From an uncultured Lachnospiraceae bacterium (lineage in GTDB: Bacteria; Bacillota; Clostridia; Lachnospirales; Lachnospiraceae), in assembly GCA_902781895.1 (NCBI GenBank), contig CACZLA010000007.1, positions 33,704 through 97,703 of the forward strand: a stretch of DNA of 64,000 bases, in the 5' to 3' direction. Position 1 is the first letter of the stretch, and each line of letters begins with the position of its first letter. Of the stretch, positions 1 to 64,000 are shown piece by piece. A program made the position numbers and the translations under genes. The notes beneath the pieces were generated by a model. That model saw nothing but the letters and a program-made list of their open reading frames with translations. It was not told where the DNA came from and did no database searches.

Positions 1-2393
1 ATATCATTATCGCACGAAATGTACAATGGAGAACCGCCCGAATACAGACAGGTCTCCCCTGAAACAACATAAGCACCATCTGCACTGTTCTGAGGTGAAA
101 CCATCTCCGAAGAACCCGGGGCTGTAGTTTCTGCACCTGTATCAGGCACAGGCGTCTCTGCCTCACCGCCATCAGTTAATTCTCCATCCGTACTCGGCTT
201 TGTATCATCTGCTTTAATGAGAGATTCTTTTCCCGCTCTCCTGAGAGCCTCCTCCACAGAGAGTCTTGCATTTACCATTCTATAGCTTCCACTCGCATTC
301 GGTGAATCAGGATTATCCTGAACTGCGTAGATGGTATTATACTTATCGCATACTATAGACTTAACCTCAGCTCCTGTCAGCTTCGGATCAGCGCCCCAGG
401 TCATTGCACATACACCTGATACTATAGGTGCCGACATGGATGTACCCGACATATATCCATAGTAGCCGGTCTCCTTATCGTAAGGATGTATAGTACTGTA
501 AATGTACTCACCCGGCGCACATATATCTACTCTGCTTCCACCATTTGACCATGCAGTCATCTGATATGTATTACCTGCCACCTGCTTTTTCTGAGCAGAG
601 CCGACAACGATAATTCTGTTTAAAATATCATCCGGACTTATCTCAATGTTATAACAGTTTGATGCATTGATAGAACAAACAAAGCCATTAAATCCTGCGT
701 CAATTCCTTTTCCGTTTTCCGCTCCATTTCCGGCTGACTGAACAACAACGAAATCATAACCCTTTTTCAAAAGCTTTCCGATACCTCTGGAGTAGTAAAA
801 CGCCATCTTGTTTGTATATTCATCGGAATGCAGTCTGTTAAGACCCTTTATTTCAGAATTATTATCAGTGGACGGCTTTATAAGTCCAAAAGACATGTTA
901 ATAACCTTTGCATCATTTTTCACCATATTGCAAAGGGTGTACATCTTATTTGAATCAATATCTCTGTCAACAGACCTCAGCTGGTCATAAACATCATCAG
1001 AGCTGCACATTTCCTTTGAAACCGAACTGTCTTTGCAGGAAAATAGTATCTTTGCATTTCCGCTTACTCCGGATGCACCTTTTTTATTGTTTCTCTCGGA
1101 AGCAATAATACCTGAAACATGGGTTCCGTGGGATGACTCATAGGTGGAACTGTCTCCCATGTAGTCACTTCCATAAAGACACCTTAATTTTCCGGTCAGA
1201 TCTTCATGCTCGAAATCCAGCTCTTCGTCTATCACTCCTACCGTAACCGGATCCATTTCCTTTTCATATTCCCATGCACCTCTTGCATCAACAGCTTCGA
1301 GATACCAGTTGTTTCCTAAAGGACTTTTCTCATTCCAGACAACACCATTTGACTCTTCATTATTCTCGGTTGACAGATCATTATCATTCTTCCATGGATC
1401 GTCCGGCTTTGCATCATCAGCGACCTCGATAAACACCTCTGCCTTTGCCAGTTCAACCAGCTCTTCCCCTTCAATCTTATCTGCCAGATCATCCAGTGCA
1501 TTTAGATCTGAATTATCCACTCTCAGATAAACCTCATTCAGAGTATCCGACTGACCGGCAACTGACTTGCCGTACTTCTTCAGGATTTCCTTCTTATTAT
1601 CATCACTTGCCTTGTCATCAAAGCATACGACTATTATGTTGTTAATATATGCAACATCCTCACTTTCATCATAATTAATACTCTTATCTGTTATTTCATA
1701 AAGAGCATCATAAGGATCCGAACTGTTATAGCTGTATTCATCTATGGTTTTATCGTCTGCATAGATAATATTTGTAACACCATCGCTGGAATATTCTGCA
1801 TCCCCGGGGGTTGCATCTCCACCCTTGCCAAAGGGCTTTTTGATAACAATAAATAAAACCGCCGTTAGTATAAGAACCGCCGCGATGGAGGAGAACAAAA
1901 TAATATACTTGGTTTTGTTGGATTTTTTCTGAACTGATTTTTTACCGGCACCCGGACGCGGATTACCGGTCATGTTATTTTTATTTATGGACGGGTTATT
2001 CTGAGGAATAATTGGTGCCGCATGAATGTTTTGCTGCATTCCACCCTGATTTGTTTTACTTGTGGATGCAGGTCTCACATCATAAGACGCATCCACAAGA
2101 ATTCTTACAGAATCAACCTTTGAATCATGCTTGTTAATCCTGAAAACATCCTCATCAAAAAGAGCGGCACTGTCTATCTTTCGATCCTTAAGTATTAATC
2201 CGTTTGTACTTTCAAGATCCTTTATATACCATTTTCCGTTTTCTCTGTAAAAGCATCCATGAACCCTGGATACATATTCCTTCATTATCTGGATATCACA
2301 TTCAGAGCTTCTTCCGAAGCTCACCACATCCTTATTGAAGGATTCAAGCTTATATGATTTTTTCCCAACATTTGTAATAATTGAAATATTCAT
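1..2393 (-). CDS. FHA-TM-subtilisin (S8) protease, C-terminus cut by window edge
   Basis: This reading frame is open from the ATG at 2393 to the window edge, so the C-terminus is missing. An N-terminal FHA domain (about residues 20-75, with FGRSSECDIQI, SRVHG and STNG) should bind phosphothreonine in the cytosol. One membrane helix follows at about 163-184, then a subtilase domain that should lie outside the cell. The catalytic triad is visible: Asp389 in VGVIDEE, His422 in SSHGTHVSG and Ser652 in SGTSMSAP, with an SAGNG oxyanion-hole motif. A Thr/Ser/Pro-rich tail leads to the edge. It is the last visible gene of the FHA array, 30 bp after the next FHA-TM gene. The FHA is almost identical in layout to that neighbour, suggesting duplication. 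It resembles mycosins only in being a membrane-tethered subtilase; the N-terminal FHA sets it apart. Confidence 0.93.
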   Translation of the reverse strand, partial: MNISIITNVGKKSYKLESFNKDVVSFGRSSECDIQIMKEYVSRVHGCFYRENGKWYIKDLESTNGLILKDRKIDSAALFDEDVFRINKHDSKVDSVRILVDASYDVRPASTSKTNQGGMQQNIHAAPIIPQNNPSINKNNMTGNPRPGAGKKSVQKKSNKTKYIILFSSIAAVLILTAVLFIVIKKPFGKGGDATPGDAEYSSDGVTNIIYADDKTIDEYSYNSSDPYDALYEITDKSINYDESEDVAYINNIIVVCFDDKASDDNKKEILKKYGKSVAGQSDTLNEVYLRVDNSDLNALDDLADKIEGEELVELAKAEVFIEVADDAKPDDPWKNDNDLSTENNEESNGVVWNEKSPLGNNWYLEAVDARGAWEYEKEMDPVTVGVIDEELDFEHEDLTGKLRCLYGSDYMGDSSTYESSHGTHVSGIIASERNNKKGASGVSGNAKILFSCKDSSVSKEMCSSDDVYDQLRSVDRDIDSNKMYTLCNMVKNDAKVINMSFGLIKPSTDNNSEIKGLNRLHSDEYTNKMAFYYSRGIGKLLKKGYDFVVVQSAGNGAENGKGIDAGFNGFVCSINASNCYNIEISPDDILNRIIVVGSAQKKQVAGNTYQMTAWSNGGSRVDICAPGEYIYSTIHPYDKETGYYGYMSGTSMSAPIVSGVCAMTWGADPKLTGAEVKSIVCDKYNTIYAVQDNPDSPNASGSYRMVNARLSVEEALRRAGKESLIKADDTKPSTDGELTDGGEAETPVPDTGAETTAPGSSEMVSPQNSADGAYVVSGETCLYSGGSPLYISCDND

Positions 2394-2423
2394 ATAATTC
2401 TCCGGCCGGATATAATTTGTTTA

Positions 2424-3509
2424 TCAGAAGGAAGTGCCTTTCGTGGCCTTGTTTATTTTTATAGTCGAAATCATAGTTACAAGTGCACATGAAAATGCTA
2501 TTATTCCGCCTGCGATAATGACATAAAATCCCCAACTCAGCTTTATCGGATTATAGCTATAAAATAGATTTACCTGCAGTTTTGACTTTACAACCATACC
2601 TCCCACAAATACCACAATAGGATTTACTATTGATACGATCAGATTGATAATATTCAGAACAAGCAGATCACTCTTGATACTCAGACCTACTGCAACCAGG
2701 GATATAACTATAATAGTTATTCCATATGGCATTGTTCTGGGATAGCTTTTTGACATCAGGCTTCTGTTTGCCTTGTTCAAAGAGCTTTCACCACTATCCA
2801 CATAGCTACCGAAAAAGTCATCTATATCATCACTATAATCACCAAAATACTCATCATAATCATCATATACAGATTCATAAGCATCTTTTATGCTATATCT
2901 GTAAAATGGTAAAAAGCATCCCAGAATCATAATGGCAGAAGCAACCCACAGAATGATACTGTACATAAGTCTTTTGTCTTTACCGGCATATGCACTCATA
3001 CCACCATAGTTTCCACCATATTGATCGCCGTAGCCTCCGTATTGGTCGCCATAGCCTCCATACTGATCACCATAACCACCACCATATTGATCATAACCAC
3101 CGCCATATTGATCATAACCGCCGCCATATTGATCATAACCGCCGGCGTATTGATCATAGCCGCCATATTGATTACCATAAGCACCGTACATACCGGCATC
3201 CATAGATGACGAGATGGTAATCACATCCGTAGAAGCATGATTCTTCATGATCGTAACATTACCCACATCAAGATTCAGAGCATCTATCTTATTGGAGTTA
3301 TAATATAATCCATTTGTGCTGTTCATATCCTTTATGAACCATTTCCCGTTCTCCATATAAAAACAGCCGTGGACTCTGGATACATATTCCTTTCTTATCT
3401 GAATATCACAATCAGAGCTTCTTCCGAAGCTTACTACATTCTTTCCAAAAGCATTAAGATCATATTTTTGATGGGTATTATCCATGTAAATATCTATCTT
3501 ATTTGACAT
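2424..3509 (-). CDS. FHA-domain membrane protein with Tyr/Gly-rich linker
   Basis: This 361-residue protein begins with an FHA domain (about 20-75; FGRSSDCDIQI, SRVHG, STNG). A low-complexity linker at 107-170 is built from YDQYGGG and YGDQYGG units. Membrane helices follow near 182-201, 262-278, 283-304 and 327-350, with an acidic Asp/Tyr-rich loop (about 208-240) between the first two. The start has a strong AGGGGG site 8 bases upstream that overlaps the end of the kinase gene, so the two are probably translated together. No enzyme motif is visible in the membrane part. It may be a phosphorylation-recruited membrane scaffold or a subunit of whatever the array assembles; that role is inference. 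Confidence 0.85.
   Translation of the reverse strand: MSNKIDIYMDNTHQKYDLNAFGKNVVSFGRSSDCDIQIRKEYVSRVHGCFYMENGKWFIKDMNSTNGLYYNSNKIDALNLDVGNVTIMKNHASTDVITISSSMDAGMYGAYGNQYGGYDQYAGGYDQYGGGYDQYGGGYDQYGGGYGDQYGGYGDQYGGYGDQYGGNYGGMSAYAGKDKRLMYSIILWVASAIMILGCFLPFYRYSIKDAYESVYDDYDEYFGDYSDDIDDFFGSYVDSGESSLNKANRSLMSKSYPRTMPYGITIIVISLVAVGLSIKSDLLVLNIINLIVSIVNPIVVFVGGMVVKSKLQVNLFYSYNPIKLSWGFYVIIAGGIIAFSCALVTMISTIKINKATKGTSF
3000..3191 (-). repeat. In-frame Tyr/Gly-rich coding repeats
   Basis: About eight tandem in-frame units of 6-8 codons (YDQYGGG/YGDQYGG) encode the linker between the FHA domain and the first membrane helix of the surrounding gene. Several DNA units are nearly identical, so unit number could change by slippage without breaking the frame. 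Confidence 0.8.
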
Positions 3510-3524
3510 ACTTTTATCCCCCTG

Positions 3525-5195
3525 CTATTGAACTGTAACTGATAAATTGCCTAATAACTCTCCCGTATCGTCATTATAAACCTCTATGGTTGCAAGTCCC
3601 GGAGGCATCCCGATTATATTTCCGGTTTCATCCTTCTGATATAACGAGAATCCCTGCATCGAATTTACACCTCTTCTGGTTTCAATCAGATTATCATAGG
3701 TTCCGCCACCCGGATATCTGCCCTTGACTCTGTACTGTATCTTATCCGGAGCCGATTCGAGCTGCCAGTAAAAATGTACCGTCTGGCTTCCTGAAGGAAT
3801 AATAGCCAGATTGTTTGACCAGTCATCCTCATTGGTATTTACCCTGATCTCACTTATCTTATACTCTGTCGAAGTATCTAAAGAAACCTCTGTCTTTCCA
3901 TCTTCCTCTGGTTCGGTAGCTGCTTCTGTAGTAGTCTCCTGCTCTCTGACTTTTTCATCATCGTCATCATCCCTATTCGTAACCCAGAAAAATGCTCCGA
4001 GAACAAGAACAATGGTAAGAAGTGGTATAAGTACTATTCCCGCAGCTCCTTTAATCTGCTTGGATGAGCCTTTTTTTGAACTATTGGAAGCCCCTCCGGA
4101 ACCACCGCCGGTGTAATTTCCCTGAGTGTTATTATAAGGAGCATATCCTCCGGCTGTATTTGAAATACCGGTCTGATAAGTATCCTGTGTGTATCCATAA
4201 AGATTCTCAGTAAAAGCATCAACATTGCTGAAAAGATCTCTTTTAAAGCTCCTTATATTCTGATATCTGTCCTTTGGCTGTATAGCCATACCTCTCATGA
4301 TTGCATTGTTGAAGCTCATGGATACATCATTATTGAGAGTTTTTATAGGAACCAGATTATCATCAGTAAGTCTGTCTACCGACTCCTGTGGTGTCTTTCG
4401 AGAAAGCAGCTTATATATTGTTGCCGATAAAGCATAGATATCTGTCCATGGGCCTACATTTCCGCTCTTCGAATACTGTTCTATAGGAGCATAACCATGC
4501 TTCAGTATAACAGTGGCCGAAAGATTATCATCCGCAACACTTTGCTTTACAGCACCAAAATCAATAAGCTTGAATGTACCGTCCTTGCACATAAATATGT
4601 TATCAGGACTTATATCTCTGTGTATCAGTCCTATGGAATGTACATCCGAGAGGACATCACAGATATTATCTGCCATATTCAGAACTGTATCATATGGAAG
4701 AGCTTCACTATGTTCTTCCATATATTTTTTCAGGTTACATCCATCCAGATACTCCATAACTATATATGCAGTCTGGTTTTCCTCAAAGAAATCCTGAATA
4801 CTGGCGGTTCTGGGATTATTATTAAATCTGGCCAGATTTCTTGCTTCCTTCAGGAAACGGGATTTTCCGTGTTGAAAACTCTCGCTCTGGGTATCGTAAA
4901 CGGAAACTATAGTTGTTTCGACTCTGGATACAACACCCTGCGGATAATACTCCTTTATTGCAACTGTACTTTCAAGCGTACTGTCCCACGCCTTATAGGT
5001 TATTCCGAAACCACCTGCACCGATAACCGTTCCTACTGTATATCTATTATTAAGTATAGTACCTACCGGGAGATAAGAATTTACATCATTTGGAGTATTC
5101 TCAACGAAACCACAAAAAGGACAGCAGTTATCCTCTGCCTCATATCCTTTCGGTATATCAAATAGTTTCATGCAATTAAGACATCTTCTGTTCAT
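3525..5195 (-). CDS. Membrane Ser/Thr protein kinase with N-terminal zinc ribbon and outside sensor domain
   Basis: This 556-residue protein starts with a small zinc ribbon (Cys5, Cys8, Cys25, Cys28). The kinase domain covers about 50-320: Gly-rich loop GAGGFGITYK, catalytic lysine Lys81 in VAIKEYY, catalytic loop HRDISPDN (192-199) and DFG at 212-214. All are intact, so it should be active. A flexible Tyr/Gly/Asn linker leads to one membrane helix (about 384-405), and a roughly 120-residue beta-rich outside domain ends the protein, probably a ligand sensor. The HRDISPDN form is common in Firmicute kinases of the GFGITY type. It sits between two FHA genes, so FHA proteins of the same array are its likely partners; substrates are inferred, not seen. 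Confidence 0.94.
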   Translation of the reverse strand: MNRRCLNCMKLFDIPKGYEAEDNCCPFCGFVENTPNDVNSYLPVGTILNNRYTVGTVIGAGGFGITYKAWDSTLESTVAIKEYYPQGVVSRVETTIVSVYDTQSESFQHGKSRFLKEARNLARFNNNPRTASIQDFFEENQTAYIVMEYLDGCNLKKYMEEHSEALPYDTVLNMADNICDVLSDVHSIGLIHRDISPDNIFMCKDGTFKLIDFGAVKQSVADDNLSATVILKHGYAPIEQYSKSGNVGPWTDIYALSATIYKLLSRKTPQESVDRLTDDNLVPIKTLNNDVSMSFNNAIMRGMAIQPKDRYQNIRSFKRDLFSNVDAFTENLYGYTQDTYQTGISNTAGGYAPYNNTQGNYTGGGSGGASNSSKKGSSKQIKGAAGIVLIPLLTIVLVLGAFFWVTNRDDDDDEKVREQETTTEAATEPEEDGKTEVSLDTSTEYKISEIRVNTNEDDWSNNLAIIPSGSQTVHFYWQLESAPDKIQYRVKGRYPGGGTYDNLIETRRGVNSMQGFSLYQKDETGNIIGMPPGLATIEVYNDDTGELLGNLSVTVQ

Positions 5196-5216
5196 TTCCA
5201 GCTCCCATAAAGGTTC

Positions 5217-7319
5217 TTATTTATATTCAACGGATGACATTATATCTATTATCATATTATCTATCTCTTCCGATTCACTCTCCGGACGGGAAGATGCGAT
5301 CATTACCATGCCAAGTGAATCGTCATAGTAAGCGACCATCAGAACAACACTATTGTTGTCATATTCTCCGTTTCCATCGAATACATATATTCTCCAATTC
5401 TTTCCGTTTATCTCTGCACTCTCCGCATTTACATCATAGTCAGTTCCGATAATGTCCTCCATAGATTTTCCTATCTCTTCTATGATCACATCATCTGTCT
5501 TCTCAACGTCCTCATCTGTAACATTGGAGTAATCACCAAGCTCTATAGCTGTCTCCACAGCAACAGTGGTACTGCCTCTGTCAAAAGTTGCCGAACCCTG
5601 GCTTCCTCCCGGGGTTACAACAAAATCATCAGTAAGAGAAAGGGATATAGTTCTGGAACCTTCCTGACACATAGTCTTACCATTCCAGTCTCCGGTACTG
5701 AAATCATTACCACTACTTGTTGAGTATCCGTACTCTGCTTCGAAAACATCCTCCAGCGACATACTTTTATCAGCTGAAATAGAGTATATTTTTTCGATAG
5801 GAACGGCAAAGTTCATATTCTGTCCGTCTGTACGAACCCAGTTATTAAGACCGATAACTCTTGCCTTTGTATCAAGTAAAGGTCCACCACTGTTACCATT
5901 TGATATAGGCGCCGTATGCTGTATATATGTATGTCCCTTTTCTTCTCTTTTTGCTGTTGAAACAATGCCCTCAGAGAAGGTTCCGGAATATCCCTTTGAA
6001 CTTCCCAGAGCATAGATAGTTTCACCCGTCTTTACTTCATCTGTCCTCTGTTCAAGAGGAACTGTATTTGTAGCATCTGTTTCAAGAATAGCTATATCCA
6101 GATCCTTATCATATCCTTTAACCGACTTTATATCATACTGCTGACCATCAGAAGTTGTAATATATCCCTTAACAGTTCCGTCAATAACATGATAATTTGT
6201 GGCAACAGTACCATTTTCGTCTATAAAGAAACCGGTTCCCAGAGAACCGTAGGTTCCCGAAACCTGAGCTACTATCTCCACCGTGGATACATTTGCTATA
6301 TCAAATACTTCCTCTGCCGATAATTCTTTATCGGGATCCTCAGTTGTTGACGGTTTCTCAGTTGATGCCACGGTTGTAGGTTCTTCACCTGCTTTATCAT
6401 CATCTTTTTTGAAAACAAACAAGAACAGGAATACCATCATTCCTGCTACAAGAGCTATGGATATTATTCCAAGTATAAGACCGATCTTACCCTTCTTGCT
6501 GTCATCATTATTTGTCGAAGGTCTGGGATTCTGTGGAGTACCTCCGCCGGTTCTGACTCCCGGCTGAGAAGCCGCTCCTGTCTGTGGAGTAGACTGATAG
6601 CCGCCTCCTGTGTAGCCTGTCTGCTGGCCTGCTCCTGCTTGTGGTCTCGACTGATAGCCGCCTCCCGCGTAGCCTGTCTGCTGCTGGCCTGCTCCTGCTT
6701 GTGGTCTCGACTGATAGCCACTTCCTGTGTAGCCTGTCTGCTGCTGGCCCGCTCCGGTCTGTGGCCTCGATTGATAGCTTCCTCCCGTATAGCCTGTCTG
6801 CTGACTTGTTCCGGTCTGCGTCCCTCTCTGATAGCCGCCTCCCGCATAGCCTGTCTGCTGACCTGCTCCGGTCTGCGGTCTCGACTGACCTGCTCCTGCC
6901 TGTGATGTAGACTGATAGTTAACCCCTGACATTACGGTTCTGTCATCCATACCATCAGCCACTACTCCACCTGCAGCACCAGCTGCAGCTCCGCCGGCTG
7001 CAGTGATCACCTGTACATATATCATCGCAGAATCCGCAAAAGATGTACGGTCAAGGGTTATCTTCAGTCCATTAACAAGCTCAGAAGTCACACCACTCAT
7101 ATTGTTAATGAGCATACCGTTTGTGCTGTTATGATCCTGAATATACCAGCTGCCATTATAACGATATATATATCCATGATAACCGGAAACCTTAGGATTT
7201 TTGATGACTATATCACATCCATCATCTCTTCCGAAGGTTATGGCATCCTTGTTAAAGCTCTCAAGTATATATTCTTTATTGGCCCCGTTATTTGAAATTA
7301 TTAATTTAGTCTGACTCAT
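5217..7319 (-). CDS. FHA-TM-trypsin/HtrA-like serine protease
   Basis: I place the start at the ATG at 7319 because AGAAGG lies 8 bases upstream; an in-frame GTG three codons earlier overlaps that site. The 700-residue protein has an N-terminal FHA (about 22-85; GRDDGCDIVI, HNSTNG). Its usual SRxH is SGYH, so one residue of the phosphopeptide site differs. A long Gln/Thr/Gly/Tyr repeat linker, a membrane helix and a Thr-rich stalk follow. The protease domain has the triad motifs TNYHVIDG (His), DLDIAILE (Asp) and SNGNSGGPLL (Ser), as in DegP/HtrA. No PDZ domain is evident; the C-terminal 180 residues form another domain I do not recognise. The motif MDDRTVMSG between FHA and linker is a possible kinase target. 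Confidence 0.92.
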   Translation of the reverse strand: MSQTKLIISNNGANKEYILESFNKDAITFGRDDGCDIVIKNPKVSGYHGYIYRYNGSWYIQDHNSTNGMLINNMSGVTSELVNGLKITLDRTSFADSAMIYVQVITAAGGAAAGAAGGVVADGMDDRTVMSGVNYQSTSQAGAGQSRPQTGAGQQTGYAGGGYQRGTQTGTSQQTGYTGGSYQSRPQTGAGQQQTGYTGSGYQSRPQAGAGQQQTGYAGGGYQSRPQAGAGQQTGYTGGGYQSTPQTGAASQPGVRTGGGTPQNPRPSTNNDDSKKGKIGLILGIISIALVAGMMVFLFLFVFKKDDDKAGEEPTTVASTEKPSTTEDPDKELSAEEVFDIANVSTVEIVAQVSGTYGSLGTGFFIDENGTVATNYHVIDGTVKGYITTSDGQQYDIKSVKGYDKDLDIAILETDATNTVPLEQRTDEVKTGETIYALGSSKGYSGTFSEGIVSTAKREEKGHTYIQHTAPISNGNSGGPLLDTKARVIGLNNWVRTDGQNMNFAVPIEKIYSISADKSMSLEDVFEAEYGYSTSSGNDFSTGDWNGKTMCQEGSRTISLSLTDDFVVTPGGSQGSATFDRGSTTVAVETAIELGDYSNVTDEDVEKTDDVIIEEIGKSMEDIIGTDYDVNAESAEINGKNWRIYVFDGNGEYDNNSVVLMVAYYDDSLGMVMIASSRPESESEEIDNMIIDIMSSVEYK
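6590..6905 (-). repeat. In-frame Gln/Thr/Gly/Tyr coding repeats
   Basis: Five to six tandem units of about 60 bp encode a linker of the pattern QTGYxGGGYQSRPQxGAGQ within the FHA-trypsin gene. Neighbouring units differ by only a few bases, which points to recent expansion by slippage or unequal crossing-over. Confidence 0.85.
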
Positions 7320-7378
7320 ACTTTTCACCTTCTATCAACGTTTTCTGCGAACAAAAAACCATTATTTATGTGAGTCCA

Positions 7379-9820
7379 TTATCTCTTCTCATCTTTTATA
7401 TTTATTGAAATGATAAGTCTGGCAATTACCGCAAATGCAACAGTCAGAAATGCCAGTATCAGCCATGACATAATAAGATGTTCACTGGATGAATGATAAT
7501 ATACACTGTCTGTCACCTTATGCTTTATGCCATATTCAAAATACTGATGCAGGGTCTCGGAATTCGCAGGATTCATCATCTGGGATCCGGTAACCGGATC
7601 TATCAGCTCAGGCCCCTGTATAAACAGTGCATCCGCCCCGGCCTCCGCAATCTTACTATGCATCTGCAGCTCCAGATCACCCAGATTTATTATGGAGCCA
7701 TATGCTTCCATCGCCCATCTGCAGTTGATGAGATAGGATATCTTTTTGCTGATTCCGTCAAGTGTAAACAGCATTCCCGAGAAAAGTATCTGTGGCATAA
7801 GAAGGATAGGAGCTATGGTCATTACTCTGTCCGCATTTGTAAACAGAGCTGATACCATTATTCCCATTCCCGCTGCCGAACACGCTGTCAGCGAGGTTGT
7901 TATGAAGAACTCAAGGAATGGTTTCATTATGATTCCATTCACATCAAAGAACGGTCTCCAGAATTCTCCGCCACCCTTATCAACATTTACGAGAAGTGCT
8001 ATGGTCAGAGTGAGAATAAAACTCTGAATAACACATATTACACAAAGTACCACCATCTTGGACAGAATATAGCTTCCCATATTCAGTCCTGTCATATATT
8101 CTCGTTTTAAAATGACTCGTTCCTTACATATCTCCTGCAAGGCACTCATTATACCTATCCAGAATCCGCAGCACGAGTAGACAAACAGGATACTTATTGT
8201 AGATTCATATACTTTTGCAAATTTATCATTCGCCACCAGATAAACCAGGAATCCAAGCAGTGGTGCCTGTAAAAGCAGAAGCAGCATTCTCTGATGATCA
8301 TTTACCAGAAGATGCGTATATCTTGCACCCAGGATACCAAACTGACGGAAGAATCCCTTCTTGTTTGAATTCTTTATCTCCGTCTTTGTTCCTGCAGTAT
8401 TATTACCGGCCTGATTTATCATCTGCTGGTATTTAGCCTGCCACTTATCCGGCTCGGAGCTGATCATATCATAAACATTTACTATGTCATCTGTTTCAAA
8501 GAATCTGAGAGCCTCTGCCAGATTACCTGCAAAGCAGAGCTTTCCGCCTGTACCCATGAATACTATCTTGTCATATTCTTCCATACCGAGAGTACTATGG
8601 GTTACGAGAATAACCGTCTTTCCTGAAGAGGTCATTCCACGAAGAGTCCGTATCAGATTTCTTTCCGTTCCGGGATCCAGACCTGATGTAGGCTCATCCA
8701 GGAAAAACAGATTCGGATCGGTAAGAAGCTCAACTGCTATGGATGCTCTCTTTCTCTGTCCGCCAGAGAGACTTCTGACCAGTGCATCACTTCTGTGTGA
8801 CAGTTCAACAGTATCAATAACCTTGTGAACTATCTGGTCTATCTCTGCCGCAGTAACATCCTTCGGAAGTCTGAGTCTTGCACTGTATTTCAGCATGTCA
8901 TATACCGTCAGATTATCATATACTATATCCTTCTGAGGTACATAACCTATGATATATTTCAGAGTGTCATAATTCTCATACAGATCAACATCATTTACAT
9001 ATACATGACCCGATGTAGGAGTACTGTATCCGCTGATACAGTTCATTATGGAGGTTTTTCCTGCACCTGAGCCTCCGATGATCGCAACAAGCTCACCCGG
9101 ATTTATAGTAAGATTTACATTATTACAAATGGTAAGCTTCTTCTTACCAACCTGCTTGATAACATTCTGAGTAACAACACTTATACCGGACTTCGCCATA
9201 TGATAAACTATGGTTCCGCCAGTAAAAATGAGTTTACTGTTGGTTATCAGAATAACGTCTTTTTCTTTAAGCTCTTTTTTTCCTCTGACCTTTTTACCGT
9301 TTAAAAGAACACCATTAGTACTTCTGTTATCGACTATATAATATCTGCCTCTGCTCTCTTCAACATAAGCATGTATCCTCGATATACTTACATGGTCAAG
9401 AACTATATTACAGCTGGGATCACGACCTATTGTAAGTCGATAACCGGGTACTATCTGGATGGAATTCCATACCACACTCTGTTCCTTTATCGAAGAGACA
9501 ATAAGAACACCCTTCTCCTGCTCATCTATGTTAGCCAGAATCCTTACATATGTTCCTTCTCTGAGAACAGTTGACTTTATTCTTTTTCCTCTGTACCAAA
9601 GACCATTCTTGCTTTCCGGAAGACGTTCTATCCTTACCTTGTCTCCATCCAGATAGATAACTCCATGATATCTGGATGCAAATACAGACTTCAGAACAAT
9701 GTCATTATCCTCAGCTCTACCGAATGAAATGACCTCTTTATTATAGTCAGCAAGCCTGATTTCATAAGGTTTTACATCTCCATCGAATATTGTTATATAT
9801 AAATCAGTCGGAAATTTCAT
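7379..9820 (-). CDS. ABC exporter with two N-terminal FHA domains (Rv1747-like)
   Basis: This 813-residue protein joins two FHA domains to a half-size ABC transporter. FHA-1 (about 26-80) has FGRAEDNDIVL and SRYHG; FHA-2 (about 138-190) has IGRDPSCNIVL, SRIHA and STNG. The ATPase has Walker A GGSGAGKTS, signature SLSGGQRKR and Walker B FFLDEPTSGLDP. The C-terminal third is an ABC2-type membrane domain of the ABCG class with about six helices. Mycobacterial Rv1747 has the same order (FHA, FHA, ATPase, membrane) and is controlled by the kinase PknF; two kinases in this array make a similar control likely here. Its start overlaps the stop of the upstream gene by four bases (ATGA), so translation is coupled. 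The substrate is unknown. Confidence 0.94.
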   Translation of the reverse strand: MKFPTDLYITIFDGDVKPYEIRLADYNKEVISFGRAEDNDIVLKSVFASRYHGVIYLDGDKVRIERLPESKNGLWYRGKRIKSTVLREGTYVRILANIDEQEKGVLIVSSIKEQSVVWNSIQIVPGYRLTIGRDPSCNIVLDHVSISRIHAYVEESRGRYYIVDNRSTNGVLLNGKKVRGKKELKEKDVILITNSKLIFTGGTIVYHMAKSGISVVTQNVIKQVGKKKLTICNNVNLTINPGELVAIIGGSGAGKTSIMNCISGYSTPTSGHVYVNDVDLYENYDTLKYIIGYVPQKDIVYDNLTVYDMLKYSARLRLPKDVTAAEIDQIVHKVIDTVELSHRSDALVRSLSGGQRKRASIAVELLTDPNLFFLDEPTSGLDPGTERNLIRTLRGMTSSGKTVILVTHSTLGMEEYDKIVFMGTGGKLCFAGNLAEALRFFETDDIVNVYDMISSEPDKWQAKYQQMINQAGNNTAGTKTEIKNSNKKGFFRQFGILGARYTHLLVNDHQRMLLLLLQAPLLGFLVYLVANDKFAKVYESTISILFVYSCCGFWIGIMSALQEICKERVILKREYMTGLNMGSYILSKMVVLCVICVIQSFILTLTIALLVNVDKGGGEFWRPFFDVNGIIMKPFLEFFITTSLTACSAAGMGIMVSALFTNADRVMTIAPILLMPQILFSGMLFTLDGISKKISYLINCRWAMEAYGSIINLGDLELQMHSKIAEAGADALFIQGPELIDPVTGSQMMNPANSETLHQYFEYGIKHKVTDSVYYHSSSEHLIMSWLILAFLTVAFAVIARLIISINIKDEKR

Positions 9821-10956
9821 TTCAGATAATCCTCTATATTAAACTCATCGCTGCCCTTAACTCTTTCATTTGAAACTGTTGGAATATAATCCTCAGATGT
9901 TACATCTCCTGTCTCTGCATTAACTGTGAAATATGTATGGGAACCCGTATAAGATCTGAAGTCCACCTCATATGTGCCATCTCCGTTATCGCTGATGGTC
10001 CATCCATATTCCTTATCATTTTTTTCCTTCAGATAAGGATTCTGTTTTTCACAATAATTCCTAACGGCCTGAAGAGCCTGATCCTGAGTCCACTTTCCGT
10101 CTGCAGGCTTTTCTGAGCTTACAGTAGCTTCTTCTGTATCCTTCTCTGATGCCTCAGTTGTTGTCTCAACAGACTGAGCTTCTGTTGGTGAAGCATCAGT
10201 AATAGTGGCAGTTACTGCTGTTTTAGGCTCTTTCTTGTCTGACTTATCATCCTTGTTACGGAAGAACTTGAAGAACAGGAATCCGCCAACTGCCAGAAGA
10301 AGAACGATCACTATTATTCCCACAATAAGAAATGCTTTATCTGAAGCAAACTGGTCTGCCTCATCCGGACTTTCATCATCCTCGTAATTTACGTCATCAA
10401 ACTGAGCACTTTGCATCGCCGGATTCATACCATCCTGACCATACTGACCCATGGCATTCATTCCCTGCTGGCCGTACTGTCCTGCCGGGTTCATTCCCTG
10501 CTGAGAGTACTGCCCTGCCGGGTTCATTCCCTGCTGAGAGTACTGCCCCTGAACTGCGGACTGTCCAAACTGATCCGGTACAGCGCCAAAGGTAACTCCG
10601 TATGATTCCATGCCTCCTGAAAGCGGCATTCCCGAAGCACTGTCACCGATATAGATCATCTTTATTGCTTCGCTCATCCCATCCCTCTTATGAATTATAA
10701 GCTCATCATTATAATTCAAAGGAGCACTGTCTTTTTTCATTCCTTTATAATAAATGCCATTCGTGCTTTGCAGATCCTTGAAAAACCAGCATCCATTCTC
10801 TTTATAAAAACATCCGTGAACTCTGGATACATAATTTCTGTTAAGCTGGATATCGCACTCATGACTACGTCCAAAGCTGACTACATCTTTACCAAAGCTG
10901 TCAAGATTTATATCCTTGCTTTGTCCGTCTGCAATTATTTTAATTATTCCGGCCAT
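9817..10956 (-). CDS. FHA-TM protein with small outside domain
   Basis: The 379-residue protein has an N-terminal FHA (about 22-75; FGRSHECDIQL, SRVHG, STNG), a Gln/Met/Asn/Gly linker with repeats of GQYSQQGMNPA, an acidic stretch, a membrane helix near 208-230, a Thr/Ser/Glu stalk and a C-terminal domain of about 90 residues. The end region, with GTYEVDFRSYTG and VNAETGDVTSEDY, is faintly PepSY-like, but this is weak. Its stop overlaps the ABC exporter start, so the two products are probably made in step and may work together. Start choice is supported by AGAAGG 8 bases upstream. Confidence 0.88.
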   Translation of the reverse strand: MAGIIKIIADGQSKDINLDSFGKDVVSFGRSHECDIQLNRNYVSRVHGCFYKENGCWFFKDLQSTNGIYYKGMKKDSAPLNYNDELIIHKRDGMSEAIKMIYIGDSASGMPLSGGMESYGVTFGAVPDQFGQSAVQGQYSQQGMNPAGQYSQQGMNPAGQYGQQGMNAMGQYGQDGMNPAMQSAQFDDVNYEDDESPDEADQFASDKAFLIVGIIVIVLLLAVGGFLFFKFFRNKDDKSDKKEPKTAVTATITDASPTEAQSVETTTEASEKDTEEATVSSEKPADGKWTQDQALQAVRNYCEKQNPYLKEKNDKEYGWTISDNGDGTYEVDFRSYTGSHTYFTVNAETGDVTSEDYIPTVSNERVKGSDEFNIEDYLK

Positions 10957-10994
10957 ATTTTAAACCTTCTGTATTCTTTATTCTTGTTTTCTAT

Positions 10995-11627
10995 TTACTG
11001 TTTCTTCGCACCACAGCCGCCACAAAACGTATCCTCTTTATTGTTATACGCTCCGCAGACATCACACATCCATCTGGTTGATTTGAGCTTTCCGGAAGAG
11101 GCATCATAGGATTTATCAGCGGATTTCAGTATTCCCGAATCCAGCACGCTCTTACTGTTCCAATCAAATCCTTCTCTGCATAGTTCAACCATTACATAAG
11201 TAATTCCATGAATCCTTATCCTGCTGTGATGATATACATATTCATTATCGGAAAGAGTACGTGAGTCCAGATCGATTCTTGTAGAGGAACGACCCACATC
11301 AATATAAAATTTCTTTCTCATCCCATCAAAAACAATCATCATGTCGCTGACAAGATTATCACCTTCATAAAGAGGTACATAGTCTCCATACATAATACCG
11401 TCTATTGCTACCATCCATCCGGTAACTCTTTTCTGGGTCTCTTTGTATGCAACTGTTTCCTCCGATACTTCCGACCTTCTCATCGGCCTGAAGTTCCCAA
11501 CGCCAACATCCATATTCGGAGTCATAAACATCCGTTCCTGGGTATTTATATTTTCTCCGCAATGGGGGCAGGAAGGAAAACTCTCTCCATCATAATAATG
11601 TCCTTTAGGGCATTTAACTATCCTCAT
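10995..11627 (-). CDS. Double zinc-ribbon protein with degenerate FHA-like core
   Basis: The 210-residue protein has an N-terminal zinc-binding segment (CPKGHYYDGESFPSCPHCG) and a C-terminal zinc ribbon (WMCDVCGAY and FCGGCGAKK). Between them lies a domain that lines up with the FHA domain of the next gene (GWMVAIDG against GWLVAISG) but has lost the GRS, SRxH and N residues that bind phosphothreonine. The motif SEETVAYKE precedes it and recurs in two other proteins of the array. No membrane helix is present, so it is cytosolic. It may act as a phosphorylation-controlled adaptor that no longer reads phosphothreonine itself; this is inference. Confidence 0.82.
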   Translation of the reverse strand: MRIVKCPKGHYYDGESFPSCPHCGENINTQERMFMTPNMDVGVGNFRPMRRSEVSEETVAYKETQKRVTGWMVAIDGIMYGDYVPLYEGDNLVSDMMIVFDGMRKKFYIDVGRSSTRIDLDSRTLSDNEYVYHHSRIRIHGITYVMVELCREGFDWNSKSVLDSGILKSADKSYDASSGKLKSTRWMCDVCGAYNNKEDTFCGGCGAKKQ

Positions 11628-11641
11628 AGCTATCTATCCTT

Positions 11642-12424
11642 TTATTCGTTTTCATCCCACGAGAACTGCTCTCCACATAAAGGAATAAAAAGAAGTTCCG
11701 TTTCACCTATAAGTATTCTGTCATAAGCCTTAAGTGTCTCTGTATTTAAAACAACATTTCCGTTGAGATAGAAGAGCTCTCTTGACTCTCCCGGCTGAAC
11801 CATGAACAGCTTGTTCTTTGATTCATAAACAACTATGGCATGCTTGTTACGGGATACTCTCTGGTCTCCTTTGATAACAACATCCATACTGTCACTTCTT
11901 CCGATAAAGTTTTTATCTTTTCTGAGAATATAGCTGGTTCCCTTTGCCTCACCGCTTATGGCAACAAGCCATCCGACAACAGGTTCTCTTGCTACACTTT
12001 CATCATATCTCTTTGTTACATCATCATCTTCCTCAAAAACAGCGTTTACATTGTTTGAACTGTTTTCAAATAATTGATTGAGAGACGGACTTCCAGCCGG
12101 TTTAGCTGCAGGAGTCGGAGTCGGAAATGGATCCCCAAAAGTAGGCGCAGCCTCAGTCGGCTTCTCAGTAAAGCTGGAGTTACCCATTCCCCAGGTCTCG
12201 CCAACTGTGTTATCTGAACCACCAAAGCCCTGAGGAGCATCATATGCGACTGTTTCCTCACTTGTTGAAGAATATCCGCCAAAACCCATGTTCTGGTTGC
12301 CCATTCCTCCCATGGCCTGATTTCCCATACCGCCCATAGCCTGATTTCCGCCACTGCAATGAGGGCAGACAGCAAACTTATCTGAGTCATAAAAATGTCC
12401 GTTGTTACATCTTACTAAATTCAT
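11642..12424 (-). CDS. Zinc-ribbon FHA adaptor protein (GarA/OdhI-like layout)
   Basis: This 260-residue cytosolic protein starts with a zinc ribbon (VRCNNGHFYDSDKFAVCPHC), followed by a Gly/Met/Asn repeat, the motif SEETVAYDAP, a Pro/Ala-rich linker and a C-terminal FHA domain (about 150-245; FIGRSDSMDVVIKG, SRNKHA). In GarA and OdhI a threonine N-terminal to a small FHA domain is phosphorylated and then bound by the same FHA, switching the protein off. The EETVAY threonine sits in the matching place. A GGAGG site 6 bases before the ATG supports the start. It is 17 bp upstream of its degenerate relative. Confidence 0.87.
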   Translation of the reverse strand: MNLVRCNNGHFYDSDKFAVCPHCSGGNQAMGGMGNQAMGGMGNQNMGFGGYSSTSEETVAYDAPQGFGGSDNTVGETWGMGNSSFTEKPTEAAPTFGDPFPTPTPAAKPAGSPSLNQLFENSSNNVNAVFEEDDDVTKRYDESVAREPVVGWLVAISGEAKGTSYILRKDKNFIGRSDSMDVVIKGDQRVSRNKHAIVVYESKNKLFMVQPGESRELFYLNGNVVLNTETLKAYDRILIGETELLFIPLCGEQFSWDENE

Positions 12425-12491
12425 ATAGCACCTCCATAAATAATGTTCTTAATGATATTTTTTCTGATCAGTTTCTGATCTCAAAGTTTCG

Positions 12492-13490
12492 TTATGCCTG
12501 ATATCTGTTATACTGCATAACAACAACTGATGTATTATCCTGACTTTTTACCGTTCTTTTCATAACCACATCGGTAAGTCGTTTTGCGGCTCGTTTCATA
12601 TCCGGCTCCTCACACATTACAACGTCCAGAACCTCACTATTACTGAGCCTTTTATATAATCCATCACTGCTGAGAATTATTATATCATTCTCCTCCAGAT
12701 TATTTCCTGCACTAATATCTGCCAGCTGAACTCCGCCCATTCCTATATAACTTATAAGGGCTTCCGCGTTCTTTTCCTCAGCCTTATAATCATCCATAGT
12801 TATATTTCCGGCCTCCAGTTGGGCATCCAGTCTGAGTCTATAGTTATGGTCTCTGTTGACCTTTACTATCTCATTCTTTCGGATAACATATATTCGGCTG
12901 TCGCCTACCGAGAGCCAGTACATTATGCCCCCTCTTATTATGGTGGCAACTATAGTGGTTCCGCTTCCCGGTCCTGACGAATCCTCGTCAATCTTCGAAA
13001 CGGCATTATCCATCTTTTCAACCTCAAGCTTAAAGAATGCGGGAATGTCGGCATCTGCCGGAAGCTTATAGAAATCCTCGGCTATTATCCTGATAGCGGT
13101 CTTACTGGCAAGATCGCCGCTTGTCATTCCGCCCATTCCGTCGCAGACAACAGCAAATACCATACCGTTATTCTCTCCTGCAAAGACCGAATCCTGCTGA
13201 TATTTTCTCGTTCCGATGATACTGGAGGTTCCGTACTTGATACTGAGGTTTTCACTCATGATATCAAATTCCTCAAGCTCCATATCCTCGCTTATCATTA
13301 TGGTATCCATTTCATCCTGATTCTCAGGAAGAACGATAGTTGGATCATCAGGGAAAAATGCCGAATTATCTCCCTCGAAAAGCTGACTCATACGGCTCAT
13401 CTGATCCATCTGATTATTTCCATACTGAGGCACCTCGGCAAATGGACCGGCCCCCTCCTGATTTTTAGCGTTTTTATTTCGTTTAGCCAT
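12492..13490 (-). CDS. PP2C-family Ser/Thr protein phosphatase with N-terminal tail
   Basis: The 332-residue protein has a PP2C domain from about residue 80. Metal-binding motifs are present: VCDGMGGMTSGDLAS, SVGDSRIYVI, LSSDGLYKR and QDNTSVVV. The first 80 residues form an acidic tail with possible phospho-threonines (DDPTIVLPE, MDTIMISED), an unusual addition that could dock onto FHA domains of the same array. It lies 7 bp downstream of a kinase gene, the common kinase-phosphatase pair. It should remove phosphates placed by the array's kinases. Confidence 0.94.
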   Translation of the reverse strand: MAKRNKNAKNQEGAGPFAEVPQYGNNQMDQMSRMSQLFEGDNSAFFPDDPTIVLPENQDEMDTIMISEDMELEEFDIMSENLSIKYGTSSIIGTRKYQQDSVFAGENNGMVFAVVCDGMGGMTSGDLASKTAIRIIAEDFYKLPADADIPAFFKLEVEKMDNAVSKIDEDSSGPGSGTTIVATIIRGGIMYWLSVGDSRIYVIRKNEIVKVNRDHNYRLRLDAQLEAGNITMDDYKAEEKNAEALISYIGMGGVQLADISAGNNLEENDIIILSSDGLYKRLSNSEVLDVVMCEEPDMKRAAKRLTDVVMKRTVKSQDNTSVVVMQYNRYQA

Positions 13491-13497
13491 ACTAACC

Positions 13498-14775
13498 TCA
13501 CTGATTATTTACTTTTATAACTCTTATCCAGCAGCCTCTTCCACCAAGATACATGATTGTTCCAAAGGGAACCTTCATTATCTGGTCCGGAGTCATCTGA
13601 GCAAATGTCTGATTTATAAATGTACCGTTTCTCGTATTGCAGTCCCTTACATAGAGTTCATCTGCCATGTTATCATACATGATCTCCAGATGTTCTCTTC
13701 CCACATAGCCTACGTTTACGACTACATTACATCTATCCGGCGATCTTCCTATAAGGAGACAATTATTCGGCGGAAGGATGTAGGATTCCAGACTGCTTCC
13801 CACATGAACCTCAAGTATTGCTTCTCCTGGTCCGGGGCCTGGGCCGGGGTCAGGTCCTGGGCCTTGGCCGGGTCCTGGGCCGGGGCCGTACTCCGGAGGT
13901 TTTTCACCCAGTCCGATATCATAAAGCAAATCATCTACTGTCTTTGTTCTCTTTTTATAATCTATTGCCAAAGCTCTGTCTATTCCATCTGACAGATAAT
14001 TAGGGAATCCCAGCTGACTGAGTGTAGGATATCCGTTTCCGGATAGCCTGTCCACCGCATCAGGAACCTTTTTACCCGTCAGCAGATAATAGGTTGTAGC
14101 CGCCAGAGAATATACATCCGTATATGCTCCCTGGGATCTCTTCGAAGAATATTGCTCCAACGGAGCAAATCCGGGCTTAAGGAAAACCGAAAGTCCGTCA
14201 TTATTTGTCCTTGCAAGCTCCTTGGCATTTCCGAAGTCTATCAACTTTACATCCATGCTTCTTGTAAAGATGATATTATCCGGACTTATATCTCTGTGGA
14301 AAATCCTGTTTCTGTGAGTGTCGGCAAGTGCCTCTCCCGCTTTCTTAATGATAAATGAGAGATTCTGCCAATCCAGTCTTCCACCATTATTTCTGGCCAG
14401 CTGTCTCAGATTCAGGCCATCCAGATATTCCATGACAAAATAACAGGTTCCGTTCTGCTCGAAATAATCGGTTACATTAACCACACCACTGACATCTTTC
14501 AGTGCCTGCAGTGATAATGCCTCTTCTCCGAATCTTTCACGACAGTGATTATATGCAGTAGGGTCAGTATTATTCATAGGACAAACGGTTATACCGTCCG
14601 CCATACGAACCGCCAACTGCCTCGGAAAAAGCTCCTTTATCGCGCAGAAATCCTGAGTCGTTCTGTCAAGAGCCTTATAGGTTATTCCGAAGCCACCGCT
14701 GCCGACAACCCCCTGAATCACATACCTGTTATCCAGAACTATTCCGTTTTGTAAAGCAAATGTAACATCCGACAT
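13498..14775 (-). CDS. Soluble Ser/Thr protein kinase with C-terminal FHA
   Basis: This 425-residue protein has a kinase domain (about 18-275) with GSGGFGITYK, AIKELFP, HRDISPDN and IDFGNAKEL, all consistent with activity. A Gly/Pro linker (GPGPGPGQGPGPD) joins it to a C-terminal FHA domain (about 325-410) with IGRSPDRCNVVV, REHLEI and TRNGTF; the usual SRxH is GREH, so the phosphopeptide site is slightly altered. No membrane segment is seen, in contrast to the other kinase of the array. The FHA probably brings it to phosphorylated partners. It is 4 bp downstream of the VWA-FHA gene. Confidence 0.94.
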   Translation of the reverse strand: MSDVTFALQNGIVLDNRYVIQGVVGSGGFGITYKALDRTTQDFCAIKELFPRQLAVRMADGITVCPMNNTDPTAYNHCRERFGEEALSLQALKDVSGVVNVTDYFEQNGTCYFVMEYLDGLNLRQLARNNGGRLDWQNLSFIIKKAGEALADTHRNRIFHRDISPDNIIFTRSMDVKLIDFGNAKELARTNNDGLSVFLKPGFAPLEQYSSKRSQGAYTDVYSLAATTYYLLTGKKVPDAVDRLSGNGYPTLSQLGFPNYLSDGIDRALAIDYKKRTKTVDDLLYDIGLGEKPPEYGPGPGPGQGPGPDPGPGPGPGEAILEVHVGSSLESYILPPNNCLLIGRSPDRCNVVVNVGYVGREHLEIMYDNMADELYVRDCNTRNGTFINQTFAQMTPDQIMKVPFGTIMYLGGRGCWIRVIKVNNQ

Positions 14776-14779
14776 ATCT

Positions 14780-16729
14780 TTACCACCTGATAATAAGTTC
14801 TAAATCTCCTATCTTTAATACGTCTCCCTTTTCAAGTCTTCTCTTATGAGTCATTCTTACACCATTGAAAAATGTTCCGTTCTTTGTACTCAGATCCTGT
14901 ACATAGAAGCTGTCATCACTGTATTCAATGATGAGATGCTGTCTCGACATATTTTCGTTATTAATAACAATATCGCATATCTTCGATCTTCCGATAATTA
15001 TGCTTCTGTCTACCTTTGCATTTATAGTATCGATCACAGCACCGCCTGATTTCAGTTCGATGATCAGCGGAACACCGACTGTTGTTTTGTCCTTTGCACT
15101 CACTCCTGACTGAGATGGCTGAGATGGTTGCTGCCGGAATGCCTGCTGCGGCACTGGCTGCTGAAGCTGCTGAGCTATCTGCCTCATCTGCTCCTCATCC
15201 GCTGTAAGTCTGTCAGTTTCCTGTTCCTCAAACATTCTTTCAGCATTCCTTCGAGCCTCTTCTTTCTGTCTGAGTGAATCTTGAGCATTCTTATTCCCCG
15301 ACTTTTTCTTGAGAATAATGATTAATATTACGGCTAATAGTATCAGAGCAAATATAGCTATAAGGATGATGACAATGATTTTCTTTTTTGAACTTCCCGA
15401 GTCATCAGCCTTAACAGGATTCTTTGTTGAACCACCGGGGTTTCCGGGTTTTTCCGTCGTAACTTCTCCTCCTTTAGCATTTCCCGGCGTTGCATCACCT
15501 GCCGTTGCATCACCTGATGTTGCAACTTCTTCTGAATCAGCAGTCTCATCATATATCTTATTTCCAATAAGGCTTATATTAACCTTAAAGGTTTCCGGCT
15601 CATCTGAACCGGTATTAAAATTAAACGCCATCTCATATACTGCATTTTCACGGTCAGGATCCAGATCAAACTCAGCTATCTTACATGCAGTTAAATGCTT
15701 ATATAAGTCTGTAACGCTTGTATCCGAAACATCTACAGTCTTTCCGTCTGTTGTACTTGCAGCCAATTGTCTTGTACTGGTTTCTGAATCATCTCCGGCA
15801 TCAATGAAATACATAGGTGTTTCATATATGGTAAGACGACCTTTAAGACTCGCCGTCATTTCCGCATCTATCATTCCGTCTGTAACTGCTATGATAACAC
15901 TTCTGGTATCATCATCAGTTGTAACATCCAAATACTCACCCACATTAATTAATGATTTGTTGATATTTGTGGTTTCATTGTCAAAAATTATCTCATCCAG
16001 TCTAGTCGTTAATCTATCAGCATCTGGTATAACATTCGTATACTCAACCTGCTCCGAACCATCTAAGATACCATTTTTATCCGTAGTGATTATTGAAATA
16101 CTGTCATTTTGAAGTAATTCTTTTGATTGAATCTGGATAATCTGGTTCTTAATCTTCTCCCACTTTTCCTGCGATATAGAACTTTTAGTATCTATTACAA
16201 AACATATCCTGTTTTTACCTGAATTGGACCAATTTGCTACAGGCCTGTGAAGTGCAAGAGGATTATCATTTAAATTGCATGAAACCTCAAGATTTTCTGC
16301 ATCTGAGTAGAAAAATACTCTTAATGTATCTCCTATCTCCTTAGATATTTCAACACTGTTAGTTACTGTTTTGGGTTTTGCAATGACCTTTCCTGCACTA
16401 TCGGATTCTTTAGAGTCTTTACCCTTCTGAGTTTTAGCTTGGTTGCTTTGTTCTCTTTGAGTAGCTGTGGTAGCTTCTGTTGTAGCTTCGGTGGTTGAAG
16501 TTGTTTGTGTTTCTGTTGTTACTTCTGGGGTAGAAGGTGGTGGTGTAGGATTTGAATTACCACTATCTCCACCTTCATCAACCCCCTGCTCATCAAAATT
16601 GTTCTCTGCCGTTGCCGGTTCTTCATCTCTCACCACATTTCCCATGGCATAGGCAACCGAAGTAACCGCAAAGCTGCTTACCAAAAACAAAATGCATATT
16701 AATAATATTTTTGTGAATTTGTTTTTCAT
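14780..16729 (-). CDS. Secreted-type VWA domain, TM, cytosolic FHA protein (paralogue 1)
   Basis: The 649-residue protein has a signal peptide (about 1-29), an acidic NFDEQGVDEGG motif, a Thr/Pro stalk, then a VWA domain (about 160-370). The first MIDAS loop reads VIDTKSSIS rather than DxSxS, while the later AVTDG loop is intact, so metal binding may be altered. A membrane helix at about 455-475 is followed by a Gln/Arg-rich stretch and a C-terminal FHA (IIGRSKICDIVI, SRQHLI, STKNGTF). Topology puts VWA outside and FHA inside, suited to carry a signal across the membrane. It is 10 bp from its closest paralogue. Confidence 0.91.
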   Translation of the reverse strand: MKNKFTKILLICILFLVSSFAVTSVAYAMGNVVRDEEPATAENNFDEQGVDEGGDSGNSNPTPPPSTPEVTTETQTTSTTEATTEATTATQREQSNQAKTQKGKDSKESDSAGKVIAKPKTVTNSVEISKEIGDTLRVFFYSDAENLEVSCNLNDNPLALHRPVANWSNSGKNRICFVIDTKSSISQEKWEKIKNQIIQIQSKELLQNDSISIITTDKNGILDGSEQVEYTNVIPDADRLTTRLDEIIFDNETTNINKSLINVGEYLDVTTDDDTRSVIIAVTDGMIDAEMTASLKGRLTIYETPMYFIDAGDDSETSTRQLAASTTDGKTVDVSDTSVTDLYKHLTACKIAEFDLDPDRENAVYEMAFNFNTGSDEPETFKVNISLIGNKIYDETADSEEVATSGDATAGDATPGNAKGGEVTTEKPGNPGGSTKNPVKADDSGSSKKKIIVIILIAIFALILLAVILIIILKKKSGNKNAQDSLRQKEEARRNAERMFEEQETDRLTADEEQMRQIAQQLQQPVPQQAFRQQPSQPSQSGVSAKDKTTVGVPLIIELKSGGAVIDTINAKVDRSIIIGRSKICDIVINNENMSRQHLIIEYSDDSFYVQDLSTKNGTFFNGVRMTHKRRLEKGDVLKIGDLELIIRW

Positions 16730-16739
16730 ATTTTATCCT

Positions 16740-18545
16740 CTACCATCTGACCACTATATCAAGTACACCGGCCTTTATTTTGTCATTTTTTTCCAGTTTT
16801 CGTTGTCCGTTTATTCTTTCTCCATTCAGGAAGGTTCCATTCTTCGACTCAAGATCCATTATGAAGAAATCCATTCCATCATATGCCAAAACAAAATGCT
16901 GGTTTGACATACTCGGTTCATCAATTTTCAGATCACTTATTTCCGAACTTCCGACTATCAAACTACCGTCAACATTTATATGTATCTCTTTAGTAATACT
17001 ATCTCCGCTTATTACATCAAGTATTATCGGGATTCCGATATTTGTATTATTATATATAGGACCTTCTCTTAATGAGTTTTGATTGAAGCTCTCTTTTTTC
17101 TTAACTCTTGTTACGTGTTTTCTTTTCCTAACTATGATTGCTATCACTATAGTTATTATTAAAACAAATATTACTATAAGGATTATGACGATGATTTTCT
17201 TTGTTGAACTTTCGGAGTCACCAGACTTGACGGGAGGCTTTGTTGAATTACCGGGTTTTCCCGTCGTTACACCTCCACCTTCAGCATCTCCTCCGGTTGC
17301 ATTTCCTGGTGTTCCAACTTCTTCTATATCATCAGGCTCTTCATACATCTTATTTCCCATAAGACTTATATTAACCTTAAATGTTTCCGGCTCATTTGAG
17401 CTAGTATTAAAATTAAATGCCATCTCATATACTGCATTTTCACGGTCCGGATCCAGATCAAACTCAGCTATCTTACATTCAGTTAGATGCTTATATAATT
17501 CTGTTACGCTGGTATCTGAAACATCTACAGTCTTTCCGTCTGTTGTGCTCTCAGCCAATGGTCTTGGACCGGTTTCGGAATTATCTCCTGCATCGATGAA
17601 ATACATAGGTGTTTCATATATGGTAAGACGACCCTTAAGACTGGCAGTCATACTAGTTTCAATCTCTCCATCAGTAACCGCTATGATAACGCTTCTGGTA
17701 TCATCATCAGTAAAGCCATCCAGATACTCACCCACATTGATTAAAGACTTGTTGAAGTTTGTAGAATCGTTATCAAAACTTATTTCATCAAGTCTGTCCT
17801 TCAGTCTATCCTTTATAGATCTTACAGGTTTTTCTGATTCGTCAACTCCTTGTTCATCAAAATCATTTTCTACATCCATCTGTTCAGCTGTATCTGAAGC
17901 ATTAGCATATGCAACCGTCTCTGAGCCATCCAATACACCATCTTTATATGTGGTAATTATATAGATACTATCATTCGTGAGTAATTCATTCTCATGAATA
18001 CTAATTATCTGTTCTTTTATTTTATCCCACTTTTCCTTTGAAATAGAACTTTTAGTATCTATTACAAAGCATATATTATTTTTTCCTATTTCTGACCACT
18101 TTGCTACAGGACTCTGAAGAGCAAGAGGATTACCATCTAAATCACATGAAACATCCAGATTTTCTGCATCTGAGTAGAAAAATACTCTTAATGTATCACC
18201 TATCTCCTTAGAGACTTCGACGCTATTAGTTACTGTTTTGGGTTTTGCGATTACTTTCCCTGCATCACTGGATCCTTTAGTGTCTTTGCCTTTCTGTGTT
18301 TTAGCCTGATTGTTTTGCTCTTTTGGGGCGGCTGTAGTGGTTTCTGTGGTAGCCTCTGTGGAAGGTGTTATAGTCTGATTATCTCCACCTTCATCAATTC
18401 CCTGCTCGTCAAAATTATACTCTGCCGTTGCCGGCTCTTCATCCCTCACCACATTTCCCATGGCATAGCAAACCGAAGTAAAGGCAAAGCAGCTTGCCAA
18501 AAACAAAACTAATATTATTAAGTTTTTGATACATCTATTCTTCAT
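16740..18545 (-). CDS. Secreted-type VWA domain, TM, cytosolic FHA protein (paralogue 2)
   Basis: This 601-residue protein matches the downstream neighbour closely in the N-terminal half: signal peptide, NFDEQGIDEGG motif, VWA domain with the same altered MIDAS loop VIDTKSSIS, and intact AVTDG. It has an insert inside the VWA region that repeats the acidic motif (ENDFDEQGVDES), as if the N-terminal segment had been copied inward. The C-terminal FHA is drifted: VGSSEISDLKI in place of GRS, SNQHFV in place of SRxH, SKNGTFL kept. Loss of the conserved Arg suggests weak or no phosphopeptide binding. It may be a specialised or decaying copy. Confidence 0.9.
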   Translation of the reverse strand: MKNRCIKNLIILVLFLASCFAFTSVCYAMGNVVRDEEPATAEYNFDEQGIDEGGDNQTITPSTEATTETTTAAPKEQNNQAKTQKGKDTKGSSDAGKVIAKPKTVTNSVEVSKEIGDTLRVFFYSDAENLDVSCDLDGNPLALQSPVAKWSEIGKNNICFVIDTKSSISKEKWDKIKEQIISIHENELLTNDSIYIITTYKDGVLDGSETVAYANASDTAEQMDVENDFDEQGVDESEKPVRSIKDRLKDRLDEISFDNDSTNFNKSLINVGEYLDGFTDDDTRSVIIAVTDGEIETSMTASLKGRLTIYETPMYFIDAGDNSETGPRPLAESTTDGKTVDVSDTSVTELYKHLTECKIAEFDLDPDRENAVYEMAFNFNTSSNEPETFKVNISLMGNKMYEEPDDIEEVGTPGNATGGDAEGGGVTTGKPGNSTKPPVKSGDSESSTKKIIVIILIVIFVLIITIVIAIIVRKRKHVTRVKKKESFNQNSLREGPIYNNTNIGIPIILDVISGDSITKEIHINVDGSLIVGSSEISDLKIDEPSMSNQHFVLAYDGMDFFIMDLESKNGTFLNGERINGQRKLEKNDKIKAGVLDIVVRW

Positions 18546-18555
18546 AGACTACCCT

Positions 18556-20418
18556 CTACCATCTGACCACTATATCAAGTACTCCGGCCTTTATCTTATC
18601 GTTTCTTTCCAGCTTTCTTTTTCCCATAAGTCTCACACCGTTCAGGAAGGTTCCGTTGTGGGACTCAAGATCCATTATGTAGAAATTCATTCCGTCGAAT
18701 TCCAATGCGAAATGCTGCTTTGACATATGAGGATCGTCAATATAAACATCGCATATGTCCGATCTTCCGACTATCAGACTTCCGTCGACATTTGCATTTA
18801 TCTCTTTTATGGTCTTTGCACCGTTCTTTACCACAAGAACTATCGGAACGCCTCGCTTCACCGGCGGCGCCTGAACCTTATTTATCTGCAAATGTATCTG
18901 TTCTTCAACGTTATCTGCAAGGACTACCTGGTCATCAACCACAACCAGTCCTTTTCTCTTCTTTATCTTTACAAATATGATGACAAGTGTGAGAACCACC
19001 GCCAGTACAAAGACTGCCAGGATAGCCCACCAGAATCTCTGGAAGAAGCTTTCCTTCTTCTCCACATAGTCTTCTCCCTCAGTATAAGTGGTTTTAATCA
19101 CCACACTTTCCATAGGATTTTTTTCTTCGGAGACATCTGTTATTCCCGAAGCGATGGTTACATCATAATCACCGTTCCAGAGTGTATCTGCAGTTGTCAG
19201 CAGGATAGTATTCCTGCCGTCAACATCGAAATCAGCTCCCGTTGGCTTAATATTATTTCCTCTTTCATCAACTATCTGATAGAGGCTGACATTCTTTGCC
19301 TCATCTGAAACGTTCTCTGTGAAGACTATCTTTATGGTATGCTCATCTATCACATCCAGAGTATTCACTGCAGGAGCATCAGACTCTGTTACGTGCTTAT
19401 CAGCCTTTACTTCCTTTTCGTTAAATGTTTTCGTCCCCTCTGATGTCTGATACTCAATATTGAAGCTTACATTTCCACTGATGGTATTATTTGTATCTGC
19501 CTCAAATGTAGCTACAACACATGAGTTCAGCACCTCGGAAAGACCTGATACTATTGCCCCGCTCTCCTCATAATCATCCATAAGGAAATATGCTCCGCCG
19601 GTCTGTCTTACAACCTGCTGTATATCTGAACGACTTTCTCCGCCCTTTTCTCCCTGCATTCTCTGCTGTATGAGATAGAGTGGTATGTTATTTTCAGAGA
19701 GCTTTGTTATAGTCTCATCCTTGCCGTAACCATTTGTTGTATCATTAACACCGTCTGTTACGGCAACTATAACACTTCTGTTCTTACCTAATCCTAAATC
19801 CTTATCCAGATCACCGCTACTGCTGAATACGGTTTCCGTATCCTCCGAAGCTATATCCGTAGCCGCATCCTTTATGGCATTATAGAGGTTTGTATTCATT
19901 CCCTCTCTTTTTATACCATCAAGAACCTCGGTAATCTTTGCCGTATCTGATGCATTTATCTTTCCTGCCAGCTTCTCATTTGTATCTCCAACGAGATATA
20001 TTGACACGGTATCATTTGTATTCAGATATGAAGCAGTATCTGCAATCTCCTTCTTAACCTCTTCAAAATCTGCCGAACTTACGGACTTGGAATTATCTAT
20101 CAGGAAATAGTAATCTATTCCATACGCGGTTTCCTTCCAGGTCTTGCTTTCCGTCATGGTCAGCTCTTTATCCCCAAGCTTACCCTTAACCTCTGTAGCA
20201 TTCTTATAGGAGTCATCCGGATAGAAATATGCCCTGACATATGGCATCACTGCTCTGACCTGTTCTATCCTGTATATCTCATCATTTGTATTTGTGAGAT
20301 TAATGCTCTTTTCATCCCTTGCCACACTTCCCATGGCATTGGCATCCGGAGTAAACGCAAGACTGCTTATCAGAAACAAAACAAATATTAATAATAATTT
20401 TCCATATCTATTCTTCAT
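18556..20418 (-). CDS. Secreted-type VWA domain, TM, cytosolic FHA protein (paralogue 3)
   Basis: The 620-residue protein has a signal peptide (1-28), then a VWA domain with a canonical MIDAS motif DNSKS in FLIDNSKSVSS and AVTDGVND, so this copy should bind metal. A beta-rich domain (about 330-445, resembling bacterial Ig-like folds) separates VWA from the membrane helix (about 465-490). The C-terminal FHA (VGRSDICDVYI, SKQHFAL, SHNGTFL) ends in the same GVLDIVVRW as paralogue 2. The ATG overlaps the stop of the upstream zinc-ribbon FHA gene by 11 bases, indicating coupled translation. It is the most divergent of the three and possibly the ancestral form. Confidence 0.91.
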   Translation of the reverse strand: MKNRYGKLLLIFVLFLISSLAFTPDANAMGSVARDEKSINLTNTNDEIYRIEQVRAVMPYVRAYFYPDDSYKNATEVKGKLGDKELTMTESKTWKETAYGIDYYFLIDNSKSVSSADFEEVKKEIADTASYLNTNDTVSIYLVGDTNEKLAGKINASDTAKITEVLDGIKREGMNTNLYNAIKDAATDIASEDTETVFSSSGDLDKDLGLGKNRSVIVAVTDGVNDTTNGYGKDETITKLSENNIPLYLIQQRMQGEKGGESRSDIQQVVRQTGGAYFLMDDYEESGAIVSGLSEVLNSCVVATFEADTNNTISGNVSFNIEYQTSEGTKTFNEKEVKADKHVTESDAPAVNTLDVIDEHTIKIVFTENVSDEAKNVSLYQIVDERGNNIKPTGADFDVDGRNTILLTTADTLWNGDYDVTIASGITDVSEEKNPMESVVIKTTYTEGEDYVEKKESFFQRFWWAILAVFVLAVVLTLVIIFVKIKKRKGLVVVDDQVVLADNVEEQIHLQINKVQAPPVKRGVPIVLVVKNGAKTIKEINANVDGSLIVGRSDICDVYIDDPHMSKQHFALEFDGMNFYIMDLESHNGTFLNGVRLMGKRKLERNDKIKAGVLDIVVRW

Positions 20419-21028
20419 TTACAAATCCCCATTTTTTATCGCCCGTGCAAAATGCAACAAACTCAAATGTACTTCTGCCTACAACAAATCTGTCTCCGGT
20501 AACTATCTCCCTGGCTTCATTCAGAATCTCATCATTCAGATAGATCATTCCGTTTACGGAAGGAACCAGATAAAACTTATTATTCTTCTCTTCATAAACG
20601 ATGGAACATACCTTTTCCCTGGATATGCTCATATCATCCTTGATGACTATATCCATGTCATCACTTCTGCCCATCTTGTTCATTCCATGATATATACGAT
20701 AGTCCCTTCCCCTTTCGGGACCACCTACACATACCAGCCAGCCGGTGATAAAATCATTCCCCTTATGTGCACTGTAATACGCAACGGTAACATCAGAATC
20801 GATATCATCTATCCTGAACTGCTCCCTCAGAGGTCTCTCCTCCATGATTCCCACCAGATCAACAATATTCGGATCAATATCCTCAAGCCCGAGAGTCATC
20901 ATGTTGTTCATCTCTGCAGGCTGATCCCACTGTTGATTTTCATTTATACCCTTCGCACAGTGCGGGCATTCATCGAATTTATCATCGTCATAAAAATGAA
21001 GTCCTTTTTTACATCTTACAACAGCCAT
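20408..21028 (-). CDS. Zinc-ribbon FHA adaptor protein
   Basis: The 206-residue cytosolic protein starts with VRCKKGLHFYDDDKFDECPHC, a zinc ribbon like that of the two other small FHA proteins. The motif SDVTVAYYS follows (about 80), then GWLVCVGG and an FHA domain with MGRSDDMDIVIKD and SREKVC; the usual His after SR is replaced. The TVAY threonine is placed as the phospho-switch threonine of GarA/OdhI. It is the second gene of the array, 13 bp after the phosphatase. Confidence 0.87.
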   Translation of the reverse strand: MAVVRCKKGLHFYDDDKFDECPHCAKGINENQQWDQPAEMNNMMTLGLEDIDPNIVDLVGIMEERPLREQFRIDDIDSDVTVAYYSAHKGNDFITGWLVCVGGPERGRDYRIYHGMNKMGRSDDMDIVIKDDMSISREKVCSIVYEEKNNKFYLVPSVNGMIYLNDEILNEAREIVTGDRFVVGRSTFEFVAFCTGDKKWGFVNEE

Positions 21029-21041
21029 AAGCCTTCCCCTT

Positions 21042-21773
21042 TTACTTATTTACCCATATAGCAATCGCTGTATTATTATCCATACTCACATTGGCTCCGT
21101 TATTCAGAACCTCCGCTATCATCATATCCATCCATTCTTCAACAGTCTGCGCCGCCTTCCAGGTTCTCTGCATCTCTTCTTCGTCTATCAGTTCCCAGAA
21201 TCCGTCTGTACATAAGAGAAATGCATCCTTCGGCTTTATACTTACCTCTTCCCCTATCTCATAAGCCTGAGACTCCCATTCAGCCCCTATAACTCTGAGC
21301 AGCCTGTTTCTGTCCTCATGTCCCCTTATCTCATCCGGTGTTATCTCGCCGAGACTTACAAGCATCTGTGGAACACTGTGGTCCAAAGTACGCATCTTTA
21401 TTTTTCCGTTCCTGAAAAAATATAACCTGCTGTCTCCGATATGTCCCCATCTCGCCGTGCCATCGACATTGATGATCAGATCCACCATAGTGGTCTTCAT
21501 ATCAGAAACCACAGGGTTATCCTGTTGCTCTGCAAGTATTCTGTTTTGCGCCATAATAAAACTGTTCTCCAGAACATCTGCGATTTCGCATTGTTCAAAA
21601 GAACTCAGTGCCGAGTCAAGTGCTATCGCCGAAGCGACCTCGCCGTGACCATGTCCGCCGAGGCCGTCAGCCACTATAAAACAATGTCCCTTTTCGGTTT
21701 CAAGTTCGCCAACACTGTCCTCATTTATTTCTCTGTTCCCTAAGCCTGAATAAACTTTGTAAGTAAGAATCAT
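21042..21773 (-). CDS. PP2C-family Ser/Thr protein phosphatase (first gene of the FHA array)
   Basis: This 243-residue protein is a minimal bacterial PP2C: NEDSVG near the start, VADGLGGHGHGEVAS, HIGDSRLYFF, LCTDGFWEL and MDNNTAIA, which provide the metal ligands. Length matches stand-alone phosphatases such as PrpC/PstP catalytic domains. It has no added tail, unlike the second phosphatase of the array. A GGGGGG site 5-6 bases before the ATG supports the start. It is the first gene after the promoter near 21.84 kb and so probably sets the phosphorylation state of all downstream products. Confidence 0.95.
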   Translation of the reverse strand: MILTYKVYSGLGNREINEDSVGELETEKGHCFIVADGLGGHGHGEVASAIALDSALSSFEQCEIADVLENSFIMAQNRILAEQQDNPVVSDMKTTMVDLIINVDGTARWGHIGDSRLYFFRNGKIKMRTLDHSVPQMLVSLGEITPDEIRGHEDRNRLLRVIGAEWESQAYEIGEEVSIKPKDAFLLCTDGFWELIDEEEMQRTWKAAQTVEEWMDMMIAEVLNNGANVSMDNNTAIAIWVNK

Positions 21774-21785
21774 GTACTCCCCCCG

Positions 21786-21800
21786 GAGCTTTAAAAGCTC
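21786..21800. promoter_or_regulatory. 15-bp palindrome in the leader of the FHA array
   Basis: GAGCTTTTAAAGCTC is a near-perfect 7+7 palindrome lying between the promoter and the ribosome site of the first phosphatase gene. It could be an operator or a short 5' hairpin; no T-run follows, so it is not a good terminator. Confidence 0.4.
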
Positions 21801-21828
21801 TTCTTAAAAATCATTCTACAACTTTTTG

Positions 21829-21857
21829 ATTATAACACATTTTAGCCCTTTTTTCAT
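21829..21857 (-). promoter_or_regulatory. Extended -10 promoter for the FHA/kinase array
   Basis: On the minus strand a perfect -10 (TATAAT, 21829-21834) is preceded by TG one base away (TGTTATAAT), an extended -10. A weak -35 (ATGAAA) lies 17 bases upstream. It is the only clear promoter seen ahead of the 21-kb run of genes ending at the left edge. Confidence 0.6.
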
Positions 21858-21866
21858 TCCTTTCCA

Positions 21867-23069
21867 TCAGTTACTGATAGGATGATGTGCCGTAGGACTG
21901 TTTTCTGTAAGAGGTATAAATGTATATCCGTTTGAAAGTGCCCATGGAATAAATGATTCCATACTGTCTACCGTATAACTCTTTACATCATGGCAAAGAA
22001 CTACACTCACATTATTTGCACTTACCCCTTGTACAAGATTGCTGAAACATACTGTGCTGCTGGTGGTATTACCTGCATCACCGCTCATAACATTCCAGTC
22101 AAAATATACATACCCCTTTGCCTGAGATGAATATGAAAGTCTTGTCATTATGCCGGGATTAAATTTGCTGACACCATTCGAACTTCCACCCGGAAATCTG
22201 AACAGGTTTGTTCTGTGTCCCGTCTGACTTACAACTATGCTCTGCATATATTCAAAGTCACTCCAGTATGCAGCCTCACTTGCATATATCTGTCTGTAAT
22301 TATGTGTAGCCGAATGAACTGCTATAGTGTGACCTGCATTATATGCTCTTCCGATGCAGTCCCTGTATGCAGGAAATGCATTCGTTACGAAGAATGTTGC
22401 CTTAACATTATATTTATCAAGTATTCCCAGAAGTCTGTCCGTATATGGTCCGGGACCGTCGTCAAATGTCAGATAAATGATCTTATTGTTATAGATCCAT
22501 TTTCCGTCAGGACCCATGAGATACCAGTCATTATCCCATATCCAGTCTATACACATGCGACCGTCTTCGCCCATGTAATACCAGTCGCCGCCATCCTGAA
22601 GCCATCCGTAATGGAGTCCGCCGTCAGTATTCAGATAGTACCAGTCCCTGCCGTCCTTCAGCCATCCGGTAAATGGTTTCCCGTCATCATTAAAGTAATA
22701 CCAGTTGCCGCCTCTCATCTGCCATCCGGTGCTGCCCCATGTTTCGGTCCACACACCATCGGAGTTAAGATAATCATTGCCAACCCAGGTATCATGAGCC
22801 ATAGTTCCGTCTGTATTGAGATAGAACCAATGTCCGTTCAGTTTTATCCATCCGGTATACATGTATCCGGAATCATCAAAGTAATACCAGAAATCCCCTA
22901 TCTTCTTCCAGACACTTACGGGATATGATCCATCAGCTTCCTGATACCACCATCCGCCTTCACTTGAAATCCACTGTTCCTCAGCTCTTACACTATTACT
23001 GCTCAGTCCCAGTAACGAAATAACAAAAACTACTGTCAATAAATATCTAAATAACTTAGATTTCTTCAA
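21867..23069 (-). CDS. Secreted polysaccharide deacetylase with cell-wall-binding repeats
   Basis: I choose the TTG at 23069 as start: AGGGGG lies 8 bases upstream, whereas the in-frame GTG three codons earlier overlaps that site. The 400-residue product has a signal peptide (about 1-30), then about eight W-Y repeats (for example GGNWYYFNDDGKP), which in other Firmicutes bind choline or cell-wall polymers. A NodB-type deacetylase domain follows: LTFDDGPGPYT supplies the catalytic Asp pair, HSATHNY the metal His ligands and RFPGGSSN the Arg motif. It should remove acetyl groups from peptidoglycan or another wall glycan. It is 43 bp after the zinc-ribbon protein gene. Confidence 0.92.
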   Translation of the reverse strand: MKKSKLFRYLLTVVFVISLLGLSSNSVRAEEQWISSEGGWWYQEADGSYPVSVWKKIGDFWYYFDDSGYMYTGWIKLNGHWFYLNTDGTMAHDTWVGNDYLNSDGVWTETWGSTGWQMRGGNWYYFNDDGKPFTGWLKDGRDWYYLNTDGGLHYGWLQDGGDWYYMGEDGRMCIDWIWDNDWYLMGPDGKWIYNNKIIYLTFDDGPGPYTDRLLGILDKYNVKATFFVTNAFPAYRDCIGRAYNAGHTIAVHSATHNYRQIYASEAAYWSDFEYMQSIVVSQTGHRTNLFRFPGGSSNGVSKFNPGIMTRLSYSSQAKGYVYFDWNVMSGDAGNTTSSTVCFSNLVQGVSANNVSVVLCHDVKSYTVDSMESFIPWALSNGYTFIPLTENSPTAHHPISN

Positions 23070-23112
23070 ATGCCACACCCCCTGTTTTTGTATATTTATA
23101 AAGCTTTTTTAA

Positions 23113-24792
23113 TCAATCACCATATTCAAAGAATCCCTGTCCCGTACTCTCATTATGAATAGCATAGCAGCCCAGAGTAACATCATTACTCTTATCACCT
23201 AAGATTCCGAGACTCCAGCTGAGAAATTCATTATTAAGTTCATAAATAGGCTTATCCGGAAGGTAAAGATAGAACACCTTTCCACCTTCTATGCCATAAG
23301 GATTCGTATATATATACAGAATATCATCATATATCTCTTCAGTATCCGGCGTTTGATCCGTATTATAGTAATCCATCTCCATCTTGTAGGTATTATCATC
23401 TATCTTTGTAATATTCTTAAATTTTCCACTAAAACTCGAATAATACATTGTTCCGTTGGGATAACCGTCTCCGGTCTCTCCCATATTTGAATCATGATAA
23501 ACACCCTTGAAGTTTCCGTCCTCATCAATTGTCATATCTGTACTCCAGCCGCCTGCACCGCTGGCAAATACGAAGTTTATATCAGTGGTTATCGGAAGAG
23601 TAGTCTTAAACATACTCTCTGTATCAACATCAAGTCCTTCACTCAGTTCGGATATAGCATCGTCCATCGTATAGCACTCCGAATCATGTCTTGATACAAG
23701 ACTATCGATATCCTCACCCTCGGAGTACATGAGAAATGTATCTATAGAATCCTGCTTTCCATTGATAAATGTATCAAACTCGGATTTTTCTATCTCGACA
23801 TTATTGTGCGAATAGGTGGTGACCATGCTGGTATAATCTTCATTCGGCCATGAGGAGCATTCATAGGAATCTATCATTCCGTATATTCCATTTGATCCCG
23901 GAGAATATACTTCAAAATACTCATCGCTTCCTTCATCAGTTATACTGTGATATATAAATATCTCATCACTGTCATCTATGGTAGCCACATAAAAGACCGT
24001 TCCGCCTGCTACCTCTGCATCCAGATCCTTTACATGAAGAACCTCCTTCACACTGTCATCCACATAAGAATACATATACAGATCTGCCACAGCAGAATTA
24101 GGCGCCTCCATGAAAGCAAGACTCTCTATCTGGCTATCCTTCATTTCAAAGATAGAAACGGGATAATTAACACTGGCATTATATCCTCTCTGCCAGGTAT
24201 AGTTTCTTATGTTAGCATTATGATCCGAAAGTACATTCAGATAGTCCTCTTTCACTTCTTTAACAACCGAATCATTCAGCTTTTCTGCCTCCGTAGTGGC
24301 TTCCTCGGTTGTTACGGTCTCAGTCTCCGTTTCTGCTTCAGTTGTCGTCTCCTCCACCGTTGCTTCGGTCTTTTTATCTGCCTTCTTATCAGACTTATCC
24401 TTGTCATCATCTCCGCCCACAAGGAATACGATAAGAAGGACTATCAGCCCCACCAGAGCAACTGCGCCGCAAATGATTCCCACCAGCATACCTGTGGACA
24501 TTTTCTTTTTTGAAGCACCCTCGCCTATAGGATTATGACTCATGCCCTGATACTGCTGCATCTGCTGATTATTCCGGGGCACTGCCTGTTGAACATTTTG
24601 AGGCATCCCCTGCTGATTGTTCTGCTGTACCTGCTGAGCATTCTGAGGCATCCCCTGCTGACTATTCTGCACCGTCCCCTGCTGAGCATTTTGCTGAGCA
24701 TTCTGTGGTATCTGCTGCTGCAGATTACTTCCACAATAAGGGCAGAATAAAAGTCCATCATCTATATTGTTTCCACATTTATCACAATACAT
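23113..24792 (-). CDS. Zinc-ribbon, Gln-rich, single-TM protein with outside domain
   Basis: The 559-residue protein begins with a zinc ribbon (CDKCG and CPYCG), followed by a Gln/Asn/Met/Pro-rich repeat stretch (about 28-85), a membrane helix (about 102-125) and an Asp/Lys then Glu/Thr stalk. The last 370 residues form an outside domain with acidic, tyrosine-rich segments that I do not recognise. The architecture (zinc ribbon, linker, helix, extracellular sensor-like part) echoes the first kinase of the FHA array but has no kinase. A TATAAT (minus strand, 24830-24835) sits just upstream without a convincing -35. GGGAGG 9 bases before the ATG supports the start. Confidence 0.86.
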   Translation of the reverse strand: MYCDKCGNNIDDGLLFCPYCGSNLQQQIPQNAQQNAQQGTVQNSQQGMPQNAQQVQQNNQQGMPQNVQQAVPRNNQQMQQYQGMSHNPIGEGASKKKMSTGMLVGIICGAVALVGLIVLLIVFLVGGDDDKDKSDKKADKKTEATVEETTTEAETETETVTTEEATTEAEKLNDSVVKEVKEDYLNVLSDHNANIRNYTWQRGYNASVNYPVSIFEMKDSQIESLAFMEAPNSAVADLYMYSYVDDSVKEVLHVKDLDAEVAGGTVFYVATIDDSDEIFIYHSITDEGSDEYFEVYSPGSNGIYGMIDSYECSSWPNEDYTSMVTTYSHNNVEIEKSEFDTFINGKQDSIDTFLMYSEGEDIDSLVSRHDSECYTMDDAISELSEGLDVDTESMFKTTLPITTDINFVFASGAGGWSTDMTIDEDGNFKGVYHDSNMGETGDGYPNGTMYYSSFSGKFKNITKIDDNTYKMEMDYYNTDQTPDTEEIYDDILYIYTNPYGIEGGKVFYLYLPDKPIYELNNEFLSWSLGILGDKSNDVTLGCYAIHNESTGQGFFEYGD

Positions 24793-24865
24793 TTAACCCA
24801 TCCTCCCGTTCATACTAAAACACTTTATTATTATACAACTTTTTACGCCATAATGCAGAATAAAT

Positions 24866-25909
24866 TTACGCCTCGTAGTATGTCAGTGACCTGCTCATTT
24901 TCCCCTTCAGGGAGCGAACTTCACGCTTTTTTTCAAGGGTCAGTTCTCCTGCCACCGAATATCTGATACCTCTTCTCTCCAATTCACTTCTGACTGTCTC
25001 CTCATCTGCGGCATGGCAGACACCCACCACTGAACCGGTTCCGCTGATTTCATACGGATTTTTACCAAGCAGCTCACATATTTCTATGGTGTCCTGCCTT
25101 ATGGGAATCATTTCATGTATGATATCAATCCCCATTCCCGTATACTCGGATATCTCCAGAAGAGTTCTGTATATTCCACCAAATGTAACGTCATGCAGAT
25201 AGTATGCTCCACCCTTCAGAAGTGCATCTGCTGAGTCCTTTATCTCCAGCTGCTGTGGGCTTATCATTGCTCCGGAGATATATGAATCAGAAAGACGTTC
25301 TCTGATTTTCTCCATGTTTTCAGCTGCCAGAAGCGATGCACCGAAATGTCCTGCTTCTCCGATAATTATCACCTTGTCTCCGGCCTGAGGTTTTGACTCT
25401 TTCCCCACAATGGATACAGATTTCGGATCAGTTGGATCAGCATATCCGAATAATGTTACTGTTACAGAGTAGCCTTCACCTTCACCTGAATAAACTGTAT
25501 TTCCACCGATGATTCGTAAGTTTCTTTCCTTCGCCTGCTGTGAGAGACGGTTCATCTCATCACGTAGAGACTGCTCAGAACAATCTCCCCCGGCCTGAAT
25601 ATTTATGAGCATTTCCGAAGGGACGGCTCCGCATGTGGAAAGATTATTAAGAGCCCTTATAAGAGCCAGCTCGCCGACATTTACCTCAGAACAACTATTA
25701 TTTAATATAATAATCCCGTCAGATATTTTATAGTTCTCATCCGAGAACCCCTGTGAAACCACCTGAATATGATTTTCTCCCTCTCTTTGGGGGCATTTAT
25801 CCACTATCGAATAGTCACTACCTATACTAACACCTGTGGTTCCCTCTTTTTTTACATGTTTTATAATACTTCTCTCAAGAACTCTTGTTCCAACTGTACC
25901 TCTCTTCAT
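24866..25909 (-). CDS. AIR-synthase/HypE-like protein
   Basis: This 347-residue protein has the two-domain layout of the AIR synthase (PurM/HypE/ThiL/SelD) superfamily. VNVGELALIRALNNLSTCGAVP and the later GDKVIIIGEAGHFGAS match the ATP-binding halves, and LHDVTFGGIYRTLLEIS matches the HypE-type HDxTxGG segment. The C-terminal cysteine needed for HypE catalysis in hydrogenase maturation is absent, and no hyp genes are nearby. It is probably an ATP-using enzyme with an unknown small-molecule substrate. AAGGAG lies 6 bases before the ATG. It follows the VanW gene, separated by a terminator. Confidence 0.8.
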   Translation of the reverse strand: MKRGTVGTRVLERSIIKHVKKEGTTGVSIGSDYSIVDKCPQREGENHIQVVSQGFSDENYKISDGIIILNNSCSEVNVGELALIRALNNLSTCGAVPSEMLINIQAGGDCSEQSLRDEMNRLSQQAKERNLRIIGGNTVYSGEGEGYSVTVTLFGYADPTDPKSVSIVGKESKPQAGDKVIIIGEAGHFGASLLAAENMEKIRERLSDSYISGAMISPQQLEIKDSADALLKGGAYYLHDVTFGGIYRTLLEISEYTGMGIDIIHEMIPIRQDTIEICELLGKNPYEISGTGSVVGVCHAADEETVRSELERRGIRYSVAGELTLEKKREVRSLKGKMSRSLTYYEA

Positions 25910-25925
25910 AGATACTCCTTTTGTC

Positions 25926-25955
25926 TTAAAAACCTGCCACTAAGGGCAGGCTTTT
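25926..25955 (-). terminator. Intrinsic terminator after the VanW gene
   Basis: A 7-bp G/C-rich stem (GCCTGCC / GGCAGGT) with a 6-nt loop is followed on the minus strand by TTTTTAAG. It lies between the VanW gene stop and the next start. Confidence 0.75.
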
Positions 25956-26008
25956 AAAAATACTATGCTATTTATTTTTATTTATCTTTTTTACTTTACA
26001 TCCCTCTA

Positions 26009-27652
26009 TCAGCCCGGATCTGTCTGTTCAGGTGAAGGCGATGGCTGGTCTGCCGGTGTCTCCGGAGTTGGAGTCGGTTCAGGTGTCGGTGTCGGTGTAG
26101 GTGTAGGTGTCGGATTTTGATTTGGATCTTGGGACTGACCCGGATTATTTGGATCATTCTGACCTGACGGTGTTTCCCCTTCGGGGTTTTCACCATCCGC
26201 AGGCTTCTCCGTGTTATCATCAGCATCTGTTTCTTCCCCATCTCCTTCTGCAGGATCCGGATTTATTGATACCTTAGCCGGTGACGCCTGATACTTACTC
26301 TTATTTATAAGTACCTTATCAACCTCTACTCCGTCTTTATATATATGCTTCCAGAGCTCTCCCGTATATCCCGTAACAGCAGCTGCAGTTACTTCCTGCG
26401 TACCTGCGGGAATGGAATGATCCTCTGTCATTATAGGCTCATCCGGGGGATTTATAACTCCGGTCTGAATAGATTCAAACTCGATAGTTCTTCCCGGTTC
26501 TCTATACTCCTCGCCCCATACATTGAAGCTCAGATTGGCTCCGTCATACAGTGCCTCAATATATATAGGTGCACTGAGATTGTTCTTGATCCTGAGATCC
26601 AGGACTCCGCCGGCTATAGCCGCATCAGCTGAAATAGGCACATATGAAACCTTCATACTGTGACAGTTTCTCTGAAGTATCTCTATCTCGGCTCTGATAG
26701 CTGCATTATACAGAGTTGTAGCAACCTGGCAGACTCCACCGCCGGCTCCGTCAACTACTTCGGTTCCCACATAGGTATGAGCCATTTCATATCCGTTGCT
26801 GACCTCTATAGGAGCTATCGTATTATAAACCGACAGCTGTTCTCCCGGGAATAAAAGATGTCCGTCAACAAGAGATGCCGCTCTCTGAACATTATTCTTT
26901 CGCGCAGGACCACTGCTGGCATAGCTTGTTGTATAAGTTCCGAGAAGGTCCTTAACTCTTGCAATCTGCTGCATTTTCTCACTTCCGGAATTATCAGCAA
27001 GAACAACTCCCTTGGTGATAGCACCACCGGAGTATCCATCAGCATTTATTGCATCATCTATAGTTGCCTTTGTAGCTTCAACGTCTACACTTACGGACTC
27101 GCCTTCAACATTCACCTTTACGGTTCCGTCATCATGCTTCTCCAGACTGTATCCGCTGATGCTGTTCATTTCGTTTCCGATCTTACCCTCAATCACTTTA
27201 TCAAGAGTATCAGCGTCCACTTCCTTCTTTACATCGAAGTTTACAGGCGTATTCTTCAGCTGTTCAATATCCTTGAAACGCTTCAGGACAGTTCCGCTGT
27301 TACCGTATTCAAGGGCCTTCTTAACAACCTCTTCCGTATCGTCATACAGACCAAGCTCCGAAAGAGTTGTGCTTATATCTCCATAACGGCTGGTAAGTGT
27401 AACGGAGGCATCTCCTATGGAAGCCTCTCCACCAAGTGCCTCAAGGGCCTGATGATAACTCATGCCGCTTACGTCCTTGCCTTTTATGGAAATGTTATCT
27501 CTTATCAAAGCTTCAGCCTGATCGGCTGAAATGCTGTCAGTTCCTGTTGCTGTCTCAGCAAAAACACTGATCGACTGGGGTAAGATAGTCAGTGTCATTA
27601 CAAGAACTGCTGCGATTATCTTCTCCAGCTTTTTCCTCATAACTGATTTCAA
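26009..27652 (-). CDS. VanW-family secreted/wall protein
   Basis: The start is a TTG with GGAGG seven bases upstream. The 547-residue product has a signal peptide or anchor (about 1-35), a region resembling the peptidoglycan-binding domain often paired with VanW (about 50-220), and a VanW core with the hallmark GAGGGVCQVATTLYNAA followed by CHSMKVSYVP. The C-terminal 110 residues are disordered, rich in Pro, Thr, Asp and Glu (PTPTPTPTPEPTP), suited to span the wall. VanW proteins are common in Clostridia; despite the name, their link to vancomycin resistance is indirect. The exact activity is unknown. Confidence 0.9.
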   Translation of the reverse strand: MKSVMRKKLEKIIAAVLVMTLTILPQSISVFAETATGTDSISADQAEALIRDNISIKGKDVSGMSYHQALEALGGEASIGDASVTLTSRYGDISTTLSELGLYDDTEEVVKKALEYGNSGTVLKRFKDIEQLKNTPVNFDVKKEVDADTLDKVIEGKIGNEMNSISGYSLEKHDDGTVKVNVEGESVSVDVEATKATIDDAINADGYSGGAITKGVVLADNSGSEKMQQIARVKDLLGTYTTSYASSGPARKNNVQRAASLVDGHLLFPGEQLSVYNTIAPIEVSNGYEMAHTYVGTEVVDGAGGGVCQVATTLYNAAIRAEIEILQRNCHSMKVSYVPISADAAIAGGVLDLRIKNNLSAPIYIEALYDGANLSFNVWGEEYREPGRTIEFESIQTGVINPPDEPIMTEDHSIPAGTQEVTAAAVTGYTGELWKHIYKDGVEVDKVLINKSKYQASPAKVSINPDPAEGDGEETDADDNTEKPADGENPEGETPSGQNDPNNPGQSQDPNQNPTPTPTPTPTPEPTPTPETPADQPSPSPEQTDPG

Positions 27653-27691
27653 GATATTTCCTCCTATTAATTACACGCTTTCATATTTTCA

Positions 27692-27802
27692 TTAAAATGC
27701 ATATGAAAGCAGTCCGATTACCATTCCAAATACTATAAGAACACATATAACTGCAGCAATAACTCTTGCAGTCTTTTTCTTCTTCTTACTGAAATCAACC
27801 AT
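27692..27802 (-). CDS. 36-residue membrane miniprotein overlapping nth
   Basis: The reading frame starts at the ATG at 27802 and overlaps the last 8 bases of the nth gene (ATGGTTGA). It encodes MVDFSKKKKKTARVI followed by one hydrophobic helix ending LLSYAF. The shape (positively charged N-terminus, single helix) fits a small inner-membrane protein. The overlap, a GGTAATAG-type weak site and clean helix argue that it is translated by coupling. It lies 40 bp before the VanW gene. Its function is not known. Confidence 0.7.
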   Translation of the reverse strand: MVDFSKKKKKTARVIAAVICVLIVFGMVIGLLSYAF

Positions 27803-28445
27803 TTGCTATTACCTTCTTTCCTTTACAAACATCTGCCAGACAACACTCCTCGCAAGCAGGCCTTCTGGCTATACATATCCTTCTTCCATGTGCAATCGTT
27901 TGAAAATTATACAATATCCACTGGCTTTTGGGAAGTATTTTCATTAATTCATATTCAATCTTCGTGGGATCATCCTCTTTTGTAAGTCCCAGAAGCTTTG
28001 AAACACGCTTCACATGAGTGTCCACAACTATGGACTCTATGTTATATACATTTCCCCGGATGACATTTGCCGTCTTTCTTCCCACACCCGGCAGACTCGT
28101 CAGTTCGTCAATATCCGAGGGTACAACTCCATCATACTCCTCCAGCAAAACATTTGCACAGGCTATGATGTTTTTTGCCTTATTATGATAAAACCCTGTT
28201 GAGAATATATCCTTCTCAAACTCCTTTATATCAGCCTTTGCAATATCCTCCAGATCGGGATACTTTTTGTAGAGATCCCGTGTGACCAGATTTACTCTTT
28301 CGTCCGTGCACTGAGCTGACATGATAGTGGCAAAGAGAAGCTGCCAGGGCTTTTCATAGTCGTATTCAAGATAGCATCTGAGGTCTGTGCCGTACTCATC
28401 ATTCAGACGTTCACAAACCGCCTCGGCCCGTTGTTTTTTCGTCAT
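27795..28445 (-). CDS. nth: Endonuclease III, base-excision DNA glycosylase/AP lyase
   Basis: The 216-residue protein has the helix-hairpin-helix LPGVGRKTANVI with the catalytic Lys, the catalytic Asp in VVDTHVKRV, and the C-terminal [4Fe-4S] cysteine cluster (CIARRPACEECCLADVC; C-X6-C-X2-C-X5-C pattern). It removes oxidised pyrimidines and nicks at abasic sites. Length matches the family. GAGGGA precedes the ATG. Its end overlaps the miniprotein gene. Confidence 0.96.
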   Translation of the reverse strand: MTKKQRAEAVCERLNDEYGTDLRCYLEYDYEKPWQLLFATIMSAQCTDERVNLVTRDLYKKYPDLEDIAKADIKEFEKDIFSTGFYHNKAKNIIACANVLLEEYDGVVPSDIDELTSLPGVGRKTANVIRGNVYNIESIVVDTHVKRVSKLLGLTKEDDPTKIEYELMKILPKSQWILYNFQTIAHGRRICIARRPACEECCLADVCKGKKVIANG

Positions 28446-28695
28446 GCTTATCCCTCGCTTTTATATCAATTATTCCTCGCTTCTGAGATAACGCCCCTCT
28501 CGACATCGCTTCCGCTCTTTTCGGGCTAGCCCCTAGCGGCCGCTTCGCTTGCTAAGCTCTCACTTCGCATAAGCTCGTGAATCGCTAAGCACCGAGACCC
28601 AAAACGGTCTCGAGTCGCGTTTCTCTGACAGCTCGGAATACCGAACTTTCTCTAATCGCTCGTGATCAATCATTTCCTCAAATAGGGAAATATAG
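28446..28695. repeat. G/C-richer intergenic stretch packed with short palindromes
   Basis: The 250 bp between nth and the DUF815 gene hold no convincing gene. They are visibly richer in G/C than the flanks and carry many short inverted repeats: GCTAG-CCC-CTAGC, AGCGGCCGCT, CGAGACC with GGTCTCG around CAAAAC, and CGG-AATA-CCG, plus repeated GCTAAGC and TAAGCTC words. The style matches the hairpin run near 63.7 kb. It may be a repetitive element or mobile remnant; no transposase is present. Confidence 0.55.
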
Positions 28696-30042
28696 TTAAA
28701 TATCCAGACTATCGATTAATTGCTGGGCCGCACGTCCTGACATGCCTCCATGGCTTACACTCCATTTGTTTGCCTCGGCTAGGAGCTCTTCCTCGGTTAG
28801 TCCGAGTCCTGCCTGTCTTTCGGCAAGCCCCTTAACTATCTTTTCGTACTCCTTCTTATCAGGTCTCATGTAAGGAATAGTCACTCCGAAACGACTCACA
28901 AGCGACAGCTTTTCCTGAAGTGTATCTGAACGGTGCTTGTCCAGTTCCACATCGTTGGTATCGTTCCAGGTCTCCTTTATCAGATTACGTCTGTTTGAAG
29001 TAGCATAGATAAGGACGTTATCAGGTCTGGTCTCCAGACCTCCTTCTATCACAGCCTTCAGATACTTATACTCTGTTTCGTTTTCTTCAAATGACAGATC
29101 GTCCATATATATGATAAATCTGTAATTTCTGTTTTTTATACTTGAAATGACAGGAGCGAGATACCTCATCTGATGTTTATAAAGCTCTATCATTCTCAGT
29201 CCGTCATCGTAGTACTCATTTATAAGTGCTTTGATGCTTGTGGACTTTCCTGTTCCCGCATCTCCGAAAAGAAGCACATTGTTGGCCGCTTTTCCGGCCA
29301 GAAATGCTTCTGTATTTTCGCGAAGTCTTTTCTTCTGTATATCGTAGCCTATAAGATCATCCAGCATTACCTTATCGGTATTCTTTATGGGACTGCAGCT
29401 TATGCCTCTTCCGAGAAGGAAATCATTTCCGGCTTTTGCAGGAACCTTCTTATCCAGATCCGGAAGTGCCTCTGATACTCTGAAGGCTTTATTCAGCCCA
29501 AGCATGCCAACTCCGTATGCTTTGTAAAAATCCGTAACAAGTCTGAGAGTATTCTCCGGTGAAATATCCTCTGCTATAGCATCGCTGAGAGCCCTGACCT
29601 TATCGGAAACATTTTTATTATAAACCTGATGACGTTTATGGATAGACTTGTAGTTTGTTATTACCGAGAAGCAGTCAAGCCCCAGGGTTCTCTCCAGCTT
29701 CTGAAAATCGTAGCTGAACAGATTGTTGAATATCTCCATATCCTTCAGAGCAAATCCATTAACGCTTCCCTCATTCATACCTGCTCTTTCTGCAGTAAGA
29801 GAAAATGGATTCTCATTCGTCACCAGAACATATGCAATATAATCATGCCACAGATTCTTATCAAACCCGTAATCTGTAGCTATTTCAAGAAGTCTGTGAA
29901 TCTGGGCATATATCCTGTCCGACAAATCTGCTTTATCATATTCCCCGCTATCGAAGTCACGGATTATCTCGCTGAGCTTTATGATAATGCTGTCCTCACC
30001 CAGATTCCTGAACATCATTAGTTTTGGTATTTCTCTATACAT
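28696..30042 (-). CDS. DUF815-family AAA+ ATPase
   Basis: The 448-residue protein has an N-terminal helical part (about 1-200) and a C-terminal AAA+ module: Walker A LFGDAGTGKSTS, Walker B FIIYMDDLSF, a sensor-1 type YATSNRRNL, and an Arg-containing C-terminal lid ending SGRAAQQLI. DUF815 proteins are widespread in Firmicutes and poorly understood. It is 18 bp after the MurJ gene, so they are probably co-transcribed. Confidence 0.9.
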   Translation of the reverse strand: MYREIPKLMMFRNLGEDSIIIKLSEIIRDFDSGEYDKADLSDRIYAQIHRLLEIATDYGFDKNLWHDYIAYVLVTNENPFSLTAERAGMNEGSVNGFALKDMEIFNNLFSYDFQKLERTLGLDCFSVITNYKSIHKRHQVYNKNVSDKVRALSDAIAEDISPENTLRLVTDFYKAYGVGMLGLNKAFRVSEALPDLDKKVPAKAGNDFLLGRGISCSPIKNTDKVMLDDLIGYDIQKKRLRENTEAFLAGKAANNVLLFGDAGTGKSTSIKALINEYYDDGLRMIELYKHQMRYLAPVISSIKNRNYRFIIYMDDLSFEENETEYKYLKAVIEGGLETRPDNVLIYATSNRRNLIKETWNDTNDVELDKHRSDTLQEKLSLVSRFGVTIPYMRPDKKEYEKIVKGLAERQAGLGLTEEELLAEANKWSVSHGGMSGRAAQQLIDSLDI

Positions 30043-30060
30043 ACATCTTCACCTTTATAC

Positions 30061-31647
30061 TTAGGAACTATGAGTAAACTTTCTCTTGAACACTCTTATG
30101 ATAGATGTCAGCTCTTCCATCTTCAGAGCCATAGCCATTCCAAAATATGTCAGACCACCTACACCGACCAGTGACATAACCTCTATCAGCTGCATCTTCT
30201 TTGATTCCACGGAAAGATTGTGCTCAAAAATGATGATACTGGCTGTGATAACAATAAACATTACGGCACAGCAGGTGGCACATTTAAGCATGGACTCTTT
30301 TATTTCCAAATGTCTTATACTTCCGATTCTCTTTTTCAGGAAATGTCTCTGGGTTACCGCACTGACAATACCTGCGACTCCATATGCAGTGGCTATACCA
30401 TTTGCACCCCAGAACTTTACAAATATGGCCGTCAGCAGCATGTTCAAAAACAGGATAAATATGTTAATGGTAACCGGAGTCCTGGTTTCCTTGATTGCAT
30501 AAAATCCCTGAAGCAGTACCTGTCTTATAGAGTAGCCGATCATTCCGCAGCAATAAAGTGCAAGGAGTGTGGCAAGTGTGGGGACATTTTCCTTAGAGAA
30601 ATTTCCCTGGAGATATATGGCTCTGATAAGGGGTGTCCTGATAGCTATCAGTCCCACTGCACAAGGAAGTATGACAAATGTTACATTTCTTATTCCAAGT
30701 GAAAGATCCTGTTTGTAGCTTTCCGTATCCTTATTTGCGTAATGCTCTACCATTGTCGGGAATATGGACATGGCTATGGCATAGGCAAATATATTTATAG
30801 GAAGCTGCATAATTCTCTGGGCCTGAATGATATTCGAAAGGATTCCTTCACCCTGTGATGATGCAAATCTTCTGTTTACGATCAAATTTAACTGGGTAAC
30901 TGCTATTCCCACAAGAACAGGTCCCAAAAGCCTGAAAAACTGCTTTACGCCCTCATGATCCAGATCGATCACTCTTTTATATTTAAAGCCATGCTTTTGT
31001 ATCGGGATTATCTGAACGATCAGATTTACGATAGAACCGGCAACCACACCGATGGAGAATCCGGCTATTCCTGTACCGAGAGTAAGGAGCAGAACGCCTA
31101 CTCCGATAATGGTAAGGTTATAAAGGACTGAACCTATGGACGGAGGTGCAAAATCCTTATAAGACTGAAGAATACCCATACAGATACCTGTAAGGCACAT
31201 AAAGAAGCACTGGAAGAACATGATCCTGGTAAGCGTCACCGTAAGTGAGATAGCTTCAGGAGTCCAGTTTTCGAAATCCACAACCAGCGGAAGAAGCTTA
31301 GGAGTAAAAATCTCGCCCACAACACAAACAAGCGCAACGACAATAGCAACGATATTCAGTATAGTGCTGGCCATTCTGTATCCGTCCTCATATTTCTTCT
31401 GAGCCAGATAACTACTGAATACCGGGATAAATGCGGCAGATATTCCGCCACCTACGAGAATGGTATATATAAGATCGGGAATAGTAAACGCAGCATTATA
31501 AGCATCCGTAGTCGAGCTCATGTCGAATACGGATGACATTATAATATCTCTAACATATCCAAGGATACTTGACAGGAAATTCGCTATTACAAGAATTCCC
31601 GCCGCCTTCATAACGCCCGACTGGGCGCTTCTTACATTTTCGCTCAT
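30061..31647 (-). CDS. murJ: MurJ/MviN lipid II flippase
   Basis: This 528-residue protein has about 13-14 hydrophobic helices and the MOP-superfamily layout of MurJ. It includes the N-terminal SVFDMSSTTDAYNAAFTIPDLIY stretch with the conserved Asp/Ala-Tyr and the PTMVEHYA segment. MurJ turns lipid II over the cytoplasmic membrane for peptidoglycan synthesis. AAAGG lies 8 bases before the ATG. A dispersed repeat lies just upstream. Confidence 0.93.
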   Translation of the reverse strand: MSENVRSAQSGVMKAAGILVIANFLSSILGYVRDIIMSSVFDMSSTTDAYNAAFTIPDLIYTILVGGGISAAFIPVFSSYLAQKKYEDGYRMASTILNIVAIVVALVCVVGEIFTPKLLPLVVDFENWTPEAISLTVTLTRIMFFQCFFMCLTGICMGILQSYKDFAPPSIGSVLYNLTIIGVGVLLLTLGTGIAGFSIGVVAGSIVNLIVQIIPIQKHGFKYKRVIDLDHEGVKQFFRLLGPVLVGIAVTQLNLIVNRRFASSQGEGILSNIIQAQRIMQLPINIFAYAIAMSIFPTMVEHYANKDTESYKQDLSLGIRNVTFVILPCAVGLIAIRTPLIRAIYLQGNFSKENVPTLATLLALYCCGMIGYSIRQVLLQGFYAIKETRTPVTINIFILFLNMLLTAIFVKFWGANGIATAYGVAGIVSAVTQRHFLKKRIGSIRHLEIKESMLKCATCCAVMFIVITASIIIFEHNLSVESKKMQLIEVMSLVGVGGLTYFGMAMALKMEELTSIIRVFKRKFTHSS

Positions 31648-31684
31648 ATATAAGACCTTTGAAACGATTCATTTATTATAACAA

Positions 31685-31743
31685 TGTCATCCTGAACATA
31701 GCGAAGATTTTTAATAAGATTCTTCGTTTCACTCAGAATGACA
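31685..31743. repeat. Dispersed intergenic repeat (TCATTCTGAG family), inverted pair
   Basis: TGTCATCCTGAACATAGCGA is followed by an inverted copy, GAAGATTCTTCG...CTCAGAATGACA. The two arms can form one long hairpin. Related words occur near 43.77, 45.73 and 63.81 kb in this window, always between genes. Confidence 0.75.
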
Positions 31744-31782
31744 TTTTTTTTGATATAACAGAAATCGTCCACTTGATATAGC

Positions 31783-33168
31783 CTACTGTTTTGACTGAAT
31801 ATATTCATCCATAGCAGCAGCAGCCTTCTTTCCGGCTCCCATTGCAAGTATAACAGTAGCTGCACCTGTTACGGCATCACCGCCCGCAAAAACTCCTTCT
31901 CGGGTAGTTGCACCATTTTCATCTGCTACAAGACAGCCTCTGTTGTTGGCATCCAGACCATCTGTAGTACTCTTGATAAGAGGATTCGGAGATGTTCCGA
32001 TAGACACAATAAAGCAGTCTGCCTCTATCTCATTTATCTTTCCTTCAACAGGAACAGGACTTCTTCTTCCTGACTCATCAGGCTCTGAAAGCTCCATTTC
32101 CTGGCAACGAACAGCCTTAACTCTTCCTTCCTCACCGACGATCTCGATAGGATTATTCAGAAGCTTGAAGATGATTCCTTCTTCTATAGCATGCTCAACC
32201 TCTTCCTTACGTGCAGGAAGCTCTTCCATAGAACGTCTGTAAACTATAGTAACATCCGCTCCGAGACGCTTTGCTGAACGCGCTGCATCCATAGCAACAT
32301 TTCCGCCACCTACGATAACAGCCTTCTTAGGTCTTTCGATAGGAGTCTTGGAACCTTCTTTAAATGCTTTCATAAGATTTATACGTGTCAGGAACTCGTT
32401 TGCGGAGTAAACTCCGTTCAGGTTTTCACCCGGGATATTCATGAAACGTGGAAGTCCCGCACCTGATCCGATAAATACTGACTCATATCCGAACTCATCA
32501 AAAAGCTCATCAACTGTTATTGATTTTCCGATAACAACATTTGTCTCTATCTTAACTCCGAGAGCTTTAAGTCCGTCTACTTCCTTCTGAACTATAGCCT
32601 TTGGAAGACGGAACTCGGGAATACCATACGCAAGTACTCCGCCCGGTGTATGAAGTGCCTCATAAATAGTTACGTCATAGCCCTTCTTAGCCAGGTCTGA
32701 TGCACAGGCAAGACCGGAAGGTCCGCATCCTATAACGGCACACTTATGTCCATTTGGCTGTGGCTTCTCAGGTGCAGCTGTAACATTCTTGTTATGCCAG
32801 TCTGCGACGAATCTCTCGAGACGTCCGATACCGACTGCCTCACCCTTGATACCTCTTACGCACTTGGACTCACACTGTCTTTCCTGAGGACATACACGTC
32901 CGCAGACTGCAGGAAGTGAACTTGAACGGTTGATAACCTGATAAGCTCCTTCGAAGTCCTTCTCTACTATCTTCTGTATAAACTCAGGGATTGAAATCTG
33001 AACAGGGCATCCATCCATACATGGGTGGTTCTTACAGTTAAGACAACGCTCAGCCTCATCGATAGCCTGCTCTTCTGTATATCCCAGAGCAACCTCTTCA
33101 AAATTCTTATTTCTTACATTTGGATCCTGTGAAGGCATAGGATTTTTATCCATTCTCATATTCGGCAT
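31783..33168 (-). CDS. nfnB: NfnB/GltD-like FAD, 4Fe-4S pyridine-nucleotide oxidoreductase
   Basis: I place the start at the ATG at 33168 (MPNMRMDK), where AGGAGG overlaps the upstream stop; longer frames run into the neighbouring gene. The 461-residue product has an N-terminal iron-sulfur region (ERCLNCKNHPCMDGCPV and CGRVCPQERQCESKC), then FAD-binding (VIGCGPSGLACASDLAKKG) and NAD(P)-binding (VGGGNVAMDAARSAKR) folds. Paired with the gene 5 bp upstream it forms the NfnAB type complex, an electron-bifurcating NADH-dependent reduced ferredoxin:NADP oxidoreductase in Clostridia. Because the family also includes GltD subunits, the assignment rests on the pairing and on absence of a gltB gene nearby. 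Confidence 0.9.
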   Translation of the reverse strand: MPNMRMDKNPMPSQDPNVRNKNFEEVALGYTEEQAIDEAERCLNCKNHPCMDGCPVQISIPEFIQKIVEKDFEGAYQVINRSSSLPAVCGRVCPQERQCESKCVRGIKGEAVGIGRLERFVADWHNKNVTAAPEKPQPNGHKCAVIGCGPSGLACASDLAKKGYDVTIYEALHTPGGVLAYGIPEFRLPKAIVQKEVDGLKALGVKIETNVVIGKSITVDELFDEFGYESVFIGSGAGLPRFMNIPGENLNGVYSANEFLTRINLMKAFKEGSKTPIERPKKAVIVGGGNVAMDAARSAKRLGADVTIVYRRSMEELPARKEEVEHAIEEGIIFKLLNNPIEIVGEEGRVKAVRCQEMELSEPDESGRRSPVPVEGKINEIEADCFIVSIGTSPNPLIKSTTDGLDANNRGCLVADENGATTREGVFAGGDAVTGAATVILAMGAGKKAAAAMDEYIQSKQ

Positions 33169-33172
33169 CGAT

Positions 33173-34012
33173 CTACACCTCCTTACCAAGCATATTGCAG
33201 GCTTCTTCTCTGGCTTTAAGCTCAAATGGCTTATATACGCCGCCTCTGGCCATAGCTTCGTCGAAGTCAACTTCAAATCCATCAAAGTCCGGTCCGTCTA
33301 CACAGGCGAACTTTGTCTTTCCGCCAACAGTAAGTCTGCAGCATCCGCACATTCCCGTACCATCAACCATGATAGGATTCATGCTGACTACAGTCTTTAC
33401 ATTATATTTCTTCGTTGTCATTACAACGAACTTCATCATGATCAGCGGTCCGATGGCAATAACCTCATCGAACTCCTCACCGTTTTTGATGAGTTCTTCA
33501 AGCGGTGCAGTTACAACACCCTTTTCTCCTGCTGAGCCATCATCTGTCATAAGTATATAATTACTTGATGCTGCTCTGAACTCATCCTCAAGGATGATAA
33601 GATCCTTGTTTCTGAAACCTACTATCGAAGTAACCTCACATCCTATATCGTGAAGCTTCTTTGCAACAGGATATGCGATAGCACAGCCGACACCACCGCC
33701 GACAACAGCCACCTTTTTAAGACCCTCAACCTCAGTTGCATTTCCCAGAGGTCCGACAAAATCATGTATTGAATCACCTTCATTCAGTGAATTAAGTATC
33801 TCTGTACCTGCTCCGACAATCTGGAAAATAATTGTTACTGTTCCTTTTTCCCTATCGTAACCCGCGATAGTCAGTGGAATTCTTTCTCCATCCTCTGTAG
33901 CTCTGAAGATGATGAACTGTCCCGGCTCAGCCTTACGGGCTACCAGGGGAGCTTCAACCTCCATAAGAGTAACTGTTGGATTGAGAGATTCTTTTTTTAC
34001 TATCTTATACAT
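33173..34012 (-). CDS. nfnA: NfnA-like FAD/[2Fe-2S] NAD(P)H oxidoreductase subunit
   Basis: The start is taken at the second of two adjacent ATGs (MYKIVKK), seven bases after AAGGAG; the first at 34015 is also possible. The 279-residue protein has an FAD domain (EPGQFIIFR, IPLTIAGYD), an NAD(P) fold (VAVVGGGVGCAIAYPVAKKL) and a C-terminal [2Fe-2S] cysteine cluster (GMCGCCRLTV and FACVDGPDF). It belongs to the sulfide dehydrogenase/dihydroorotate dehydrogenase electron-transfer group. With the downstream NfnB-like subunit it should balance NADH, NADPH and ferredoxin pools. Confidence 0.9.
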   Translation of the reverse strand: MYKIVKKESLNPTVTLMEVEAPLVARKAEPGQFIIFRATEDGERIPLTIAGYDREKGTVTIIFQIVGAGTEILNSLNEGDSIHDFVGPLGNATEVEGLKKVAVVGGGVGCAIAYPVAKKLHDIGCEVTSIVGFRNKDLIILEDEFRAASSNYILMTDDGSAGEKGVVTAPLEELIKNGEEFDEVIAIGPLIMMKFVVMTTKKYNVKTVVSMNPIMVDGTGMCGCCRLTVGGKTKFACVDGPDFDGFEVDFDEAMARGGVYKPFELKAREEACNMLGKEV

Positions 34013-34087
34013 CATATCTCTCCTTTTTAACCTCATCTGTCAGCTGCACTGCAGCCGGCATCTTTCCCCTTATAAGGGAAGACTGTG

Positions 34088-34173
34088 CGGAGTCGGAGGG
34101 ATTCGAACCCTCGTGCCCCGGAGGGCAAACGCATTTCGAGTGCGCCCCGTTATGACCACTTCGATACGACTCC
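34088..34173 (-). tRNA. tRNA-Ser(CGA)
   Basis: The minus strand folds as a class II tRNA: 7-bp acceptor stem GGAGTCG/CGACTCC with discriminator G, anticodon loop CTCGAAA (anticodon CGA, reads UCG), a long variable arm (GCCCTCCGGGGC region) and T-loop GGTTCGAATCC. The 3' CCA is not encoded. Confidence 0.95.
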
Positions 34174-34191
34174 GAATAAAATAACTAAATA

Positions 34192-34221
34192 ATTATAATA
34201 TACTTGTATTATTTATGTCAA
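34192..34221 (-). promoter_or_regulatory. Promoter of tRNA-Ser
   Basis: On the minus strand a perfect -35 (TTGACA, 34216-34221) and a perfect -10 (TATAAT, 34192-34197) stand 18 bases apart, about 18 bases upstream of the tRNA 5' end. Confidence 0.85.
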
Positions 34222-34275
34222 AAAAAACATTTTACCTTACCGGCTAAATATATACGCTATAAACAGTGCTTCTTA

Positions 34276-35079
34276 TCAGAACAGCTCTACTGCTTCTGAC
34301 AGATGTAATGTTGACCAGAATATAAGGACTCCCAGTATAATGCTGAATCCTACGATCACCCAGCCGAAACCGATGGCCTTTCTTGTCTCCACCACACTTG
34401 CCTTACACTCGTGAAAGATGCTGAGGCTACGCATTCTGTCCAGTATTTCCAGCTGTTTTTTATCAGGTTCTTTAACATTTTTCCATGCCTCAGTAGTACT
34501 CTTCTTATCCCAGCCCTCTATTATCATATCTTCATAAAACTTGTCATACTGTTCTATAGTATTTTTCAGAAATACCTTCTCATCATAAAAGGATATAATA
34601 TCATGCTTCCTTCTGTACTTTTCCAGTTCAGGTCCGCTGTTAAGTATAACAAGCTGTCTTTTATAATTAAGCATATGCTTTACAAATCCGGGCATAAGCA
34701 GAAAGTCACAGACAAATACCAGAGGTGCCTGAAAAAGAACAAGGACTGTATAAAGCACGGCAACAAGATCTATCCTCAGACCGAGCCAGATAACACCTCT
34801 AAGAATAATGTAATAAAAGACAGGAATCAGGGCTACGAAAAAAATCTGCCTTATGGAGCTGCGATAATCATCCTTCAACTTATTCTGCCTGACAAGAAGA
34901 GTTCTCAGCTGATCCTTATATTGTGAATAATTAAAATCGATCTGATATTTGAGTGCGTTGAAGGAGTCCATAAAGCCTCCGTCTCCCTCACCTGTTTTGT
35001 AATTCCATACTTTGTACTCAGACTCATTTACATATTCTGTTGGCTGTGCAAGTACTTCTGTTTCCGAAAGTTTATACAT
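34276..35079 (-). CDS. Hypothetical membrane protein, 267 aa
   Basis: I do not recognise a family. The protein has a polar N-terminal region (1-75), two adjacent membrane helices (about 81-98 and 103-127), a charged middle region (about 135-235) rich in Lys, Glu and Tyr, and a third helix near 240-258. No enzyme motif is seen. It stands alone between tRNA-Ser and a terminator, with a weak ribosome site (GTGGG). Confidence 0.75.
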   Translation of the reverse strand: MYKLSETEVLAQPTEYVNESEYKVWNYKTGEGDGGFMDSFNALKYQIDFNYSQYKDQLRTLLVRQNKLKDDYRSSIRQIFFVALIPVFYYIILRGVIWLGLRIDLVAVLYTVLVLFQAPLVFVCDFLLMPGFVKHMLNYKRQLVILNSGPELEKYRRKHDIISFYDEKVFLKNTIEQYDKFYEDMIIEGWDKKSTTEAWKNVKEPDKKQLEILDRMRSLSIFHECKASVVETRKAIGFGWVIVGFSIILGVLIFWSTLHLSEAVELF

Positions 35080-35120
35080 ATACGTTTACCCACATTTTAT
35101 ATACTGTTTATTTCTAAAAT

Positions 35121-35150
35121 AAGAGATGACAGTCTAAACCGCCATCTCTT
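35121..35150 (-). terminator. Terminator after the L,D-transpeptidase gene
   Basis: An 8-bp stem (AAGAGATG/CATCTCTT) with further partial pairing in the loop is followed on the minus strand by ATTTTAG. It lies 30 bp past the stop of the upstream gene. Confidence 0.65.
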
Positions 35151-35180
35151 AAAATTTCCTGAAATATTACATAAAACACT

Positions 35181-36512
35181 TTACTGATAGATGACTACCT
35201 TTGTGCCTGAAGGTATAGTATCGTAAATATATTTAGCATTATTTATATCAAGTCTGATACATCCGTGAGAAGCTGTGATTCCAAGTCTTCCGTCAGTTAT
35301 GATACTCATGCTGTTTGGTGAATAAAGAACTGAATGGAAAAGTATCTCGCCGGTTATCTGTGATGCATACCAGCATGTATAACCCTTCTCTTCACCAAAG
35401 TGCTGTACGTGTGAGCCGATAGTAAATGTACCGTTAGGTGTTGCAACACCGTCTGTACACTGGAATGACTTGATTGTCTGCCAGCTGCCCTGCTTACCCT
35501 GGAAGATGTATACCATATGTGATGAACGATTTACCAGAATAAGATAATTTGTAGCACTTGAATATGCATTTGCCTTCTGTCCCATCGGATCGGCTATACC
35601 ACCGCTTGTTCCGAGGTCATAGGTTGTTCCGTCTGTATCGGTAAACTTACCTGTCTGCATCACTCCGCTCTTATCAAAGTGATACCAGTAACCGTTTATG
35701 CTCTGCCAGTCGTTCCATACCATAGCTCCTGAAGACTTAAGGTAATACCATTTGCCTTCATCCTGAAGCCATCCGATATTCAGTAAGCCGTTTTTGTTCA
35801 TGTTATACCAGTTGCTTCCGTCATGAACCCAGCCTACGCCCATCTCACCGTTATCCTTCATGAAGTACCAGAAGTTTGTACCCTCAGGATTCAGCCAGCC
35901 TGTTGCCATCTGGCCGTTTTTCTTCATATAGTACCACTTATTATTTGACTCAACCCAGCCTGTTGTCATCTGACCGGACTTGTTCATGTAGTACCATGTA
36001 CCTTTATCGTTTACCCAGCCTGTTCCCATTTCACCGGAATCAAGCATATAATACCAGCCGCTTGCGGTCTGAAGCCATCCTGTTGCAAGATAACCATCAT
36101 AGTTGAAATAGTACCATTTTCCGCCAATCTGCTTCCAGTCTACTGCAAAGGAACCGTCAGCGTTCTGATACCACCACTTACCGTTGGTCTGCATCCACTT
36201 GGCAACCTTTGTATCATCTTTCTTCTGATCGTCCTGCTTCTGCTGATCATCCTTTTTCTGCTGATCGTCCTGATTCTGCTGGTCATCCTTATTGTTCTGA
36301 TCATCAGTATTATTCTGACCGTTCTGACCGTTCTGATCATCCTGTCCATTCTGGCCGCCCTGCTGTTCGGTCTGAGAACCACTTTGACCATTGCCATCAT
36401 TTTCGCCTGCCGCATTTACGATAGATGAACCGCAGACAACAAATATAAAGGCCGCAATAACTATCAATAGCCTAAATGCATCAACAAATACATTTGATAC
36501 TTTCTTATTCAT
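35181..36512 (-). CDS. Secreted L,D-transpeptidase (YkuD) with cell-wall-binding repeats
   Basis: The 443-residue protein has a signal peptide (about 1-35), a disordered Gln/Asp/Asn/Lys stretch (DDQQKKDDQQ repeats, about 45-100), about nine W-Y repeats of the choline/cell-wall-binding type (about 105-290), and a C-terminal YkuD domain with the catalytic motif TASHGCIRLD. It should make 3-3 crosslinks in peptidoglycan or attach proteins to it. AAAGGG 7 bases before the ATG supports the start. Confidence 0.93.
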   Translation of the reverse strand: MNKKVSNVFVDAFRLLIVIAAFIFVVCGSSIVNAAGENDGNGQSGSQTEQQGGQNGQDDQNGQNGQNNTDDQNNKDDQQNQDDQQKKDDQQKQDDQKKDDTKVAKWMQTNGKWWYQNADGSFAVDWKQIGGKWYYFNYDGYLATGWLQTASGWYYMLDSGEMGTGWVNDKGTWYYMNKSGQMTTGWVESNNKWYYMKKNGQMATGWLNPEGTNFWYFMKDNGEMGVGWVHDGSNWYNMNKNGLLNIGWLQDEGKWYYLKSSGAMVWNDWQSINGYWYHFDKSGVMQTGKFTDTDGTTYDLGTSGGIADPMGQKANAYSSATNYLILVNRSSHMVYIFQGKQGSWQTIKSFQCTDGVATPNGTFTIGSHVQHFGEEKGYTCWYASQITGEILFHSVLYSPNSMSIITDGRLGITASHGCIRLDINNAKYIYDTIPSGTKVVIYQ

Positions 36513-36592
36513 ATTAGTACCCTTTCTCTTAAATCCCTATCCATAAGGATTTTGAAATAATATGTTAACTAATACTCTCTTATATCTTCGAC

Positions 36593-36620
36593 ATTATAGC
36601 ATAGCATCATCAAAAAACAA
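36593..36620 (-). promoter_or_regulatory. Promoter of the L,D-transpeptidase gene
   Basis: Minus-strand TATAAT (36593-36598) has an upstream TGC giving an extended -10, and a TTGTTT -35 (36615-36620) 16 bases away. The leader contains a small hairpin (AAATCC/GGATTT) just before the ribosome site. Confidence 0.6.
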
Positions 36621-36716
36621 GCCAGAAATGCCCTATTCCAACAAATTTATCAATTATCCACAATCAACCTATAAAAACCATAGATTTATTAACAATAATT
36701 AACAGTACATTTATTT

Positions 36717-37817
36717 TTAATATCCGAAATATTTATCAATTCCGTTTGCGAGACCTGTTGTCATCTTCGTCTGGAAATACGACTGTGCCATCAGGTTATC
36801 CTCTGAAGGATTTGTCATGAAGCCCAGTTCTATAAGCATTGTGGGAACCTTGCTCCAGTTATTTCCGGACATGGTATCTGTTTCCCAGGTACCTCTGTTT
36901 GGAAGTCCGGTTGCCTTACAGTATTCGCTGACCACATCATCCGAGAATTTTCTGCACTGTGTATACATGCTTGAAATATATGGATTGCCCGCCGTTATGC
37001 ATATTCCCATTGCTCCGCTGGCCGTGCTGCTTGAAGTTCCGTCAAAATGGAGTCTTATATAAGCATCTGCATCCGCATTGTTTGCCACCATTGCTCTCTC
37101 TTTGCATGAAATTGCTGTATTATTATCAGTTCTGGTAAGTATTACCTCATAGCCCCTTGACTCAAGCTCGGTCTTCAGAAGGAAAGCCATGGTAAGAGTT
37201 CCCTGATACTCCGGAATCTTCGTGCTTACACCCTGTGTTCCGCCGTTATCCTTAGCCTTTGTCTCAGAGGATCCGGGTCCCAGAGGCTCAACTCCCTTAG
37301 CTACATTTGCGGAATGTCCCGGATCTATAACTATAGTATAGCTTGGTCCACATACAGAACCATCAGGGTTTTTATAACCCTCGATCCATGCCCCGTCTTT
37401 ACCAACGTAGCTCTTATCAACCCATTTTCCTGCGTCCATATATCCTGAGGATTTGAAATGGTACCATTTGCTGTCAATCTTCAGCCATGTTTTTGTGGGA
37501 TACCATGCTGCCGACTGAAACCACCAGCCCACTGAATCCTGCTGCCAGGTTGCATTCCAGGTAGCATCATACCACCCGGATGCATCAAGCCAGCATCCGT
37601 CGATATATTCTTCCTTTGCATAGCTTCCGTCTTCAAAACGGTACCACCAGCGATGATCCTTCTCTTCTATCCAGCCTGTCTTTTTTTCCGTTTCCTTGGT
37701 CTCAGCAGCCTTTTTTTCATCCGCAAATGTATCTATCCCCGTGATTCCAAGAGAAGCAAGAGCAAATAAAACTGCCAGAACAATCGATATCAGTTTTCTT
37801 TTCCTATTTAATACCAT
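36717..37817 (-). CDS. Secreted N-acetylmuramoyl-L-alanine amidase with cell-wall-binding repeats
   Basis: This 366-residue protein has a signal peptide (1-32), three to four W-Y repeats (about 48-155) and an amidase_3 domain (about 165-365). Zinc ligands appear in VIDPGHSAN (His), a Glu in IPEYQG and RLHFDG (His), with the catalytic Glu in LIELGFMTN. It should cut the bond between muramic acid and the peptide stem. The repeat and catalytic order is reversed relative to many LytC proteins. AAAGGA 8 bases before the ATG supports the start. It follows the GGDEF receptor gene by 14 bp, so they probably share a transcript. Confidence 0.93.
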   Translation of the reverse strand: MVLNRKRKLISIVLAVLFALASLGITGIDTFADEKKAAETKETEKKTGWIEEKDHRWWYRFEDGSYAKEEYIDGCWLDASGWYDATWNATWQQDSVGWWFQSAAWYPTKTWLKIDSKWYHFKSSGYMDAGKWVDKSYVGKDGAWIEGYKNPDGSVCGPSYTIVIDPGHSANVAKGVEPLGPGSSETKAKDNGGTQGVSTKIPEYQGTLTMAFLLKTELESRGYEVILTRTDNNTAISCKERAMVANNADADAYIRLHFDGTSSSTASGAMGICITAGNPYISSMYTQCRKFSDDVVSEYCKATGLPNRGTWETDTMSGNNWSKVPTMLIELGFMTNPSEDNLMAQSYFQTKMTTGLANGIDKYFGY

Positions 37818-37831
37818 TTTAGATATCCTTT

Positions 37832-40800
37832 CTATCCAACCTCTTCTATCTCAAATAATACTTTATATTCCTTATGCCCGTCCTGCTCGTCCCAGCCTGT
37901 CATAAGTCTGTCGGCGACATCCTCATATTTGTCATCCTTGCAGCCTACACAGAGAACATAGAAGCTGTCCGAATATCTGCAGACAACATCATTTTTCTTC
38001 AGATTTACGATAAGATAATCTTCAAAGCTGTCCTGAATCTCATCCGGAATATCTCCGCCGTCTTCCCTTTCCAGGGTAAATCTGAGGAAGCCCGTGTTCG
38101 TATTGCTCTGCTTGTCATTACGATTCAGGAACTTATATACAACCTGAAGCTTATCGAAGCTTACAAGATATGCACCCTTTCCTTCGTTTCTTTCGCCGAT
38201 GATCTGCTTTATCTGTTTCAGATTATTCTTTTCTTTTCCGGCTGACTCCTGTTCAACCTCTCCACCGCTCTTCTGGTAGAAAGAATAACCATGCTTTCCA
38301 TTTTGCTTTACTACATAAAGTGCTTTGTCTGCCTTCTTAGAAAGCTCTTCAAATTCTGTTCCCTCCGACGGAACCCTAACGGCACCTATGGATACTCCGA
38401 GAGGTATGTTCATATCCTCTCCCATATATTCCTTTGCCGAAACAACCATTTCCCTGTTTAAGAATTTGGTCAGCTTATCAACCTCCTGTTCATCTATAGT
38501 ATTCTTCAGGAAGCCGATAAATTCGTCACCACCTATACGACCTGCTATATCGTCCTTATGCATACCCTCTTTTATCAGCTCTGCAAATCTTATCAGGATG
38601 CGGTCTCCCATATCATGTCCATAGATATCATTTACCAGCTTAAAGCTGTCAAGGTCTATCATCATGAGAATTCCGGTCTCAGAATCGCAAGTTGTTTCCA
38701 GAGTTCTGTGAGAACCGGTCTTATTCAGAAGTCCCGTCATTGCATCAGTGGTAACCTCTTTCTGAAGACCTCTTACACTTGCAGTTCTTTTTCTTATCTC
38801 AACAAACAGCCAGCCAATATAAAGGACAACCAGAGCAAGGACCAATACCAGATATACACGGAAATAGGTCTTCTCGTACATCATGGCTTCCTTCCTTACT
38901 TTAACTACAACCTCATTCTCCGGCTCCCAGGTCAGTTCATCCAGAATACTGATATGGAATCTATAATCACCCTTTGGAAGATCCGTAAATACAAGAGGTG
39001 AAATAGTACTCTGTGTACACAGATTTCCTTCATCCGGAAAACCTTCCAGATGGTAATAGACCAAAGGATTTGACATAGCATAATTATTGATGGCTATATT
39101 AAACTCTATACGTCCATTGGTTGCGGGGATTACAAACTCTCCGTTTTTCTCGGTTACCTCTCCCTCGGGATAGGTTATGGATTTGAGATGAGGCTGAAAT
39201 GGTTTCACATCCCTTTCATAGTCTTTGGTAGTTATTTTCCTTACACCATCTATACAGCAAAGATACAGGTTATCTCCATCAAGTACGTTCCAGGAGTTTG
39301 CCGTAAATGTAGATGAAAAGCCCCATCTGTAATCCAGAAGAGTGAAAGTATAATCATTCTCATCACTAAGCAGATCGTTTTCGTCTACTATATACATTCC
39401 TGCACTTGATGTAATCCAGCATTTTCCGTCATCGGATATCTTAATATCGTAATTATTCGAATATGGAAAGTTCTTTAAATACTTCAGCTCAGTACCGTTA
39501 TCATAGTAGATTGAATTACTGGTAACATAAAGATAGCCTCCGGTACATTTTACAATCCTGAGGATAACAGAGGAACTCATGCCTTCTGCCTCGCCTATAT
39601 GTCCTACCACCTTATCATCTTTTATAATATAGATACCGTCTCCGTCTGAACCGGCAAGTATAGCTCCATCCTCACGTTCAACCATGGAAAGGATATATCT
39701 GTTATTAAGTCCATCCTTTTCTCCTATGGTTGAAACGATCTTTCCATCCTTTATATATGTAAGTCCTATGTTACTTGCAACAAGGATCCTGCCATCCGAA
39801 AGCTCCATAGCCGCCCTGCACCTGCCACCGAGATTCACTCCGGCTTCTTCATTGAAATAAGTAACATTTTCATTCTTATCTACACATATCAGACCCTTTT
39901 CCGCATAAGTACTGAACCAGATATTTCCTTTGGAATCAGCAAATATATTTCTGATACGGTTTTTATCCAGAATACTTGAATAGCTCTTTTTTATCTCTCT
40001 GTTAGTTTTGAGATTTATAACCTGCAGGCCGTTGTCAGAGCCTATGAACAGTTCATCTCCGACCTTTTCCACAGAATTAACGATGCCTGTATCAAGTCCC
40101 GCCCTTCTTGTCAGATTGGCAAAAGGGGTCTTTGAATATTTCATAAGACCGTGCTTCGTTGAAGCAAACCATATATTTCCCTGGTAATCTATACAAACAT
40201 CACTGACTGCACCATTAAAGTCAGAGTGCGACATATCTATGGATTTATAGGTTTTTGCATCCAGAAATCCGAGACCGTTTTCACAGCATACGAAAAATCC
40301 GCCATCATCCGGGCTGTATTCCATTACATTAAAGAAGTTGAAATCGGGGATCTCAAAATTACCGACGTATTTCAGCTTGTCATTTTTTATTTCATATCTG
40401 TCTACTATGTTTGTACTGGTTCCGCAAAGAATCTCTTTTCCGGAATATGACACCTCTCTGTAATAAACGCTCTCGTCTCTGTTAAATGTTACTGAATCCA
40501 TGAGCATGTCATTTTTAATAAGAAACAGAGTTCCGCCATTTGTTATTCCGACTACTCCGCCATCCTCTAAAGTCTCAAAGGACTGTACGTATTTTATATC
40601 ATCCCATTCGCTGTAGGTTTTAACCACACCATCAGGTGATATCTTCGAAACGGAAAGAACCGTACCTATATACATATTTCCGTCAATATCCTCGCCTATC
40701 TCTCTGATGGAGTTGGCCTCGAGTCCATTTGATGTATCATAAAATGTTTTCTCTCCGGTTACGGTATCGTAGCAGCAGGCTCCGCTCTCGTTTGTACCTA

Positions 40801-41764
40801 TCCAGAGTCTTTCCTGTGAATCAAGGACCAGAGTCATTACCGTTTTGATACGATCATCCAGAGCGATCTCTTCAAAGGTAACTCCATCATATTTATAAAG
40901 ACCGGAATAGGTTCCTACCCAGATATAACCATCTTTAGTCTGCTCAACCGCATTTACTTCTGCAGTCAGAGCTCCATCCTTCGGACCATAGGTGATGGTC
41001 TCATAATCAGACTGATAGCTCTTCTTATCCTTCTTTTCTTCGCTATTTCCATCAGCATGAACCACGCTGTGCTGGAAAACTGCCATTCCCAGAGAAACTG
41101 CAAACAGAACCAGCACCGCTGAAAGTCCGGTACCGGCAGTTTTCTTTTTCTTCTTGTTCTTATTACCGCCTCGCTTAAGAAACAATTTCTCTTCTAAATG
41201 GATAAATAAAAGCGCAACGGCCATGGTAAAGACCTTATCGGGAACATCAACAAAAGCCTCTGCGGCAAATACATTGAACTTGGAATCCTGGAAATAATGA
41301 TAGAGCATATTATAGAGTGCATCACCCCAGTTATTTCCGGTATATCCGTTATTAACTACAGAATTTATGGGAATACAGACAAATGTTGTCATGAGACCGG
41401 CAAGAATCGCCAGAGAAACTATAGCAAGCTTGTCACGCTGCTTACGCGGGAAAAGGAGTCCTATGAGGAAACCAACCATTCCGCCCACACTTATATAATA
41501 GGGAGAAACGCCATATGAAAACATGGAAATTGTCGGACCGATACAGCCAATAAACATACCTGCCAGAGGGCCGAACTGAATAGCCACCATCATAGTACCA
41601 ACGGTGTCAAACCATATAGGAAAGTTACAGCTGTTGGCCAGCTTTCCGCCAACAACATTAATACCAACAGCAAAAAGCATAGTAATTATGCTATATGCGT
41701 TTATTTTGAATAGAGTTATTTCTCTCAAATACGCGCTTATTTTGCTTTCTTTTCTTTCCTTCAT
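37832..41764 (-). CDS. Large membrane receptor: ECF-like membrane domain, beta-propeller, Y_Y_Y, GGDEF, degenerate second GGDEF
   Basis: This 1310-residue protein has an N-terminal block of about six helices resembling ECF-transporter S-components (1-200), another helix near 215-235, a long outside region of two-component-type propeller repeats (about 260-830), a Y_Y_Y-like beta domain (about 860-960), a membrane helix (about 965-990) and cytosolic domains. The first GGDEF domain (about 1005-1165) has an intact RIGGDEF motif (38519-38533), so it should make c-di-GMP. The product-inhibition I-site RxxD reads HKDD. A second C-terminal domain (about 1182-1310) aligns with GGDEF but carries SDSFY in place of GGDEF. 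This architecture matches hybrid receptors that sense wall or sugar signals; the c-di-GMP riboswitch at 55.5 kb gives it a plausible local target. Confidence 0.91.
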   Translation of the reverse strand: MKERKESKISAYLREITLFKINAYSIITMLFAVGINVVGGKLANSCNFPIWFDTVGTMMVAIQFGPLAGMFIGCIGPTISMFSYGVSPYYISVGGMVGFLIGLLFPRKQRDKLAIVSLAILAGLMTTFVCIPINSVVNNGYTGNNWGDALYNMLYHYFQDSKFNVFAAEAFVDVPDKVFTMAVALLFIHLEEKLFLKRGGNKNKKKKKTAGTGLSAVLVLFAVSLGMAVFQHSVVHADGNSEEKKDKKSYQSDYETITYGPKDGALTAEVNAVEQTKDGYIWVGTYSGLYKYDGVTFEEIALDDRIKTVMTLVLDSQERLWIGTNESGACCYDTVTGEKTFYDTSNGLEANSIREIGEDIDGNMYIGTVLSVSKISPDGVVKTYSEWDDIKYVQSFETLEDGGVVGITNGGTLFLIKNDMLMDSVTFNRDESVYYREVSYSGKEILCGTSTNIVDRYEIKNDKLKYVGNFEIPDFNFFNVMEYSPDDGGFFVCCENGLGFLDAKTYKSIDMSHSDFNGAVSDVCIDYQGNIWFASTKHGLMKYSKTPFANLTRRAGLDTGIVNSVEKVGDELFIGSDNGLQVINLKTNREIKKSYSSILDKNRIRNIFADSKGNIWFSTYAEKGLICVDKNENVTYFNEEAGVNLGGRCRAAMELSDGRILVASNIGLTYIKDGKIVSTIGEKDGLNNRYILSMVEREDGAILAGSDGDGIYIIKDDKVVGHIGEAEGMSSSVILRIVKCTGGYLYVTSNSIYYDNGTELKYLKNFPYSNNYDIKISDDGKCWITSSAGMYIVDENDLLSDENDYTFTLLDYRWGFSSTFTANSWNVLDGDNLYLCCIDGVRKITTKDYERDVKPFQPHLKSITYPEGEVTEKNGEFVIPATNGRIEFNIAINNYAMSNPLVYYHLEGFPDEGNLCTQSTISPLVFTDLPKGDYRFHISILDELTWEPENEVVVKVRKEAMMYEKTYFRVYLVLVLALVVLYIGWLFVEIRKRTASVRGLQKEVTTDAMTGLLNKTGSHRTLETTCDSETGILMMIDLDSFKLVNDIYGHDMGDRILIRFAELIKEGMHKDDIAGRIGGDEFIGFLKNTIDEQEVDKLTKFLNREMVVSAKEYMGEDMNIPLGVSIGAVRVPSEGTEFEELSKKADKALYVVKQNGKHGYSFYQKSGGEVEQESAGKEKNNLKQIKQIIGERNEGKGAYLVSFDKLQVVYKFLNRNDKQSNTNTGFLRFTLEREDGGDIPDEIQDSFEDYLIVNLKKNDVVCRYSDSFYVLCVGCKDDKYEDVADRLMTGWDEQDGHKEYKVLFEIEEVG

Positions 41765-41885
41765 TAAAATGGGCTCCCACTAAAACTAAACAAATGTGCA
41801 TACCATTCTTATCATACCATATCTTGACATAATAAACCATAGTTATGATATACTGACCTTTGCAGCGGATAAAGCAATAAAAAAA

Positions 41886-41959
41886 TCGGTGCGACAGGAT
41901 TTGAACCTGCGACCCCTGCGTCCCTAACACAGTGCTCTACCAAGCTGAGCCACGCACCG
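41886..41959 (-). tRNA. tRNA-Pro(AGG)
   Basis: The minus strand folds as a tRNA: acceptor CGGTGCG/CGCACCG with discriminator A, D-loop AGCTTGGTAGAGC, anticodon loop TTAGGGA (anticodon AGG, reads CCU) and T-loop GGTTCAAATCC. CCA is not encoded. A run of seven T follows on the minus strand. Confidence 0.94.
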
Positions 41960-42033
41960 ATCATCGGCTTACACTTTAATAAGCCTTTGAGCATGTGCAA
42001 TTGTAACACGATATTAAAATATAAACAAGTAGA

Positions 42034-42077
42034 AAATAAACCTGTATAAATAGTAAAAAATAAACTTGTAAATATAG
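42034..42077 (+). repeat. A/T-rich direct repeats upstream of the 42-kb L,D-transpeptidase-like gene
   Basis: Two near-identical 20-mers, AAATAAACCTGTATAAATAG and AAATAAACTTGTAAATATAG, lie 24 bases apart; a weaker third copy lies just upstream. They end 12 bp before the start codon. The rest of 41765-42089 holds the tRNA-Pro and no other gene. I see no clean promoter. Confidence 0.5.
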
Positions 42078-42089
42078 AAAGAGAAAACT

Positions 42090-43271
42090 ATGTATAAGCA
42101 TTCGAAAAAAAATATGAAATCTCGCATTTTCCGTATTATCATTGCGGGACTGCTCCTGGGTTCTCTGACACTCACAGCTCCTGCTGAGGTACGGGCTGAA
42201 GGCGAAAGCAAAACTCAGGAAGCTCAGTCCAATAATAACGCTGAAAATAAAGAGGGTGAAACATCCGATACAAATAAAGAAAAAAATGATGATACCGAAA
42301 AAAAGGAAAAGGCAGGTACCGGAAAATGGGTAGAGTCCTCAGGAAGATGGTGGTACGACAACGGTGACGGTACCTATGCCAAAAATGAGTATATAGACGG
42401 CTACTGGCTGGACGGCAGTGGCTGGTATGCCCCATCCTGGTATGGTTCATGGAAATCAAATGCAGCAGGATGGTGGTTCGAGTCCTCAGGATGGTATCCG
42501 AAAAACGACTGGCTGAAGATAGATCACAACTGGTACTATTTCACCTCTTCAGGATATATGGTTTCAAAGGACTGGGTAAAATATAACGGCGGGTGGTACT
42601 ATTTCTATGAAAACGGAACCATGGCCGTATCAACAACCATAGATGGATATGAAATAGATGCATCCGGAAGATGGGAGGATAAAACACCTGTGAAGGATCT
42701 GATAGCAAACAGTGAAACTGCAAAGAAGACATCCCAGATAGTTCTGGTAAACGACCACGAGCTGACTCTCTGGGAGAAACAGTCGGACGGAACATGGAAA
42801 GGTTCCGAGCCCATGTACTGCGGATACGGACTGAATGGATTCATCGATCCCGAGTCAAGAAGGATGGGCAGCAAGACAACCCCAAAGGGTTCATACGAAC
42901 TCACATATGCTTTCGGAAAAGCCGAAAACCCGGGAACTAAAATGTCCTACTATCCCATAACTCCGTATTCATACCTTTCCTCTGAGAAGGATACCTACAA
43001 TCAGTGGGTTGAAAGCACAACAAAGGTTACCGGCGAACATCTGATAGATTATTATCAATACAAATATGCCGTGAATATCGGTTTCAATATAAACCCGACA
43101 GTTTACGGACGTGGTGCCGGTATATTCCTTCACTGCAAGAGCTATAACTCCTGGAATACAGCCGGATGTGTCAGTCTTGAAGAGAGTAATATGGTATGGG
43201 TTCTGAAACAGCTCAAAAACGGAGCTTATATGATAATCGTAAGTGATAAATCAGAAATCCGCAGCTACTAA
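42090..43271 (+). CDS. Secreted cell-wall-binding protein with L,D-transpeptidase-like domain
   Basis: The 393-residue protein has a signal peptide (1-36), an acidic/Lys-rich disordered stretch, four W-Y repeats (about 75-200) and a C-terminal domain (about 215-390) with GIFLHCKSY and WNTAGCVSLEE. The His and Ser/Gly-Cys arrangement fits the YkuD fold (HxnSxGCV), though it is more distant from the usual form than the 35-kb enzyme. It is one of only two plus-strand genes and stands alone, ending in its own terminator. Likely a crosslinking enzyme of the wall, or a carboxypeptidase-like relative. Confidence 0.87.
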   Translation: MYKHSKKNMKSRIFRIIIAGLLLGSLTLTAPAEVRAEGESKTQEAQSNNNAENKEGETSDTNKEKNDDTEKKEKAGTGKWVESSGRWWYDNGDGTYAKNEYIDGYWLDGSGWYAPSWYGSWKSNAAGWWFESSGWYPKNDWLKIDHNWYYFTSSGYMVSKDWVKYNGGWYYFYENGTMAVSTTIDGYEIDASGRWEDKTPVKDLIANSETAKKTSQIVLVNDHELTLWEKQSDGTWKGSEPMYCGYGLNGFIDPESRRMGSKTTPKGSYELTYAFGKAENPGTKMSYYPITPYSYLSSEKDTYNQWVESTTKVTGEHLIDYYQYKYAVNIGFNINPTVYGRGAGIFLHCKSYNSWNTAGCVSLEESNMVWVLKQLKNGAYMIIVSDKSEIRSY

Positions 43272-43286
43272 AAGCTGCGGATTTTT
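43255..43286 (+). terminator. Intrinsic terminator between convergent genes
   Basis: A 12-bp perfect stem (AAATCCGCAGCT/AGCTGCGGATTT) with a 6-nt loop and T6 overlaps the stop codon of the plus-strand gene. Its mirror A-run also gives partial function for the minus-strand tsaE gene. Confidence 0.9.
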
Positions 43287-43295
43287 TGACATACT

Positions 43296-43727
43296 TTACT
43301 GGTTATTAACAACTATTCTCCTGTAATCGAAACCTTTTTCAACATCCTTTTCTATGGTTATATGGACTGCATCCCGGGGAATGATCTCTTCTATAAGCTC
43401 TGCCCATTCGATAAGTGTCACACCGTCGCCTCCGGCATATTCATAGAAACCGGTCTCTTCCATTTCATCAATATCACCAACTCTGTATACGTCATAATGA
43501 TAAAGGGGAAGCCTGCCCTCATGATATTCCTGAAGTATGGTAAATGTAGGACTGGACATAGGTTCTGTTATTCCCACGCCCGCTCCGAAGCCCTGAGCAA
43601 AAACAGTCTTTCCCACGCCAAGATCACCGCTCAGACAGTAGACCTGTCCCGGAGCTGCCTTTTCTCCCATTTTCTTTGCAAATTCGTATGTATCCTCTCT
43701 GCTGAGGCTTTCAAACACCTGTTCCAC
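43296..43727 (-). CDS. tsaE: tRNA threonylcarbamoyladenosine synthesis ATPase TsaE
   Basis: This 143-residue protein has Walker A LSGDLGVGKTVFAQG, the family switch-type MSSPTFTILQEY and HYDVYRV motifs and a C-terminal WAELIEEIIP. It is the ATPase partner of TsaB/TsaD for the t6A base in tRNA. The start is a GTG with AAAAGGA about 10 bases upstream; the only closer ATG is followed at once by a stop codon. It stands apart from tsaB/tsaD in this window. Confidence 0.94.
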   Translation of the reverse strand: MEQVFESLSREDTYEFAKKMGEKAAPGQVYCLSGDLGVGKTVFAQGFGAGVGITEPMSSPTFTILQEYHEGRLPLYHYDVYRVGDIDEMEETGFYEYAGGDGVTLIEWAELIEEIIPRDAVHITIEKDVEKGFDYRRIVVNNQ

Positions 43728-43762
43728 TGATTACATTTCCTTTTCTGATGACACAATAATAT

Positions 43763-43795
43763 TGTCATTCTGAGGGCTTTAGCCCGAAGAATCTT
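43763..43795. repeat. Dispersed intergenic repeat (TCATTCTGAG family)
   Basis: TGTCATTCTGAGGGCTTTAG continues into CCCGAAGAATCTT, with a small inner hairpin (GGGCT/AGCCC). It is one of four related copies in this window. Confidence 0.75.
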
Positions 43796-43842
43796 ATTTA
43801 TTAATCAATTACACTACCATAATAAAACTCATTTATATTATA

Positions 43843-43930
43843 TGTAAAGAATAAAGTTATTATATTCATGTAAAGAATATTGTTGCTATATGCATGTAAA
43901 GAAATATTTCTGTTTATATTTAAAGAAAGT
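43843..43930 (+). repeat. Four tandem ~26-bp direct repeats upstream of the MATE promoter
   Basis: The word TGTAAAGAA (last copy TTTAAAGAA) starts at 43843, 43869, 43895 and 43919, giving a regular 24-26 bp spacing, about two and a half helical turns. The array ends 13 bp before the -35 box of the MATE gene. The position suits an activator or repressor binding array. Confidence 0.65.
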
Positions 43931-43940
43931 CTGCTATAAC

Positions 43941-43969
43941 TTGAACATATCTCTCTATTCATATATAAT
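43941..43969 (+). promoter_or_regulatory. Promoter of the MATE gene
   Basis: TTGAAC (43941-43946) and TATAAT (43964-43969) stand exactly 17 bases apart. Transcription would start about 87 bases before the MATE start codon. The leader has two inverted repeats (CGGAA-GA-TTCCG and AAAACCA/TGGTTTT). Confidence 0.8.
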
Positions 43970-44062
43970 GTGGCATTGACACAACTAACATGTCGGAAGA
44001 TTCCGATAAAACCACTTTCGTTGGATGGTTTTCGAAAACAATAATTACACAGGAATAAAACT

Positions 44063-45463
44063 ATGCTTACAAACATGAAGAAAAAATACATAGGGGACAA
44101 AGCATTTTACCATCGGCTGCTGGTTGTCGCACTTCCAATTGTGATTCAGAATGCATTTACGAATTTTGTAAATCTGCTGGATAATATAATGGTAGGTCAG
44201 TTGGGTACGGAACAGATGTCGGGTGTCGCGATAGTCAACCAGCTGATCTTTATTTTTTATCTGCTGATTTTCGGCGGACTCTCGGGAGTCGGTATTTTTA
44301 CTGCGCAATATTACGGCAAAAATGATGACGAAGGCGTAAGGATCACCTTCAGATATAAGCTCTGGCTGGGTGCCGCCATAATGATAATTACTGTTGTAGT
44401 TCTGATGTGCTTTGGCAGTGAGCTTATACAGCTCTATCTGAGGGGTTCCGTGGATGAAGGGGACCCGGCAGCTACACTCAGCTATGCGGAAAATTATCTT
44501 GCTATCATTATCTTTATGATTCCCGCGGTATATATCGGACAGGCATATTGCAGCACTCTAAGGGAGTGTGGTGAGACCTTTGTTCCCATGGTTTCCTGCG
44601 TGACCGCAGTTCTGGTAAATCTCGTACTTAATTATCTGCTTATATTCGGACATTTCGGCTTCCCGAAAATGGGAGTTGCCGGAGCAGCCATAGCAACAGT
44701 TGTGGTACGCTACGTTGAAGCTGCGGTAGTTATTGTCTGGTCCATCAGAAATAGAAACAAGCATACTTATTTCAAAGGACTGTACAGAACTCTGCTGGTT
44801 CCGTTTTCATTGGCAAAGAAGTTTTTCGTAACCGGTATGCCTTTACTTATAAATGAGGGGCTCTGGTCCATCGGTATTGCCATGCTGGCTCAGGCATATT
44901 CGGTGCGCGGGCTGAATGTAGTCGCCGGTCAGAACATCGCCAACACCATCAACAATATGTTCAATGTTGTATTTATCGCCATGGGGGATGCGGTGGCAAT
45001 AATCGTCGGCCAGCATCTCGGTGCCGGAGACATGAAAAAAGCAAAGGATGAAGCACGAAAGATTATCGCTTTCTCTGTTTTCTCCTCTGCTCTGATAGGT
45101 GCGGTTATGTTTGCATTTTCCGGACTGTTTCCGAAAATATATAATACAAATGACATGGCCCGCCTTATAGCCACACATTTTATTATGGTGCAGGCTTTCT
45201 TCTTCCCGAAGGACAGCTTTCTGCACACGTCGTATTTCACCATACGTGCCGGGGGCAAGACCATCATAACCTTCCTGTTCGACAGCTTCTTTATGATGGT
45301 GATTTCCGTTCCGCTGGCTTACATACTTGTTTTCAATACGTCACTCGGACCTGCTGAAATCTTCGCACTGGTCCACGCAGCCGACCTGATAAAATGTGTG
45401 ATCGGCTACATACTTATAAAGAAAGAAATCTGGATGAATAATATTGTTAATACGTCCTCTTAA
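44063..45463 (+). CDS. MATE-family multidrug/metabolite exporter
   Basis: The 466-residue protein has about twelve hydrophobic helices in two halves, starting with RLLVVALPIVIQNAF and NLLDNIMVGQLGTEQMSGVAIVNQ, typical of the MATE family (NorM/DinF branch). It should exchange cations for an organic substrate. An AGGA site lies 8-9 bases before the ATG. It is monocistronic; its tail overlaps the convergent 74-residue gene by 17 bp. Confidence 0.93.
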   Translation: MLTNMKKKYIGDKAFYHRLLVVALPIVIQNAFTNFVNLLDNIMVGQLGTEQMSGVAIVNQLIFIFYLLIFGGLSGVGIFTAQYYGKNDDEGVRITFRYKLWLGAAIMIITVVVLMCFGSELIQLYLRGSVDEGDPAATLSYAENYLAIIIFMIPAVYIGQAYCSTLRECGETFVPMVSCVTAVLVNLVLNYLLIFGHFGFPKMGVAGAAIATVVVRYVEAAVVIVWSIRNRNKHTYFKGLYRTLLVPFSLAKKFFVTGMPLLINEGLWSIGIAMLAQAYSVRGLNVVAGQNIANTINNMFNVVFIAMGDAVAIIVGQHLGAGDMKKAKDEARKIIAFSVFSSALIGAVMFAFSGLFPKIYNTNDMARLIATHFIMVQAFFFPKDSFLHTSYFTIRAGGKTIITFLFDSFFMMVISVPLAYILVFNTSLGPAEIFALVHAADLIKCVIGYILIKKEIWMNNIVNTSS

Positions 45464-45671
45464 AGTTCTTTACATCATCCTTAAATTCATTCAGAAGATC
45501 ATGATAGCTTCCGGCATCCTTCAGTTTGCCGGAGCTTTCTTTTTCTTCGAGAAGCTTTTCAAACTTCTTTATATTCTCCACTGCATTATCCTTATAATTA
45601 TTACTGAGGTCCACCCTTATCTGATTAATGACGGACTCCAGCTCCTTATCCTTTTTACTGAATAACCCCAT
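45447..45671 (-). CDS. Small charged cytosolic protein, 74 aa
   Basis: No family is recognised. The product is rich in Lys, Glu and Asp and predicted helical (MGLFSKKDKELESVI at the start), without a membrane segment. AGGAG lies 12 bases before the ATG, a little far. It overlaps the convergent MATE gene end; the plus-strand frame in the same place has no ribosome site. Confidence 0.65.
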   Translation of the reverse strand: MGLFSKKDKELESVINQIRVDLSNNYKDNAVENIKKFEKLLEEKESSGKLKDAGSYHDLLNEFKDDVKNFKRTY

Positions 45672-45723
45672 ATTTTTATCTTCTCCTAATACCGAATCTA
45701 TTTATTATCCTTCTCTTTTTTTA

Positions 45724-45757
45724 TGTCATTCTGAGGGATTTATCCCGAAGAATCTTT
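45724..45757. repeat. Dispersed intergenic repeat (TCATTCTGAG family)
   Basis: TGTCATTCTGAGGGATTTAT continues into CCCGAAGAATCTTTT, with an inner hairpin (GGGA/TCCC). It is closely similar to the copy at 43.77 kb on the other side of the MATE gene. Confidence 0.75.
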
Positions 45758-45777
45758 TCTTCGGTTACTAATATACA

Positions 45778-47268
45778 CTATGATAAAATTCCCAGACTGG
45801 TTGATATGATAAACAGAATTATTGTATACACCAGCAGCAAAATGGCATTTCTGATATGAACCTTCTTTTCAGCACTAAGTATGGCAACGAATTCCCTGAT
45901 AAGGGCATTTATATGAAAATACCATTTTGTCTTACTTCCTACACCCGAAGCTTTGAATCCATTATTCTCGGCTATAACTCCACTTCTCAGCACATGATAA
46001 TCCGTTGTGGAATACGCGATATTAATAAGTGTATCTTCACTCATCCCTCTATCCCCCAGATTCTTTAGAATCTGCTCATGGGATAATTTCATATTTTCAT
46101 CTGTATTTACCGACTTATCATCTACCAGAATAAAGGCCGGATCAACACCCTTTTCCATCAGATACTTCTTTATCGCCTCGCCTTCGGATATGGGTTCATC
46201 ACTTCCCTGTCCCCCGGACGCTACAAAGATTATATCATTTCCTGTTTCTTTCTTCTGCTTCTCAGCAAACCATACAGCCCTGTCTGCCCTTCCGGCAAGA
46301 AGAGGAGTTAACTCACCATTACTCTTGAGACCACATCCGAGAATAATTATATAATCCTTATTACGTCTTGGAACATATTTTCCGGCACGTTCCGCACAGA
46401 AAATAGTACTGACCAGAATACACTCCAGATAACAAAGAATAGCATAAAAGAAAACCTCCACGTGATTTGCAAGGCGCCACCTGAGTATACTTACCAGATG
46501 TTCTTGCTTGATAAGAGATTCAATATAAGGCCCGATCAGAGTCATTAGAATCAGTACCAGCGCAAGCAATATGCAAAGGCAGTTCTCCGGACTGAAACCT
46601 TCCTTTTTCAGCAAGACCACATTGCTCAGCATGAGATAGATCGAGAATAAAATGACCACGGGAAATGCAAATATGGCAAATAATATAAAAATAGAATAGA
46701 ATGCAAAATGATAAATATCCAGAGTATAGTATGACGTACCCTGACGTATGGAAATAGCCACAAACAAGGCAGCACATGCAAACAGGAAAAGCGCAACTCC
46801 GATATTACCAACCAGGGAATATGAATACATACTCTTCTTTGCTATATTTCGACATCTGACAACTCTATGGATAAATGCCAGCACAAAGAACAGAGCCGTT
46901 TCTATTCCGATAATATAAAACCGGTTTGTGGTTCCGATAAAACCTCCCATGGTAATGATCCCACTTTGATGAACATACAAAGTAGTCGAATGAGTAAGAT
47001 ACTTTCCGCCTTTACCATATACGGTAACTTCAACATCCGACTCGCCCTCCCGAAGTCCGCGGAATACCACTCTTCCCGTTCCATCGTCTATCTCGGTTTT
47101 CAATACCTCTATGACACTATCATCCTGAACCTCAACCACCGTCTCCGTAGATCCATCCAGCAAAATAGGAAACTCATGAATAAAGGTTCTGCCCATCATA
47201 AGATAATCAAAGGCAACTATGATGACAATTATTAAAATTGTTAGTACTGCCTGATTCTTTTTTGACAC
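45778..47268 (-). CDS. Membrane protein with C-terminal YdcF/DUF218 domain
   Basis: I place the start at a GTG at 47268, ten bases after GAAGGG. The in-frame ATG at 47307 lies inside the arm of a perfect inverted repeat and has no ribosome site. The 496-residue product has an N-terminal helix, a beta-rich outside domain (about 30-110), about five membrane helices (about 115-320) and a C-terminal DUF218 domain (about 325-455): IILGCGLKSNGELT, AGRADRAVWFAE, ASGGQGSDEPISEGEA and a final helix. DUF218 proteins such as YdcF and SanA are linked to envelope functions; the reaction is unknown. Confidence 0.86.
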   Translation of the reverse strand: MSKKNQAVLTILIIVIIVAFDYLMMGRTFIHEFPILLDGSTETVVEVQDDSVIEVLKTEIDDGTGRVVFRGLREGESDVEVTVYGKGGKYLTHSTTLYVHQSGIITMGGFIGTTNRFYIIGIETALFFVLAFIHRVVRCRNIAKKSMYSYSLVGNIGVALFLFACAALFVAISIRQGTSYYTLDIYHFAFYSIFILFAIFAFPVVILFSIYLMLSNVVLLKKEGFSPENCLCILLALVLILMTLIGPYIESLIKQEHLVSILRWRLANHVEVFFYAILCYLECILVSTIFCAERAGKYVPRRNKDYIIILGCGLKSNGELTPLLAGRADRAVWFAEKQKKETGNDIIFVASGGQGSDEPISEGEAIKKYLMEKGVDPAFILVDDKSVNTDENMKLSHEQILKNLGDRGMSEDTLINIAYSTTDYHVLRSGVIAENNGFKASGVGSKTKWYFHINALIREFVAILSAEKKVHIRNAILLLVYTIILFIISTSLGILS

Positions 47269-47285
47269 GCTGCTTTTCCCTTCAC

Positions 47286-47333
47286 TAAAAAATGATAATA
47301 TACGCATTTTAACATTAAAATGCGTATATTATC
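47286..47333 (-). terminator. Perfect 19+19 bp inverted repeat with T-run
   Basis: Arms 47294-47312 and 47315-47333 are exact reverse complements with a 2-base loop, followed on the minus strand by ATTTTTT. It comes 15 bp after the stop of the cell-wall-binding gene, fitting an A/T-rich terminator that ends the riboswitch operon. It contains the ATG that would otherwise be annotated as the start of the next gene. Confidence 0.7.
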
Positions 47334-47348
47334 AAATACTAATCTTCT

Positions 47349-49100
47349 TTAGTAACAAACACCATCCGCACCGATCCACCAGCCTTCAACATACTGATTT
47401 GTTACCATATAACCTGATGCGTCAAAATAATACCAGTATCCGTCCACCTTAAGCCAGCTGCTCTGAGGCCACCAGCCTGAGACATCCTCAACCCACCAAC
47501 CTGTGGAGTTGGACTTCCATGTCAGGAAATATCTTTCATCCCATGAACCATCAGCATTGAACCAATAACCGTTATAGTATTCATTGGATGCCATATAACC
47601 TGAAGCGTTGAAATAGTACCAGATACCATCTATCTTCTGCCACTGATTTACAGGATACCATCCGGCAGAATCCTCAACCCACCAGCCGATAGCATTCTGC
47701 TTCCAGGAGAGAATACCGGGATAAGTCTGGAGACCGTTTTCGTCATACCATTTTCCGTTTATCCATTCACTCTTATAGGTTTTTCCGTCCTTTTTACTGC
47801 CCTTATCCTCAGCTACATCCTTTCCGATACGGAAATTCTTTGAAATCTTTCCTGTATATTTTCCGACTCCGATAAATGTTATGGTAGCAATTCCCTCATT
47901 GATGTTGTTTTCAATCTTGGTATTATAATCAACACCTTCCGTAAGCTTTTTTGAACCCATATAAAGATCATAATCCGGCCATACTTCCTCACCGGTATAC
48001 TTCATGTCAGTAACACCGGTGACAGTTGCATCCTTGATATCGATCAGCTCCGACTTATTAGCAGGAGGCTCTGATGAATAAGGTACATAAATACAAATAC
48101 TATTCCATCCGGAATTATATTCCACATATGAATCCGCCTTTGCCTGACGCCCATTTACAACTACCTTAAATGCTGATATAGCTGATAATGAGACAAATTC
48201 ATTTTCTTTTGTTACACAGCTTGCCCATTTAAAGTATGTCTGATCATCAAGTTCAATACTAAATGCTACGTAGTATTTTTTATCTGAGGCTATTTTGTCT
48301 AAGCCTTCATCAATACCCCAGAATCCCATGCCACTTTCCTCATCATAAACATAATAGCAAAGTCCGGCATAAAACATACATATTCCATCGGTAGTGCATC
48401 CGGACGACTCATTTATTCTTGTATCTATATCTCCTTCTTTTGCACCTATCTTAAAATCTACATACTCCGGATCATAACCAAGATTTACCTCGGAAATAGT
48501 TTTAGTCTCTATTTTTTCAACAGGTTTACTTCCTTTTTTTACTGTTGCCGGAACATATAAATAAATGTAATCAATAACATTTTCATCATCCTCTGAAAAC
48601 AGTTCCATATAGCAATGATTTGTATAAGTGTCATTTACTTTAATATAGAGTTTATCCGTTGCTATATCGTCCAGGTTTAAAATACCCATATCACTATCTC
48701 TGTATTTTTGAACTATATCGCTATAAAACTCCCAGCTGCTATCGATATCAATACATATTCTGTAATAATATGGTCTTGCCTCCTGAACTCTGTACTTATC
48801 GCTTGTGGCATAGTTCATGACACCACTGGGCATTCTGAATGCCAGTCCACTGTTTTCAACATCTACAGAGATTCCACCACTGGCCCCTGTGATCCTGGTA
48901 TTACCCTCTTCATTAATTCTGCTATCTACGTCCAATTCCAGTTCATCTGTGTTCAGATTGATAGAAGCAGTATCAATCGTCAGACTGATATTCCTCAGTT
49001 TTGCTTTAGCGTGAACATCCATCTTTGGTATCTGAACAAGTGAAATGATCAAAACAGCTGAAATGATAATTCCAAGCATCCTTCTTTTAATACTTTTCAA
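47349..49100 (-). CDS. Secreted cell-wall-binding protein, last gene of the riboswitch operon
   Basis: The start is a TTG at 49100, eight bases after GGGGAGG; the in-frame GTG at 49109 overlaps that site. The 583-residue protein has a signal peptide (about 1-31), about 320 residues of beta-rich sequence without a recognised family, a short Ig-like piece (YTGEEVWPDYDLYMGSKKL, about 365-420) and seven W-Y wall-binding repeats at the C-terminus (about 445-583). It should sit on the cell surface. It is 44 bp after the unknown coiled-coil gene and is probably under the c-di-GMP riboswitch. Confidence 0.85.
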   Translation of the reverse strand: MKSIKRRMLGIIISAVLIISLVQIPKMDVHAKAKLRNISLTIDTASINLNTDELELDVDSRINEEGNTRITGASGGISVDVENSGLAFRMPSGVMNYATSDKYRVQEARPYYYRICIDIDSSWEFYSDIVQKYRDSDMGILNLDDIATDKLYIKVNDTYTNHCYMELFSEDDENVIDYIYLYVPATVKKGSKPVEKIETKTISEVNLGYDPEYVDFKIGAKEGDIDTRINESSGCTTDGICMFYAGLCYYVYDEESGMGFWGIDEGLDKIASDKKYYVAFSIELDDQTYFKWASCVTKENEFVSLSAISAFKVVVNGRQAKADSYVEYNSGWNSICIYVPYSSEPPANKSELIDIKDATVTGVTDMKYTGEEVWPDYDLYMGSKKLTEGVDYNTKIENNINEGIATITFIGVGKYTGKISKNFRIGKDVAEDKGSKKDGKTYKSEWINGKWYDENGLQTYPGILSWKQNAIGWWVEDSAGWYPVNQWQKIDGIWYYFNASGYMASNEYYNGYWFNADGSWDERYFLTWKSNSTGWWVEDVSGWWPQSSWLKVDGYWYYFDASGYMVTNQYVEGWWIGADGVCY

Positions 49101-49144
49101 AAAACACACCTCCCCTTTGTTATTTATTGTTACTATTTTCTTCT

Positions 49145-51079
49145 CTAATGTGACAACGCCCGTGTAGGCAGATGATTAGGTAGATATCCTATAACAGACT
49201 TTTTCTTATCTGCATCATAATAGAAATATACCCTTATCATATTGGCATCTTTTCCCTTGCCATATTTAATATGCATATCCATCAGCACATCCCGGCCATC
49301 AACTCTAAGCAAATACTTATCTTTATGTATTTCCATCGCACCCTGACCGCTGCCGGCCGGCTCAACCTTGTAACCCGAATTCTCAGGATCATACTCACGA
49401 GCAGCTTCGTAGTTTATAGCAGTTCCACCCTCGTTTCTGTACCTGGTATAACCTGCCAGATAATGGATCATCATACATAGTCTATGCCAGTCTATATTCC
49501 TGTTATCGTCCTTTAGTGACTTTACTGCATCCGGATGAAGCTCCATCACATCAGAGTAGTAGGTTTCGATCCATTTTACCAATTCATCCTTCTTCTCTCT
49601 GGTAACATTCGGAAGATTTAACAGAGGCTGATATCGTTCTTTTTCACTATTGATCAGGCCTCTTCGAATGATCTCGTCATTCAGCACCTTGCTCTCATAC
49701 TTTCTAATATCATTCTTTAGTTTCTCGTTGTCAACGGATAAAGCCTTATTTTCTTCTATACTCTTAAACAAGTCACTTGCCAGTTTTGTATGGTTTTTAT
49801 CCAGTTTTTTATTCTCAGACTCCAGGCTGTCAATCTTTCTCTGACGACCTTCTATATCAGTTCTAAGATCACTTATCTCAATCTTCAGCTTAGAAATCTC
49901 TTTCTCGTATGCATCAGAAAGTTCTTTTGTATCTAAGTCCTTTGTATTATTTATTTTATCAAGCTCCCACCAGGAAGGCTTAAATGTAAAATCCAGGAAA
50001 TCATAATTCTTCCTGCAGGGCTCCTTATGTGCTCGGGTCCTTATCTCCTCTAGAAGCTCTTCGTTTTCTCCTTCGTAGTAGTCCGAATCATATTCACTGT
50101 GGTTAGTTGTTCTGTAAAATATCAACTGACCTTCATTTGCAACCTCGGCAAGCTCCTCCGACTTCATAGCCTGGTTAAACAGTTTTGCCGAGCTTCCCTC
50201 CCATACTACTACATGAGCAAATCCAAGTAAACTCTGAGTCTTCCTATCCACCTCGCTGCTATACTTCTTATAATAGTCCCCGGGCACAAACAGAACCGGC
50301 ATCTGTCGTTTATCTGATATTATCAGATCACTATATAATCGCTCACAAGCCTCCCCGGATTTTCCGTTTAAGATAACAGGTTTTTTCGCGAAGGCATATT
50401 CTTTTCCTATTCCAAACTCAGTTATGATCACATCATCATCAAAGAAAATATCTCTGACAAATCCCGGACGGAATCCGGATGCATCTTCAGAATTTGATTC
50501 CGGTTCCCTGCAGGCTTCTCGAATACCCAGAGCAACCGATTCGGATAATTTATTTACAAAGAACTCAGTGATAAATGTCCGTCCCTGAACACCACTGTTT
50601 TCATTTCCGTTATCCGGCTCAGTGAGACAAGCCAGCCAACTGCATTTGTCATTAATATAGGCTGTTTCAAAGTCAATAAAATTAAACCCGTTTATATTTT
50701 TGGAATCCTCTAAAGAGAAGTCTTTATAGTTTTCCGGTTCAGGATAATCATCTCTCAAAAATACAGTTTCAGGATATTTTTCAAAAACCTCTTCCCCAAG
50801 ACGATTGCGGAACCAGCGCATGATATACAGTATCGTTTTCTTGTAACAGTCCTCAAGAGAAATACTCCGGGTCGGATGAATCTCAAGAAAAGCCTGATAA
50901 GTATAATACTGCTTGAAAAATGCAAGCTTGCTGGCCTTGGCAAGTACAACAGCTTCAGTCTGGGTAGCAGCCGTCTCTGCAGTCGTTTCATTATTCAGTT
51001 TTGGATTTGCTTTAGATTTCTCCTTATCCGCTTTTCGCATCATTTTGGAGAAATTCTTTTTATTATACCTGACTGTCAT
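49145..51079 (-). CDS. Unknown coiled-coil protein of the TIR-SPFH operon, 644 aa
   Basis: I do not recognise the family. The N-terminus is basic (1-30), then a mixed alpha/beta domain (about 50-350) with hydrophobic strands such as MPVLFVPGDYY and GFAHVVVWEGS, a coiled coil (about 385-480; repeated Leu/Lys/Glu heptads), and a C-terminal domain (about 490-644). The last 60 residues (VDGRDVLMDMHI, RVYFYYDADKK) faintly resemble small toxin-like folds of the RelE/ParE kind, but this is weak. No signal peptide or membrane helix is present, so it is cytosolic. It is 30 bp after the TIR gene. The ribosome site is weak (GTGGG). Confidence 0.75.
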   Translation of the reverse strand: MTVRYNKKNFSKMMRKADKEKSKANPKLNNETTAETAATQTEAVVLAKASKLAFFKQYYTYQAFLEIHPTRSISLEDCYKKTILYIMRWFRNRLGEEVFEKYPETVFLRDDYPEPENYKDFSLEDSKNINGFNFIDFETAYINDKCSWLACLTEPDNGNENSGVQGRTFITEFFVNKLSESVALGIREACREPESNSEDASGFRPGFVRDIFFDDDVIITEFGIGKEYAFAKKPVILNGKSGEACERLYSDLIISDKRQMPVLFVPGDYYKKYSSEVDRKTQSLLGFAHVVVWEGSSAKLFNQAMKSEELAEVANEGQLIFYRTTNHSEYDSDYYEGENEELLEEIRTRAHKEPCRKNYDFLDFTFKPSWWELDKINNTKDLDTKELSDAYEKEISKLKIEISDLRTDIEGRQRKIDSLESENKKLDKNHTKLASDLFKSIEENKALSVDNEKLKNDIRKYESKVLNDEIIRRGLINSEKERYQPLLNLPNVTREKKDELVKWIETYYSDVMELHPDAVKSLKDDNRNIDWHRLCMMIHYLAGYTRYRNEGGTAINYEAAREYDPENSGYKVEPAGSGQGAMEIHKDKYLLRVDGRDVLMDMHIKYGKGKDANMIRVYFYYDADKKKSVIGYLPNHLPTRALSH

Positions 51080-51109
51080 GATCTACCCACATTCTATCTT
51101 CAAAACAGA

Positions 51110-53179
51110 TTATAGATTGTTATACTTTCTTTCAAATACAACTACTACTTGTCCTCCACCTTCACTTAAATCTCTCATAGTAGTATGTAATTTCCATCCA
51201 TCTGCCGAATACTTATCAATTACAAATTTAAGCATCTCATTATCTACGCCACCTGATGGCTTATCAAGTACTATCTGAACATCATATTCATATTCCTTAT
51301 TCTCATAGTTATCAGCTGCTACATTTGTTTCCACCTGCTCAACAGACTGGGCTTCTTCTGCTTCTGTAGAATCAGCAAATAATTCAGGAACAGAAGCTTT
51401 ATACTTATCCAGAATAGATTGGACTCTTGATATTGCAGCACTATGTGTCATTGTTTGATTAACGGCTTTTTCAAGATATGAATATGAATTACGAGTAACC
51501 TGAGTATCATCTCCCAAGTATGTCTGAAGTGCGGATAATCTGGAAAAACAGTTATTACAACACTTTACTGAAGTATTATGAGGGATAAAGGTAACAACTC
51601 CTTCGGCGGTTCTGCATATAGCACACATTCCGTTCTGCTGTGAAAAAGCATCCTCCTGTATCTCACACTGTTGTGCCAGATAAGCAGAATCTCTATATTC
51701 TCCTAACGATTTAAAAATAAGAAGTGCCTCGTGATAATCCAGTTCTGTTCTGGCATTATTCATTTTTTCATAGGCTTTGTTATACTCATTTTCAGAGTGA
51801 ATCGCATTGTACTTTTCAACTAATTCAGCCAAATATTCATCAATCATTTCAAAACCACTGTTCTCTTGTAGTACTGAAATCATTCTGACGTAGTCTTCTT
51901 CACTTGAAGCTGCCGATTCTTCCTGGTGAATTCTCTGAACTAAATTCTCTATACTATTAATTACATATGTATCCAGTTCGCCTCTTAGTTTTTCGTCTCC
52001 ATACTTATATGCATTTTTGAACAGATAGTTTTTGGATAGAACATCCGAGGTACCTGCTAATTCATTTATCTTTTTATATTTCTTCTCAGCCAGAAGTTTT
52101 CCAATATATGCATTTGCGCTTGTTGAATCAATATCAAGAGCTTTATCACAATAAATCGTCGCATTTTCCCAGTTGCCGGCCTCAAGAAAAAGAAATGCTC
52201 TGTTAAGCAGTGTATCAACATCCGTATTTGATCCTATTGAAACACCAGATCCCTCTTTTTTAGTTTTTCCTTCTGTTTCAGTCTTCTTATTAACAACTTT
52301 TTTTATTCCGTGAATAATATCATTCACAAAGCCAATCTTACTCATGTCCTGAGCCTGCAGGAATGAGAATTCTTCCGGAAGGCCATAAGGATCCATATCC
52401 CTGTATGCAGGAATAAGAATTTTGCTGGGATCATCTTTAATGATTGAAAGGAATCTGCTCCACTCATTCTTAACCCATGGAGCCACAAAGTATTCCGGTT
52501 TAGTACCAATAACAAGCATAACCTTTGCACTGTTTAGGGCAGCAAAAATATATGGTTCATATGCTGTACCAAGTTTATTCTCCAATGTAATGGCCGCAAA
52601 AAAAACTTTAAAACCTTCCTTAGTAAGCTGATGATATATATCATTTGCAATAACCGAATCCCTGGTTCTTTGTCCATTTTCATCCGTTTCTTTATAACAG
52701 ATAAAAACGTCGAAGGGTTCCTCTTTATTGGATATCTCAAGTATTCCCTTCTGTATTACATCTATATTTTTAGCCTCTTCCTCATACACCCACTTCTGCA
52801 TCGAATCAGCATTCTCTATAGCAGCCTTATAATCTTCATCAGCATAGATTGACTTGTACTGAGCTCTGTTAACGGTTGGAACCCGCTTATGAGTTGTCGG
52901 ATCCTCAACATACTCAATTCCATAACGGCATAATACCAATGACCAATATGCTTCAGCATCTGTTGAATCTTCATTTAGTATCTGCTCATATATAGTCATA
53001 GCCTTATCATAGTCATTATTCCTTCGAAAATGATTGGCTCTGTCATACAGGTTTTCTCTTTTATCAGTATCCAGCTTTGGCAGTGTCTGAGTAGTACCAC
53101 AGTATGCACACTCACAAACTGTCATACCTTCTAATATCTGCAGTTCTCCACCACACATCTTGCATCTGAATATAGCCAT
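51110..53179 (-). CDS. Zinc-ribbon, TPR, TIR-domain protein
   Basis: I place the start at the ATG at 53179 (MAIFRC), preceded by AGGGGGGG. The 689-residue protein has a zinc ribbon (Cys6, Cys9, Cys24, Cys27), TPR-like helices (41-90), a TIR domain (about 156-262) and further TPR-like repeats (about 310-500), then a Cys-pair segment (CAICRT and CCNNC) and a DUF4177-like C-terminus (YSADGWKLH). In the TIR domain DVFICYKETD, GFKVFFAA and APWVKNEW match the fold, and Glu208 in AYEPYIFAAL aligns with the catalytic Glu of NAD-cleaving TIRs. Many bacterial TIRs destroy NAD or make signal nucleotides in phage defence; activity here is inferred. Confidence 0.9.
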   Translation of the reverse strand: MAIFRCKMCGGELQILEGMTVCECAYCGTTQTLPKLDTDKRENLYDRANHFRRNNDYDKAMTIYEQILNEDSTDAEAYWSLVLCRYGIEYVEDPTTHKRVPTVNRAQYKSIYADEDYKAAIENADSMQKWVYEEEAKNIDVIQKGILEISNKEEPFDVFICYKETDENGQRTRDSVIANDIYHQLTKEGFKVFFAAITLENKLGTAYEPYIFAALNSAKVMLVIGTKPEYFVAPWVKNEWSRFLSIIKDDPSKILIPAYRDMDPYGLPEEFSFLQAQDMSKIGFVNDIIHGIKKVVNKKTETEGKTKKEGSGVSIGSNTDVDTLLNRAFLFLEAGNWENATIYCDKALDIDSTSANAYIGKLLAEKKYKKINELAGTSDVLSKNYLFKNAYKYGDEKLRGELDTYVINSIENLVQRIHQEESAASSEEDYVRMISVLQENSGFEMIDEYLAELVEKYNAIHSENEYNKAYEKMNNARTELDYHEALLIFKSLGEYRDSAYLAQQCEIQEDAFSQQNGMCAICRTAEGVVTFIPHNTSVKCCNNCFSRLSALQTYLGDDTQVTRNSYSYLEKAVNQTMTHSAAISRVQSILDKYKASVPELFADSTEAEEAQSVEQVETNVAADNYENKEYEYDVQIVLDKPSGGVDNEMLKFVIDKYSADGWKLHTTMRDLSEGGGQVVVVFERKYNNL

Positions 53180-53212
53180 TTTGTCCCCCCCTAATATCAT
53201 TTCATTCTTATC

Positions 53213-53923
53213 TTAAACCATTCTCTTCAGGTTTTTACATTCATTATTTCTTCTATCAATTAATTGTATTAATTCATCTGATATACCTTTTGCCGAACGA
53301 ATATCATTCCCCTTCTGATATACATCCGTCAGTTCATTCATTTTTGCAAATATAGCACCTTCAATATCACTTAATCTGGGATCGGAAACCATATCACTGT
53401 AACGAATCTTATCGTACACCGACTGTGCTATCTGCTTCTTCTCTGCCGTATCAGCTATAGCTGTCAACTCCCGAGCCCTGTCGGTAAGCACACGGAAATT
53501 ATATGTCTTTTGGTTTAATTCAATATTAGCAGCCTGTGTTGTTTCTCCAACCGTTTTAGCTGTTAATAAGAAAAGAATAAAAATGAATAATAATGCATAA
53601 ACAATAATTATTTTAAGCCAATTTTGTATTCCCGGAATGGCCATACATACCAATCCGGCAGTTGCCAGAATGAATAGCTCTGTGGTACTGATATATAATA
53701 ATGGTGTATTCAGAATTCTCTTTTCCTTTTTCTTTTCATCAAGTGCAATATAAGAGAATAAGAAGTGCAATATAAAAGCCACCATGATAAAACCATATAC
53801 AACCCAAAAACTCTTTGAGCCATCATCAAATCCATTTTTTCTTATCGGAGCCAGAAAACAAATAAGATTAAAAAGGATCAATGCCCCAACCCAAAATAGA
53901 GAGTATTTTATAAACTTTGCCAT
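53213..53923 (-). CDS. Four-helix membrane protein of the TIR-SPFH operon
   Basis: The 236-residue protein has four hydrophobic helices (about 6-27, 39-62, 77-97 and 101-122) and a cytosolic helical C-terminus (about 130-236) rich in Asp, Arg and Lys. No family is recognised. GAGG lies 9 bases before the ATG. It sits 22 bp after the SPFH gene and 33 bp before the TIR gene, so it may anchor or recruit those products to the membrane. Confidence 0.82.
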   Translation of the reverse strand: MAKFIKYSLFWVGALILFNLICFLAPIRKNGFDDGSKSFWVVYGFIMVAFILHFLFSYIALDEKKKEKRILNTPLLYISTTELFILATAGLVCMAIPGIQNWLKIIIVYALLFIFILFLLTAKTVGETTQAANIELNQKTYNFRVLTDRARELTAIADTAEKKQIAQSVYDKIRYSDMVSDPRLSDIEGAIFAKMNELTDVYQKGNDIRSAKGISDELIQLIDRRNNECKNLKRMV

Positions 53924-53945
53924 ATCTGATTTCCTCTTTTACTAA

Positions 53946-55403
53946 TTAAAGTTTTGTGCCACACTCAAGACAGAATTTTCCGCCTAATGGAATTTCGGTT
54001 CCACAGTTCGGGCACTTATTTATCATTAATTGTCCGCACTCCATACAGAATTTTCCTTTTGGTGTTTTCTTTCCACATGCCGGACATATTATTTCATTTG
54101 ATTCCGGCTGCTCTATTTTAGTTCCGCATTCTAAACAGAATTTTGCATTTGCCGGTAATGTATTACCGCAATTCGGACATTTCGTAACCTGTTCTGTCCC
54201 TTGTGTTTGATCAGTTTCTGCTCCTGTATTTGATGATATCGGATTGATATTTTTCATCATCTCACCAACCTGTGGTGCCATGGCATTCATCGCTGCCATG
54301 CCAACCCCCAATCCGAGCATATCACCCATTACTGAATTTCCGCCACCACCTGCGATGGCCGGTCCCATATTTCCGATTCCCTCTGCGTAAGCCTTCTGAA
54401 CATCTGCCTGTAATACATCCTTCTGATTGTATCCCTTAGCCTGCATTACAGATGCCTCCGCAAATCCAGCCATCTGTGCAGCCTGAGCATCTGCCTGTGC
54501 CTGGATAATCTGTCTTTCAGCTTCTCTCTTGGCAATTTCTGTCTCTGTGGTCTGTTCCTCAAGAATAGCCCCTCTCTGTGCAGCTTTTATCTTCGCCTCA
54601 GCTTCTGCTTCAGCTGTCATATATGAAGCTCTGCTCTCAGCCTGTGTGGTTTTTACTTCTGCTTCAGCCTGAGCCATGCGTTTCTGGAGAGTAATTGTAT
54701 GAAGTTCGCGAAGTCGCTTAAAATTCGGATCTGATTCCGGAAGCACAATATTTGTTAAGTAGAACTGTGGAATTGTTAATCCATACTCTTCAAATCCCGG
54801 AACAATTCTGTTCTTGAGCACTTCCGATAACTCTCCCAGGTGCTCATCAACTTCTACTATGTCAATATACTGCTGTTTGATTGCCGCAGAAAGATTCGAC
54901 TTAACCTCTGTTGATATTAAAGGTCTGAAGGATGTCTGCAATGATTTTGAAAAGGCTGATTTTTCAGCATCCCATGCTATTCCCGACATGGTACCAACCA
55001 ACTTGATCAAAAGCTTTCTTCCATCAGAAACCGCCAGATTCATCTCGCCGGATGCACCTATTTCTACAGGAACACCAAGTGTTGGCTCTACAAATCTGAC
55101 TTTAGAATCTGTTCCCCATTTCACAGCCATCTGAACTGTTTTATTGATGAAGTATACCTGACAATGGAACACACTTACGCCGGTTACTTTATTCACCAGT
55201 GAAGTTAATATCGGTATATTATACGCATCAAGTCTATATCTTCCCGGACCAAATGTATCCGCTGCCTGTCCATTTGCGAAAAAAATAGCCTCCTGACTTT
55301 CATTAACTATCAATTCCGTCATGTTATTAAAATCTTCATTCGGATACTTCCAGATAAATGTCGAGTTATCCCCCTCATATTTAATCAGTTCTGATAATGC
55401 CAT
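53946..55403 (-). CDS. SPFH/Band-7 domain protein with three C-terminal zinc ribbons
   Basis: The 485-residue protein has an SPFH domain (about 25-240), a helical region rich in Ala, Glu and Gln (about 240-345) and a Gly/Met stretch. Three zinc ribbons end it: CPNCGNTLPANAKFCLECG, CPACGKKTPKGKFCMECG and CPNCGTEIPLGGKFCLECG. The family is often labelled virion core protein-like, and SPFH proteins usually form ring or cage assemblies on membranes. It lacks a clear N-terminal membrane helix. It is the first gene behind the c-di-GMP riboswitch, with GGGAGG 9 bases before the ATG. Confidence 0.9.
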   Translation of the reverse strand: MALSELIKYEGDNSTFIWKYPNEDFNNMTELIVNESQEAIFFANGQAADTFGPGRYRLDAYNIPILTSLVNKVTGVSVFHCQVYFINKTVQMAVKWGTDSKVRFVEPTLGVPVEIGASGEMNLAVSDGRKLLIKLVGTMSGIAWDAEKSAFSKSLQTSFRPLISTEVKSNLSAAIKQQYIDIVEVDEHLGELSEVLKNRIVPGFEEYGLTIPQFYLTNIVLPESDPNFKRLRELHTITLQKRMAQAEAEVKTTQAESRASYMTAEAEAEAKIKAAQRGAILEEQTTETEIAKREAERQIIQAQADAQAAQMAGFAEASVMQAKGYNQKDVLQADVQKAYAEGIGNMGPAIAGGGGNSVMGDMLGLGVGMAAMNAMAPQVGEMMKNINPISSNTGAETDQTQGTEQVTKCPNCGNTLPANAKFCLECGTKIEQPESNEIICPACGKKTPKGKFCMECGQLMINKCPNCGTEIPLGGKFCLECGTKL

Positions 55404-55478
55404 AGTAGTAAACCTCCCGTGTTTTCAATATAATAATTATGGTCTTATTGCTAAACAACTCTCCGTGAACATTTCACA

Positions 55479-55518
55479 AAAAAAGCACCAAAACAGACCA
55501 ATTAAGGACCGTTTTGGA
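55479..55518 (-). terminator. Intrinsic terminator of the c-di-GMP riboswitch
   Basis: On the minus strand CCAAAACGGTCC pairs with GGTCTGTTTTGG (one mismatch, one G-U) around a 6-base loop, followed by a run of seven T. It lies between the aptamer and the SPFH start codon, in the place of a riboswitch expression platform. Confidence 0.85.
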
Positions 55519-55537
55519 TGCTTATACAATACTATTT

Positions 55538-55612
55538 GCAACTGGCTACCATCGAATACTTCTTAGGTCCTGCAGCTTTGCGTCGCAGGGTTTCCCCTGT
55601 TTTGCCGGTATA
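55538..55612 (-). promoter_or_regulatory. Class I cyclic-di-GMP riboswitch (GEMM-I) aptamer
   Basis: The minus strand carries the conserved blocks of the GEMM-I aptamer in order: CCGGCAAAAC, a stem capped by a GAAA tetraloop (CAGGG-GAAA-CCCTG), GCGACGCAAAGC (55575-55584 core), GGACCTAAG as tetraloop-receptor side, and GATGGTAGCCAGTTGC (55538-55552). The base just before CAAA is G, aligned with G20 of the Vc2 riboswitch. That base marks c-di-GMP binders, while A there marks cGAMP binders. The P1 stem is short and A/T-rich (4+4 bp around a loop). Whether ligand turns genes on or off cannot be read from the sequence. Confidence 0.92.
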
Positions 55613-55620
55613 CAATAATA

Positions 55621-55649
55621 ATTATATTCAGAACGCTAAATTAAGTCAA
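55621..55649 (-). promoter_or_regulatory. Consensus promoter driving the riboswitch operon
   Basis: On the minus strand TTGACT (55644-55649) and a perfect TATAAT (55621-55626) stand 17 bases apart, with the aptamer starting about 8 bases after the -10. It lies in the 50 bp after the SbcC stop, so the operon is transcribed on its own. Confidence 0.9.
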
Positions 55650-55660
55650 TAAACAAACAT

Positions 55661-58423
55661 TTAAATGACTATCTCCACCTTGCTGCCACCACTTTTTTCT
55701 TTGGTAACTACTATCTGCTTATCAATCTTATCCTTGAGTTCTGCAACATGAGATATTATTCCAACAAGTCTGTTTCCTTCAGCCAATCCAGTAAGCGCTT
55801 TGTATGCCATATCAAGTGTATCAATGTCTAGTGAACCGAATCCTTCATCAACATACATTGTATCAACTATAATACCACCCGCAGAAGCCTGAACCTCATC
55901 TGACAAACCAAGAGCAAGCGAAAGTGAGGCGAGAAATGATTCTCCACCGGACAGGGATTTTACACTACGATTCGAACCATTATAATGGTCAATAACTTCC
56001 ATCTCCAGTCCTCCTTGTCCCTGAGAACTACCTTTCTTATCTCTGATAAGTTCATACTGACCACCGGACATGGTAAAGAGTCTCAGATTTGCTCTTCTGA
56101 TTATCCTGTCAAAATAAGTAGTCTGAATATAAGTCTCGAGCATGATTTTTTCTTTACCTTTTAGTTTTCCATTTGCTGTATCAGAAAGAGCTTCTACCCA
56201 TTGAAGCTTCTTTTCAATCTCAATCTTTTTTTCTGCTTTATCAATTATATTTGCTCTTATACCATCATTGGTGCTGTATCGTTTATCTACTTCTACTTTT
56301 AATTTATCGATTTCAGTCCTTGCTACTTTTTGTTTTGTCTGCTTTTCAGTTTCAAGTTCCAAATCTGGAGCTTCTGATTTATTAATGCTCTCTTCCAGAG
56401 TTTTTATACTCGTTTCAAGCTTATTTATTTTCTCTTTTTGATCATCATATGATTTCTTTGCATCATCATAAGATTTTTGCAGACTTACAGATTTTGAGAC
56501 TAAACTATCACGTTCATCAATAGCATCTTGTTTAGTTTCAAACTGAAGTATCTTCTTTATGATTTCTAATTGACTTTCTTTCTCTGTTTTACTGGAATTT
56601 TTTGCAGCTACATCACTCTTTATTTCTTCTATCTTATTTCCGAGTAATGCAATGGATTCTTCATACTTCGGAAGTTGCTTCTCAATTTCTTTTTTCCTGT
56701 CTATGTTCTTCTGTTCCTTATCAATCCTAAGAATTAAATCATTAAGTTTCTGAGTATTATCTTCACGAACCACAGTTATCTTATCAGCTGCTTCAGTCAG
56801 ATTATCAGTCCCCAGTCTTTCATGTGTTTTCTTTTTTAAACTCTCCTCAACTGTTTCAAGAGAAGTCTTTTGGGTATTCGCATTTTCAGCACTTTTATCT
56901 CTTGTCTTTCTGGCTGTCTCAGCATTCTTCTTTGCCTGTTCCAATTCCTTCTCCGAAGGAATCTCCTCTGTCATGCATGCTTTATTCGGATGAGAGAGTG
57001 ATCCACAAACAGGGCATGGTTCTCCTTCAACAAGTCTGTCCGCGAGTATTCCGGCCTGACCGTCTCTAAACCTTTGTTCCTTTTTTTCGTATAATAGATT
57101 TAGTTTTCTAAACTCTTCATCATCTGATTTATAAACCTTTTGCACTTCAATTAATTCATCTCTTTTTTGTGAGCAATCATTAAGTTCATTAAAGATCTCA
57201 TCAATAACTTTTATATCATTTTCCAGCTTTACTTTATCGCTCTTCAGTTTTTCCAACTCAATTCCGGAATCCTTTATCGATAACAATTCGGTCTTTATTT
57301 TATCCTGTTCAGTATTATTCTTTTCTTTTTCATTTTCCTTTTCTCTGAGCTGGCTCGACTTGTTTTCTATTTCATTTTGAAGAGTCTTTATATCTGTTAT
57401 TAATTTATCTGCATCATCATATCGAGAAAGATCGTTATCTATTTTATTAGCTTTTTTCTCCAGCTCTGGTTTTTCTTTCAAAGCCATCTCGGCTTCTTTC
57501 ATGTTATTTTCGTATTCTTTAAGCAACGGTCTTTCTTCTATAAGCTGCTTTCTCGCCGCTTCGATTTGATCTTTTGATTCTTTTATTTTTGTTGCTATAC
57601 CAATTTTCGTATTTATCTCTGCTAATTCTTTGTCTATTTTCTGTAGTTCTTTTTCATAGCTATCTTTGGCTGAAATATCCTGTTCTAAAAGCTTATCCAG
57701 TAACTGAAGAACATCCTCAGTCGTCATTTCTCCAGCCTTAGCTTTTGTCACATCAATAGAAAGAACATCATCTTTATCAACCTGAATTCCTTCAACATAT
57801 TGATCAATACTTTTTTTCTCATCAGCAACTTGTCCGCTTACTTCTTTACGCTTTGCATCAAGTCTGATTTGCAACGTCTGATAATAATTGGTATGGAACA
57901 ACTCCCTGAATATTTTTATTCTTTCTACGGTATCAGCTAGAAGAAGCTTCAAAAAATCCCCCTGTGCAATCATCGATATTTGAGAAAATTGATCTTTATT
58001 AATTCCAAGAAGTTGAGTAATGGCTTTTGTAACATCATTTTTCTTTGTAATAACACGACCATCAGGGAAATGTAATTCTGCATTTGCAGATTCCGGCGTA
58101 AATCCCTCTCCTCTTTTTGCCGGACGCAAATATTCAGGATTACGCTTTATAGTGTACTGCTTACCTGCATGTTCAAATATCATCTCTACCTCAGTAGGAG
58201 TTTCCGGCATAGCATATTTGGATCTAAGCATAGAAACATCTCTGTTCTGACCACTGGCTTCTCCATACAGCACATAACAGATTGCATCAAAAATAGTGGT
58301 TTTCCCTGCACCGGTGTCACCCGTAATCAGATATAACCCTTTCTCCCCTAACTTTTCAAAATCTATTTCTGTATATCCAGCATATGGTCCAAAGCCTGTT
58401 AATTTTAGATTTAATGGTCTCAT
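55661..58423 (-). CDS. sbcC: Exonuclease SbcC, SMC-like ATPase subunit
   Basis: The 920-residue protein has Walker A GDTGAGKTTIFD, long coiled coils (about 180-420 and 510-740), a zinc-hook GEPCPVCGSLSHP, the signature LSGGESFLASLSLAL, and Walker B MYVDEGFGSLD. With SbcD it forms the Rad50/Mre11-type nuclease that cuts hairpins and blocked DNA ends. It starts 3 bp after sbcD ends. GGGAGG lies 8 bases before the ATG. Confidence 0.96.
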   Translation of the reverse strand: MRPLNLKLTGFGPYAGYTEIDFEKLGEKGLYLITGDTGAGKTTIFDAICYVLYGEASGQNRDVSMLRSKYAMPETPTEVEMIFEHAGKQYTIKRNPEYLRPAKRGEGFTPESANAELHFPDGRVITKKNDVTKAITQLLGINKDQFSQISMIAQGDFLKLLLADTVERIKIFRELFHTNYYQTLQIRLDAKRKEVSGQVADEKKSIDQYVEGIQVDKDDVLSIDVTKAKAGEMTTEDVLQLLDKLLEQDISAKDSYEKELQKIDKELAEINTKIGIATKIKESKDQIEAARKQLIEERPLLKEYENNMKEAEMALKEKPELEKKANKIDNDLSRYDDADKLITDIKTLQNEIENKSSQLREKENEKEKNNTEQDKIKTELLSIKDSGIELEKLKSDKVKLENDIKVIDEIFNELNDCSQKRDELIEVQKVYKSDDEEFRKLNLLYEKKEQRFRDGQAGILADRLVEGEPCPVCGSLSHPNKACMTEEIPSEKELEQAKKNAETARKTRDKSAENANTQKTSLETVEESLKKKTHERLGTDNLTEAADKITVVREDNTQKLNDLILRIDKEQKNIDRKKEIEKQLPKYEESIALLGNKIEEIKSDVAAKNSSKTEKESQLEIIKKILQFETKQDAIDERDSLVSKSVSLQKSYDDAKKSYDDQKEKINKLETSIKTLEESINKSEAPDLELETEKQTKQKVARTEIDKLKVEVDKRYSTNDGIRANIIDKAEKKIEIEKKLQWVEALSDTANGKLKGKEKIMLETYIQTTYFDRIIRRANLRLFTMSGGQYELIRDKKGSSQGQGGLEMEVIDHYNGSNRSVKSLSGGESFLASLSLALGLSDEVQASAGGIIVDTMYVDEGFGSLDIDTLDMAYKALTGLAEGNRLVGIISHVAELKDKIDKQIVVTKEKSGGSKVEIVI

Positions 58424-58426
58424 ACA

Positions 58427-59557
58427 CTATACCTCCCAGATAGACTTAATTAATTCCTGAACAAAGCTTTTCTGCTCGTCTGTCATTTCCTGATTATTCT
58501 GCTTCTCATATAACTCTGAGAACAATTCTAAAGGAGTCTTCTTTTCAACATCCTCAGCACCGTCAATCTCCTGCTGCATGGCTGTTCTCTTATTGTCATA
58601 GCTAAGCTTCATTAAATTCGGATAGATAACCCTGAGCTTGCCTACAGCATCCATTACATCATTTTCGTCTGTGAGAACGATATGAACATAATCGTCTGTA
58701 GCAGTGTTTTCATAATTCTGTTTCAGCGTAATCTCATCAAAAGTGCCTCGTATTTCACGCATATCATGCTTCGGAACAAGATTGACTTCACTGATACTAA
58801 CATCACCTTTTGGGCCCATCTCAATTATAGTTACAGACTTCTTGTGATCCTTTTCCGAGAAAGAATACTTAAGTGGTGTTCCGCAATATCTTACGGTATC
58901 ACGCCCTATCTTCTGCTTTCCATGTATATGACCAAGTGCTACATAATCAAAAACATCAAAAACAGAAGCATCCACATTATCAATTCCACCAACAACCACG
59001 CTCTCGGAATCGCATGTGGTGGCTCCTGTAACAAACTGGTGACAAACAAGAATATTTCTTTCCGAGTTGTCAACGTTCATATTTTGAATTGCAACACGAC
59101 ATGCATCTGTGTAAGAAGCAATCTCTTCATCCGGGAAAAAGCTTCTAACGATGGAAGGTTTAACAAACGGAAGAAGATATATATTCAGCTTTCCATAACC
59201 ATCCTCCACTGAATAACACTTCACATTTCCATCATAAGCAGGAGAAAGATGGATTCCGGTAACATCCACCAGTTTGCTATGATCTGCAAATCTGATAGCA
59301 GAATCATGATTACCACTAATTGCATATACAGGAACCTTTTCCTCTGCCATCCTAATAAGAAAGCTGTCCCAAAGCTCCATCGCTTCCTCAGACGGAACAG
59401 CCTTATCATATATATCTCCTGCAACGATAACCCCATCAGGTTTCTCATCTTTAATTATCGTAATTATTTCTTTCATGATATACTTCTGATCTTCAATCAT
59501 GGAAAACTCATTTACTCGTTTTCCCAGATGCAGATCAGATAAGTGGATAAATTTCAT
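58427..59557 (-). CDS. sbcD: Exonuclease SbcD, Mre11-like nuclease subunit
   Basis: I use the ATG at 59557 (MKFIHLSDLHLG) with AAAGGAG upstream; the longer frame would begin with a TTG inside a palindrome. The 376-residue product has the metal-dependent phosphoesterase motifs DLHLG, GDIYD, GNHDS and GHIHG and the C-terminal region seen in SbcD. It is the nuclease partner of SbcC, with sbcD first as usual. Confidence 0.96.
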   Translation of the reverse strand: MKFIHLSDLHLGKRVNEFSMIEDQKYIMKEIITIIKDEKPDGVIVAGDIYDKAVPSEEAMELWDSFLIRMAEEKVPVYAISGNHDSAIRFADHSKLVDVTGIHLSPAYDGNVKCYSVEDGYGKLNIYLLPFVKPSIVRSFFPDEEIASYTDACRVAIQNMNVDNSERNILVCHQFVTGATTCDSESVVVGGIDNVDASVFDVFDYVALGHIHGKQKIGRDTVRYCGTPLKYSFSEKDHKKSVTIIEMGPKGDVSISEVNLVPKHDMREIRGTFDEITLKQNYENTATDDYVHIVLTDENDVMDAVGKLRVIYPNLMKLSYDNKRTAMQQEIDGAEDVEKKTPLELFSELYEKQNNQEMTDEQKSFVQELIKSIWEV

Positions 59558-59631
59558 GCCGGATTTCTCCTTTCTTTTTCTGAGATTTATATAACTAGGC
59601 ATCTTGTTTCCAGCTTGTGCTGTCATTTTTG

Positions 59632-59654
59632 GTTGGTTACAATTTGTAACCAAC
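59632..59654. promoter_or_regulatory. 23-bp perfect palindrome upstream of sbcD
   Basis: GTTGGTTACA and TGTAACCAAC flank a 3-base centre. It lies 75 bp upstream of the sbcD start and 8 bp after the previous gene. No T-run follows, so it looks more like an operator than a terminator. It does not match the Gram-positive LexA box. Confidence 0.5.
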
Positions 59655-59661
59655 TGAAAAC

Positions 59662-61719
59662 CTATCTCTGATTCATGTATCTAATCATCTTCTCGAAGTC
59701 ATATTCTCTTATGACCTCAACACCCTCTTCGCATTCCACGTGCTTGTTGGTAACAACCACCTCGGCTTCGGATATATCATCCACTACTTCCTCTGCCATC
59801 ATTTCAAAGAAGGAAGCGACATTTATTATTTCTGTCACATGGAAGTACTGCATCAGGAATTCCATGCTTGTATCACCTGCTACATTTATCGAACCGCTTC
59901 TTGCCATGTTGAGCCATATCATATCATTTGTATCAAGGTCTATTCCGAAAAGGTATGCAAACAAACCATCTGCATTTATGGTAAATGCAGACTGAACTGT
60001 CTTTGGCTCATATATGAGCCCCGAATCATCCACATCCCTCAGCATATATCCCGCTCTGCAGTAGCACTTGTTAAACGGGATACGCGAATAAACATTATCG
60101 CAAAATACTATATATCTCATATCCGGATATTTTTTCCTGAACTGGTCCATATCAATATCGAAATATTCAGATCCACCATTATATCCACTTGTTTCATCTC
60201 CCGAATATGTGATGGCTCCTGACTGTCTTCCCGACATAGTCCTCCAGGAAAACTCAGTCTTGTGACCTTTTTTATCTATTCCGAAAACTGAGAGATCGAT
60301 ATCATTAACCTTCTCCCAATAGGTGAATCCTCTGAGTTTTTTCATCTCGCCTATATGAATACGAGAGCCCTTAGGAAGTACTCCGAATCCACCCTGAGAA
60401 GTATTCTCCTGTACCGGAAGGGCATAGTTAGCCATGTCAGGATCGATATATACTTTTCCGAGTCTGTTTTTCAGAACAGACTTCAGGTTTTCCATAATCT
60501 TCCGAGCAAGCATATTTGCCTGACCATTGCTGATTACAGACTTTCTCTTCTTCACCTCTGCATATGTTTCAGTATGAACACGCAGCTGGTTATACCTGGT
60601 AAACTTAAATGTTCTGGCACCGCTGTTCTTAGTATAGTTTGAATACTGAAGCAGCAACTGAAGCAGGATAAGAATATTCCTGGTGTCCATGCAATTAACC
60701 ACATATTCTGTATCCTCCAACGTCTCACATCTGCTGACTATATAGTTCACATTTCTGAGAAATGCACCCGAACCCTTTCCTTTTATCAAAGCATCAATTG
60801 CAGCCTTTATCTGCTTCTCAGACATAGCCTTCTCAAACTCAGCATAAACGGAATTGTTTACATTTCCCCTCATAGCATCCACAAACACCTGACCATCCGG
60901 AGACTTAGCTTTGTAATGAATGTGATGAAGCAGACCGTTCCATATTTTCTTCTTTTCAAAACATGTTCTTATATCGCATCTTCCAAGATCGATGAGAAGG
61001 TCTATAACAGACTCTATAAACTTCCTATCCTTGTTCTTCAGGTTCAGCTTGCGGATATTTTGGCTACCATATTCTTCAAAGTTTATATCATCAACGAGCT
61101 TGATCACATCAGACAGATTCATGTAATCTGCATATCTTATATCACGGGTATCACGAAGAAGCTTCACACATGTATTCTTGGAAGCTATATCCGTTACCTT
61201 GTAATCATATTCTTTGATAAATGTCTTAACGAGCATAAACTGATCGTCACTGAGAGGCCTGGTGCCTGCCAGTAAATCCTCAACCATACCGGCAAGCAGA
61301 CTTACAGCCTCATCCTCAGTAACTACGGAAAAATCCTTGATCTGAACATTCTCCTTGAATGCAGACCTCTCTATATCCTTTTCGAAAACAGAATGTCCCG
61401 GCTCGGAAAAATCTCCAAGCCAATACGTCTGAAAATAATGAAGTATCTGATCAAAAAGGAGCTGATCTGACGTCAGCTCCCTCACACTCTGAGGGAACCC
61501 TCTATAAAAAGGCTCAGGTACATTTTCTCCCAGCATAGATGCTGTGAAGCCGATCATGCTCTCCTGCACCAGTTTCTCTCCGGCAACAATCCTGATACCG
61601 AAGAGCTTGGCAAGCGCAAAGAGAGTTTCAGACCGATTATCCTCCTGGCCTTTCGTTCCCTCGTTCACAAAAAGATGTTTTTCGAATAAATAGTTTTTAA
61701 AAATAGTATTCATTCTCAT
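59662..61719 (-). CDS. Helical-repeat protein with C-terminal TerD-like domain
   Basis: The 685-residue protein has a large alpha-helical N-terminal part (about 1-430), followed by a segment that resembles the TerD/TerZ fold. It has PKGSRIHIGEM, VNDIDLSVFGID, GAITYSGDETSG, GGSEYFDIDMDQF and MRYIVFCDNVYS, matching the TerD pattern with acidic calcium-binding residues. TerD proteins belong to tellurite-resistance/stress systems (vWA, TerC, ATP-grasp genes), none of which is visible here. No signal peptide or helix for the membrane is seen. AGGA lies 4 bases before the ATG at 61719 and 10 before a second ATG at 61713; both are possible. Confidence 0.82.
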   Translation of the reverse strand: MRMNTIFKNYLFEKHLFVNEGTKGQEDNRSETLFALAKLFGIRIVAGEKLVQESMIGFTASMLGENVPEPFYRGFPQSVRELTSDQLLFDQILHYFQTYWLGDFSEPGHSVFEKDIERSAFKENVQIKDFSVVTEDEAVSLLAGMVEDLLAGTRPLSDDQFMLVKTFIKEYDYKVTDIASKNTCVKLLRDTRDIRYADYMNLSDVIKLVDDINFEEYGSQNIRKLNLKNKDRKFIESVIDLLIDLGRCDIRTCFEKKKIWNGLLHHIHYKAKSPDGQVFVDAMRGNVNNSVYAEFEKAMSEKQIKAAIDALIKGKGSGAFLRNVNYIVSRCETLEDTEYVVNCMDTRNILILLQLLLQYSNYTKNSGARTFKFTRYNQLRVHTETYAEVKKRKSVISNGQANMLARKIMENLKSVLKNRLGKVYIDPDMANYALPVQENTSQGGFGVLPKGSRIHIGEMKKLRGFTYWEKVNDIDLSVFGIDKKGHKTEFSWRTMSGRQSGAITYSGDETSGYNGGSEYFDIDMDQFRKKYPDMRYIVFCDNVYSRIPFNKCYCRAGYMLRDVDDSGLIYEPKTVQSAFTINADGLFAYLFGIDLDTNDMIWLNMARSGSINVAGDTSMEFLMQYFHVTEIINVASFFEMMAEEVVDDISEAEVVVTNKHVECEEGVEVIREYDFEKMIRYMNQR

Positions 61720-61755
61720 ACCGTCCTTTAATAAGATATTGTCGAATTCTCTCTA

Positions 61756-61795
61756 ATGCATGGCACGCTGTCAAAAAGACAGGGCGCCTCCGCAT
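61756..61795 (-). promoter_or_regulatory. Structured leader of the TerD-like gene
   Basis: The minus-strand leader has an imperfect long hairpin: ATGCGGAGGCGCCCTGTC pairs back through GACAGCGTGCCATGCAT with a T5 loop. A second hairpin (AAAGAAC/GTTCTTT) lies closer to the promoter. It may act as a mRNA stabiliser or a regulatory leader; I match it to no known riboswitch. Confidence 0.5.
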
Positions 61796-61856
61796 AAATA
61801 ATGAAGTAAACCCGACTAGCTATTTTAAAGAACTCTTTTGTTCTTTATGCAGTTAT

Positions 61857-61865
61857 ATTATACCA
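61857..61865 (-). promoter_or_regulatory. Extended -10 promoter of the TerD-like gene
   Basis: The minus strand reads TGGTATAAT, a perfect -10 with the extended TG. No good -35 is seen at 17 bases. The leader to the start codon would be about 130 bases. Confidence 0.6.
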
Positions 61866-61925
61866 TATAACTATGGTCTTTTATGGGACAGACAATCATT
61901 TTTTCAGTCCATTTTTTAGTCTTTT

Positions 61926-62108
61926 TTACCCCCTCAAAAACTGATTTTTTTCCTCGTCATATTTATACCCTACAGCCGCCAGTTTATCTGTTATTTCCTG
62001 CTCATCCACTCCGTTTGAAGCAGCAAACTCAGACAGAGAACTGTAGTTGTCTCTCAGCTGAGTATTCATATAACTCATCAGCATTATCGGATCCTTTGGT
62101 ATGTTCAT
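61926..62108 (-). CDS. DUF4250-family small protein
   Basis: The 60-residue product (MNIPKDPIMLMSYMNTQLRD at the start; YKYDEEKNQF near the end) matches the DUF4250 family, small cytosolic proteins common in Lachnospiraceae and other Clostridia, of unknown function. AAGGAGAG lies just upstream of the ATG. Confidence 0.9.
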   Translation of the reverse strand: MNIPKDPIMLMSYMNTQLRDNYSSLSEFAASNGVDEQEITDKLAAVGYKYDEEKNQFLRG

Positions 62109-62128
62109 CTATCTCTCCTTTCCTTTTC

Positions 62129-62169
62129 AAAAGATGACAAAAAAGGTCTAACCTTTTTTGTCATCTTTT
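62129..62169 (-). terminator. Perfect 19+19 bp terminator hairpin overlapping the GNAT stop
   Basis: Arms 62129-62147 and 62151-62169 are exact reverse complements with a 3-base loop, rich in A/T and with T-runs on both strands. The stop codon of the acetyltransferase gene lies inside the upstream arm. Confidence 0.85.
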
Positions 62170-62640
62170 CAGTTCCATCATTGTCTTTCTGGGAGTCATT
62201 CCCATCTTCTCATAGAACTTCTGTGCAGCCAGATTGCCGTCCCACACATTAAGTGTGATATAGTCACAGTCAAGACGGCAGGATTCTGTCTTTACATGTT
62301 CGAAGATTCTTGTTGCAATGTCCGATCCACGAACTGACTCGTCAACACAGATGTCATCCACGTACAGCTCTTTTCGACCGGTGGAGCAGTTGGTGGGCTC
62401 TACATTTTCTATCATGCAGAAGGCATAACCCATTACCTTTCCGGTATTCGAGTCAAGCGCCACATATATTGGTCTGTTATCATCCTTGATTATTTGGGCA
62501 AGCTCCTCAGCTGTGTACTTGGTTTTTCCTGTTATGAACAGGTCCGGGCGGATTGCAGCATGAACCTCCAGAACCTGTGACAGAAGATTTAAGATACCGT
62601 CAATATCCGACTCCTTTGCTCTTCTAATTTCATCTATCAT
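62161..62640 (-). CDS. GNAT-family N-acetyltransferase
   Basis: I choose the ATG at 62640 (MIDEIRRA) with AAGGA 8 bases upstream, one base after the stop of the epimerase gene. The 159-residue product has the GNAT pattern: REAKESDIDGIL-like N-terminus, YVDDICVDESVRGSDIATRIF (motif A; the R-G-x-I/G loop is partly altered) and LNVWDGNLAAQKFYEKMGM (motif B). The substrate is unknown. Confidence 0.9.
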   Translation of the reverse strand: MIDEIRRAKESDIDGILNLLSQVLEVHAAIRPDLFITGKTKYTAEELAQIIKDDNRPIYVALDSNTGKVMGYAFCMIENVEPTNCSTGRKELYVDDICVDESVRGSDIATRIFEHVKTESCRLDCDYITLNVWDGNLAAQKFYEKMGMTPRKTMMELKR

Positions 62641-62641
62641 T

Positions 62642-63664
62642 TTATATATCCTTCTTCGACTCTTCAAGTCTCTCAATTACTTTATCACACCATTCATCAA
62701 ACTCCGGATCTTCCACCTGAAGTTCAGGATGCGAAAGAACATAGTCCAGTGCGATACGGACGCCCCGGTTAAATGGTATAGTTGTGGTCATTTGCGGAAC
62801 TATCCTTTTCAGCTTGCTGTTATCAAAAACAACGGAAACTGATTTGTCACCGGTCAGACTGCCCTCGAAATCGTAACCATACTTGTCGCCCACTGCACTG
62901 AGATAGTCAGAGGCAACGTGGTAAGCCTTGAGCTCAACCCCCAGCGCGTCTGCAATGGTCTGATAGATCTGATTCCAGGAAAGTGTTTCATCACTTGTTA
63001 TCTGAAAAGCCTCGCCTATGGCATGTCTGTTGCCCATAAGTCCCGTAAAGCCTACAGCAAAATCTGCGTTAAATGTAACCGTCCAGAGCGATGTTCCATC
63101 CCCCTGTATAATGACCGGCTTACCTTCCATCATTCTCTTGATGACCTGATAGAATCCTTTCTTTCCATGTACGCCGAGTGGTACATTTCTTTCATCGTAG
63201 GTGTGGCTCGGTCTTACTATTGTAACAGGAAATCCATCTTCACGATACTTTTTCATCAGGAATTCTTCGCTTGCGATCTTGTTCCTCGAATATTCCCAAT
63301 GAGGATTTGCCAGAGTTGTTCCTTCCGTAATTATGTAGCTTGCTGCAGGTTTATTATACGCCGATGCAGAGCTGATATAAATATACTGTTTTGTCTTTCC
63401 CTTAAAGAGTCTGTAGTCACGCTCTACCTGATCAACAGTAAAGCCGATAAACTCGCATACCGTGTCAAACTCCATTCCCTCCAGAGCCTTTGCAGCTGCT
63501 GCCTCATCTGATATGTCACAAATAATCTGGTGTACTCCTTCCGGAACTGCTTCAGTTCTGTTTCCGCGGTTCAGAAGCCATACCTCCCAGAGAGGATCAT
63601 CAGCCAGTTTTTTTACTATTCCGGTGCTTATGGTACCGGTTCCTCCTATAAATAACGCTTTCAT
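62642..63664 (-). CDS. NAD-dependent epimerase/dehydratase
   Basis: The start is the ATG at 63664 (MKALFIGGTGTIS) with AGGAG 8-9 bases upstream. The 340-residue product is an extended short-chain dehydrogenase: Gly-rich loop GGTGTISTGIV, ISSASAYNKP, YSRNKIASEEFL with the catalytic Tyr-xxx-Lys, and a sugar-binding C-terminus. It resembles the NDP-sugar epimerase/reductase group. Substrate not known. It is co-transcribed with the acetyltransferase. Confidence 0.9.
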   Translation of the reverse strand: MKALFIGGTGTISTGIVKKLADDPLWEVWLLNRGNRTEAVPEGVHQIICDISDEAAAAKALEGMEFDTVCEFIGFTVDQVERDYRLFKGKTKQYIYISSASAYNKPAASYIITEGTTLANPHWEYSRNKIASEEFLMKKYREDGFPVTIVRPSHTYDERNVPLGVHGKKGFYQVIKRMMEGKPVIIQGDGTSLWTVTFNADFAVGFTGLMGNRHAIGEAFQITSDETLSWNQIYQTIADALGVELKAYHVASDYLSAVGDKYGYDFEGSLTGDKSVSVVFDNSKLKRIVPQMTTTIPFNRGVRIALDYVLSHPELQVEDPEFDEWCDKVIERLEESKKDI

Positions 63665-63689
63665 TTTTCTTCTCCTATAATAAGATTCT

Positions 63690-63823
63690 TGAGCTATATC
63701 ACTTCGTGATATATAAGCCATACTCCGTATGGCTTTGATTCTGCTTTCGCAGAATGCTTCTGTCCTTCGGACAGACCCCCGATTCTTCGAATCGTGAGCT
63801 GATTCGCTTCGCTCAGAATGACA
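63690..63823. repeat. Run of short hairpins with 3-4 nt loops plus dispersed repeat
   Basis: Five perfect inverted repeats follow one another: ATATCAC-TTC-GTGATAT, AGCCATAC-TCC-GTATGGCT, ATTCTGC-TTTC-GCAGAAT, TCTGTCC-TTC-GGACAGA and CGATTC-TTC-GAATCG. Next comes GATTCGCTTCGCTCAGAATG, an inverted copy of the dispersed TCATTCTGAG repeat (63801-63823). Stems are 6-8 bp with different sequences but the same loop style. No gene is present between 63665 and the edge. Confidence 0.8.
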
Positions 63824-63863
63824 TCATCATAATCAATAACACTTATATCATATGATAACTATC

Positions 63864-64000
63864 TGTGACATACTCCCACCACTTTCGCTTCTCTAAGAAG
63901 CGGGGGCTTCTCGTTCGAGTAATCTAATGATTACAGCATTCACGAGCTATCCCCGTCTGCCCGACGGTTCTATTTAATACTTAAATACTTAAGTACTTTA
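63864..64000 (-). mobile_element. Right end of an IS200/IS605-type (TnpB) element entering from the right edge
   Basis: Read on the minus strand, GAAGCCCCCGC is followed by a perfect hairpin (CGCTTCT-TAG-AGAAGCG, 63886-63902), then TGGTGGGAGTATGTCACA. That order matches the right end of IS605-family elements, which also forms the 3' part of the TnpB guide RNA. A second hairpin (CCGTC/GACGG, 63953-63967) lies inside. No part of tnpB is readable before the window ends, and the exact element tip is not fixed. Confidence 0.55.

Follow-up and report, generated by a model that had tools for sequence, protein, structure and literature searches.

A c-di-GMP-I riboswitch ahead of an SPFH-TIR operon in an uncultured Lachnospiraceae bacterium and related genomes

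An operon encoding an SPFH protein and a TIR protein is located behind a c-di-GMP riboswitch in the genome of an uncultured Lachnospiraceae bacterium (GCA_902781895.1), an arrangement that recurs in the genus and is well supported by sequence comparisons. The stretch of DNA that was analysed, hereafter the window, comprises 64,000 nt (CACZLA010000007.1, positions 33,704-97,703); its relevant features are collected in Table 1.

The sequence itself establishes the promoter, the aptamer and the terminator, the order of the genes, the TIR fold, a conserved Glu and the recurrence of riboswitch and gene order, and we infer a membrane assembly, an enzyme activity and a trigger. The resulting explanation, to which we give an even chance as a whole, is that of a riboswitch-set, envelope-docked TIR unit that would be turned off by c-di-GMP, anchored by the SPFH protein and its 4-TM partner, and enzymatically active via E209. 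A vegetative promoter would drive the leader with its c-di-GMP-I aptamer and downstream terminator. With c-di-GMP bound, the aptamer would stay folded and the terminator would form, while at low c-di-GMP an antiterminator would pair with aptamer sequence and the operon would be transcribed alongside the other riboswitch genes of the genus. The zinc-ribbon SPFH protein, held by the 4-TM protein as YdjI is by YdjG/H, would collect the TIR protein at the membrane, where an envelope or surface cue may lead to TIR clustering and thereby to NAD+ cleavage or nucleotide signalling. If this holds, expression of a TIR module is set by a c-di-GMP riboswitch, and the choice between sessile and motile life would be linked to a possible response based on NAD. 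A full-text literature search, whose reach excluded most subscription papers, returned no SPFH-TIR operon and no TIR gene under a c-di-GMP riboswitch; the accessible portion of PMC9092222 contains no passage matching the SPFH-TIR layout, and in that of PMC7159879 SPFH appears in a reference title only.

Table 1 Features of the riboswitch-headed operon and its context, in window coordinates
Feature	Position	Strand	Evidence
Promoter TTGACT-17-TATAAT	55621..55649	-	11/12 consensus matches
c-di-GMP-I riboswitch aptamer (RF01051)	55534..55616	-	60.3 bits, E 2.7e-9, model positions 1-87/87
Intrinsic terminator, run of 7 T at end	55478..55523	-	stem 55523..55483, -20.9 kcal/mol; begins 11 nt past aptamer model
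SPFH (Band_7_1) protein, C-terminal zinc ribbons, 485 aa, no predicted TM	53946..55403	-	PF13421 5.2e-36, PF12773 1.2e-15; hydropathy
4-TM partner, 236 aa, without Pfam family	53213..53923	-	four hydrophobic segments
Zinc ribbon-TPR-TIR-TPR protein, 690 aa, alternative start 53200, no predicted TM	51110..53182	-	PF13676 2.7e-10; Foldseek TIR fold; hydropathy
Codon of E209 (TIR Glu)	52556..52558	-	Glu invariant in sequence sets A2, A5, A6, A7
Coiled-coil protein, 644 aa, C-terminal part HEC-07-like	49145..51079	-	PADLOC PDLC04161 1.4e-29, residues 412-641
Wall protein, choline-binding-type repeats and N-terminal hydrophobic segment	47349..49109	-	PF19127 6.4e-10, PF01473 3.5e-9; hydropathy
Terminator-like palindrome closing the operon	47293..47334	-	two perfect 20-nt arms, T tail on minus strand
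GGDEF domain, context only	38294..38752	-	PF00990 7.5e-35

The riboswitch leader and its recurrence

An earlier note, made from the sequence alone, had described a consensus promoter, a GEMM-I aptamer with all core blocks and a T7 terminator ahead of five closely spaced genes ending at a perfect terminator-like palindrome. The covariance search that it proposed returned a full-length RF01051 match above the gathering cut-off of 35 bits, and the remaining elements were recovered as described, with short gaps between genes that all lie on the minus strand. The G that it placed at the ligand-selecting position precedes CAAA in 12 of 12 aligned aptamers; we take this position to be G20 in Vc2 numbering, and G rather than A to denote the c-di-GMP type. 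Between positions 47250 and 55720 no second promoter site matches as well as that of the leader, and promoter-like sites in the operon region occur at chance level (33 vs. 28.9, sd 5.7, in shuffles). The covariance search found seven RF01051 aptamers in this genome. The suggestion that the GGDEF gene of the window could supply the ligand did not hold up as an argument from proximity, which means little because the genome contains 33 GGDEF stretches.

Of 61 genomes of the genus, several of them incomplete, 9 have the TIR family at E below 1e-100. Comparison of operon heads, also proposed earlier, placed a c-di-GMP-I riboswitch ahead of SPFH in four of these nine, namely the window's genome, G002, G015 and G045. 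No riboswitch match precedes SPFH in the other five, and model R1 detected none across 78 loci of other genomes; c-di-GMP control is thus not essential to the module. A small HTH gene separates riboswitch and SPFH in G002 and G045, and four other genomes of the genus have a divergent repressor-like HTH gene at the operon head. The TIR gene of G002 is broken in frame. A promoter pattern lies immediately upstream in three of the four leaders; in G015 one was read by eye farther upstream. Since the covariance search yielded 55 aptamers in about 27 Mb of nine genomes, chance placement of riboswitches at the nine operons is expected far below once. That the riboswitch stands there by chance, having been brought in from another place, and plays no part in regulating the TIR gene appears very improbable: the four SPFH-operon aptamers are not mutual closest relatives, as such an accident would allow, but this argues equally for repeated recruitment, and the promoter patterns of the leaders, together with the lack of a better promoter inside the window operon, speak against it.

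Polarity of the switch

From the Cd1-like expression platforms found in the genus, c-di-GMP probably represses the operon. According to the available part of PMC9262584, the Cd1 riboswitch of the C. difficile flagellar operon has its terminator fully downstream and an antiterminator that pairs with an aptamer strand. The window leader resembles Cd1 in its GEMM-I aptamer and in a terminator wholly downstream of it, and in the genus the antiterminator strand would likewise come from the aptamer; it differs in heading an SPFH/TIR operon and in an antiterminator without statistical support. Among 50 leaders taken from the 55 aptamers, 40 have a terminator that passes the filter and 10 do not, the SPFH leader of G045 being one of the latter. 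The longest complementarity between terminator strand and aptamer, summed over leaders, reached 248 compared with 190.8 (sd 7.0) in shuffles, none of 500 being as high. Individually, 12 of the 40 leaders were significant at P <= 0.05, with matches of up to 11 nt against the GUGACGC core; the other 28 were not. Because the window leader has a weak antiterminator of 6 nt (P 0.198, and 0.37 when judged by duplex energy), we infer its OFF polarity from layout only, by analogy.

Pili and adhesins are often induced by c-di-GMP, and this, along with the non-significant antiterminator, would suit an ON switch by which c-di-GMP induces the operon. We nevertheless consider an ON switch in the window leader rather doubtful, given the Cd1-style position of the terminator entirely downstream of the aptamer and the complementarity between terminator strand and aptamer across the genus.

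The TIR protein, its membrane link and its relatives

The window TIR protein combines zinc ribbon, TPR, TIR and TPR segments in this order, the N-terminal zinc ribbon being a by-eye reading of conserved Cys pairs, and its tail resembles DUF4177 below threshold (22.6 bits vs. cut-off 25). The catalytic Glu was earlier called intact, and E209 is indeed invariant in all four sequence sets; it would correspond to the TIR catalytic position. A model of the TIR domain (pLDDT 79.6) matched the TIR domains of L7-Tir, BtTir, AbTir, SARM1 and TLR1 in Foldseek. The whole-protein model was poor (pLDDT 65.8), and its best 50 Foldseek matches were for the most part TPR proteins, other repeat proteins or helical proteins, with no TIR domain among them. 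In a PDB sequence search, the TIR profile had chance-like matches to designed repeat proteins and a weak match to a TLR. The TIR_2 domain, invariant Glu and Foldseek matches resemble the TIR NADases AbTir and BtTir and Thoeris ThsB, whereas the zinc ribbon-TPR-TIR layout and the SPFH and 4-TM partners set the window protein apart. Identity with Thoeris was rejected: the ThcB4 model scored 21.4 bits against a cut-off of 220, the TIR protein had no PADLOC match, and no ThsA-type effector domain was found in the five operon proteins (E up to 0.001).

The membrane link proposed in the earlier note is plausible from gene context, with the SPFH protein itself lacking a predicted TM helix and the next gene supplying a 4-TM protein through which the TIR unit may be linked to the membrane. 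This 4-TM family occurs in 54 loci and directly adjoins SPFH in 49. SPFH is present at 57 of 87 TIR loci; TIR occurs also without it, since 15 of 29 SPFH-less loci (genome_contigs) have about 10 kb of upstream sequence. A PDB sequence search with the SPFH protein returned mostly zinc-ribbon matches. In the part of PMC8581546 available, YdjI has a zinc-finger motif and no membrane anchor, and YdjG/H are required for its membrane localization; PF13421 also matches a B. subtilis protein, putatively YdjI. The window operon shares with the YdjI-YdjGH-PspA system of B. subtilis an anchorless SPFH protein with a C-terminal zinc-binding motif and a membrane partner in the operon, but has a TIR protein where PspA would stand and a 4-TM partner without Pfam family. 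No PspA is found among the Pfam matches of the operon; elsewhere in the genome PspA occurs at G000:C57, and a sub-cut-off PspA match at C36 adjoins a second SPFH gene. Band-7/zinc-ribbon genes adjoin pspA in the accessible part of PMC11237479, where 'Tir' denotes the CesT/Tir chaperone. We interpret the module as a TIR-based surveillance unit, docked at the envelope and constructed on the YdjI/PspA plan.

The SPFH-4TM-TIR set is common in gut Clostridia beyond the genus. In these relatives TIR usually continues into a single predicted membrane helix and a C-terminal part that varies between DUF6273, RCC1 and leucine-rich types; by hydropathy, exactly one helix follows TIR in 87 of 114 proteins. 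Tandem copies keep the TIR and differ in the C-terminal part, and among 47 scanned proteins that part was DUF6273 in 34 and leucine-rich repeats in two. DUF6273 is reported as C-type lectin-like in the available text of PMC10743442. In most relatives a single predicted helix links TIR to a sensor-like part, as in Toll-like receptors, but with TIR N-terminal and the variable part, most often DUF6273, C-terminal; the window protein has neither the helix nor the variable part, and in each of the four riboswitch operons, the window's included, the leading TIR is without the helix. We tentatively raise the possibility that SPFH-4TM-TIR constitutes a bacterial receptor system, with a conserved cytoplasmic zinc ribbon-TPR-TIR region, one helix and a swappable outside part of C-type lectin-like, RCC1 or leucine-rich type, gathered by SPFH into arrays like reverse-oriented Toll-like receptors. 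In one genus it would have been put repeatedly under c-di-GMP riboswitches, each such operon starting its TIR genes with a soluble one that is perhaps an adaptor to the membrane-bound TIRs, and surface sensing or immunity would be coupled to lifestyle. The weight of this reading is lowered because a DUF6273-like motif is also carried by eight helix-less TIR proteins. If it is true, the wider family is a TIR system that resembles receptors and whose far ends can be exchanged, and the existence of bacterial Toll-like surface receptors becomes directly testable.

Defence and surface adhesion as alternative functions

Abortive infection, in which NAD+ loss caused by TIR would kill or arrest phage-infected cells, SPFH and 4-TM proteins would sense membrane damage and the riboswitch would set standing levels only, seems to us doubtful. 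It would fit the nearness of the TIR fold to NAD-consuming TIRs, the patchy occurrence among the genus genomes (several incomplete), the divergent repressor-like heads in four relatives and the resemblance of the fourth gene to the candidate HEC-07, whose best alignment covers model positions 338-552 of 553. Against it, SPFH, 4-TM, TIR and wall proteins have no PADLOC match, and PADLOC models (1e-20) were not enriched among 100 ORFs near TIR genes, from 110 drawn of 443 candidates, relative to 100 ORFs out of 130 taken at loci of the genus, a poor control limited to one genus and picked around riboswitches. The TIR neighbours gave nine model rows with six system names of one member each; the control gave 30 rows, the top one of the 25 listed having three members. 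Our guess is that the PD-T4-6 and mad models may respond to ordinary kinase/ATPase genes. The window gene set A9 (26 of 28 genes) was scanned with Pfam only. The TIR family had no match in phage and plasmid collections, and the viral contigs, with 128 pattern stretches, yielded one locus, which also speaks against a defence role, and an uncalibrated motif search found no diversity-generating retroelements near TIR genes.

Riboswitch-controlled genes of the genus include pilin-like and wall-binding proteins, and the wall protein encoded by the last gene of the window operon shares 71-73% identity in its repeats with two riboswitch-downstream proteins in the same genome. With TPRs and zinc ribbons as interaction modules, these observations would suit an accessory of surface adhesion within a pilus and wall-protein regulon, in which SPFH and TIR proteins place or assemble surface proteins and TIR is a non-enzymatic interaction scaffold. 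We regard this as unlikely: the coiled-coil gene, whose product also had no match in a PDB sequence search, was not found in the compared genus and G067 loci, the wall gene is represented there by just a weak repeat match at L069, upstream of the riboswitch, and the invariance of E209 argues against a non-enzymatic role.

A c-di-GMP-I riboswitch ahead of SPFH-TIR operons

The earlier note had placed a c-di-GMP-I riboswitch ahead of an operon for SPFH, membrane, TIR, coiled-coil and wall proteins, and a match to RF01051 bears this out. The leader lies entirely within the interval between sbcC and the SPFH gene. Domain, helix and RNA-switch calls throughout are computational predictions. Pfam assigns Band_7_1 and zinc ribbons to the SPFH protein, TIR_2 and TPRs to the TIR protein, which also has a sub-threshold DUF4177 match at its tail, and choline-binding repeats to the wall protein. 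For the 4-TM protein Pfam gave no family, and PADLOC matched the C-terminal part of the coiled-coil protein to its candidate HEC-07.

Features of the window operon, and other observations in the window and in related loci (L-numbers)
Feature	Position	Strand	Description
Operon with promoter and end palindrome	window 55649 to 47293	minus	
Promoter		minus	TTGACT-17-TATAAT; first element
c-di-GMP-I aptamer		minus	RF01051, 60.3 bits; after promoter
Terminator		minus	seven-T run; after aptamer, before SPFH gene
Genes after terminator		minus	SPFH, 4-TM, TIR, coiled-coil, wall-protein, in this order
Palindrome	operon end		perfect 20-nt arms; after wall-protein gene
Helix-less TIR genes	window 51110-53182; L068:12793-14862; L073:8621-11044; L069:9159-10295		
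G002 TIR gene of riboswitch operon	L069:9159-11235		two overlapping frames; genome is one contig
Flanking c-di-GMP-I riboswitches (G015)	L073:1991-2083, 16693-16772		either side of SPFH-TIR operon; upstream copy 89% identical to SPFH one
FRG-domain protein	L075:7970-8962		between 4-TM and TIR genes
TIR, one predicted membrane helix, C-terminal BspA-type leucine-rich repeats	L094:4617-7403; L131:10004-12469		
Large FHA/kinase/phosphatase cluster	window 2424-43271		26 of 28 listed large ORFs; matches FHA 9, kinase 2, PP2C 2, VWA 2, choline-binding 4
Protein with sub-threshold MXAN_6230/SCO0854 RING family match	window 59662-61719		88.7 bits, cut-off 600

Comparison of operon heads among relatives, as the earlier note had proposed, revealed that the arrangement recurs. 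Among 61 genomes of the genus searched, some of them incomplete, the TIR family (E < 1e-100) was found in nine (G000, which holds the window, G002, G005, G015, G023, G024, G043, G045 and G046), all with an SPFH homolog near the TIR genes, and in four of these (G000, G002, G015, G045) the riboswitch lies upstream of SPFH. The remaining five operons gave no riboswitch match at the gathering cut-off, and because RF01051 is present in all nine genomes, this does not reflect a missing RNA class. When R1, a model derived from 12 aptamers, was applied to 93 loci totalling 1.49 Mb (E ≤ 1), it matched only the four riboswitch operons and two more G015 sites, all six being members of the training set. 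In G002 and G045 the riboswitch is separated from SPFH by a small gene, which in G002 matches HTH_17 (Pfam).

None of the four SPFH aptamers has its nearest relative among the other three, all being closer to riboswitches of other genes; the SPFH proteins of G000 and G002 are 82% identical and their aptamers 71%, yet these aptamers are not mutually closest. This suggests that the riboswitch was recruited repeatedly to SPFH operons, as far as the small phylogenetic signal of short RNAs allows. In G005, G043, G024 and G046 (loci L076, L075, L072 and L077) a divergent ORF of 62–83 aa, which by eye reads like an XRE-type HTH gene, takes the place of the riboswitch, and an operator-like palindrome, TACTATATA(A/G)ATAGTA, lies 48–50 nt upstream of SPFH, together a candidate alternative regulatory head.

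The first gene was listed for 52 genus aptamers (G000:C39, at a contig end, and G046:C37 were left out), three of which head SPFH operons. Behind the other 49 we recognized, by eye, type IV pilin-like genes (seven), wall proteins with choline-binding-type repeats (about eight), several signal-peptide proteins or lipoproteins, small HTH genes (three) and about a dozen apparently non-surface or unknown genes, with no ORF downstream of one; Pfam was run on ten proteins, drawn from riboswitch-downstream genes and G002 loci. Repeats of the wall protein encoded last in the window operon are 71–73% identical to those of two riboswitch-downstream proteins of the same genome. Five genus riboswitches (L175, L201, L202, L069, L068) are each followed by a small HTH_17-like gene (Pfam on two, one of them below cut-off), in L201 with a subsequent gene run including an AAA ATPase.

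Predicted direction of the switch

In Cd1, the OFF-switch of the C. difficile flagellar operon, the terminator lies downstream of the aptamer, as described in PMC9262584, and all four SPFH leaders share this layout, with a terminator-like hairpin 3' of the aptamer. A hairpin passed our filter in 40 of the 50 genus leaders examined (out of 55 aptamers in nine genomes); none passed in the G045 SPFH leader, and in that of G002 the filter picked the inner part only. The longest terminator–aptamer complementarities summed to 248 vs. 190.8 (sd 7.0) in shuffles, none of 500 shuffles being as high, although the leaders are related and the test is thus not an independent probability. Singly, 12 of 40 leaders gave P ≤ 0.05, and in the G015 SPFH leader an 8-nt complementarity joins the terminator strand to the aptamer core (P 0.01, or 0.004 by duplex energy). 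Taken by itself, the window leader has a match of 6 nt (P 0.198), so that its riboswitch would be an OFF-switch by analogy.

Distribution and architecture of the TIR proteins

A search of genome_contigs with the N-terminal part of the TIR protein confirmed at least 549 of 595 stretches, and 78 loci were kept, some sharing one genome. Among the matches listed, these are by title chiefly Lachnospiraceae, Oscillospiraceae and other Clostridia MAGs; a TIR gene was recognized in 76, SPFH is present in 47 of the 76, and the 29 loci without it have ~10 kb of upstream DNA (15) or less (14). With window and genus loci counted, and the others again among the matches listed, TIR and SPFH occur together in 57 of 87 loci (SPFH 5' of a TIR gene in 52, solely downstream in five), and the 4-TM family in 54, directly adjoining SPFH in 49, the helix count itself being that of the window protein. 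R1 matched none of the 78 loci listed, and 14 of 28 genomes searched had no RF01051 whatever.

The predicted structure of TIR residues 150–300 (pLDDT 79.6, pTM 0.77) matches the TIR domains of L7-Tir, BtTir, AbTir, SARM1, PdTIR and TLR1. E209, by sequence the putative catalytic Glu, is invariant in four alignments of 12, 30, 47 and 28 rows, whose proteins are partly shared.

By hydropathy, 92 of 114 TIR proteins scoring ≥350 have a helix after the TIR domain, 87 exactly one; among the 22 that lack it, several are truncated at a contig end. For the 82 proteins that have a single helix and ≥40 residues beyond it, the flanking 15 residues hold on average 6.78 K+R before vs. 2.3 after it (before > after in 77), which predicts that the TIR domain is cytoplasmic and the C-terminus outside. 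Among 47 proteins scanned with Pfam (that of the window and 46 from the 78 loci, among the matches listed) TIR_2 is found in 47, DUF6273, likened to a C-type lectin in PMC10743442, in 34, RCC1 repeats in five and LRR_5 in two (by motif L094 and L131, the latter with no SPFH seen within its locus). A DUF6273-like motif occurs in 24 proteins with a helix, always behind it, and also in eight that have none, which argues against placing every DUF6273 outside. Of the proteins scanned from the genus and G067, only L073:8621 and L070:7872 have DUF6273; other C-terminal parts mostly lack Pfam matches except TPRs. In 26 pairs of tandem paralogs mean identity is 76% over the first 300 residues vs. 40% in the remainder (91% vs. 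26% in G015); the L153 pair, with the more similar remainder, is an exception.

The helix is present in 14 of 18 genus TIR proteins. It is missing from the TIR protein of the window, from the broken one of G002 and from the leading TIR of the G045 and G015 operons; in each of these last two, a pair of additional TIR genes, both with a helix, lies downstream on the same strand. In every one of the four riboswitch operons the leading TIR is thus helix-less, and no helix-less TIR was seen in the five other genus operons, a post hoc pattern in which three of the four proteins are close relatives.

Possible mode of action

A defence role, raised in the earlier note, is possible; neither the neighbourhood of the TIR genes nor mobile elements gave support for it. 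PMC8581546 describes YdjI of B. subtilis as an SPFH protein with a zinc-finger motif and without a membrane anchor, which brings PspA to the membrane and requires the membrane partners of its own operon. Among the control genomes, that of B. subtilis gave a match to PF13421. The window SPFH protein is of the same make-up, its probable client being the TIR protein, and a separate SPFH in G000 adjoins a sub-cut-off PspA match. We therefore read the operon as a putative envelope-docked TIR unit, which would be expressed at low c-di-GMP.
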